Shown in pieces: positions 1 to 34,725 of a DNA stretch of 34,725 bases. Source of the DNA: Acetonema longum DSM 6540 (GTDB lineage Bacteria; Bacillota; Negativicutes; Sporomusales; Acetonemataceae); NCBI RefSeq assembly GCF_000219125.1, contig NZ_AFGF01000087.1, positions 1 through 34,725 on the forward strand. The letters run 5' to 3'. Positions within the stretch are counted from its first letter, which is position 1, and each line of letters opens with the position of its first letter. The position numbers and the translations under genes were made by a program. Under the pieces are notes generated by a model, which had not been told where the DNA came from, made no database searches, and saw nothing but the letters and a program-made list of their open reading frames with translations.

Positions 1-1
1 A

Positions 2-235
2 AACAAAGACGCATTCTTTCTATTGACATCAAAGGCTTCTGCTTTTATCATTCCCAAAAGGTTTCTCAATGCGGAAGAAATATCGGCTTTGGAGGCCCTG
101 GTTAAAGATAAAATGGGAGAAAAAGTATTTAAGGGGCCTAATTACATTAAGTTAACTATTCTTTTTGCTTTGGGTTTTATTGCATCTATTTTATGTGTCG
201 CTGTAGTTCTATATATTATTGATCGCAAAATATAA
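2..235 (+). CDS. YcxB-like membrane protein, C-terminal part (cut by window edge)
   Basis: The frame is already open at base 2 and ends at TAA 233-235, so only the last 77 residues are in the window. The visible start reads NKDAFFLLTSKASAFIIPKR, followed by an FLNAEE stretch. This resembles the C-terminal end of YcxB-like proteins, in which a short beta-rich segment ends in a conserved IPK(R) motif followed by an acidic helix. Unusually, a strongly hydrophobic segment (about residues 53-72 of the visible part) follows and ends in DRKI, so the protein probably has a C-terminal membrane anchor. An internal TTG at base 23 could be called as a start, but upstream codons in the same frame fit the family better. 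The function of YcxB-like proteins is not established. The family call rests on a short stretch and is moderate. Confidence 0.5.
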   Translation, partial: NKDAFFLLTSKASAFIIPKRFLNAEEISALEALVKDKMGEKVFKGPNYIKLTILFALGFIASILCVAVVLYIIDRKI

Positions 236-297
236 ATCGTTATTGAAATAAAACGAGTTCTGGAGATGTTTACATTATGAATGGATGTTGTTTGTGC

Positions 298-385
298 GGT
301 GTCGGGGGACGGGGGTACTGACAACTTTGATGTGATGATTTACTTCTAAGGCGATGAGTTGTCAACAACCCCGTCCCCCGACATC
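298..385. repeat. Palindromic dispersed repeat, full copy
   Basis: The left arm begins GGTGTCGGGGGACGGGG and the right arm ends with its near-complement CCCCGTCCCCCGACATC. Between them are GACAAC and GTTGTC sub-arms around an AT-rich centre. The same plan and much of the centre recur at 2928-3013 and, diverged, at 18040-18136; partial copies lie at 2589, 6303 and 34030. This copy abuts exactly the point where a reductase gene remnant begins. It looks like a non-autonomous mobile or REP-like element. No transposase is in the window. Confidence 0.7.
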
Positions 386-523
386 TTCGGGCCAATGTTC
401 TGGCTACAGCGGTATGGAACGGCATGACCGTAGAACTAGGAATGCTGGATCTCTCTTACGCACCGCCCTTTTCCCATCTTTAAGGATGTCTTGAATATCG
501 CCGCTAATGCGGCCAAGGAATAA
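386..523 (+). pseudogene. C-terminal remnant of a CoA-disulfide reductase / NADH oxidase family flavoprotein
   Basis: From base 386 one frame reads LRANVLATAVWNGMTVELG and then LDLSYAPPFS. This is the conserved dimerisation-domain signature near the C-terminus of pyridine-nucleotide-disulfide oxidoreductases of the NADH oxidase / CoA-disulfide reductase group. After APPFS the frame is lost, and a shifted frame continues KDVLNIAANAAKE to the stop at 521-523, which again matches the family ending. The first roughly 400 residues expected for the family are missing. The fragment starts directly at the edge of the palindromic repeat, so the element appears to mark a deletion or insertion junction. 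The piece cannot encode a working enzyme. Confidence 0.6.
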
Positions 524-564
524 GATACAAGAGCAAGTTTGTGCTATTAAGTAAGATGCTTTAT

Positions 565-603
565 ACAAAGACTGTCGGCAAATGAACTGCCGACAGTCTT
601 TGT
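565..603 (+). terminator. Rho-independent terminator
   Basis: A perfect 16-bp stem (ACAAAGACTGTCGGCA and its complement) encloses a 7-nt loop and runs into a short T tract. It follows the reductase remnant and is probably its original terminator. A related stem core (AGACTGCC/GGCAGTCT) is reused at 30571-30600. Confidence 0.75.
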
Positions 604-613
604 TTTTACATAA

Positions 614-739
614 GCATATTTCTATAGAGCACTTATACCACCATTTTATAAACAAATCTCAGTGATGGTTAAGAATAAACGAGTATTTATCGAAGAAAAG
701 AATGATGCAGAAACAAAAAAACGTGGGGCTGAGAGGTAA
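614..739 (+). pseudogene. Possible orphan C-terminal fragment upstream of a putative immunity gene
   Basis: One frame is open from just after a TAA (611-613) to TAA 737-739 and reads AYFYRALIPPFYKQ and so on, ending in the charged tail EEKNDAETKKRGAER. An internal ATG lies at 665, but no good ribosome binding site precedes it. The stop is 6 nt before the ATG of the next small gene, whose GAGAGG ribosome site lies inside this ORF. This is the spacing expected for a toxin tail followed by its immunity gene. No family is recognised and the fragment may be fortuitous. The call rests on position and on a similar arrangement at 1256-1411. Confidence 0.22.
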
Positions 740-745
740 ATAATA

Positions 746-1274
746 ATGGATTTTTGGATACAGGCAAGTTGTCCCAGATACACAGGAATATTTGATGTAG
801 AAGATTATAACCCTGTCAACTGCTATCGAAACAGTATTTCCGATGATGACCGAAAAAGCTATTATGGTTTGGAAAGCCATATATATCCCATTATGCTATA
901 GGTATGATATTAGTTCTATGATAGATGATATTTTGGATATTCTTGAAAAGCTAAGAAATAACCCGTCTGGTGAAATATCATTACATTGGCCATCGAACAC
1001 CTTTGCTAATGTATGGAACATGAGATGGGAAGATGATAGTCTGGTTATAGACTCTAAGTGGGAATCGGTTTTGGGACATACTGAACAATTATTAAACTCC
1101 CAAGGTCCTATTATGGTATCAAAATGGTCATTTACATCAGAATGGAAAAAGGTTCTCTTCCATGTCATATCAGGGTTAAAAGAATCAGGATATAAAGAGG
1201 ATAGTCTTCCGGGTATGTCGCGTTTAATTGGTGTGTACAATACAATTGATTCTGAAGGAATTCTCTATACATAA
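746..1274 (+). pseudogene. Frameshifted small gene, possible immunity protein
   Basis: The ATG at 746 has a GAGAGG site 9 nt upstream. The first frame reads MDFWIQASCPRYTGIFDVED and onward to a stop at 899-901. A second frame, open from before 843 to 1274, continues with ISSMIDDILDILEKLRNNP and WPSNTFANVWNMRWEDDSL. The two pieces join naturally with a one-base shift somewhere near 885-902, giving a protein of about 175 residues. Length, acidity, aromatic content and position behind a possible toxin tail suggest an immunity protein of a polymorphic toxin system. No specific family is recognised. The frameshift could be a sequencing error or true decay. Confidence 0.45.
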
Positions 1275-1411
1275 TAAAGAAGATAACAGTTGAGACAGCC
1301 CTTCGAGATGTATCTGGGACGTGCACATGTTTTGAGGGATGGATTTTTAAAGTAGATAAAAAAATATTTGCAGGTAGAGATTTAGGAGAACGGAGGCAAA
1401 TTAAGAAATGA
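1256..1411 (+). pseudogene. Orphan C-terminal fragment coupled to the next gene
   Basis: After a TGA at 1253-1255 this frame stays open to TGA 1409-1411 and reads VETALRDVSGTCTCFEGWIF then KVDKKIFAGRDLGERRQIKK (two adjacent 20-residue segments). The composition (Trp, Phe, Cys and a basic end) looks like real protein. Its stop overlaps the start of the 154-residue gene as ATGA, a classic translational-coupling overlap. No start codon with a ribosome site is seen, so it looks like the 3' end of a gene whose front has been lost. An orphan toxin or CDI-type tail followed by its immunity gene is one explanation; a decayed immunity-like gene is another. The family is unknown. Confidence 0.33.
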
Positions 1412-1872
1412 TTGATATTATAATCCAGTTTCAGGAAGAAGGTGATCTAGACTGGAAAGCAATTGAATTAACTCCAGAGGACTATTTTGATCTCAATTAT
1501 TTAGATCAAAATGAGATACTAGAAATTGATTCTATACCAGTTTATAATCATGCAATTGATTATCTAAAAAATTTACAAAAGTGTGTAAACAAAGTAATTA
1601 GTACGAAGATTACAATACAAGAAGCAGACAAACAAATAAGTATAACCGAATACTATTGGAATAATCAACAAAACAGTATCGTTGAACGAATCGATTATAT
1701 TAGGAGCGAAAAGGTACTGGAGCTAATTATCACTTCGGTCAAGGTAAAAAACGATCCTGTAGTTTGGGAAATTATTCGTTTCGTTCGCATTGATGGCATC
1801 TTAGTGCCACAATTGCACAGTTTTATAACCGACAATCCAGATGGTTCTCAATCGGAAGAGAAAATTATCTAG
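1408..1872 (+). CDS. Hypothetical acidic protein, possible immunity protein
   Basis: Encodes 154 residues beginning MIDIIIQFQEEGDLDWKAIE. GGAGG at 1392-1396 lies 11 nt before the ATG, and the ATG overlaps the stop of the upstream fragment. There is no signal peptide or membrane helix. The protein is acidic, with alternating hydrophobic stretches (KVLELIITSVKV, VVWEIIRFVRIDGILV) that suggest a compact alpha/beta fold. No family is recognised. Its size, acidity, AT-rich coding and coupling to an orphan tail fit an immunity protein for a secreted toxin, but this is inference. The gene appears intact. Confidence 0.6.
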   Translation: MIDIIIQFQEEGDLDWKAIELTPEDYFDLNYLDQNEILEIDSIPVYNHAIDYLKNLQKCVNKVISTKITIQEADKQISITEYYWNNQQNSIVERIDYIRSEKVLELIITSVKVKNDPVVWEIIRFVRIDGILVPQLHSFITDNPDGSQSEEKII

Positions 1873-1900
1873 AGTTGACACACACCTTTAAAAAGATGGG

Positions 1901-2245
1901 ATGAATCGCAATATGACTAATATTTTCTCTGAAGATGAAACTGATGAAATAGAGAATTTTAGAGAAATGACTCACGCAATGAGTGTCAACGGTGAAGAAA
2001 TCATATGCTTTGTTATACTTTCTGATCTAGTAAACGGACACGTCCAAATTAGTGATTTGCCGAAAAACACTCTGTTAAAAACTTATGCTCAACTAAAGGC
2101 AAATACCGAGTATTTTTCTAGGCTGGTTTGGTTCGACAGTTCAGGAATCGAGCAGATATTTCAAAAAACAAAAAAGATGTTCATTGAAGAAGTTAAAACA
2201 AGAATCCCCCCTTCAACGCTTCCTAAACTAAATAAACCCATATGA
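1901..2245 (+). CDS. Hypothetical small protein
   Basis: Encodes 114 residues starting 28 nt after the previous gene in the same direction. The ATG at 1901 has only a weak AAGATGGG site; an in-frame ATG at 1913 is an alternative. The protein is acidic at the N-terminus (SEDETDEIENF), helical in the middle and basic near the C-terminus. It contains FVILSDLVNGHVQISDLP and a YFSRLVWFDSSGIEQIFQ stretch. There is no transmembrane segment, cysteine motif or recognised domain. It probably belongs with the two small genes before it, as part of an array of toxin-associated or immunity-like genes, but nothing in the sequence assigns a function. Confidence 0.45.
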   Translation: MNRNMTNIFSEDETDEIENFREMTHAMSVNGEEIICFVILSDLVNGHVQISDLPKNTLLKTYAQLKANTEYFSRLVWFDSSGIEQIFQKTKKMFIEEVKTRIPPSTLPKLNKPI

Positions 2246-2588
2246 AGGCGATGACCGGAGGTGCCAAGAGAACGGGACCGTGCGTCGCGTTATAGTCAAA
2301 CCGGCCTCATCATAAAAAGATGCAGACCACTTGCTTTCCCGACCGTTCATGTAACGCTCCTTTAGGTCTGGTCAATATCGACCATGGCCGCATCCATCAA
2401 CAAAACTTCGTCTTTCCGTATCTTAGCTTCCTCCAGGTCCTTGTCGATCACAGAGTCACGCCGGACAGGCTGCCGTCGGCCGCCTCCACCATCGGAAGTG
2501 TATTGCAGGCAGGATTAGATAAGACAAATCTGCATATAAACAAATTTCAAGAGTTATTGTTAAACCATATGGGGGAATAAGCTAATAT

Positions 2589-2615
2589 GGTGTCAGGGGA
2601 CGGGGTTGTCGACAT
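2589..2615 (+). repeat. Partial copy (one arm) of the palindromic repeat
   Basis: GGTGTCAGGGGACGGGGTTG followed by TCGACATCC. This is the left arm of the element with the centre and right arm missing or collapsed, leaving the terminal GACATC. Confidence 0.6.
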
Positions 2616-2927
2616 CCAGGTTAAGACTTCGGATATGCCGAGAGGGTCACTTTTATCATAGCAATTTCTGAGTTCAATAATGCGTCCTGAAGAAATCGAC
2701 TAAAACAGGAATGCAATGTTTGGAAAAGAAAGTGATTATGATAACAAGCTCTTAGGCACAGGAAGCGGATTCCTTATAGGCAGAATTCATTCTGGGGAAA
2801 GCCAAATAAAATATTAATATCCCCGACACTCTTTCTCTAACTTTTGCGTAACGATAAAGCTGTGGGGTGTGGAGCCGCGCAGCGGTTCAGCATCCCTACG
2901 AGCGTCTTGTAATGTGTTTATCAATGT

Positions 2928-3013
2928 GGTGTCAGGGGACGGGGGTGTTGACAACTTCGATGCGATTATTCACTTCTAAGGCGATGAGTTGTCAATAACC
3001 CCGTCCTCGACAT
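2928..3013. repeat. Palindromic dispersed repeat, full copy
   Basis: This copy has the same arms and centre as the copy at 298-385. The shared central segment CTTCTAAGGCGATGAGTTG is identical in both. It lies directly behind the stop of the minus-strand LprI-like gene, so its hairpin may also serve as that gene's transcript end. Confidence 0.7.
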
Positions 3014-3031
3014 CCTACTTTCACGGCCGCT

Positions 3032-4174
3032 TCACTTCTTTACAACATCAAAAGGCTCAGAAATATCTTTTAAGTTGATCACCTTTTTGCCTCTGTTGAC
3101 AGCTTCTTCGTGCACTATAGCATTCTTTTCAACCGTTGAAATAATCTCAACACCAGTAAGCAAATTATAATCTTCTTTTTCTCCGTTTCCAGTTCCTGTA
3201 TACCAATTTTCTGCGGTAAACCCTATTAAATACCATCCCTCATTTTGATATCTAAATCTAAGATCGTATGCCCATCGATAATTGCTCCCGCCGTAAAATG
3301 TAATTAAACATGACCCACGGTCAACTGATATGCTATGAAACGGATCACCCCAAACTCCGCCCTCATCCGCCTTGAGAATAAACTTATTTTTTTGAATGGA
3401 TAAACGATATCCATTTTTCTCTTTCAGTGCGATAAACAAAATACGCGGCGGCGCTTCTTCCAAACCCCTGCGATAAGGAGCGTCATATTCTATCACACCG
3501 GCAATGTCATCCAGACCATCCTCATTTAAATCTCCCGATGCCTGCTTAATTAGTTTCCAGCCATTGGGAACAAAAGATGCAACATTTGACCCAAATTGCA
3601 CTAACATTGGACCATTCGGATCAGTTTTTTCACTGCTTTTTGCCGTATCGGCGTTTATCTGCCCCCGGCTGCCTAACCCGAGCGTCCCCTCTGGATAGTC
3701 AATCAGCCACTGGTTTAATTGTTTTACTCTATCCCAAGTCAAGTTAGCCTTTCCAATATAGTAAACCATAGGATAGACGCTTCCGTAATGCATGGTTGTA
3801 TCTTTTTCCGGATAGATAGATTCAAGATGAGCATCTCTAAACTTAATCCAAGCTATTTCTGCACTGGTGAGTTTGTCCAAAAACAATTTGTTATTTTTAT
3901 ATTTGACAAATATCTGCGCATAGATTGCATTTAATTTATCGTCCGCTCTTTTAAACTCTCTGTATGCTGCCTCGTTCATTTCTCCTTGATTCCCTCTGAA
4001 GCCCGGATCTGAACGGTCAACTTGAAAATTCTCGTTTTTCTGCTCGGTTAGAGAAGTCTCATCCGCCGCCCAGGCGCCTTGACTGAAATGAATTGCAATT
4101 ACTCCTAAAACGAGCAACATAGCAACCAATAGTTTTTTCACCATATGATTGTTCATCTGGTCTCGTGCTTCCAT
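3032..4174 (-). CDS. Secreted LprI-like (DUF1311) protein with C-terminal VCBS-like domain
   Basis: Encodes 380 residues. The start at 4174 has GGGAG 7 nt upstream; an in-frame ATG at residue 11 is an alternative. A signal peptide ends near residue 36 (QGAWA-ADE). Residues about 60-160 match the lysozyme-inhibitor LprI N-terminal domain: NEAAYREFKRADDKLNAIY, then AEIAWIKFRDAHLESIYP. Residues about 205-370 form a second domain with a Ca-binding-like loop (DLNEDGLDD) and many aromatics, as in repeat-propeller or VCBS-type modules. It is presumably secreted or envelope-attached. LprI-domain proteins in Gram-positives are poorly characterised, so lysozyme inhibition should not be assumed. A frameshifted paralogue lies at 14661-15726. 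Confidence 0.75.
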   Translation of the reverse strand: MEARDQMNNHMVKKLLVAMLLVLGVIAIHFSQGAWAADETSLTEQKNENFQVDRSDPGFRGNQGEMNEAAYREFKRADDKLNAIYAQIFVKYKNNKLFLDKLTSAEIAWIKFRDAHLESIYPEKDTTMHYGSVYPMVYYIGKANLTWDRVKQLNQWLIDYPEGTLGLGSRGQINADTAKSSEKTDPNGPMLVQFGSNVASFVPNGWKLIKQASGDLNEDGLDDIAGVIEYDAPYRRGLEEAPPRILFIALKEKNGYRLSIQKNKFILKADEGGVWGDPFHSISVDRGSCLITFYGGSNYRWAYDLRFRYQNEGWYLIGFTAENWYTGTGNGEKEDYNLLTGVEIISTVEKNAIVHEEAVNRGKKVINLKDISEPFDVVKK

Positions 4175-4342
4175 ACCCGTACTCCCTTCAATTAAATTGG
4201 CACGCCCAAAAGTTTATGTGCCGCTTCTGATTATGGCTCTTATTTTACGAGCATATCTATGATAATCCTCTTGGCATAAAGCCTTAGATATCTTCTTCTA
4301 ATTATTTTACTCTACTGCTGAAAGAACTCCAATACTTAGAAG

Positions 4343-4581
4343 GGTGTCGGGGGGACGGGGTTATTGACAAGAAAGTTGACACGTTTAGGAATGTCGGCAG
4401 GGAACCGGGACGACCACCTTTTGGCGCAATGATATCAAAACTAAAAACCCGATATAAAAAAGTGAAACCCAAACAGCAAGACGACAGTCAAAATTGTTTA
4501 CTCCTTGCTGTTTGGGTTTCACCGTAATTGAAGTCAAAATGTGCATTATATTGCTGTCAACAACCCCGTCCCCTAGACACC
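4343..4581. repeat. Long palindromic repeat element with a nested perfect hairpin
   Basis: The outer arms are GGTGTCGGGGGGACGGGG at the left and CCCCGTCCCCTAGACACC at the right. These are the same arms as the 88-bp element, but this copy carries a different, longer centre. Inside, GTGAAACCCAAACAGCAAG (4462-4480) pairs perfectly with 4504-4522, giving a 19-bp stem with a 23-nt loop. Either the element captured another hairpin or this is a second subtype. A 73-codon minus ORF across it has no family or ribosome site and is not called. Confidence 0.65.
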
Positions 4582-4642
4582 TATAGTCCATAGACGCTAA
4601 AGTCAATCAAAATATCGTCTATAGGATACAAGAGGGAGAACT

Positions 4643-5107
4643 ATGGAAAACTCTAATCAATCAGAACCAAATTACAAAGAAATAGGCATACGCTAAAAAA
4701 AAGTCCGTGGCTCATTATCGCAGACAGCTTTTGGAGAGCCCATTGGCTATAAGTACGGCTATGTAAGAGACTGTGAGCATGGTAAGAAACCAAGCCTAGA
4801 ATACTTATTTCAAGTATCGAATTATTATGGCGGCTCTTTAGAATGGCTCTTAAAAGGAATATCTCCCATAGACGACAAACCTCAAAAAGCCGAGGCTGTT
4901 TTTGACCCCGATCTTAAAGAAATGGTCGATCTTATCAAGCATGTGATGGACACCAATGACCAAGAGCAGCGCACCTGGGCAAAGTTCCAACTGAAAAGGG
5001 CTTTCGCTGATTTTGGCGCAACTGCTACAGATGAAAAAACAGTATGCCTAGCACAGATGCTGGCAGCATTGGTAAGAAGTGAGGGGCCAGACACGTTATT
5101 TCCATGA
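4643..5107 (+). pseudogene. XRE-family HTH regulator interrupted by an in-frame TAA
   Basis: The ATG at 4643 follows a GGGAG site. The frame reads YKEIGIR, then TAA at 4694-4696, then KKVRGSLSQTAFGEPIGYKY and EHGKKPSLEYLFQVSNYYG. This is the layout of a phage-repressor-like XRE helix-turn-helix (helices 1-4 with the GxSLEWLLKG ending). The remaining roughly 135 codons to TGA 5105-5107 are intact, including a helical C-terminal part (MVDLIKHVMDTNDQEQRTWA). A single base (CTA/TTA to TAA at the Leu expected after GIR) explains the damage. Without readthrough, the DNA-binding domain loses its first helix. It could be a recent nonsense mutation, a sequencing error or a rare recoding event. It is followed by a good terminator at 5160. 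Confidence 0.65.
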
Positions 5108-5159
5108 GTTATCTAAAAAGCATTTCGCCAGGCTGATCCCAGTTTTCAAGGAATAATAA

Positions 5160-5207
5160 AACCACCTGGAATTTCTGGCATAACGAGAGCCAGATATTTA
5201 GGTGGTT
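5160..5207 (+). terminator. Rho-independent terminator
   Basis: AACCACCT pairs with AGGTGGTT, and TCTGGC with GCCAGA inside the same stem. An A/T-rich tail (ATTTATTTTG) follows. It ends the XRE-like transcript on the plus strand. Confidence 0.65.
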
Positions 5208-5436
5208 ATTTATTTTGTTCTTGCTTTGCAGACATCAGTAGTTATGTCGGGTAACTGACTCAGGAGAGAAAGGCGTTTTGCAATTCATGAAGTGGTTCAA
5301 TAAAAAGTCGATATGCATGGGATTATGGCTGAGTATATTACAAGGCTCAAACGTATCGCAGGATACGGCTCTCCACATCCTGTCTAACGACGAAATTCAC
5401 AGAGTGACAAAATAAATACGTCCGCAACTGTTACTC

Positions 5437-6057
5437 TCATCTCTTGGCTTCATCTATTATTACATAATGCTTGGCTTTCACAAACAAGGTTCCTAAGTTA
5501 AACGGTAATTTTTCTAAAATAGTGTCTAGGGTAACTTGACCTAAAGTTTTAAAACCCACTCTATTACGAAACTTTTCTATAGTTGAATTCTGTGCAAAAT
5601 ATCTAAAGACTTTTTCAAAAAAACTGTTAACAGAAGTTATTGTTTTATCCTGTAGCATCGCATCCAAATGAAATACAAGTATTTTAGAATAGTCAAGCTT
5701 TTTGTTGTGGTAATCCAATAGTATAAGCTCACTCTCACCTGAATATTTCCACCTGGACTCCTTTTCTAAATCTTCAATAAACTTGGCATACATTGAATAG
5801 CTAAATGACCACATGGTACCCTCAATAGATACAATATGTTCTTCATCAGGGTATGCATTATTCCAGTAAGCTCCATATCCAGGCAAATAAAAATTGATAT
5901 TTTTACCAGAGCGGTGGTGATAATATGGAAGGTTGTCAACGATGCTTCTACCCGCATCGGATTTAGGTCGTGCCAGTAAAATACCTATGGTATCATTCAA
6001 CAGATCATTTTCTTCGATATCGGCTAAAATATCTTTGTATTCAAGTGCTTGTAACAT
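5437..6057 (-). CDS. Unknown protein downstream of the methyltransferase/DUF262/ATPase operon
   Basis: Encodes 206 residues, starting MLQALEYKDILADIEENDLL, with an AGGTGAT site before the ATG. It is soluble and has no membrane helix. It has a Tyr/His-rich patch (DNLPYYHHRSGKNINFYLPG) and an aromatic stretch (GTMWSFSYSMYAKFIEDLEK); the second half is helical with charged residues. No family is recognised and no nuclease motif is clear. It is separated from the four-gene defence operon by about 336 bp containing a repeat, but has the same orientation and similar AT-rich composition. It could be an accessory sensor or effector of that system, or an independent gene. The island context is the only functional hint. 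Confidence 0.65.
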   Translation of the reverse strand: MLQALEYKDILADIEENDLLNDTIGILLARPKSDAGRSIVDNLPYYHHRSGKNINFYLPGYGAYWNNAYPDEEHIVSIEGTMWSFSYSMYAKFIEDLEKESRWKYSGESELILLDYHNKKLDYSKILVFHLDAMLQDKTITSVNSFFEKVFRYFAQNSTIEKFRNRVGFKTLGQVTLDTILEKLPFNLGTLFVKAKHYVIIDEAKR

Positions 6058-6393
6058 AATATCACCTCTAAAATTAAATTTCGTACCTATTGCCGTTTTA
6101 ACCAGAAAGCGCTTTCTATATGGCTTGAAAGGAATCCGAGGGTAGTTACCGTTTTCTCAGTTCCCTTCAGTTTTGAGCCACCATTTAAATATACCTTCCG
6201 GGACGAATTCAATTGTCTGATTTTTAATACTATTTGCCTATGAAGGAATATAAGATATTATTAAATAAGAATAGCAGTATACAAGGAGCGCGGTATTTAC
6301 AAGGTGTCACAAGGGACGGGGTTAGCGACAAATTCAATCCGATTATTTGCCTCTAAAACGTGAGGACAGATGATTTGTTTTGCCGCAGAACAA
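6058..6393. other. Spacer between the 206-aa gene and the defence operon
   Basis: No gene is supported here. The stretch carries one degenerate arm of the dispersed repeat (6303-6366) and an AT-rich segment that could hold the promoter of the 206-aa gene. No confident -35/-10 pair was picked. Confidence 0.4.
6303..6366. repeat. Partial, diverged copy of the palindromic repeat
   Basis: GGTGTCACAAGGGACGGGGT is followed by GCGACAAATTCAATCCGATT and TTTGCCTCTAAAACGTGAGG, which match the left arm and centre of the other copies. The right arm is missing. It lies 28 bp beyond the stop of the 294-aa gene. Confidence 0.55.
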
Positions 6394-7278
6394 CTACCGA
6401 TGTTTTCCAATATGCCCAATCAAGATCTTTTTCCCTTGGTTAATATTAGAAACTCCCCAATTAAAATAAATACGGTATTTTGAATGGCTAGCAAATAATT
6501 TGGTATGTGGAGCGCATACAATATCCTCTTTTATTCCCCTATCGTTAATAAATGAAAAAGTTAAATTTTCCTTTTCATATGCCGGATCACCTTGAATCGA
6601 GCACTCAATCCCACAAGTTGCACCTAAATAGCTTAGAACGATGACTTGCCCTGAAGAGGCATATTGAGTGAATAAAGATTGACCGTAGTCATTAAGTGCC
6701 GACAAGTGTTTGATAATTTCATTGGTAAATTGGCGTAACGGCCTAAAAACCTTCATCGTGCTTGATATGTGCAGATTAAAATACAACTTAGGAAAACATG
6801 TCTCGAAACCATCTATAAAATCATTTAACGAATCCGAATATTCTAAGTAATATCTTCGTGCTGCAAACCAGTCCCTAACTTCCAAGATTATAGACGGATA
6901 TATATAGTTATGTTGCAAGTAGCGATAGAAACCAATAATCCCAATACGCGAATTATTATTATTAATTGTTAAGCTATTAATACCCTCTATATAGGTATCT
7001 TCATCTATAGTTGTCAGTTCCCTAGCTATTACTTCAACAAGCCTTCTTTCATCGCATTCATATTCATTGGAGAAAAGCCAGTTAGCTATTGAGACTCCGG
7101 CAATAATCTCCTTCTCATACCAGGACATAGGAACTCCAATTATTTCACCAAACCTTCTACATAATTCAAGCACATCATGAAACCTTGCAACACAATCAAC
7201 TAAGGCTTCTGGACCAGAATTAGCCGAATGGGAGAAAGAATCTACCCAAAGAAAATAAGTTAATTTAAATTTATACAT
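6394..7278 (-). CDS. Unknown 294-aa protein, last gene of the defence-like operon
   Basis: Starts MYKFKLTYFLWVDSFSHSAN and overlaps the upstream ATPase gene by 8 bp, so the two are almost certainly co-translated. The N-terminal two thirds are mostly helical with many aromatics. The last about 90 residues are beta-rich and end with a patterned motif: PHTKLFASHSKYRIYFNWG, then KKILIGHIGKH. No PD-(D/E)XK, HNH or GIY-YIG signature is seen. I do not recognise the family. Its fixed place behind a DUF262 protein and a DUF3696-type ATPase suggests it is the third core component of the system, perhaps effector or sensor. That is inference. Confidence 0.75.
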   Translation of the reverse strand: MYKFKLTYFLWVDSFSHSANSGPEALVDCVARFHDVLELCRRFGEIIGVPMSWYEKEIIAGVSIANWLFSNEYECDERRLVEVIARELTTIDEDTYIEGINSLTINNNNSRIGIIGFYRYLQHNYIYPSIILEVRDWFAARRYYLEYSDSLNDFIDGFETCFPKLYFNLHISSTMKVFRPLRQFTNEIIKHLSALNDYGQSLFTQYASSGQVIVLSYLGATCGIECSIQGDPAYEKENLTFSFINDRGIKEDIVCAPHTKLFASHSKYRIYFNWGVSNINQGKKILIGHIGKHR

Positions 7279-8368
7279 TCCGCTTAAACTCCAAAAGCTG
7301 GCGCAAATCTATTTTCTCCTGATCTAGAAAACCTTTAGGCCAAGAAGATAATTCTCCATACTTATTCACATTAATAATTTTAGGATTGATCACCCCTTCC
7401 TCATGGGAAAAAAAGTTAATAATCAAATTATCTGTGTTATTTAAAAAAGCACTTTGTAAGCGAATACCATTAATTACGTGTTCACTATGAGTCTCTATAA
7501 TAATTTGGGTTTCACTGTAAAATGAAAGTAAAGCAAGAAACTTGCCAATAGACGACTGACCAAAAGGATGAAGATGCGCTTCTGGATTTTCGACAATAAA
7601 AATACATCCTGGTTCAGTAGAGGCTAATAATCCAGCAACGACGATAGGTAAAACGTAGGTGATACCAAACCCTGTAGCAGGTGGCATATAGAAATCCGTT
7701 CCAGAATCACCACTTCTAAATTTAATAGTAGCTACATTAATGTCATGGAAGACTTCTGACTTCAACTCTATTCTTGGAATAATGGTCTGGAGCCAAGCCT
7801 CTACTTGCGCAGAAAACCGTCCAGAATGTGGTTGACTCATTAGTTCCGGGGGTAAAACCCTATTTAATGTATCAGCATGAGAAAGTACGAAATAGGTAAA
7901 CTCCCCTTTGTATCCTACATCAAGATCCGTCGTAGCTTGCATCAATTGAGATTTTCTAGGACCAATTCTTTCGGCATTTAAATATCGAAAATGGTTCCAT
8001 TTTTTTTCATTATTTCGTTCTGTGGCAATGATTTCTAACGTAAGTGGGGTAAGATCTTCATTAATTCTATATGTGAATGATTGTTCGCTACCATCGTTGG
8101 AAGCAATACCTAAGCGAACTAAATTCGAACCATCAAAACTAGACTTTACCGCGCTTGCTCGTCCAAGCTCTAAACAGTACGGTCCATTCAATTCTATATT
8201 CGTTAGATTCAGATTTGCGATTTCCTGTGACCTCTTTAAAAGTAGCAACGATTGAATTACACTAGATTTTCCCGCTCCGTTACCGCCAGCTAAAACAGTC
8301 AAGGGAGAAAAATCTAACACTTGATTACCAAAACATTTAAAGTTTTTTATAACAAGTTTATTAATCAT
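7271..8368 (-). CDS. AAA ATPase, DUF3696/RecF-OLD-like
   Basis: Encodes 365 residues. The N-terminus MINKLVIKNFKCFGNQVLDF is typical of SMC/RecF/OLD-like ATPases. Walker A is GGNGAGKSS at about 28-36. The distal part contains FIVENPEAHLHPFGQS (about 253-268; Walker B-like ENPEAHLHP), followed by QIIIETHSEHVINGIR (about 286-302). This combination, with ETHS(E/D)HxxNGIR, is characteristic of DUF3696-type AAA ATPases common in defence loci. No TOPRIM domain is visible, so it is not a full OLD nuclease. It overlaps the upstream DUF262 gene and the downstream unknown gene by 8 bp each. The likely role is nucleotide-dependent sensing or activation within the system. Confidence 0.88.
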   Translation of the reverse strand: MINKLVIKNFKCFGNQVLDFSPLTVLAGGNGAGKSSVIQSLLLLKRSQEIANLNLTNIELNGPYCLELGRASAVKSSFDGSNLVRLGIASNDGSEQSFTYRINEDLTPLTLEIIATERNNEKKWNHFRYLNAERIGPRKSQLMQATTDLDVGYKGEFTYFVLSHADTLNRVLPPELMSQPHSGRFSAQVEAWLQTIIPRIELKSEVFHDINVATIKFRSGDSGTDFYMPPATGFGITYVLPIVVAGLLASTEPGCIFIVENPEAHLHPFGQSSIGKFLALLSFYSETQIIIETHSEHVINGIRLQSAFLNNTDNLIINFFSHEEGVINPKIINVNKYGELSSWPKGFLDQEKIDLRQLLEFKRNV

Positions 8369-10193
8369 CCTCCAGTACCCCTTTCAGCAACTTAAACGCG
8401 ATTCTAAAATTAGTTTTAACTTGACTTGTAGCACTTGTTCCAATCGAAAGTGCTTTCGAGTATGCTTCGTTCATTTCGATTTCATTTGCCAAGAGCCGTA
8501 CTGTTTTTTTGCGTAAACCTAGTAAAGTATTTTCACTCAAGTTACTATGCGCAAGGATCACACTCCATGTAGTGAAGAGTGATTTATTAAGTAATTTTCT
8601 TCTAGCCCCATCTCTTAAGTCATTAGGGCGACAGCTTCTGAAAGCATAGTTACCAAATAACGCATATGCACTATTCATAGCCTTTAAAAATGCCTTTTCA
8701 TATATATGTAATTCACTATCAGTTGCTTTATTTAGAAGATCAAAAGTTTCATCCAAATGTTGTTCTAGGTCACCTCTTGAATAATTAACTTCTCCAGTTG
8801 AAAAATCAAATATTCTATAAAAGGCTATAAACCTTAACACTAGTTCTTGTGCACCCATTCTAAGATCATTTACTCCACCACCTGTTGCTTTAAAAAATTC
8901 AGTTGAAGTAGATAATGATTTTAATAGTTGCCGTACTTTAGTTTTTGCTATAGAATTACGTACTTCTTGTGCATTTAAAGATATTCCACCGGTGTTTATA
9001 CGACGAAATATGTCGTATTTAACTTGAGATGGAGTTCTAGCATCAATGATATTTACGTTTAGCTGAGTTTGATATATTCTGCTCACATATTTATCGGAGA
9101 GTTCAGAAAACATTTTTTTATTAACCGCTTCACCAAGGTATTGCAACCCTGTCAACCTAAATTTATTATCTAGATAGTCTTGAATTGTAGATAACCGCTG
9201 TAAACCATCAATAACGTAAAGATTTGAATTCTCGTCTTCGTAAAAATAGAAAGCAGGGATAGGGATTCGGAGCATCAAAGATTCGATTAACAAAGATTTT
9301 TGTCGATTATCTTTCCAAACCCTATTCCTCTGAAAACCAGGAGAAAGCTCAAGTTTATGTACATCCAACAGTTCTTTTATATATTTCAAAGATAACATAC
9401 GTTGTTCAATGCGAATTTTATCCGCATCAAAAGGCTTTTCAGGAGACTCTTCAGTATCCGGTATCTGTTCTTCATATTCAAAGCCTAGAAGTTCCTCTTC
9501 ATAAGCATCAACAGCTTCTTCAACTTCTTCGGGCTTTTTTGCCTGAAAATTGGTTGTCAATCGTTCTTCTGGATTCCTGCCAAGAAAAAAATTCAATACT
9601 AGTTCTTGTTGAAAAATATCTAATGGAGCCAAGCTATCAATTGAAGTGTCTAGTGCGTAAACTAAAGTATTTAGATCTTTATGAATAGCAGCATCTGTAT
9701 CATTAGTTTCTTCGACTAATTTAAAGGATATATATTGGTCAAGCTGACGTACTACTCCTCTTTTTGATTTTTCTGTATTAAGCCAAGGTAGTTGCCTGTC
9801 GGTCCAGGGATGATAGGAAAATCCCTTTGTTTCAATATCATTCAAAATATCCTTAAGGCGCCGCCGTGCATACCCAACACCACGTCGTATCTCTTCTTGC
9901 GATTTAGATACTTTCGCACCTAAATAAATGCCAAACACAATTTTCGCAGGACTTCCAATAGCCCAAATCCGGATAAATATACTACCAAAATTATTATGAG
10001 TATTATCTTGCAGGGTTATGTCTGGACTATAGATATCTACATAAGTAGATAGTTCCCCTGCCATGTCCATTTGTCCAACTTCTGATAAAAAAGTATGCTG
10101 CAAACTCTTAAAAGTCGAGAGCCACCTTTCTACAGGAAGCTTTACTCGTGACGAATCATGGTCCAGCAGAGGTAACAATAACACTTTTCTCAC
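8361..10193 (-). CDS. DUF262 (GmrS/ParB-like) protein with an extra N-terminal domain
   Basis: Encodes 610 residues. The start overlaps the methyltransferase stop as ATGA. Residues about 265-480 form a DUF262 domain: LSPGFQRNRVW, SLMLRIPIPAFYFYE, the signature IDGLQRLSTIQDYLD (about 330; usual form DGQQRL) and IFRRINTGGISLNAQEVRN. The N-terminal about 200 residues are separate, with PDITLQ and VFGIYLGAKVSKSQEEIRRG. They weakly resemble MrcB-type N-terminal specificity domains, which I hold only as a possibility. An acidic linker (EEVEEAVDAYEEELLGFEYE) joins the two. The C-terminus is helical, and I see no DUF1524 HNH motif of the kind fused in GmrSD or SspE. DUF262 domains bind and hydrolyse nucleotides in modification-dependent restriction. 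Here the nuclease, if any, is elsewhere or unrecognised. Confidence 0.85.
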   Translation of the reverse strand: MRKVLLLPLLDHDSSRVKLPVERWLSTFKSLQHTFLSEVGQMDMAGELSTYVDIYSPDITLQDNTHNNFGSIFIRIWAIGSPAKIVFGIYLGAKVSKSQEEIRRGVGYARRRLKDILNDIETKGFSYHPWTDRQLPWLNTEKSKRGVVRQLDQYISFKLVEETNDTDAAIHKDLNTLVYALDTSIDSLAPLDIFQQELVLNFFLGRNPEERLTTNFQAKKPEEVEEAVDAYEEELLGFEYEEQIPDTEESPEKPFDADKIRIEQRMLSLKYIKELLDVHKLELSPGFQRNRVWKDNRQKSLLIESLMLRIPIPAFYFYEDENSNLYVIDGLQRLSTIQDYLDNKFRLTGLQYLGEAVNKKMFSELSDKYVSRIYQTQLNVNIIDARTPSQVKYDIFRRINTGGISLNAQEVRNSIAKTKVRQLLKSLSTSTEFFKATGGGVNDLRMGAQELVLRFIAFYRIFDFSTGEVNYSRGDLEQHLDETFDLLNKATDSELHIYEKAFLKAMNSAYALFGNYAFRSCRPNDLRDGARRKLLNKSLFTTWSVILAHSNLSENTLLGLRKKTVRLLANEIEMNEAYSKALSIGTSATSQVKTNFRIAFKLLKGVLEDD

Positions 10194-11434
10194 CTCGATA
10201 ATAAATTTAAATATTTCTTAACTGTTCGCCCAATAGCTTCTGCTAGCATAGGGGGAACAGCATTACCTACTTGGGAACACCGAGCGACATCAAATCTACG
10301 TCGCGGTCCATTAATAGTGTAGCGCCCTCTAAATACAAAATTATCGGGGAAAGATTGTAATCTTGCCATCTCTCGAACGGTTATAATACGTGGCTCACTA
10401 TAATGGACAAACTCATCAGGATGTGTAGTAATAGTAGATGCTGGCATCCCAGGGTCAAGCAAAACCTTTTTGTCTTTTTTAGTCCCATATTCAATCAAAA
10501 CAGACTTGGGTAGCCTTCCATACATTTGTTTTTCATGAACCATTTTGTAAAATTCAATGGTCTTATTACCATGAAAACTAAACCTATGTGAATCAGGTAC
10601 CGTTAAGTCAGGTATACCAGTTCTCATTAAAGCTGAAAATACGGATTGGGGTGTTTTGTATGTTGTGGATAAAAACTTGGAAGAGTCAGGGCACGGTATT
10701 CTATTAGCATTATTCAAATCCTCAAGGGCTTCAAAAACAGTTACGGGATGTTCCAAGCTTAATCCCTTTTCTTTTAGAAATTCTGGTCTTAACTCTTCCA
10801 TCAGATCAAAGAATTCACTAACAGTCTTCGACCCATCCAAGAGCTCTTTTTGTACGCCAAATATGATCAGACGCTTTCTTATCTGAGGAACACCAAATTT
10901 ACTTGCGTCTATAATTTTATATGCGGCTACATATCCTAATTCACCTAATTTGTTAACTAACCAATCGAGAAAAGCCCCCTTGAACGAGCTTGGTTTAGAT
11001 AAAAATGGTCTTGCCATTCCATCAACATTTTCAAAAATAATGACACGTGGTTTTACTAGTGATACAAATTCTAAATACTTAATAGGTAAATTGTTACGTG
11101 AATCGTTACCATCTCGCATACCACCAACCGAAAATCCTTGACAGGGCGGTCCACCACATACAATATCTATCTTTCCTTGCAAGTCTAATAGATGTCTGCG
11201 TAAGACTAAGTTCCCTAAGATTTCATTTATGTCAAAGCTTTTCTTTTGAAGCCATTCCGGCCATTGGGAAAAATTGTGATAAGGAGCGTTATCTTCTAAA
11301 AAATTAGCTGATAAAGTCTCAAAAGCCATTGGATCTTTTTCAATAGCAAAAAGCCCCATAATATTAGCTTTATGAAAACCTAGTGCCAAACCTCCTGCAC
11401 CAGCGAAAATATCTATACATACTAGGTTAGTCAA
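10190..11434 (-). CDS. DNA (cytosine-5) methyltransferase
   Basis: Encodes 414 residues, starting with TTG at 11434 behind GGAGG (8-nt spacing). All main C5-MTase motifs are present. Motif I is DIFAGAGG (8-15), motif IV GGPPCQGFS with the catalytic Cys at about 98, motif VI FENVDG (about 135) and motif VIII QIRKRLIIFG (about 186). Motif IX is in the REMARLQSFPDNF region (about 357), and motif X is QVGNAVPPMLAEAIG (about 392). A target-recognition region lies between about 200 and 340. It is the first gene of a tightly overlapping four-gene operon, so it probably marks self DNA for the DUF262/ATPase machinery. An orphan regulatory role is less likely given the overlaps. Its recognition sequence cannot be read from the protein. 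Confidence 0.95.
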   Translation of the reverse strand: MTNLVCIDIFAGAGGLALGFHKANIMGLFAIEKDPMAFETLSANFLEDNAPYHNFSQWPEWLQKKSFDINEILGNLVLRRHLLDLQGKIDIVCGGPPCQGFSVGGMRDGNDSRNNLPIKYLEFVSLVKPRVIIFENVDGMARPFLSKPSSFKGAFLDWLVNKLGELGYVAAYKIIDASKFGVPQIRKRLIIFGVQKELLDGSKTVSEFFDLMEELRPEFLKEKGLSLEHPVTVFEALEDLNNANRIPCPDSSKFLSTTYKTPQSVFSALMRTGIPDLTVPDSHRFSFHGNKTIEFYKMVHEKQMYGRLPKSVLIEYGTKKDKKVLLDPGMPASTITTHPDEFVHYSEPRIITVREMARLQSFPDNFVFRGRYTINGPRRRFDVARCSQVGNAVPPMLAEAIGRTVKKYLNLLSR

Positions 11435-11519
11435 ATTTTATACCTCCAAGGATATGTCTATCTCAAGGTTTAATTCGTTCAATAATTAAAAATTCCTGTA
11501 GAGTTTATATTATCACAAC

Positions 11520-11604
11520 TATACTCCAGATATCCCTTAATACCCAAAAATAAATTTTCCCCAATATATAATTCGAAATCGTGTTATATATATACTCCAT
11601 ATCC
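11520..11604 (-). promoter_or_regulatory. Promoter region of the methyltransferase operon with a repeated motif
   Basis: TATACTCCAGATATCC (11520-11535) and TATACTCCATATCC (11591-11604) are near-identical direct repeats in the AT-rich upstream region. They lie about 86 and 157 bp before the TTG start. They could be operator sites for autoregulation, for example by the methyltransferase or a controller protein. No controller gene is adjacent and no exact promoter was picked. Confidence 0.3.
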
Positions 11605-11630
11605 ATATTAATTAAATAAATTACCATTCG

Positions 11631-11665
11631 AGTTCCTGCAAATTTTCAAAAAATTCGCAGGAACT
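11631..11665. repeat. Inverted repeat upstream of the methyltransferase operon
   Basis: AGTTCCTGC and GCAGGAACT are perfect 9-bp arms separated by 17 A/T-rich bases (AAATTTT and AAAATT also pair). No clean T tract defines direction. It may be a terminator isolating the island or its boundary scar. Confidence 0.4.
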
Positions 11666-11816
11666 TCAACCACTTTTCGCCGTTAATTATGATACGGTTC
11701 CCCCTCTCAATCTTCACCATTCGATAAATCTGCTCTACCAACAATAACCGCATCACCCTAAGTTGAAAAATTGAACACAAAATTGAACAGTTAAATGGCC
11801 GTTTCATGCAGAAAAA

Positions 11817-11848
11817 GGTGAACCCACTGGGGCCCCAGCGAGTTCGCC
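11817..11848. terminator. Strong hairpin downstream of the DUF2922 gene
   Basis: GGTGAACCCACTGGGG and CCCCAGCGAGTTCGCC form a 16-bp stem with three non-Watson-Crick positions and essentially no loop. Nearby, TTTTACTGCCG occurs twice (about 11867-11896). It lies about 60 bp beyond the minus-strand DUF2922 stop and probably ends that transcript, although the T tract is weak. Confidence 0.4.
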
Positions 11849-11907
11849 TTGCATCGATGCTGTTATTTTACTGCCGTATTTCGTGTTTTACTGCCGGAAC
11901 TATCCGA

Positions 11908-12120
11908 TTAGGCTAAAGAGACGGTTTCGCGGGTCCGGATCCGTGCGTCCACAATATCCCGGAGCTCGCCGCCGGTGGTGATGAAGATGTTGCGGGCGAT
12001 GATGTCTTCCATAACGGTGGTCACATCGGCCAGAGTCAGGTTTTCCAGGGGATCGGCCAGACTGATGGTCACTTCCCGGCCATTGGCAGCCCGGAAGACC
12101 ATTTCGAGCGTTCTGTTCAT
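11908..12120 (-). CDS. DUF2922 family protein
   Basis: Encodes 70 residues beginning MNRTLEMVFRAANGREVTIS, with a strong AAGGAGG site before the ATG. The pattern LxxxFxxxxGxxxTxSLxDPxxxLTxxxVxxxMxxIIxxNIF, and then a C-terminal segment ending VDARIRTRETVSLA, matches the small DUF2922 family found in Firmicutes. It follows a DUF1659 gene, the usual partner, with a 53-bp gap. The molecular function of the pair is unknown. The gene is intact and of normal family length. Composition is GC-richer than the preceding defence island, consistent with return to the core genome. Confidence 0.85.
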   Translation of the reverse strand: MNRTLEMVFRAANGREVTISLADPLENLTLADVTTVMEDIIARNIFITTGGELRDIVDARIRTRETVSLA

Positions 12121-12173
12121 AGAGCATTCCTCCTTTCCAGATGAATCGTGCTATTGGGGTTTTCATAGGTCCC

Positions 12174-12398
12174 TTATTCGTTGATCAGATTGGCTTCGTC
12201 CACGCGGCTGATGGAAACGACTGCGTGCTGCTGCAGCCCAGCCATGGCCTGGGCCACGGCATAAACGTCCCCGTCTAAGGCGGCGGCTTTCACGTTTTGC
12301 AGGTTGCGGACGCGGTACACCGGGGCGCCGGTGGTGCTGACGCCGGTCTGGACTCTGATCCCCACCCGGCTGGATTGGGGAACTTTAGATACTGCCAT
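12174..12398 (-). CDS. DUF1659 family protein
   Basis: Encodes 74 residues starting MAVSKVPQSSRVGIRVQTGV, with AAGGAGAG before the ATG. The central RVRNLQNVKAAALDGDVYAV segment and the final SISRVDEANLINE match the DUF1659 family, usually encoded next to DUF2922 as here. No membrane segment is present. The function is unknown; the conserved pairing suggests the two act together. A YvrJ-type small membrane protein often accompanies the pair in related genomes, but I do not find one here. Confidence 0.85.
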   Translation of the reverse strand: MAVSKVPQSSRVGIRVQTGVSTTGAPVYRVRNLQNVKAAALDGDVYAVAQAMAGLQQHAVVSISRVDEANLINE

Positions 12399-12544
12399 AG
12401 TTGATTCACTCTCCTTGTTTCTTTGTTTTGGCGCATCTCTCCGGCGAGTCGCGCGCCTCGCTCTTTTAGTGCGCTCATCTCCTTACATTCCAGTCAGGTT
12501 CATTTTTAAACTCGCCAAACTATGTTTTTTTCACCGCATAGAAA

Positions 12545-12564
12545 AAGCCGGCTAAAACCGGCTT
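12545..12564 (-). terminator. Rho-independent terminator of the MocR-type gene
   Basis: On the minus strand AAGCCGG, loop TTTTAG, CCGGCTT runs into a TTTTTC tract. It lies about 80 bp beyond the stop of the minus-strand MocR-type gene. Confidence 0.6.
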
Positions 12565-12645
12565 ATTTCCTGGGTGTGAAATGTCAACTAAATAGACTTT
12601 ACTTTTTCTCCGGGAATCCAACTGATGCAGTTCAAGCACCGTCCA

Positions 12646-14058
12646 TTAATCCCACGCCTGGCGTATTTGTTTAATTCCGTTTCGGATATCAGTTTCAGAT
12701 ATATCTCCAAAACCCAATAACACCATATTATTAGAATAATTTTTGCGATTTATCCAAAGAGGGGAAACGGGGTAAACCAATACACCCTTTTGCTTTGCCC
12801 TTTCCATCATATCCTGCTCAGAGATTTCTTTTGTGGATTCCAGCAAAATATGCAGGCCTGCATTTTCACCAAGAATATTAACACGGTCCCCCAATATTTC
12901 CGCAACGGCTTGAATGAGTATATCGTGTCTTTTTTTATTAGAAGCGCATATCTTTCTCAGGTGGCTCTCCCATTGATCCGAATCCATAAATATTTCAAGC
13001 GCCTTTTGTTCAATGACTGAAACAGAACAAGGGTATAAGCCATACATCGAGTCGTAAAGCGTCATGAGTGTCTTGGGGAGCACGATATAACTGATTCGTA
13101 AACTTGGGGAAAGTACCTTTGATAAAGTTCCCAGATATACGACATTTGCATTGGGTTCAACGCTGGCAATGGAAGGAATCGGTCTTGATTTATACCGCAA
13201 TTCACTGTCATAATCGTCTTCAATAATGATTCCGTCCCTTTTTTCCGCCCAATTCAGTAGTTGATACCTTTTTTGAATAGGCATAATAACTCCGCATGGA
13301 AACTGATGTGACGGCGTCACATAAACGATGCGGGCGGAGCTATTCTCCAGTTGTGAAATATTTAATCCATCTTTTTCAACGTCGATTGCTGTTATTTTGA
13401 ATCCACTTTGTTTAAACACTTCTCTTGCAATGGGATATCCCGGATCTTCCAAAGCAATATCCTGAAAATGGACTTTCAAAAGCTGACTTAAAACCGATAG
13501 CCCGTATGCAGTACCGGCGAAAACAATGATTTGATCAGGTTCACACAATACACCTCTGGATTTTTTCAGGTAGCTGGAGATAACATCCCGAAGCCCCTGT
13601 TCCCCCTTTGGATCTCCATACATTGTCAACCGATCCGCCGTCAATTCGTGCAATGCTCTGATTAATAACTTTTTCCACAGAGTCATTGGGAAATCATCCG
13701 GATTTAGGTGTCCATACTTGAAATCATAAGGGAATGTTTGCTTGTCATCGTTTGAATTCAGCGCGTCAGTATTACCATCCCTCTGTCGGGGTTCACTGTT
13801 GCTTAAAACATTCAAATCCAAGATCTCTTGTACGATATATCCACTGCCCGGCCTGCTGACAAGGTATCCTTCCACGGTTAGCTGAAGATATGCGCTTTCG
13901 ACTGTATTCCGTGCAACGGCTAATGTGGCGGCTAATAGCCTTGTTGAGGGAAGTCTGTAACCCGAAGGCAACTCACCTGAGAGGATCTTATTTTTAATTT
14001 CTTGATAAATTTGCATATATAAGGGTACGCTGAGATCGGGATTAATAAAAATCATCAT
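12646..14058 (-). CDS. MocR/PdxR-type GntR regulator with aminotransferase domain
   Basis: Residues about 1-75 are a GntR winged helix: SVPLYMQIYQEIKNKILSGE, then LPSTRLLAATLAVARNTVES. The rest (about 110-470) is a fold-type I aminotransferase domain with IIIEDDYDSELRY and the PLP lysine in GTLSKVLSPSLRIS (about 316). The start at 14058 is chosen because AAGGAAAG precedes it. A longer frame reaches a TTG at 14172 but would run through the promoter. MocR proteins use PLP or aminated ligands to control neighbouring genes. This one is divergent from a PNPOx-like split-barrel gene, consistent with vitamin B6 or amino-acid-linked control. A sharp dyad at 14119-14139 sits on its own -10 and is the likely operator. 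Confidence 0.9.
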   Translation of the reverse strand: MMIFINPDLSVPLYMQIYQEIKNKILSGELPSGYRLPSTRLLAATLAVARNTVESAYLQLTVEGYLVSRPGSGYIVQEILDLNVLSNSEPRQRDGNTDALNSNDDKQTFPYDFKYGHLNPDDFPMTLWKKLLIRALHELTADRLTMYGDPKGEQGLRDVISSYLKKSRGVLCEPDQIIVFAGTAYGLSVLSQLLKVHFQDIALEDPGYPIAREVFKQSGFKITAIDVEKDGLNISQLENSSARIVYVTPSHQFPCGVIMPIQKRYQLLNWAEKRDGIIIEDDYDSELRYKSRPIPSIASVEPNANVVYLGTLSKVLSPSLRISYIVLPKTLMTLYDSMYGLYPCSVSVIEQKALEIFMDSDQWESHLRKICASNKKRHDILIQAVAEILGDRVNILGENAGLHILLESTKEISEQDMMERAKQKGVLVYPVSPLWINRKNYSNNMVLLGFGDISETDIRNGIKQIRQAWD

Positions 14059-14118
14059 TGATTCTCTTTCCTTCAACTGTATCCTATAAATCATTAAAAA
14101 CTGGCTCTTCTGTTGGGT

Positions 14119-14150
14119 CCAATTATAAACTATAATTGGAGGCAAATCAA
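14119..14150 (-). promoter_or_regulatory. MocR promoter and 9-3-9 dyad operator
   Basis: CCAATTATA, AAC, TATAATTGG is a perfect 9-3-9 dyad at 14119-14139. On the minus strand TTGATT (14150-14145), a 17-nt spacer and TATAAT (14127-14122) form a good sigma-70 promoter for the MocR gene. The dyad also contains TATAAT on the plus strand for the divergent gene. Binding here could control both directions. Confidence 0.6.
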
Positions 14151-14171
14151 TAACCACAGGAGGGCTATGCA

Positions 14172-14423
14172 ATGTTTGATGAAAAGTTTCTGGAGGTCAT
14201 TTCCCACGAGGGGGTAGTTGCTATCGTATCCGGCGGTGGGAGTGACCCGCATGTTGTAAATACGTGGAATTCCTACCTTACAGTTGCCGGTCACAACAAA
14301 TTGCTGATTCCCGCTGCAGGCATGAGAAGTATCCAAAAAGATGTTGAGCTGAACAATAGGGTTCAGCTTACATTAGGCAGCAGGGAAGTTCAGGGATTAA
14401 GGTCTATGGGCGCCGGTTTTTAG
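14172..14423 (+). pseudogene. Truncated pyridoxamine-5'-phosphate-oxidase-like FMN-binding protein
   Basis: The ATG at 14172 follows AGGAGGG. The 83 codons read MFDEKFLEVISHEGVVAIVS, then PHVVNTWNSYLTV, LLIPAAGMR and LTLGSREVQG. This is the first two thirds of a small split-barrel flavin protein of the PNPOx-like type, normally about 125-130 residues. The frame stops at TAG just after the GAGF segment, exactly where a GGGACGGTTCTTTCGG repeat begins, and the missing C-terminal third is not found beyond the element. The element therefore appears to have truncated the gene. It may be nonfunctional, since flavin sites in this fold use both halves of a dimer. Confidence 0.65.
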
Positions 14424-14640
14424 GGGGACTCGCAGGGACGGTTCTTTCGGAAAACGGAAAACGCAGGGACAGGGATTAATGTTTCAAGCGAGACATATTA
14501 AAATAGGGATTTTTCAGTGACTCTATGAAAGTCCAGTCCCGCCTGGCCAAGAGAATATATCATTATCTTTAAAAAGAAACACAAAGAACGTCCTGCGCTT
14601 TTTCGAAACAACATCCCTGTCCTCTGCGTTTTCTCCCTTC
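14424..14640. repeat. Second palindromic repeat type (GGGACGGTTCTTTCGG class)
   Basis: The left part begins GCAGGGACGGTTCTTTCGG. GAAAACGCAGGGACAGGGAT (14457-14476) pairs with ATCCCTGTCCTCTGCGTTTTC-like sequence at 14613-14633. GTTTC/GAAAC and GCG/CGC extend the arms to about 35 bp around a 105-bp centre. Such GGGACGG repeats are common in clostridial genomes near IS200-like (Y1) transposases, from memory. None is present in the window. Confidence 0.6.
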
Positions 14641-14660
14641 TGCGCAACTCGTCCTACGAT

Positions 14661-15726
14661 TTAGAGTAGTGCTTCAATATTCTCTTGAGAAAATTCATGC
14701 CAAACTGTTTCTTCTTTTCCACGTTGTTCAGTCATGAAAGAACGAAATGATTCCTCTGTAACGGGTGCATCATTTATGAAATAAAAACAGTATCATTATT
14801 ATCATCAGAATATCCTAATGTATCAAACTCACAAGTGTTTTTTGAAAATCGCATTTTCCTGCAAGAAGTTCTGGCTGCGCCGCCTGAAGCAAAAAATGTC
14901 CCATCCGTTTTTAAACCATTCAAAGATCGAATACTAAATAAATAGCCATAAACTTCACCGTTATAATAATGTAGATAGAACTTCACGAAAGTTAGGACCT
15001 AAATCAAAGAACAACTTCCGGTATTTTGTTTCCATCCATGTCAAGCATGGTAAAGTGGGTTAGTTTATATCCAGAATTTGCTCCAGCCTCTAAAAATTCA
15101 TGCAAATAGCAGGATTTCTCTTTTTTCTCCGGGCTTTGATAAAAAGCGCTGGAAAAAGCAGCTTTATTTTGCAGAACTTTTTTATATGCTTCAATTGCTA
15201 AAGTCTTCTCTGTGATTTCACTGCTTTTTGCCGTATTAGCGTCTATCTTTCCACGGCTGCCTAACCCGACCATCCCTTCTGGATAATCAATCAACCACTG
15301 GTTCAGTTGCTTTACTCTATCCCAAGTCAATTTAGCCGCTTCAATGTTGTAAATAGGAAATACGCTTCCGTAATGAATGTGTTTATCTTTTTCCGAATAT
15401 ATAGATTCAAGATAGGCATCTCTATACTTAATCCAAGCTATTTCCGCATTGGTGAGTTTGTCCAAAAACAATTTGTTATTTTTATATTTGACAAATATCT
15501 GCCCGTAGATTTCGTTTAATTTATCATCCGCTCTTTTAAACTCTCTGTACGCTGCCTCATTCATTTCACTCTGACTTCCTCTGAGCCCTGGATCAGAATA
15601 GTCAATTTCAAAATTTTCGTTGTACTCCTTGATTGGAGGAGTCTTGGCTGCCCAGACATCCTTATTGAAAATAAGGACAGTTAACCCTAAAACAAGCAAT
15701 ATAACAGCTAATTGGTTTTTCACCAT
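14661..15726 (-). pseudogene. Frameshifted LprI-like secreted protein (paralogue of 3032-4174)
   Basis: The start at 15726 follows GGAGAAG. A signal peptide (ILLVLGLTVLIFNKDVWA) and an LprI-type domain are very close to the intact paralogue. Residue for residue, NEAAYREFKRADDKLN and the KYKNNKLFLDKLT region are shared. After TMLDMDGNKIPEVVL the frame stops at 15004. A shifted frame continues HYYNGEVYGYLFSIRSLNGL and DGTFFASGGAA to 14774. A second shift, at a TTTTT run, restores FINDAPVTEESFRSFMTEQR and onward to TAA at 14661-14663. The C-terminal domain differs from the paralogue's. Two frame breaks argue for decay rather than one sequencing error. The first 240 residues could still be secreted. 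Confidence 0.7.
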
Positions 15727-15787
15727 ATCTTCTCCTCACAGCAAGTATTTCCATAAATTTAGCGGTGAGCTATGGACAGAGAACCCC

Positions 15788-16534
15788 TTAATCCCACCAA
15801 AAATACCAAGTCGTTGAGTTTTTAAGTGTGCTGGCTCTTGCCCGAATCGTATCCCATCCTCTGGCTGCTTGCATAACTATATCATAGCAAAAAGCAAAAT
15901 GCTCCTTTGCTAGTTCTTCTGCAGCCTCATCCGTTCGGGGCGGGTTTGCTAATTCCAGCTCCCAATTATCATGGGTTACAACACAAGGAACAGCCCCGTA
16001 TTTTTTATACCAGTGACGGAACACAGCCACCTGCTCGGCAGGGGACGGACAGTCATTAAATCCGCCCATTGGAATCCATGCCGCAAGTTCCCAAGGGTTT
16101 TGCGCCGGCACTTTTGCAATAATCAATTCCGAATGAAGTTTCTCGCCTTCCAAAGGGCAGTAAAAACAGTGATTCGGCTCACAGGGGAGAAGCTCCCCCC
16201 AGATATTATCATCCGTGTGCATTTCCAGGTATTCGTCCAGACGTCCGGATAAAAAAGTGGTTACATCAACTCGTTTGGAATCAGCAATCACGTTTTGCCG
16301 GTAAGCGGCTATTCCTTCTGGTGTATTTTCTACATCGAAATCGTCAAAGACAAACTCCAATTTTTCAACCAATGTGTCGGAAGAAACAATCAACAATGGG
16401 AAAAATCCTTCCCTCTTCCCTAACTCAGTCAGTGCATCCCAACGGTTGATAAGATTATTTTCGCTGGTTTCATTTTCAAAAAGCTCATATTCACAACCTA
16501 AAAAATCGATGATGGCTTTTCCGCATTCTGTCAT
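15788..16534 (-). CDS. DUF4253 family protein
   Basis: Encodes 248 residues, starting MTECGKAIIDFLGCEYELFE with AGAGG upstream. The C-terminal domain (about 145-248) has the DUF4253 hallmarks: VFRHWYKKYGAVPCVVTHDN, then ELELANPP, AAEELAKEHFAFCYDIVMQ and the closing TTWYFWWD. The N-terminal part is a variable region, with a small Cys cluster (CEPNHCFYC) that could bind metal. The family is widespread and uncharacterised, and sometimes sits beside toxin or immunity loci. It is cytoplasmic, with no signal peptide. It lies 61 bp upstream of the decayed LprI gene on the same strand. Annotation confidence is high for the family and absent for function. Confidence 0.85.
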   Translation of the reverse strand: MTECGKAIIDFLGCEYELFENETSENNLINRWDALTELGKREGFFPLLIVSSDTLVEKLEFVFDDFDVENTPEGIAAYRQNVIADSKRVDVTTFLSGRLDEYLEMHTDDNIWGELLPCEPNHCFYCPLEGEKLHSELIIAKVPAQNPWELAAWIPMGGFNDCPSPAEQVAVFRHWYKKYGAVPCVVTHDNWELELANPPRTDEAAEELAKEHFAFCYDIVMQAARGWDTIRARASTLKNSTTWYFWWD

Positions 16535-16620
16535 ACGTTACCTCTTTTCCTTAATAGAGCATACTCTGCTGATAAATGGTAGTATCCTTCCAACTATCTA
16601 TCCCTTTTACGCTCGAGCTG

Positions 16621-17724
16621 TCATTCTCCATTAGTACGATCTAAAACCCGCTGCGGGGCAGCTTTCACATCTCCTAGTAAACCTAGGTACCGCCGGTAAT
16701 ATTCTCTGGCCTCCTTATATTTGCCTAACTTCCAGCATACATCGCCCAAATTAATGTACACCACCAGGCGGTCAGGCGCCATTTCCGCCACTTTTTCCAG
16801 GTAGCTTTCCGCTTCACTGTTCTGGCCTATTTCCGCCAGGAAAAAAGCATAATCGTTAAGGGCGCTAATAAATTCGTTTAAATCAACTCTATAATCTTTC
16901 GCTCGCGAATTGCCCGGCTCATTAAGTTTCTTTAAACCATCCAGCTTGTCAGCCATAAGCGGCCTTCCTACCTGTACCTCCAGATATTGATCCAGTCCCC
17001 ATTTTAGAACTTTAGCGGCGAAGGTAGCATCCCCTGCCCGGTATTTATCGAGGGCATACTCATGGGCTTTCAGCAGAGCCAACTGGGGTACTTTATAGTA
17101 CCCGCCATACTGTTGTGGATAGAACGGATACGCTTTATTCGCCATTGCTTCTTCAAGTCGCCCAGCCTGGAGAAGCGCAGCCATCTTATCATAATACTCT
17201 TGTGATGGATCACTGTATTTTGCACTTATCACATTCAGCCCACTGCCATCCCATTCGACAACCGCCGTCAACTGAAAAGAACGGTAGGGCTGTTGGCTCC
17301 AAACGGTAATTTTCGCATCATTGCAATAAGCGGCGAATTTTGCAAGATTTATATATACCTCATCCTTTGTCCGGGCCAAAAGCTCAACACGTTCCAGCTT
17401 CTCATCAGCGCCGATCAAAAACAATGCTCCCCCATGGGCAACAAGGACCTGCTGATCTACCCATACCGGCATATTGGGTAGACGGATTTTCATCATACGC
17501 TTCATGTTGTACCACTCTTCATCAAGATCGGCAATGGACAGTTCGCGTTGCATGAGTTGGGAAATCTTGACGCTTAAAACATCATTCTTATCTGCGCCCT
17601 GAACTGACAATTCTTCTCCCGACAGTGAAATCGCATATACCGGCGCGCCGACGCCAAGAAGATTAAATACGATACTTACTCCCAGCACTATGATAAGGAA
17701 CTTTTTGTTAGGTATTATCATCAT
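16621..17724 (-). CDS. Secreted TPR-repeat protein
   Basis: Encodes 367 residues. The N-terminus (FLIIVLGVSIVFNLLGVGAP, then VYA) is a signal peptide with cleavage near AYA-IS. Residues about 80-170 carry a small beta-rich domain of unknown type. The C-terminal third is helical, with TPR-like pairs: AFFLAEIGQNSEAESYLEKV, then NLGDVCWKLGKYKEAREYYR. The start follows a GGGGGGACGGAG stretch; two adjacent ATGs make the exact first residue uncertain by one. It is probably an envelope protein taking part in protein-protein contacts. No catalytic motif was seen. It appears to be a single-gene transcription unit. Confidence 0.75.
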   Translation of the reverse strand: MMIIPNKKFLIIVLGVSIVFNLLGVGAPVYAISLSGEELSVQGADKNDVLSVKISQLMQRELSIADLDEEWYNMKRMMKIRLPNMPVWVDQQVLVAHGGALFLIGADEKLERVELLARTKDEVYINLAKFAAYCNDAKITVWSQQPYRSFQLTAVVEWDGSGLNVISAKYSDPSQEYYDKMAALLQAGRLEEAMANKAYPFYPQQYGGYYKVPQLALLKAHEYALDKYRAGDATFAAKVLKWGLDQYLEVQVGRPLMADKLDGLKKLNEPGNSRAKDYRVDLNEFISALNDYAFFLAEIGQNSEAESYLEKVAEMAPDRLVVYINLGDVCWKLGKYKEAREYYRRYLGLLGDVKAAPQRVLDRTNGE

Positions 17725-18244
17725 CTCCGTCCCCCCGCCTTAACTCTTTCCGTGAATTTATTAAATCATTTTTTAGTTCTGCAGCAAATCAAATCTTTCG
17801 ACTTCTTCAGTGCTTCGCACTGCTGCGTCGATACGTACATTGTCCGGCCTTCCTGGAAAAATGCCTATTCAGTTCTCCCTGTCCCATTAAAATGTTACTT
17901 ATTTTAATTATATAATTTATTTATGGAAGAAACTATAATTTACATTCAAACTTAAAATAAGCCTCAAGATATTGCTGATAAACCAACAACTTCTTGAGAC
18001 TTAATAAAATTAGCCGTCACCAGTGGTACGGTTCTCCGGGGTACCACCGGGACGGGATTGTCGACGACTTCAATCCGATTGTTTGCTTCTAAGGTGATGA
18101 GTTGTCAATAACCCTGTCTCATTGACACATTGACACCACGATCCCGATGCGGCGGCGGTCAGAAGTATACGGTCCCAAGGGTTAATGCGGCCACAGGGAA
18201 TCGCGATTCCAGAATGCGGGAGAACGGATCATACTCCCGTCCTC
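17725..18244. other. Intergenic stretch with repeat
   Basis: No gene is supported over about 520 bases. The stretch contains an imperfect hairpin around 17958-17995 (CTCAAGA with TTCTTGAG) and a diverged full copy of the dispersed palindromic repeat. AT-rich sequence at 17885-17945 could hold a promoter for the TPR gene on the minus strand. Confidence 0.4.
18040..18136. repeat. Palindromic dispersed repeat, diverged copy
   Basis: ACCGGGACGGGATTGTCGAC, a centre with CTTCTAAGGTGATGAGTTG (one base different from copies at 298 and 2928), then TCAATAACCCTGTCTCATTG and ACACC. The arms are more mutated than in the left-hand copies, so it is an older insertion. Confidence 0.6.
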
Positions 18245-18260
18245 TTTTTGAGCGCGCGAA

Positions 18261-18299
18261 AAAACGGCAAGGTCAGCACTGCTGCGGCCTTGCCGTTTT
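18261..18299 (-). terminator. Bidirectional rho-independent terminator
   Basis: AAAACGGCAAGG pairs perfectly with CCTTGCCGTTTT across a 15-nt loop, with a T tract on both strands. It lies 28 bp beyond the SDR stop and ends the TRAP operon. Confidence 0.8.
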
Positions 18300-18326
18300 T
18301 ATATTCAAGATCCTGCGGCCGAGCCG

Positions 18327-19085
18327 CTAAACGGTGGCTCCGCCATCAATCGTAATTACGCTGCCAGTCATGAACGCGGCTTCATCGCAGCAGGCAAACA
18401 AAATAGCCTGCGCTATTTCTTCCGCCGTTCCCAGACGCCCCATCGGCTGCCTGGCAATAAAAGCCGCCTTGGTTGCCGCCGGGTCGGCGGAAGCCTGCAT
18501 CCGCTCTTCCAGCGACGGCGTATCGGTAGTTCCAGGGCAGACGACGTTAACCCGGATATTGTCCTTGATGTAATCGGCCGCCATCGCTTTGGAAAGCGCC
18601 ACCACCGCGCCTTTGGACGCCGCATAGGCGCTTCTGTCAGGTATGCCTTTTAAGGCCGCGATCGATGACACATTCACAATCACGCCGCCGCCTTGCTTTT
18701 GCATCTCCGGCACGGCGTATTTGCAGGTTAGGAAAGTACCTTTGACATTGACATCCATGGTTCTTACAAAATCCGCTTCCGTCATATTGTCAACGCGGCC
18801 GCCGATCACAATGCCGGCGACATTAATCAATATATCAATTTTTCCGAAGGCGGCGACCGTCTCTCTGACCATTCTCGCAGCGTCGGCGGCGATTGAGACA
18901 TCGCCCTGCACGAATAGGCCGGCGGCGCCGGCGTCTTTTACCAGCTTCAGGGTTTCCTCTCCCCGGCTGCCGGAAATGCCGTTGACAACCACCGCGGCCC
19001 CTGCCCTGGCCAAAAGCCCGGCGGCAGCGCGGCCTATTCCCGCCCCCGCTCCGGTAACCAGAACAACTTTATCGGTAAAACGCAT
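18327..19085 (-). CDS. SDR-family dehydrogenase/reductase
   Basis: Classical short-chain dehydrogenase of 252 residues from the ATG at 19085, which has GAGGAG upstream; a longer start at 19121 lacks one. The Rossmann motif is TGAGAGIG (about 12-19) and NVAG is at about 87. The catalytic Ser is in IVNVSSIAAL (about 138), and Tyr/Lys in YAASKGAVVALSKA (about 152-156). The usual C-terminal ending FMTGSVITIDGG is present. The enzyme oxidises or reduces an alcohol/ketone with NAD(P)H; the substrate is not readable. As the last gene of a GntR-TRAP operon it probably performs the first oxidation of the acid imported by the TRAP system. Confidence 0.9.
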   Translation of the reverse strand: MRFTDKVVLVTGAGAGIGRAAAGLLARAGAAVVVNGISGSRGEETLKLVKDAGAAGLFVQGDVSIAADAARMVRETVAAFGKIDILINVAGIVIGGRVDNMTEADFVRTMDVNVKGTFLTCKYAVPEMQKQGGGVIVNVSSIAALKGIPDRSAYAASKGAVVALSKAMAADYIKDNIRVNVVCPGTTDTPSLEERMQASADPAATKAAFIARQPMGRLGTAEEIAQAILFACCDEAAFMTGSVITIDGGATV

Positions 19086-19134
19086 TGTTATCTCCTCTCT
19101 GCCTAAAGCCTCTGTATTCATTATACTGTCTGTG

Positions 19135-20421
19135 CTATTGCTTGCCGAAGATCATATCCGGGACAAATAACACGATTTGCGGAAAAAAGATGCAGCCAAG
19201 CACCACGATCAAGGTTGCCAGCAATAACCACCATGAATCCCTGTACATCTCAACGATTGAGCAGTTAAAAATGCTGCAGACGATGAACATGACCACTCCA
19301 ACCGGCGGTGTCAGCAGACCAATGGTGAGCGTAAGCACCATCACAATGCCGAAATGGACCAAGTCTATGCCCACCGCTCTGGCAATCGGGATCAATATGG
19401 CGGTAAGCAGCAGGATCAGGACGGTGGAATCCATAAACATGCCTACGACTAACAGCATAGCGACAATGATCAGCATGACCAACCAGGGATCACCGGAAAT
19501 GCCCACAATTAACTCGGCAAAAGCCTGGGGCAGCTGTTCCCAGGTCAGGCCATAACTGAAAATAGCCGACAGGGAAATCAGCAGCATGACCATCCCGATA
19601 TCCACAACGGTATCTTCCAGCGTCCTGACGAATTTTTCCCAGGTAAATTCCCGGTACACAAACACGCCAATGGTAACCGCGTATGCCACCGCAAAAGCGC
19701 CCGCCTCCGAAGGCGTGAACAAGCCGAACCGCAACCCTACGATCAAAAGAACAGGAAACAAAAAGGCCCAGATGCAATCCAGCGAAGTCGTCACCAATTC
19801 TTTGAGAGTGATCCGTTCTGTCCGCTCAGGCTCATAGCCCTGTTTCCTGGCGGTAATTTCTATCGCCACCATATACAATACAGTCATCAATAGGCCGGGA
19901 ACCAGACCGGCGGCAAACAGGCGCCCAATCGACACTTCGCCGATACTGCCGTATAAAACCAGTCCTATGCCGGGCGGAATCATAGTGGTAATTAAGGAAC
20001 TGAAGGCGATAACGCCCGCGCAGAAGCCCCGGGAATAACCTTTTTCGAGCATACCCGGCCCCAAGACCCGGCCAAGCATGGTGGCGTCGGCAATGGCGGA
20101 ACTCGTGATGCCGCCCAGTGTGGCTGCCAACACCATGTTGACCTGGGCCAGGCCGGCGCGCAGATGACCTGCCAGCATTGACGAAAGCCGCATCAGGCGA
20201 TGGGTTATGCCGGTTTCATTCAACAAGTTGCCCGCAAAAACAAACAGCGGAATAGCCAGCAGCATAAAGCTCTGCGTCTGGGTGAGCACCAACTGGGCCG
20301 GGATAGTCGATGGCAAAGTCGGCTGCTGCATAAAAAACATCATGCCGGAAATCCCGATAGCGAAAGCCACCGGCATGCCCATCAGCATGAACAAAAAAAA
20401 TGCAATAAAGACTTCCGTCAT
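19135..20421 (-). CDS. dctM: TRAP transporter large permease (DctM)
   Basis: Encodes 428 residues from the ATG at 20421, which has AGGGGG 9 nt upstream. About 12 hydrophobic helices are visible. DctM hallmarks are LLAIPLFVFAGNLL near the N-terminus and TLGGITSSAIADATMLGRVL and FSSLITTMIPPGIGLVLYGS in the first half. Later come GLFTPSEAGAFAVAYA and TLTIGLLTPPVGVVMFIVCS. It forms the ion-coupled translocation channel of a tripartite, ATP-independent periplasmic transporter together with the small permease upstream. It lies 60 bp after dctQ in the same operon. The substrate class is probably an organic or sugar acid. Gene length is normal. Confidence 0.93.
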   Translation of the reverse strand: MTEVFIAFFLFMLMGMPVAFAIGISGMMFFMQQPTLPSTIPAQLVLTQTQSFMLLAIPLFVFAGNLLNETGITHRLMRLSSMLAGHLRAGLAQVNMVLAATLGGITSSAIADATMLGRVLGPGMLEKGYSRGFCAGVIAFSSLITTMIPPGIGLVLYGSIGEVSIGRLFAAGLVPGLLMTVLYMVAIEITARKQGYEPERTERITLKELVTTSLDCIWAFLFPVLLIVGLRFGLFTPSEAGAFAVAYAVTIGVFVYREFTWEKFVRTLEDTVVDIGMVMLLISLSAIFSYGLTWEQLPQAFAELIVGISGDPWLVMLIIVAMLLVVGMFMDSTVLILLLTAILIPIARAVGIDLVHFGIVMVLTLTIGLLTPPVGVVMFIVCSIFNCSIVEMYRDSWWLLLATLIVVLGCIFFPQIVLFVPDMIFGKQ

Positions 20422-20481
20422 TTTAGCAATCCCCCTTGATACCAATTCACCGCCATGATGACTATCTGAATTGCCAAGAAA

Positions 20482-20994
20482 TCACATCAATTCTTTAGGG
20501 CAGCCGCATTCGCCATCCGGCATATTTTCATAGCCGTTTTGTATTAGATTCCTGATCTTCAGGATGGCCGTGATCAACATCAGCAGGCAGCCCAACGGCA
20601 CCGCGATGGTGACCCAGGTGTAGCTGACATCCGGAATCCCCTGAAAGGTTCTCAGCCGGGTAGTATAAGCAAGCTTCACGCCATGAGCAATCAACGACGC
20701 CAGGAAAACGACGATAATGGAGTAGTTGATGATTTTAAGGTAATGCTGGTACTTTTTGGGCAATCTGCAAGTAAGCACATCAATGCAGACCAGCCTGTCG
20801 TTTCTCATGGCGATATCGCCGCCCAGAAAAACGCACCAGGCGAATAGGAAGGTGGCGGCATCAATCGCCCATACGATCGGCATGCCAATACTCCTCATCA
20901 CCGCCGCCGCAATCACCAGCACAGTAAGAACAGCCAGAGCCCATTTGGCAATATGCATCTCCGCAGCGCAGACATACTGGTAGAATCTTCTCAT
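20482..20994 (-). CDS. dctQ: TRAP transporter small permease (DctQ)
   Basis: Encodes 170 residues with four predicted membrane helices. Key pieces are AVMRSIGMPIVWAIDAATFL, FAWCVFLGGDIAMRNDRLVC (the conserved GxxxAxR-type segment) and YTWVTIAVPLGCLLMLITAI. A GGGGGAATAAAG stretch precedes the ATG. It is the small membrane subunit that pairs with DctM. The gene sits between dctP and dctM with short gaps, as in standard TRAP operons. The C-terminus is short and ends in a Cys-containing tail (GECGCPKELM). Confidence 0.9.
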   Translation of the reverse strand: MRRFYQYVCAAEMHIAKWALAVLTVLVIAAAVMRSIGMPIVWAIDAATFLFAWCVFLGGDIAMRNDRLVCIDVLTCRLPKKYQHYLKIINYSIIVVFLASLIAHGVKLAYTTRLRTFQGIPDVSYTWVTIAVPLGCLLMLITAILKIRNLIQNGYENMPDGECGCPKELM

Positions 20995-21088
20995 TGCTTT
21001 ATTCCCCCGCTTTTACCGTCATCCGGTCTTTGCCGCCGGTTATTCCGGCCCCCCGCCCGGGAGAGCCGGAATAGCAGCTTCTTATCGG

Positions 21089-22111
21089 TTATTTTTTGCC
21101 CATTTCCTTATAAAGCTGATCCCTTACTTCCGTAAGCTTTAGAACATTGTACGCTCCCTCACCGGCTTTCCTGAAGGCGGCGGCGTCAACATCCTGCACG
21201 ATGGTCATGCCTTTTTCCGCCAGCTGCTTCCTAAGGGGTTCCACTTCCTTCTCCATTTCCCGCGAGGCCTCAAGACCGGCTTTATCGCACTCTTCCACAA
21301 GTATTTGCTGATACTCGGGCGGCAGGCTGTCAAAAAACTTTTTGCTGATCACCTCGAAGTTGATCAACAGAATATGATTGGTCTCGCTCATATATTTCGC
21401 CACTTCAAACAGCTTGGCGCCCGTCACGTTGCGGTAAACGAGATCAGCGCCGTCGATGGCTTTCTGCTCCATGGCGATATACACTTCTCCAAACGGAAGA
21501 GCGACCGGCGAGGCGCCGATGGAACGGATGGACTCCTGCCAGATGGGCACGCCGGGCGTCCGGATACGCAGTCCCTTCAGATCATCCGGGGTTTTAATCG
21601 GCTTGTTGGTCACCATGTGCCGCAGCCCCTGCACCCAGGTAAAGGACAGGATCTTGATGCCGTGTTTGTCTTCCAGTTCTTTCTGCCAGGCTTTAACGGT
21701 GGCCAGTTCCCTGAGTTTGGCGACTTCGTCAATGCTGTCGACAAAGTATGGCGCGTTCATCACCGCAATCGCCGGGACATACATGCCCAGACGCGCCGAA
21801 TCGGTATTTTGGCCGATGTTGGCCCCTTGCCTGATCTGCTCGATAATATCTTCTTCCACGCCAAGCTGAGCGCTGTGGAATACCTGAATCTCAAGCCCGC
21901 CGTTCGTCCTCTCTTTAACCCGTTTGCCCCAGTTCAGGAATCCCTTATGAAAGGGTTCCGAATCGGATAACACGTGATTGAACTTCAGAACGTATTTTTG
22001 TTTGGGAGATTTCGTTTTAGCAGTTTCCGTCTTGCCGCAAGCCGCTAAAATCAATGACATCATAACCATGATCAGCAAAACACTCAGAAGCTTCCTGGAA
22101 TTTTTCACCAA
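21089..22111 (-). CDS. dctP: TRAP substrate-binding lipoprotein (DctP)
   Basis: Encodes 340 residues. The N-terminus has a lipobox (MSLILAACGK), so it is tethered at the membrane, as in monoderm-derived lineages. DctP features include FNHVLSDSEPFHKGFLNWGK, GGLEIQVFHSAQLG, DLKGLRIRTPGVPIWQESIR (with the conserved substrate-binding Arg) and GEVYIAMEQKAIDGAD. The start is TTG at 22111 or, equally likely, GTG at 22108; both follow a perfect AGGAGGT. The family binds C4-dicarboxylates, sialic acid, uronates and other acids. The sequence alone does not fix the ligand. It is the first transporter gene, 46 bp after the GntR regulator. Confidence 0.93.
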   Translation of the reverse strand: MVKNSRKLLSVLLIMVMMSLILAACGKTETAKTKSPKQKYVLKFNHVLSDSEPFHKGFLNWGKRVKERTNGGLEIQVFHSAQLGVEEDIIEQIRQGANIGQNTDSARLGMYVPAIAVMNAPYFVDSIDEVAKLRELATVKAWQKELEDKHGIKILSFTWVQGLRHMVTNKPIKTPDDLKGLRIRTPGVPIWQESIRSIGASPVALPFGEVYIAMEQKAIDGADLVYRNVTGAKLFEVAKYMSETNHILLINFEVISKKFFDSLPPEYQQILVEECDKAGLEASREMEKEVEPLRKQLAEKGMTIVQDVDAAAFRKAGEGAYNVLKLTEVRDQLYKEMGKK

Positions 22112-22157
22112 AAACTACCTCCTCGAATAATTATCTACCCGTCCACTTTCATTGAAA

Positions 22158-22835
22158 CTATAAAGGCTGGCCCTTTGCCAGGTTTTTATTGATTTTATTT
22201 TTGGCGTTAATGATATGAACTTCCACGCAACGGCGCAATTCAGCCTCGTCCTGGGATACAAGAGCGTTATAGATGGCCTCATGCTCTTTGACGCCGGCAA
22301 TGGTCTCCTCTCTTGTCTGGCGGCGGTAAATGTGATATGCGTAATCATGAGTGCCTAAATGGTTGTATATCTGCATAATCCGCTTGCAGCCCGAAGACTT
22401 GACGAACAGCTGATGAAACTCCTGGTCTAAATAATAATTGCGGAAGTAATCGTTAAGATCAACAGCGTTTTCAACAATCTCCATGTGTTCACGCAGGTTT
22501 GCCGTAAACTTTTGTTGAATGCCGAGGTCTTTTTTAAAATTTTGCAGGATTTGTTTCACATAATTCATTTCTATCATTAACCGTATGTCGAATAATTCTT
22601 CAATGTCCTCCCATTTCAATTCCCGCACTTTAACGCCTCTGCGGGGAATGCTCTCGACCAGACCTTCGGTAATCAATCTGTTTAGCGCCTGCTTGATCGG
22701 CGTTTCGCTGATGCCATACCGCTCATGCAGTTCTCTGATAATTACTTTTTGTCCGGGAAGAAGAACCTTCTCGGTAATGTCTTTTTTCAGCGCTTTATAC
22801 GCTACATCAACCAGTGTCTGGGATTGATAGTACAT
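22158..22835 (-). CDS. GntR-family regulator, FadR/FCD subgroup
   Basis: Residues about 5-70 are a GntR winged helix: LVDVAYKALKKDITEKVLLP, IIRELHERYGISETPIKQAL, ITEGLVESIPRRGVKVREL. The remainder is an FCD ligand domain with metal-ligand-type residues (DQEFHQLFVKSSG and KEHEAIYNALVSQDEAELRR). The start at 22835 is preferred over an in-frame ATG at 22901, because a plausible promoter lies between them. It heads a minus-strand operon with dctPQM and SDR genes, so it most likely represses this catabolic operon and is released by the transported acid or a product. Palindromes at 22884-22929 are candidate operators. Confidence 0.88.
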   Translation of the reverse strand: MYYQSQTLVDVAYKALKKDITEKVLLPGQKVIIRELHERYGISETPIKQALNRLITEGLVESIPRRGVKVRELKWEDIEELFDIRLMIEMNYVKQILQNFKKDLGIQQKFTANLREHMEIVENAVDLNDYFRNYYLDQEFHQLFVKSSGCKRIMQIYNHLGTHDYAYHIYRRQTREETIAGVKEHEAIYNALVSQDEAELRRCVEVHIINAKNKINKNLAKGQPL

Positions 22836-22883
22836 CGTGTCCAATTGCGCGAACCCCCAATGATTCCCATATAATAGTAGATA

Positions 22884-22929
22884 TGCAATAATTATCTGCA
22901 AGAGAACTAAATTTTAGATTTAAAATCTA
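22884..22929 (-). promoter_or_regulatory. Candidate GntR operators and promoter
   Basis: TAGATTTAAAATCTA (22915-22929) is a perfect 15-bp palindrome. TGCAATAATTATCTGCA (22884-22900) is a second near-palindrome. On the minus strand TTGCAG, 16 nt, TACTAT gives a possible sigma-70 promoter overlapping the second one. The position suits autoregulation of the operon. Confidence 0.4.
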
Positions 22930-22987
22930 GCTTCAGCATATTTTCGGAAATTCCTCATTATTCAAACTATTTTCTAAAATAAAAAAC

Positions 22988-23031
22988 GCGCCATACACCG
23001 GCCGTTGCAAACGTGCGGAATACGATGGCGC
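22988..23031 (-). terminator. Terminator behind the VOC gene
   Basis: ATGGCGC and GCGCCAT arms enclose a GC-rich inner region that can pair further. On the minus strand the stem runs into CGTTTTTTATTTTAG, a good T tract. It ends the pfk-VOC transcript. Confidence 0.5.
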
Positions 23032-23060
23032 TAACGCCGCTGATGACGTGAATATAAATA

Positions 23061-23465
23061 TCACCAAACGACAAAACAAAACGGATGCCCCACAGGGTCA
23101 AGCATGACCGTCCACTCGTCGCAATACTGGGTGTCTGCTTTTGTTGCGCCACATGAAATTGCGTGTTTCACAGCAAGTTCCATATCTTCCTTACTTTCTA
23201 CCGCAAAGTCGATGTGTAGCATCTGCTGCTGCGCATTTGGCTCTTCCGGCCAGACAGGCGGAACGTAGTCAGTGTTGGTTTGAAAGGCGATCTTAACACC
23301 GCCCAGCGGAGAATGGATGGCTAGAAAATCCTCTTCCTCTACAATATCTTTTTCCCAGCCAAGCATCCGGATATAAAAATCAGACAAAGCTTGGATATAG
23401 GGACAATCAAGTACAATTGACTTCAATTTGATTGTGGGTACGTTATTTTGATTTATATTATTCAT
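23061..23465 (-). CDS. VOC-family (glyoxalase/bleomycin-resistance fold) protein
   Basis: Encodes 134 residues with AAGGAG before the ATG. Two beta-alpha-beta-beta-beta units are seen. The first is LKSIVLDCPYIQALSDFYIR, then MLGW and GGVKIAFQTNTDY. The second is QQMLHIDFAVESKEDMELAV, then GATKAD and the closing VMLDPVGHPFCFVVW. His in LHIDF and the end DPxGHPFC are typical positions for metal-linked residues in this superfamily. The substrate is unknown; the family includes dioxygenases, glyoxalases and drug-binding proteins. It follows pfk by 26 bp, probably in the same transcript. A decayed copy of its first 86 bases lies at 24831-24916. Confidence 0.85.
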   Translation of the reverse strand: MNNINQNNVPTIKLKSIVLDCPYIQALSDFYIRMLGWEKDIVEEEDFLAIHSPLGGVKIAFQTNTDYVPPVWPEEPNAQQQMLHIDFAVESKEDMELAVKHAISCGATKADTQYCDEWTVMLDPVGHPFCFVVW

Positions 23466-23491
23466 TTACTGCTCCTTATTGAAAATCTATT

Positions 23492-24712
23492 TTACTCGCC
23501 TCGCAATATTTTGGTCACTTTCGGCGCCCTCAACAGTGCAGGTGACTGCAGTCCAGATCCCAATAAAGGCCGCACGTAATACTTGAAAGCGTCGGTGACG
23601 TGATTGCTATCCTCATTGATGTACTCGTCAGGCATAAGTTTTGTTTTACCCGCTACCTCTTCCAGCTTCACCAATCGATAATCGACTGAGTAAAATCCAG
23701 TACGGTTTATAGTAACAGACCCATCTAAGTCTTGCCACATCGCCATTTGAACTGCTCGTTCCCCAGCTTCCCGGGCTTCTTGCTGGTCAACATCGGAAAC
23801 ACAGCCTAAAAACGACCTCTGCAGGTAACCAAACGTATCACTGCGAACTCTGGATATCCCCAATTTTCCCTTAACTTCTTGGGCCAGCAAATCTCCCAGG
23901 GCTCCCGTTCCGGAAAGTGTTAAATTACCGTGTGAATCTATGTCGATATCCTTGAGTAAAGAAGCTAGAATCGGTATGCCGGAATCATCCTTTATCCCCT
24001 CTGATACAGCTACCACACACCTCCCCAGCCGATCATAGATCCTCTTAACGTCGCCCAGGAATTTGTCAGTATTAAATTTTCGTTCCGGGAGATATATCAG
24101 GTGCGGACCATCGTCCGGATATTTCTGAGCAATTGCTGAAGCCGCGGTAAGAAAACCTGCATTACGCCCCATGACTATTCCCAGGTAGACTCCTGAGAGA
24201 GCCCGGGTGTCAAGATTAATACCTGTAAACGCCTGAGCAACAAACCTTGCTGCCGATCCATAGCCCGGGGTATGGTCATTAAGCACCAAATCATTGTCAA
24301 TAGTCTTCGGGACATGAATAGCACGAAGATCATATTTTGCCATTTTTGCCTCTTCATTTACAATACGTACGGTATCTGCCGAATCATTTCCCCCAATATA
24401 AAAGAAATAGCGTACATCATGAGCCTTTAGCACCTTAAATATTTCATGGCAATATTTGCTGTCAGGCTTTACCCGTGTTGACAATAGCGCAGAAGAAGGC
24501 GTCAGTGCGACTTGCTCCAAATTGTGCGTCGTCTCCTGAGTAAGGTCGAGAAAATCCTCATTAAGCAGACCCTCCACCCCTTTAATCGCTCCATATACTT
24601 TGGTAACCTGGGGAAATTTTCTCGCTTCCAGGACAATGCCGACTAATGTCTGATTAATAACCGCAGTAGGACCTCCTCCTTGGGCAATAAGGACTTTACC
24701 CGCCAATGACAT
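23492..24712 (-). CDS. pfp: Phosphofructokinase, probably PPi-dependent
   Basis: Encodes 406 residues, with GGGAGG 8 nt before the ATG. PFK motifs are GGGPTAVINQ (12-21), YIGGNDSADT (about 107), VPKTIDNDL (about 135) and MGRNAGF (about 182). ATP enzymes usually have GGDGS and PGTIDND. Here Asp replaces the second Gly, and Lys replaces Gly before TIDND; both changes mark pyrophosphate-using enzymes. It therefore probably interconverts fructose-6-phosphate and fructose-1,6-bisphosphate with PPi, reversibly, in glycolysis/gluconeogenesis. Length (about 400) also suits this group rather than the 320-residue ATP-PFK. Confidence 0.9.
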   Translation of the reverse strand: MSLAGKVLIAQGGGPTAVINQTLVGIVLEARKFPQVTKVYGAIKGVEGLLNEDFLDLTQETTHNLEQVALTPSSALLSTRVKPDSKYCHEIFKVLKAHDVRYFFYIGGNDSADTVRIVNEEAKMAKYDLRAIHVPKTIDNDLVLNDHTPGYGSAARFVAQAFTGINLDTRALSGVYLGIVMGRNAGFLTAASAIAQKYPDDGPHLIYLPERKFNTDKFLGDVKRIYDRLGRCVVAVSEGIKDDSGIPILASLLKDIDIDSHGNLTLSGTGALGDLLAQEVKGKLGISRVRSDTFGYLQRSFLGCVSDVDQQEAREAGERAVQMAMWQDLDGSVTINRTGFYSVDYRLVKLEEVAGKTKLMPDEYINEDSNHVTDAFKYYVRPLLGSGLQSPALLRAPKVTKILRGE

Positions 24713-24830
24713 ATGTACTACCTCCCACAGCTATAAAGTAGATTTTCCCCAAATGCTTTTATAATAATATTATTACCGTCCGCTGAGCAGCCAGAACCAA
24801 AGTCAGATGTTTTGCTTATCATGCTGGTGC

Positions 24831-24916
24831 AGATAAAGCTTGAATAGCGGAGCAATCAAGTACAATTGACTTTAATTTATATTGTGGGTATTTTATTTTG
24901 GTTATATTTTATTCAT
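24831..24916 (-). pseudogene. Decayed duplicate of the VOC gene 5' end
   Basis: On the minus strand, from ATG 24916-24914, the sequence parallels the first 86 bases of the VOC gene. The run AAGTCAATTGTACTTGATTG is identical in both, and CAAGCTTT(A/G)TCTG marks the last match. Early indels create a TAA after four codons. It lies upstream of pfk in the same orientation as the intact VOC gene downstream, so the pfk gene is bracketed by a direct partial duplication. Confidence 0.7.
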
Positions 24917-24956
24917 TCTAATATCGATATAATTCCCATCTTCTGTAACAAACTAT

Positions 24957-24998
24957 AAAATCCTGCAAAATCTCTTGAAGAGCATTTTGTGGGATTTT
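24957..24998. terminator. Imperfect bidirectional hairpin between pfk and the carboxyltransferase operon
   Basis: AAAATCCTGCAAAATCTCTT pairs with AAGAGCATTTTGTGGGATTTT-like sequence with three mismatches. T tracts occur on both strands. It separates the divergent transcription units and may end a leftover transcript. Confidence 0.45.
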
Positions 24999-25127
24999 AC
25001 TTTCACAAACAATCCACCTCACCGATTTCATTGAGTACAAACACTAAAAGCTTTGTATTTTATCGCTATTATTTAAGTTGCCGACTCGGGCATCCGAATT
25101 TAATCATAATGAGAATGCCCAAAAAAA

Positions 25128-25149
25128 TCCTAATAATCTCCTAATAATC
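25128..25149 (+). promoter_or_regulatory. Tandem candidate activator sites (UAS)
   Basis: TCCTAATAATC occurs twice in perfect tandem (25128-25138 and 25139-25149), about 45-65 bp upstream of the -24 element. The core TCCTAATA recurs as a dyad upstream of the other sigma-54 promoter at 33773-33821. It is probably bound by the activator encoded at 28308-30401. Confidence 0.5.
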
Positions 25150-25193
25150 AAATAGTCTTTTGGTTAAGACCCTGCTGATAGTATTTCGGATAT

Positions 25194-25209
25194 TGGCATA
25201 AAAATTGCA
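25194..25209 (+). promoter_or_regulatory. Sigma-54 promoter (-24/-12)
   Basis: TGGCATAAAAATTGCA has the invariant GG and GC dinucleotides separated by exactly 10 bases and closely matches the TGGCAC-N5-TTGCA consensus. It lies about 112 bp before the carboxyltransferase ATG. A sigma-54 activator gene is nearby. Confidence 0.85.
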
Positions 25210-25320
25210 TTTTACATTACTCAAGTGTTGTTGAAGATTGTAAAAATCGAACGAGCAAGTATTGTACAAACAAATTCAGCAGCACCATGACAAATAATTA
25301 TGTGAAAGGAAGTCACGTAC

Positions 25321-26667
25321 ATGAGCAAACCACTAAAAATTGTCGAAACTATATTGCGAGATGGACACCAATCTCTAGCAGCAACACGGATGAGAACGTC
25401 TGATATGCTTCCTGTTTTAGAGCAATTAGATGATGCTGGGTTTTGGGCGCTGGAGGCCTGGGGCGGAGCAACTTTTGACAGTTGTCTTCGATTCTTGAAC
25501 GAAAATCCATGGGATCGATTACGTACACTGAAAAAATATATCCGGAAAACTCCAATTCAAATGTTGCTTCGGGGTCAGAATATTCTAGGCTATAATCACT
25601 ACGCTGATGATGTGGTCAAAGAGTTCATCAACAGAGCAGTTGATAACGGCGTAGGTGTCATAAGGATATTTGACGCATTGAATGATGTCCGCAACTTAGA
25701 GGTTTCCATCCGTGCTGCCAAAGAAGCGGGGGCTCACGTTCAAGGAGCTTTCGTTTATACAATCAGTCCGTATCACGACATCGACAGCTTTCTGAAAGTA
25801 GCGAAAGATTTGGTCAATCTGGGTGTAGACTCAGTTTGCATTAAAGATATGGCAGGATTGCTGGCGCCATATGCAGCATTTGAGTTGGTGCGTACATTAA
25901 AGTCTAACATACCGGCGCCTATTCATCTGCACACTCACTACACCAGCGGAATGGCTTCGATGACTTATCTAAAAGCGATTGAAGCCGGTGTCGATATCGT
26001 AGACTGCGCTCTGTCTCCTTTCTCGATGGGGACTTCGCAGCCTGCTACCGAGGCTGTAGTGGCTGCCTTGGAAGGAACAGAGCGGGATACGGGCATCGCC
26101 AAGGAAAAACTATACCCTATTGCGGATCACTTCCGGGGTGTAAAAAAGGAATTGGCTGAAACTTTTAAACTCAATACAGCAATCGATATCGATACCAAAG
26201 TACTTACTTACCAGATTCCCGGCGGCATGCTGTCCAATTTTCTTAACCAGTTAAAGGAGCAAGGCATGGCCGACAAATATCCGGAACTGCTGGAGGAAAT
26301 GCCGCGTGTCCGCGCTGAACTCGGGTATCCCCCGCTTGTGACTCCTACTAGTCAGATTACCGGATCAATGGCAGCCTTTAATGTCATGCTGGGCAGATAT
26401 AAGGTCGTGCCACGTGAGGTAAAAGACTTGGCCCGGGGTAAATATGGGCGAACCCCTGCACCGATTGATCCGGCAACAAGAGAGACAATACTTGGTGATG
26501 AGCCATTAATTGAGCATCGGCCGGCTGATGATATTGCACCGCAAATGGCTGCCTTAACAGCAGATCTTGCCGATAAGGGATATCCCAATGCATTGATAGA
26601 AGATGTGCTATCTTACGCACTATTTCCAGAAGTTGCGTTAGACTTTTTAAGAGAAGATGGTTGCTGA
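25321..26667 (+). CDS. Biotin-dependent carboxyltransferase subunit (5S / PycB / OadA type) without biotin domain
   Basis: Encodes 448 residues; GAAAGGAAG precedes the ATG. It has a TIM-barrel carboxyltransferase domain with VETILRDGHQSLAATRMRT (metal- and keto-acid-binding DGHQS) and LRGQNILGYNHYADDVV. Further motifs are CIKDMAGLLAPYAA (the Lys that is carboxylated) and HLHTHYTSGMA (metal His pair). The helical PYC/OADA domain (about 300-445) follows, but the protein ends at FLREDGC with no MKM biotinyl domain. It thus resembles transcarboxylase 5S or PycB-type subunits that need a separate biotin carrier, which is not in this window. It transfers CO2 between oxaloacetate/pyruvate and biotin. 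It is first in a sigma-54 operon with the hydrogenase. Confidence 0.9.
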   Translation: MSKPLKIVETILRDGHQSLAATRMRTSDMLPVLEQLDDAGFWALEAWGGATFDSCLRFLNENPWDRLRTLKKYIRKTPIQMLLRGQNILGYNHYADDVVKEFINRAVDNGVGVIRIFDALNDVRNLEVSIRAAKEAGAHVQGAFVYTISPYHDIDSFLKVAKDLVNLGVDSVCIKDMAGLLAPYAAFELVRTLKSNIPAPIHLHTHYTSGMASMTYLKAIEAGVDIVDCALSPFSMGTSQPATEAVVAALEGTERDTGIAKEKLYPIADHFRGVKKELAETFKLNTAIDIDTKVLTYQIPGGMLSNFLNQLKEQGMADKYPELLEEMPRVRAELGYPPLVTPTSQITGSMAAFNVMLGRYKVVPREVKDLARGKYGRTPAPIDPATRETILGDEPLIEHRPADDIAPQMAALTADLADKGYPNALIEDVLSYALFPEVALDFLREDGC

Positions 26668-26705
26668 TTTATGATAATAAAAAATTAATAAAAGCGGGAG
26701 AAAAT

Positions 26706-28199
26706 ATGCCACAAGTAACTGATGTCGTGAAAATTCACCGTAAAATTTTAACAAAAACAGCCCAGTACGCATTGGAAGGAACTTTAAAAGAAAATATTAC
26801 AGGAATACCGAAATCGATTGTCACTGAAGACGGCCCTCGCTATCGATGCTGCATTCACAAGGAACGAGCCGTACTTAACGATAGAATCGCTATAGCACTC
26901 AGTCAACCCCTTGGTACGAATCTGCAGGAGGCGGCGGAAAACGCTTTATCAGGCAAATCAACAAATATGCCTATTATGCAGGTTTTACCCGCGGCCTGTG
27001 ATAAATGCCCCATCGATAAATTTATTGTGACCGACGCTTGCCGGAATTGTGTAGCTCACAACTGCATAAGCGCTTGTGCGAAGAAAGCGATCATGGTTGT
27101 GCAAAATAAAGCATATATGGATAAGACCAAATGCTCTGAATGCGGTCTCTGCAAACGTTCATGTTCGTATGGCGCTATTATAGAAATCAGCCGGCCTTGC
27201 GAACGATCCTGCAATCTACAGGCAATTACTGCCGGCAGTGACCGCAGGGCGGTTATAAATTACGAAAAATGCGTTCAGTGTGGTGCATGTAAGGCAGGAT
27301 GTCCATTCGGAGCAATAAGCGACCGTTCAATGCTAGTCCAAGTGATAAACCATTTGAAAAATGGCAGCCGCGTTTATGCGGTGGTAGCCCCGTCTATAGT
27401 CGGCCAATTCGGTGTTAAGGTAAAAACATCTCAAGTGATGAATGCTTTGCAGAAAATTGGATTCCACAACGTTCTGGAAGTCGCCATGGGGGCAGATATT
27501 ATTGCATTAGAAGAGACTAAGGAATTCTTAACTAAGGCCATAGAACAGCCTGGTTTTATGACCACTTCATGTTGTCCGGCATTTGTCGATATGATTGAAA
27601 AGCATATGCCGAACATAAAAAATCAAGTCTCTACGACTGTATCACCCATGATTGCGATAGGTAAAGTAATTAAGAATGATGACCCGGATGCAGTTATAGT
27701 ATTTATTGGGCCTTGTATTGCAAAGAAGTCAGAGATTATAAAACATCCTGGGATTATCGATTATGTCGTTAGTTTTGAAGAATTGGCAGCTTTATTTGAA
27801 GGCGCCAATATTAACATTACGGAAATTGAAGAAAGAACCTACGAAAGTACTGCATCTCATGATGGGAATATTTTTGCCCGGGCAGGCGGTGTCTTGTCGG
27901 CTGTATTAAATACCGCGAAAGAAATGGATCCCGGCATAAAGATTTTGCCCCATCGGTGTGACGGTCTAGAAAACTGCAAAACAGCTCTTGCTAATATCCG
28001 TGATGGTAAAATTAATGCAAATTTCTTTGAGGGTATGGCTTGCGAAGGCGGTTGCATCGGCGGGCCAGGTTCGCTAAGCGATTATCGTATTACATCCAGG
28101 TTATTAGACAATCACGCCGAAGCGCTTACAGTTAAAACATCGCCTGAAAATAAGAGAGCGTTAGAGGAAGTGAATAAGCACCTTCACTGGCACTATTGA
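26706..28199 (+). CDS. Monomeric [FeFe] hydrogenase, group-B-like
   Basis: Encodes 497 residues from the ATG at 26706, chosen for the GCGGGAG site upstream (a longer frame starts at 26661). The N-terminal half has Cys clusters: CDKCPIDKFIVTDACRNC (about 98-115), CSECGLCKRSC (about 140) and CVQCGACKAGCPFGAI (about 190). The H-cluster motifs are TTSCCPAFVD (about 285), GPCIAKKSE (about 335) and EGMACEGGCIGGPG (about 441). TSCCPAF instead of TSCCPxW, and the IGPCIAKK form of motif 2, fit the poorly studied group B enzymes. It likely exchanges electrons with ferredoxin to make or sense H2. It sits 38 bp behind the carboxyltransferase gene. Maturases are not in this window. Confidence 0.9.
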   Translation: MPQVTDVVKIHRKILTKTAQYALEGTLKENITGIPKSIVTEDGPRYRCCIHKERAVLNDRIAIALSQPLGTNLQEAAENALSGKSTNMPIMQVLPAACDKCPIDKFIVTDACRNCVAHNCISACAKKAIMVVQNKAYMDKTKCSECGLCKRSCSYGAIIEISRPCERSCNLQAITAGSDRRAVINYEKCVQCGACKAGCPFGAISDRSMLVQVINHLKNGSRVYAVVAPSIVGQFGVKVKTSQVMNALQKIGFHNVLEVAMGADIIALEETKEFLTKAIEQPGFMTTSCCPAFVDMIEKHMPNIKNQVSTTVSPMIAIGKVIKNDDPDAVIVFIGPCIAKKSEIIKHPGIIDYVVSFEELAALFEGANINITEIEERTYESTASHDGNIFARAGGVLSAVLNTAKEMDPGIKILPHRCDGLENCKTALANIRDGKINANFFEGMACEGGCIGGPGSLSDYRITSRLLDNHAEALTVKTSPENKRALEEVNKHLHWHY

Positions 28200-28307
28200 C
28201 TATAATCTGTACTCGTATGATCGGAGCAGGTAAAGCAAACTATCCTTACCCGAGGCATAGCTTATGCTTAATAGTTAGCAACTTATGATCACATTGGAGG
28301 GAGTGCA

Positions 28308-30401
28308 TTATACATCTCTATGTTTCCAGGAATCGAGACTTTGAAGCAGTTCATTCCCTTTTTCAGTAACTTTATTGCCTTGCTTAGTAGCACCCGCAAT
28401 CAGATAACCATTTTTTATTAAGATTTTTAACCAGTGGCGGACTTTATATTCAGACCATCCTAAATTTAACAATTCCAGTCTTTTTAACAGAGCATTCCTG
28501 CCCAACCCTTTTTTCTCCACCGCACATGCACTTTTTATTTCAGCCAGGATCGCAGCTACCTCTTTGCGGACATTCTGCATCTCCAGTTCATGAACAAAGC
28601 CGTCAGTATCCTTTTCGATTTGAACATCAGAGAACGCAACAGGAGCTTTTGGCCCCTTGCCAGTTATATAAGATGGCAAGTGTTCTATCGATGCCTCATT
28701 CCAGCCGACAACATTATATAAATATATAACTATATTCTGAAGTTCACGTATATTGCCTGGCCAGCTATATCGCTGCAAGAAAGCCGAAAGCTCGGAATGC
28801 AGCCGCAAAGGATAGCCATACGATTTCCGGCTAAAAAAATCGATAAGTTTTATTATATCGCCCCCTCTTGCCGCCAAGGAGGGAATATTAATGGGCAATG
28901 TACACAGTCGGTAATATAAATCCCCACGAAATTTACCGGACTCCACCAATTGGACTAAATTCTTATTCGTTGCGGCTACGACCCTTACATCAACAGGCGT
29001 TACAGCCCTTCCTCCCACCCGCCGGACCTCTCGTTCTTCCAGCACGCGAAGCAGCCTTTTCTGCACTTCCAGCGATGCATCACCTATCTCATCCAGAAAT
29101 ATCGTCCCTTTATGAGCTTCTTCAAAAAGGCCCGGTTTTCCGCCCTTTTTAGCACCAGTGAAGGCCCCCTCATCATAGCCAAATAATTCACTTTCAATGA
29201 GATTTTCCGGTAATGCTGCAAAATTTATTGCCACAAAGCCGCCATGCTTTCGCGGTGACAGATTGTGTATAGCTTGGGCGAACATTTCTTTTCCCGTTCC
29301 ACTTTCACCCTCCAGCAATATCGTGGACTCCGTCTTTGCAAAGTGTGTCGCTAATTGAATAGCGTTCTTTAATTCCGGTGACTCGCCGATAATATCGCTA
29401 AATGAGTATTTGGCTAAGTTACCGGACAGCCTCAATTCACGTCTTACTTTCGTCTCAAGCTCCTGGACCTCCGAAACAGGCCGTATGGTAGCGACAGCCC
29501 CTGAAACAAAACCAGTTGTATCAATAATAGGATTGGCATCAAGAATATAATGACTAGAACCAATTTGTTTAAAGTCATGCCGCAGCAGCTGACGTTCCCG
29601 GATGACGGATCTCAAATCAATTTCAGGTGCAATCCTCGTCATTTTTTGGCCTATCACTTCTTTTTCCTGGAGTTGCAATAACTTTGCGGCTGCAGGATTC
29701 AGCAAGGTAACTTCTTCCTCTGTATCTACTGCTATAATTGCCTGGGTGACTGTATTGAGCAATGCACTGTTTAACGAAGCGATTTGCTGCCGCTTTACCG
29801 TGATCGCCATGATATCATGAATATACTGATTTGATATTTTGTTTAAAATTTGCAAAGGCAGATGTAAATGATGAATCAGTTGCGCAAAAGTGGAAATATC
29901 CAGTCCTTTTGCTCCCAAATCTATAACCGTGCGTATAGATGGCGGTACAAGATTCCTGGAACCTGTAATAATTACAGTATTGATTTCGCTCGATAATTCC
30001 ATTTGACATCCCGGATAGTAAGGATACATCGTTATATGGTGTATACCAAAATTTTTGACCATTTCGATACCCATCAAAGCTGTCTCTTTAGAGTGAGTCG
30101 CAAAAATGGCTTTAGTGGTTGGGTCCAACTCCAGCAGATGATCAAGATGTTCAGTATTAATTGTCCGGTCGGCAATAAAAATTGTCTTCCTTTCCGGCAA
30201 GTGTGGTTTAACGACATTATATACCACTTTAGAGGAGGTGATATATACATCACTATCAACGACACCAGTCAAATCATCCAGGTTGTTTAAACTCCATTCT
30301 TTAACATTTATATATTGTCCAAGGAATCGCGAAAGCTGCTGAGCTGGCAGTCTGCAGACGGCTTCATTTCGACCAATAAAACATACTTCAGCCTTCTTCA
30401 T
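28308..30401 (-). CDS. Sigma-54-dependent activator (PrpR_N-like, PAS, AAA+) with winged-helix end
   Basis: Encodes 697 residues from the ATG at 30401 (GGAG 8 nt upstream; the longer start at 30434 lacks a usable site). Residues about 1-190 resemble the PrpR N-terminal sensor fold and 215-320 are a PAS domain ([20 protein letters not shown]). Residues about 330-570 are the AAA+ domain, with GESGTGKE (Walker A, about 364), [14 protein letters not shown] (sigma-54-contacting GAFTGA) and [11 protein letters not shown] (Walker B). The C-terminus lacks a typical Fis helix pair; instead [20 protein letters not shown], then [11 protein letters not shown], looks like a winged helix. It probably activates the two -24/-12 promoters on either side. 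Confidence 0.9.
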
Positions 30402-30565
30402 ATCATTACTCCATAAAACAAATTTATCGGCCATCCCTTAAGAGACAGACAATTAACTTCTGTCTAACATGATGATACCATATAAGTAATTCTATACGCT
30501 ATCCCCTGTCAGGCGAACTTACTGAACATGGCTAATAAGCCTTTCCAGTCTTTGCTTGCTCTAGT

Positions 30566-30600
30566 AAAAAGACTGCCAACAATTACTTGTCGGCAGTCTG
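30566..30600 (-). terminator. Rho-independent terminator of the CitMHS operon
   Basis: On the minus strand AGACTGCCGAC pairs with GTTGGCAGTCT (one mismatch) and runs into a TTTTTACT tract. It lies 50 bp beyond the transporter stop. Confidence 0.7.
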
Positions 30601-30651
30601 TCCGAGGTTTAACAACATCGGTAATTTATCCGAATTCTCATATATTTTACG

Positions 30652-31971
30652 TTAAAAAGGAAACAATCCGAGGACTAATGCGGTAGCTATAAAGATAAGC
30701 GTTATCATAATCGCCGGTATTAAACCATACTTTTGCAAATCAGCCATACTAACGCCGCTCATTCCAACCAAAAGCCACGTAGAGGCTGTGAGTGGGCTGA
30801 AGGTATGCGGAGGCGGTCCAAGCAATGATGCCCGAGCGATTTCAACTGTCGAAATACCATAGGCGGAAGCCGCTTTAGACAAAACAGGAAGGACTCCAAA
30901 GTAAAAAGCGTCATTCGTCATGAAGAAAGTGCCTGGAATAGTGAGCAACGCCGTAAACAATGCCATATGCGCCCCCATGGAAGACGGGATCATGGCGATG
31001 AGTGACTGTGCCATCTGATCCACCATTTTGGTGCCAGACATAATCCCCATCATAATGCCGGCAGCAAAGATGAGTGAAATAACCGGCAGTGCAGAGGAAG
31101 CGTGTTCTTTCACGCGCTCTTGCTGATCCGCTAATTTAGGATAGTTGACCACAAGCACCAAGCCGGTTCCAATCATGAACAGAAGCATTAATGGCAAAAC
31201 TTCCGTCATGAGACAATATAACAGAACCGTGGTCAGGCCCAAGTTAAACCAAAACAGCTGAGGCCGCTTTAGCGTATCTGTAGATGCAGTTTCCGGGATA
31301 TTCGTACATTCATCAGTTGCACTGACTGATTTCACCCAGCCGAGACGCTTGCGTTCACGCATTCCCCAGACATAAGCAAAAATCAGGACCCCGACGGTAG
31401 CAACTACCATACCGGGTATTAGGGGTAAAAACACTTCTTCGCTGGTTAAATTAAGCGAAGCCAATACCCGCCCGGTTGGTCCGCCCCAGGGCAACAAGTT
31501 CATTATGCCAACTTGCAAAGCACAGAGAGTAGGCAGCATAGCCGGGTGAACACCGACACTCTTATGCACCGCCAGCAAGGCTGAGCACACTGTCAGATAA
31601 GTGGTGGCGCCATCGCCGTCAAGCGATACTATCGCCGACAAAATACAGGTACCGACAGCAACCCGTAGCGGATCACCTTTAACCACTTTTTTAATAGCAT
31701 TGACCAGCGGGTCAAATAATCCCGCATCAATCATCGTACCGAAATACAGAATCGCGAAACAAAGCATTACCGCTGTTGGCGCCGCTTGTAAAACACCATC
31801 TTTCATCCATCCGCCCATTTTTGCCGGATCGGCCATACCCATCACAACAAGGCCAATTCCAAACACTATCGGAACCAACATAAGCGCAACCATCGCCGAC
31901 ATACGCTTGCTCAAGATCAGGTACATAAACAGACAGATCATCATGAAGCCTAAAAATGCTACTAAAGTCAT
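30652..31971 (-). CDS. CitMHS-family citrate-metal/proton symporter
   Basis: Encodes 439 residues from the ATG at 31971 with GAGAGGAG upstream; an upstream in-frame extension to 32085 has no site. About 12 membrane helices are present. Family hallmarks are AILYFGTMIDAGLFDPLVNA, SLDGDGATTYLTVCSALLA, MNLLPWGGPTGR and NDAFYFGVLPVLSKAA. The last third has GPPPHTFSPLTASTWLLVG. Known CitMHS proteins import citrate complexed with Mg or Ca in symport with protons. Substrate choice here could extend to related tricarboxylates. It is third in an operon, 167 bp behind the unknown Cys-rich protein, and under the sigma-54 promoter at 33611. Confidence 0.9.
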   Translation of the reverse strand: MTLVAFLGFMMICLFMYLILSKRMSAMVALMLVPIVFGIGLVVMGMADPAKMGGWMKDGVLQAAPTAVMLCFAILYFGTMIDAGLFDPLVNAIKKVVKGDPLRVAVGTCILSAIVSLDGDGATTYLTVCSALLAVHKSVGVHPAMLPTLCALQVGIMNLLPWGGPTGRVLASLNLTSEEVFLPLIPGMVVATVGVLIFAYVWGMRERKRLGWVKSVSATDECTNIPETASTDTLKRPQLFWFNLGLTTVLLYCLMTEVLPLMLLFMIGTGLVLVVNYPKLADQQERVKEHASSALPVISLIFAAGIMMGIMSGTKMVDQMAQSLIAMIPSSMGAHMALFTALLTIPGTFFMTNDAFYFGVLPVLSKAASAYGISTVEIARASLLGPPPHTFSPLTASTWLLVGMSGVSMADLQKYGLIPAIMITLIFIATALVLGLFPF

Positions 31972-32138
31972 TTTGTCTCTCCTCTCAAACTGTTGGGTCG
32001 TCTTACTGAAGCCGACCGCCGCAGAAAAACTCATGATAGAATTCTTCAACCGCTGAATAAGCTTCAGCAAGCCGCCCACATACATACAAAAAACGCAAAG
32101 ATTACATTGCCCTTACATTGCCATTGCCAGCAAATTAT

Positions 32139-32762
32139 TTATTTTTTAATATTATCTTTGATGATGTCCGAGCACCGGACTTGATTGAAAATACCACAGT
32201 AGCAGAAATTAGCAAGTTTGATCGAACCTTCTTCCGGAGTTAAACGCCCAGCTTCCACTTGTTTGATAATGTGTTTGACAAACTTGGGCGGAATCATATG
32301 GTGTCCACACATTGTCGTGATGGAAAGTGTAACATCGTCGGGAAGATTATCCTTCTTGCCCCATACTCCCAGTGAGTAATTGACAGAGTGCGGAGTGACT
32401 CCAGCCTCGCGGCAGGCTGGAATGACTTCGTTCAGGATACCGGTAATAACGACAGACTGTCCTAAATCTTTAGCTTTAATCCGCTTTAAGAATTCAACTA
32501 CTTGCTCTCTGCGCGTAAACACACCACGCAGACGCGATTTATCGGTAATGCGCTCTTTAATCTCTTCGACGCTATAACCAGTAATAGGTCCGGTCTTTAC
32601 ATCCCCCCAATTTTCTGAACCTACAGCTTCAGCAGCAGCAATAAATTCCAGCGCCTTGGGTTTTATGTTTACATCATTGACTCCTTTCGTCTGATACATG
32701 AACCAGTTGAAATCCTTCTTTTGGGATTCAATGTCTCCCGATCTGTGCAGTGAATGTGTCAT
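32139..32762 (-). CDS. Uncharacterised Cys-rich protein of the citrate-transporter operon
   Basis: Encodes 207 residues from the ATG at 32762, chosen for GGAGGG 6 nt upstream (the frame extends to 32789). The protein is soluble. Residues about 120-207 contain VTLSITTMCGHHMIPPKFVK and KLANFCYCGIFNQVRCSDII. The Cys/His set (CGHH, CYC, RC) could bind an Fe-S cluster or metal. The middle has GQSVVITGILNEVIPACREA. No known family is recognised. It follows the ferredoxin-domain gene by 33 bp, so the two probably form one complex. Position before a CitMHS transporter suggests a redox or sensing step linked to citrate-like substrates. This is inference. Confidence 0.7.
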   Translation of the reverse strand: MTHSLHRSGDIESQKKDFNWFMYQTKGVNDVNIKPKALEFIAAAEAVGSENWGDVKTGPITGYSVEEIKERITDKSRLRGVFTRREQVVEFLKRIKAKDLGQSVVITGILNEVIPACREAGVTPHSVNYSLGVWGKKDNLPDDVTLSITTMCGHHMIPPKFVKHIIKQVEAGRLTPEEGSIKLANFCYCGIFNQVRCSDIIKDNIKK

Positions 32763-32795
32763 AATGGTTCCCTCCAAGTTTAGATTCATTGCGCT

Positions 32796-33524
32796 TTATG
32801 CAAGAGATAAGGGTCTTCCCAAGCCTACGTTGACTTTTCCGCGATGAGGGTAATTAATTCCAAGATCCTCTAAACAATCCAGCGTCGGCGTATGTCCATT
32901 TTCGTCCACCCGAATAATGAGGCCCAGTGAGAACACTGTATCAATCTCTTTTTCAACTTGCTTCAGGGCCTTTAAAACGTCAGGCAGGGTTGCCTCGGGA
33001 CACTTCCCCTCCACAATTACAGAAAGAAGATGATAATTATGACATTCGTCAACCAATTTACCAGTGGTTAAGTCCGGCATAAGCGCCGCCAGCGGAGTAT
33101 GATCGGAATTAGCCAGTTTTACGCCGGCTTTGGCGCAGGCCATGGCCACTTTTTCAGCATCGCGCAGGTAAACCCCCATGCCAGGGCGTCCCATATCAAT
33201 GCAGATGCCTACTTCACCTTTTATTACCCTACCCGAAACATCGTTAGTTTTAACTTCTTCTGTTCCTCTGCCGGTAACGCCGGTTACTCCGTGATTCTCA
33301 ACCGGATCACTCATTACATGTTGGAATTGTTTGTAGAAATTATTTAACTCAATTGGCTCAATAGCGCCTTTGGGACACACTTTCTGCCTTAGACAAACAT
33401 AACATTCGGTGCATCGGTCTTGATCGATATAGCATTTCTTGCCATCGGCCATAATAGCATCTACTGTACAGTAGGTCTGGCAGATTTTACATCCGATGCA
33501 TTTTTCCTGATTAATAGTGGCCAT
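32796..33524 (-). CDS. Two-[4Fe-4S] ferredoxin domain fused to an uncharacterised domain
   Basis: Encodes 242 residues, with GAGGAG before the ATG. Residues 1-55 hold two cluster motifs: CIGCKICQTYC (C9, C12, C15, C19) and CTECYVCLRQKVC (C38, C41, C44, C50). The rest (about 60-242) is a separate alpha/beta domain of no recognised family, with GEVGICIDMGRPGMGVYLRD, ANSDHTPLAALMPDLTTGKL and a Gly-rich end (GKVNVGLGRPLSLA). It is the first gene behind a sigma-54 promoter. Probably an electron-transfer subunit whose catalytic partner is the next gene. The operon's link to the [FeFe]-hydrogenase operon by a shared regulator suggests a common ferredoxin pool. Confidence 0.8.
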   Translation of the reverse strand: MATINQEKCIGCKICQTYCTVDAIMADGKKCYIDQDRCTECYVCLRQKVCPKGAIEPIELNNFYKQFQHVMSDPVENHGVTGVTGRGTEEVKTNDVSGRVIKGEVGICIDMGRPGMGVYLRDAEKVAMACAKAGVKLANSDHTPLAALMPDLTTGKLVDECHNYHLLSVIVEGKCPEATLPDVLKALKQVEKEIDTVFSLGLIIRVDENGHTPTLDCLEDLGINYPHRGKVNVGLGRPLSLA

Positions 33525-33610
33525 AATAGTCTCCTCCCAATACTTAGTTTAAAAGTGCAGCATCGTACATAGTGAATACTCCTGCTAGTACTTAGCTGCT
33601 TATCTTTTAA

Positions 33611-33626
33611 TGCAATTACCATACCA
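33611..33626 (-). promoter_or_regulatory. Sigma-54 promoter (-24/-12)
   Basis: On the minus strand TGGTATGGTAATTGCA has GG and GC exactly 10 bases apart. It lies 87 bp before the ferredoxin-domain gene. It pairs with the plus-strand promoter at 25194-25209; the activator gene lies between the two operons. Confidence 0.8.
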
Positions 33627-33772
33627 ACTAACATGTAATTTCTTGCACAAATACTAAAGATATTAATATATTAAGAAAACAGCAACAGTTTCTGGCCTTC
33701 TATTTGCTACTTCAGTCTCAGTATTTGGATCAGAGCTCACCTTGAAACCAAATACAATTCAAATTCATGGCG

Positions 33773-33821
33773 AATATTAGGATGATTTTTTTAAAAAACT
33801 CCTGCATTTAATCCTAATATT
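33773..33821 (-). promoter_or_regulatory. Candidate activator dyad (UAS)
   Basis: AATATTAGGAT (33773-33783) and ATCCTAATATT (33811-33821) are perfect 11-bp inverted arms, 27 bp apart, about 150-195 bp upstream of the -24 element. The core TCCTAATA is the same as in the tandem site at 25128-25149. Confidence 0.5.
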
Positions 33822-33961
33822 GATTTCACGCAGGGAACTAGGAATGATAAAGTAGCGGGCAGAAAATAAAGCTATCTCTCCTTATCAAACTGTGCCAGAG
33901 ACCCCCAAAACGGTAGGATTAATAAAATATATTGCCTATCAATTAGTGGGGGGCCGACAAT

Positions 33962-33998
33962 AAAACCCCAAACCATGTCACAACTGGTCTGGGGTTTT
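33962..33998. terminator. Bidirectional terminator-like hairpin
   Basis: AAAACCCCA and ACCA pair with TGGT and TGGGGTTTT around a 9-nt loop (one bulge on each side), with A/T tails on both strands. It lies in a 690-bp divergent region where no gene is seen, so it may end an unrecognised small transcript or insulate the two promoters. Confidence 0.55.
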
Positions 33999-34029
33999 AT
34001 ATTCTAACCGATTACCTCTAGACGTGCAG

Positions 34030-34056
34030 GTTGTCAACAATTCCGTCCCCTTGACA
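34030..34056 (-). repeat. Partial copy (one arm) of the palindromic repeat
   Basis: GTTGTCAACAATTCCGTCCC followed by CTTGACA is the right arm of the dispersed element with one changed base in the CCCCGTCCCC block. The left arm and centre are absent. Confidence 0.55.
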
Positions 34057-34159
34057 TTGCGAGATTAGGATGACCTGCTTGTTAGGCCTACTTTCAGAGT
34101 CAATAAACTTTTAAATTAGGGCTTGACTTTAATTAGCTGGTCTTTGACACCCTCTGGTA

Positions 34160-34187
34160 ACAACATAAAAACTAAACACATATTCTA
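34160..34187 (+). promoter_or_regulatory. Sigma-K-like sporulation promoter
   Basis: ACA at 34160-34162, a 16-nt gap and CATATTCTA at 34179-34187 match the sigma-K form (AC ... CATAnnnTA). The predicted start of transcription is about 23 nt before the collagen-like gene. Late mother-cell expression suits a spore-surface protein. Confidence 0.55.
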
Positions 34188-34216
34188 TTATGGAATATCA
34201 TAAGAGGAGGATGTCG

Positions 34217-34725
34217 ATGGCCAATATAGCCCTTCAAATCGATTTAAGTGCATCCACGATGGTAGCTACCGGATCAAACGTGCTTTTCGATACAATCGTC
34301 TACCTGGATGGTAATATAACCTACGATTCAGCAACTGGTATCATTACCCTTCAGGAGGCAGGCAGATATATCATACACTGGTGGCTGGCAACCCAATCGT
34401 CGGCTTCGGTCAATGGAACCTCTTTTGCGTTGTCCTCATCACAAGGAGATCTTCTGGAAGGTAATTCCCCGATTAAGACGGGCGAAGTATATGGAGTGGG
34501 AATTATTGAAGTTGCTGCAGCCCCAGTTACGATGTCATTGGAAAATATCAGTACCGCAACTATCTTTTTTGCTACGCAAGTTCCTTTAAAAGGCACCTTG
34601 GTGGTTGTAGAAGACGATATAGTCGAAATTGGGCCCACCGGACCTACCGGAACCACGGGTGTCACTGGTGATACCGGATCCACTGGAGCCACGGGTGTCA
34701 CTGGCGATACCGGACCTACCGGCGC
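34217..34725 (+). CDS. Collagen-like (Gly-X-Thr) probable spore-surface protein, 5' part
   Basis: The frame runs off the window. The ATG at 34217 (MANIALQIDLSAS) is preferred over the ATG at 34211, because AGAGGAGG ends 6 nt before it. Residues 1-135 form a beta-rich domain with ITLQEAGRYIIHWWLATQSS, ALSSSQGDLLEG and MSLENISTATIFFATQ. This resembles the C1q/TNF-like (BclA-type) jelly-roll domain, here at the N-terminus rather than the usual C-terminus. From about residue 138 Gly-X-Thr triplets begin (GPTGPTGTTGVTGDTGSTGA). Such proteins form exosporium or coat filaments. A minus-strand ORF over this region is a shadow of the repeats. Confidence 0.85.
   Translation, partial: MANIALQIDLSASTMVATGSNVLFDTIVYLDGNITYDSATGIITLQEAGRYIIHWWLATQSSASVNGTSFALSSSQGDLLEGNSPIKTGEVYGVGIIEVAAAPVTMSLENISTATIFFATQVPLKGTLVVVEDDIVEIGPTGPTGTTGVTGDTGSTGATGVTGDTGPTG

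Follow-up and report, generated by a model that had tools for sequence, protein, structure and literature searches.

A ferredoxin-domain protein and its obligate partner as a candidate two-subunit enzyme of anaerobic carboxylate catabolism

Here we describe an obligate, co-evolving pair of proteins from anaerobes, A and B, and propose, with a probability that we put at about one half, that together they constitute a ferredoxin-coupled two-subunit enzyme of inducible anaerobic carboxylate catabolism. The pair (AB) was found in a window of 34,725 nucleotides of Acetonema longum DSM 6540 (contig NZ_AFGF01000087.1, positions 1 to 34,725), by which we mean the whole stretch of DNA that was analysed. 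AB is probably an unnamed enzyme and not a member of any described family, since the two proteins always occur together, and often in gene sets for the switchable import and breakdown of citrate-like acids.

The first-pass annotation of the window had read two clear [4Fe-4S] motifs in protein A, and both are present in the open reading frame, which we confirmed. The eight cysteines are conserved in 98–100% of 86 homologues, Fer4 matches above its Pfam gathering score, and with its eight ligands, two CxxCxxC...C motifs and ferredoxin fold the N-terminal region belongs to the 2[4Fe-4S] ferredoxins. At the remaining cysteine positions of A the commonest residue reaches only 22–49% in the same homologues, and the conservation of the motif cysteines against this background argues that the motifs are not due to chance. 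In the AlphaFold model (pLDDT 88), compared with known folds, the ferredoxin domain spans residues 1–62 and is followed by a putative ACT-like domain at about 98–204. Residues 1–62 resemble bacterial 2[4Fe-4S] ferredoxins (1fca, 7ueb_B) in motifs and fold (Z 8.0–8.7); A differs from them by the added ACT-like domain with its own signatures, GRGTEE.KTN, GRP and K.N.G.G, which are invariant or near-invariant across the 86 homologues. The same annotation had called some 180 residues of A an unrecognised domain. Neither Pfam nor NCBIfam has a model that matches the C-terminal domain or its signatures, no Pfam ACT match appeared up to E 10, and no homology to a known enzyme was found for this domain or for B.

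For B, we found no Pfam or NCBIfam family, and searches of the PDB by sequence or profile gave no credible relative; the XPA matches of the profile search were 25 residues long and were dismissed. The mechanically called frame of B has 216 residues, nine more than the annotated reading, and we place the start at 32762 because residue 10 of the longer frame is Met in 97% of the sequences and has GGAGG upstream; residue numbers of B follow the 216-residue frame throughout. Two clusters, CGHH and CYC...RC, had been described as conserved-looking. Both are present, and C161, G162, H163, C196, C198, N202 and R205 are found in 100% and G199 in 98% of 90 homologues, but the second histidine of CGHH (58%) and the last of the three cysteines of CYC...RC, C196, C198 and C206 (37%, with Ala in 51%), vary. 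Besides their cysteines, A and B both contain many invariant polar residues.

The model of B (pLDDT 91) predicts an ACT/PII-like alpha-beta domain and a C-terminal helical domain that carries the invariant cysteines. A fold search of the PDB with the models of A and B returned no match at E<=0.001. Z values below 8 may reflect merely a common arrangement, and such are the values for the ACT-like region of A against 2nyi and 2hmf (Z 6.6–6.8, rmsd 2.7–3.0 over 75–80 residues), for residues 22–119 of B against ACT/PII-like domains (weak matches, Z 4–5) and for the best match of B (Z 5.3). With the ligand-binding domains of this type (2hmf, 2nyi, SbtB), A 98–204 and, weakly, B 22–119 appear to share the alpha-beta ferredoxin-like plait, but a sequence relation was not detected, and the versions in A and B are joined to Fe-S or cysteine-bearing domains. 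The comparison of the C-terminal domain of A with B gave a probability of 7.7%, and hence we do not claim that the two are homologous.

That A and B belong together is clear from their genes. B lies directly after A in 98 of 101 cases, with a median gap of 7 nt, and the trees of the two proteins mirror each other (r 0.93; none of 500 permutations exceeded 0.09). An apparent natural fusion at locus L074, a frame of 490 residues, was rejected as a frameshift: an Arg/Pro-rich stretch replaces the C-terminus of A. According to the record labels of isolates and MAGs, the latter taken unchecked, the hosts are Bacillota (Clostridia and Negativicutes), Desulfobacterota, Synergistota, Bipolaricaulota/Acetothermia, Dehalococcoidia and, as some MAGs, archaea; they are anaerobes, from habitats that include rumen and sediment. 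Of 100 genomes related to that of the window, 14 have the pair, as do 5 of 391 sampled Clostridia genomes, and a plasmid collection contained no relatives. Some genomes have up to six pairs, and tandem sets place two or three inside one cluster. Two main subfamilies separate at about 45–48% identity to the window proteins, and each of them is represented by one pair in the genome of the window.

In the window, A, B and a gene for a citrate:proton symporter look like one operon on the minus strand (Table 1). The transporter had been annotated as such, and the assignment to CitMHS is borne out by TIGR00784 (484.9 bits vs a cut-off of 259.7), transport being predicted from the sequence; CitMHS is also downstream of AB at locus L052. 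With a -24/-12 promoter before A and an AAA+ activator gene nearby, the operon is predicted to be under sigma-54 control. Related activators are found near AB in 16 loci, and an exact sigma-54 site precedes 6 of the 17 A genes in activator loci vs none of 87 in loci without an activator; before genes other than A, such sites number 10 in 1113. In other activator loci (L046, L049, L051, L055 and L059), a site that is exact or has one mismatch lies before a gene of the cluster other than A, as a rule the first one. The hairpin after CitMHS counts for little alone, since such sites in the region are as numerous as the shuffle mean. Across the activator gene from the AB operon sit the genes for an oadA-like protein and an [FeFe] hydrogenase, which have an exact sigma-54 promoter of their own, and one activator may possibly drive both operons as one regulon; a search for an activator site common to the two promoters gave nothing above chance. 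None of the ORFs of the window looks like a citrate lyase, in agreement with the first-pass annotation. Three CitF genes, from ordinary citrate lyase loci, lie on other contigs of this genome, which also has several aconitases, and AB is therefore not the sole route for citrate.

Table 1. Features of the AB operon and its surroundings in the window
Feature	Position	Strand	Remarks
Protein A	32796..33524	-	242 aa
First [4Fe-4S] motif of A	33468..33500	-	C9-x2-C12-x2-C15-x3-C19, read directly; 98–99% conserved
Second [4Fe-4S] motif of A	33375..33413	-	C38-x2-C41-x2-C44-x5-C50, read directly; 98–100% conserved
Protein B	32139..32762	-	207 aa; no known family
CGHH motif of B	32298..32309	-	C161, G162, H163 invariant
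C196-x-C198-G-x2-N202-x2-R205 motif of B	32175..32204	-	C196, C198, N202, R205 invariant
CitMHS citrate:proton symporter	30652..31971	-	Likely 439 aa; ORF reaches 32085
Predicted sigma-54 (-24/-12) promoter TGGTATGGTAATTGCA	33611..33626	-	Exact match, 86 nt before start of A
Hairpin and T tail, intrinsic-terminator-like, after CitMHS	30570..30599	-	13 pairs, 6 GC
Sigma-54-dependent activator, PrdR-like	28308..30434	-	708 aa; next gene after CitMHS
Second predicted sigma-54 promoter TGGCATAAAAATTGCA	25194..25209	+	Exact match, 111 nt before oadA-like gene
Oxaloacetate decarboxylase alpha / pyruvate carboxylase B-like protein (oadA-like)	25321..26667	+	
Monomeric [FeFe] hydrogenase	26661..28199	+	TIGR04105 above cut-off; overlaps oadA-like gene

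Elsewhere in the window, a GntR-like regulator, TRAP transporter-like genes and a short-chain dehydrogenase (18327-22901, minus strand) form another carboxylate uptake cluster. At 5437-11434 (minus strand) a DNA cytosine methyltransferase-like ORF is followed by a DUF262-like and an ATPase-like ORF, and to judge from these ORFs the region resembles a restriction or defence island. Two similar exported proteins (3032-4174 and 15004-15726, minus strand) share SQ/NQ-EMNEAAYREFKRADDKLN, one of them being apparently shortened, and at 34190-34723 (plus strand) a protein that has collagen-like G-x-T repeats begins, to be cut off by the end of the window.

The neighbourhoods of the homologues extend the picture seen in the window. 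Context gene families were taken as Louvain communities of a similarity network, and the counts that follow are approximate because the representatives alone were annotated. Of 47 pairs of the window type, 39 (83%) lie near TctABC or CitMHS carriers, with TctABC components within six genes in 37 and CitMHS in 2; the background of TctABC is low, judged from the window's genome, which has a single TctA gene in all. Aconitase/LeuCD-like genes are near 11 of the 47 and an isocitrate/homoisocitrate-dehydrogenase-like gene near 12, and 31 of 81 loci include genes of the hydroxyacid-dehydrogenase type (IDH-like, PdxA, NAD_binding_2/DUF1932, Ldh_2 and the like). The sister subfamilies have other neighbours, namely PdxA-like genes, TRAP carriers, NlpA lipoproteins and a CooF/mini-CooS/FNOR relay, and these varied contexts fit no single substrate. 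The suggestion that the pair is a module for citrate-like substrates is thus supported by gene context for the window type, but the family as a whole is broader.

For the activity of the pair, for a complex between A and B, for a cluster in B and for a substrate and the way in which it is converted, we propose the following. A and B would be the two subunits of one enzyme for the catabolism of hydroxy-, di- and tricarboxylic acids, and the pair of the window would serve an operon devoted to citrate or to a closely related acid, probably acting on citrate itself or on a relative that CitMHS carries. A would be the electron arm: its ferredoxin domain, to which the ACT-like domain is attached, would bear two [4Fe-4S] clusters. 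B would provide the probable active site, where C161, C196 and C198 would hold a further cluster or metal; H163 is near C161 in sequence, and the cluster or metal would keep a free coordination position to which a carboxylate or hydroxyl of the substrate would bind, in a site lined by invariant His, Arg, Lys and Asn from both subunits, as would suit a carboxylate substrate. Electrons would move between ferredoxin and this site via A, and the site would reduce, oxidise or reductively dehydroxylate the acid. Uptake of the acid, and its oxidation or isomerisation, would fall to the partner genes, with the NAD-dependent hydroxyacid dehydrogenases of the same operons performing the neighbouring oxidation step. 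No single specific reaction appears better than unlikely.

In the sister subfamily, the electrons would probably come to or from AB by way of CooF, mini-CooS and FNOR, which would link the pair to NAD(P)H. Mini-CooS, a CODH-like protein of 480 residues, stands beside AB in 20 loci in a near-constant gene order, and in nearly all cases an FAD-dependent NAD(P) oxidoreductase (FNOR) is encoded there as well as a CooF-like protein. When the 100 relatives were searched with the mini-CooS from the genome of the window, all 7 full-length matches proved to adjoin AB, as did an eighth that is cut by a contig end, and AB might for that matter be an electron-transfer or maturation accessory of these proteins. 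We consider this very improbable, because only 27 of 103 AB pairs have mini-CooS nearby, the pair of the window not being among them, and because mini-CooS itself is not, as a group, a CO dehydrogenase that retains the five C-cluster cysteines checked: according to the alignment, 11 of 18 have lost all five (L047, L054, L060, L062, L081, L085, L149, L154, L156, L160 and L163), and the 7 that keep them are those of Negativicutes; none of the 18 has lost any of the four B-cluster cysteines. CO chemistry therefore cannot unite the mini-CooS/AB operons, and an electron relay between NAD(P)H and AB would be the simpler shared role. Neither Pfam nor PDB results gave any homology of A or B to CODH. 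In some Negativicutes (L003, L128, L131 and L141) a gene for an NlpA-type lipoprotein precedes the CooF/mini-CooS/FNOR/AB operon, so this subfamily may act on a compound other than a tricarboxylate.

The first-pass annotation had left the choice between a redox enzyme and a sensor; of the two, the enzyme seems likelier, given the many invariant polar residues and the enzyme and relay genes around the pair. AB could instead sense redox state or a ligand and thereby gate either the transporter or the sigma-54 activator, much as the PII-like SbtB gates SbtA, and ACT/PII-like folds in both proteins and the close linkage to transporters and regulators would suit such a role. We nevertheless regard it as quite unlikely: AB is also found beside dehydratase and dehydrogenase genes and the redox relay, most AB loci have no sigma-54 activator, some clusters contain tandem sets of pairs, and the invariant polar residues, many in both proteins, look catalytic. 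Unlikely too, if a little less so, is that AB catalyses a redox-neutral reaction as an Fe-S lyase, hydratase or isomerase, in which B would have an aconitase-like three-cysteine cluster and the ferredoxin of A would merely keep the site reduced. Ligation by three cysteines occurs in site-differentiated clusters, and B has three invariant cysteines as well as partner genes for aconitase-like proteins and NAD-dependent hydroxyacid dehydrogenases, but all homologues have kept the 2[4Fe-4S] arm, and this, like the relay of the sister subfamily, speaks for a net flow of electrons. Against a ferredoxin-coupled enzyme it must be said that redox chemistry on citrate itself at the potential of ferredoxin is not obvious, that proteins with ACT-like domains are often regulatory, that ordinary citrate lyases are encoded elsewhere in the genome, and that no homologue of known function was found.

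AB resembles several known systems in part: (i) Ni-CODH clusters with mini-CooS, CooF and FNOR have been described, and it is in these operons that the sister subfamily of AB is found, whereas the pair of the window has no CODH-like partner; the passages on these clusters in PMC8776680 and PMC6344411 do not mention the AB pair. (ii) AB loci share their transporters, and in some relatives aconitase- or isocitrate-dehydrogenase-like genes, with the citrate and tricarboxylate uptake operons (TctABC, CitMHS). AB is not known to belong to any citrate or tricarboxylate uptake pathway. (iii) TcuB/CitB of tricarballylate utilisation is likewise an Fe-S protein adjoining a citrate-like transporter; TcuB is larger, membrane-associated and haem-bearing, whereas A is short and soluble-looking and has an obligate partner in B, and the TcuB model is not among the best 25 of the 76 NCBIfam matches of A. 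(iv) For 6-hydroxynicotinate reductase (E. barkeri), considered as a ferredoxin-dependent relative, we found no domain description in the literature, and the 391 Clostridia genomes gave ordinary AB-type matches only. The literature on the reduction of trans-aconitate and tricarballylate and on Sporomusa proteomics offered nothing useful for AB.

The building blocks of AB are known; the pair and the domain of B are described in no library searched. We tentatively suggest that AB represents a new class of ferredoxin-dependent two-subunit enzymes for hydroxy- or tricarboxylic acids in anaerobes, in which the undescribed helical domain of B would carry a catalytic site formed by an Fe-S cluster or a metal, and that the mini-CooS proteins, at least those without C-cluster cysteines, are its relay partners and not CO dehydrogenases. 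If true, a widespread two-gene enzyme family of anaerobes has stood unnamed within carboxylate operons, the orphan mini-CooS or clade G proteins would gain a partner and a role other than in CO metabolism, and a ferredoxin-coupled step would be added to the anaerobic catabolism of carboxylates.
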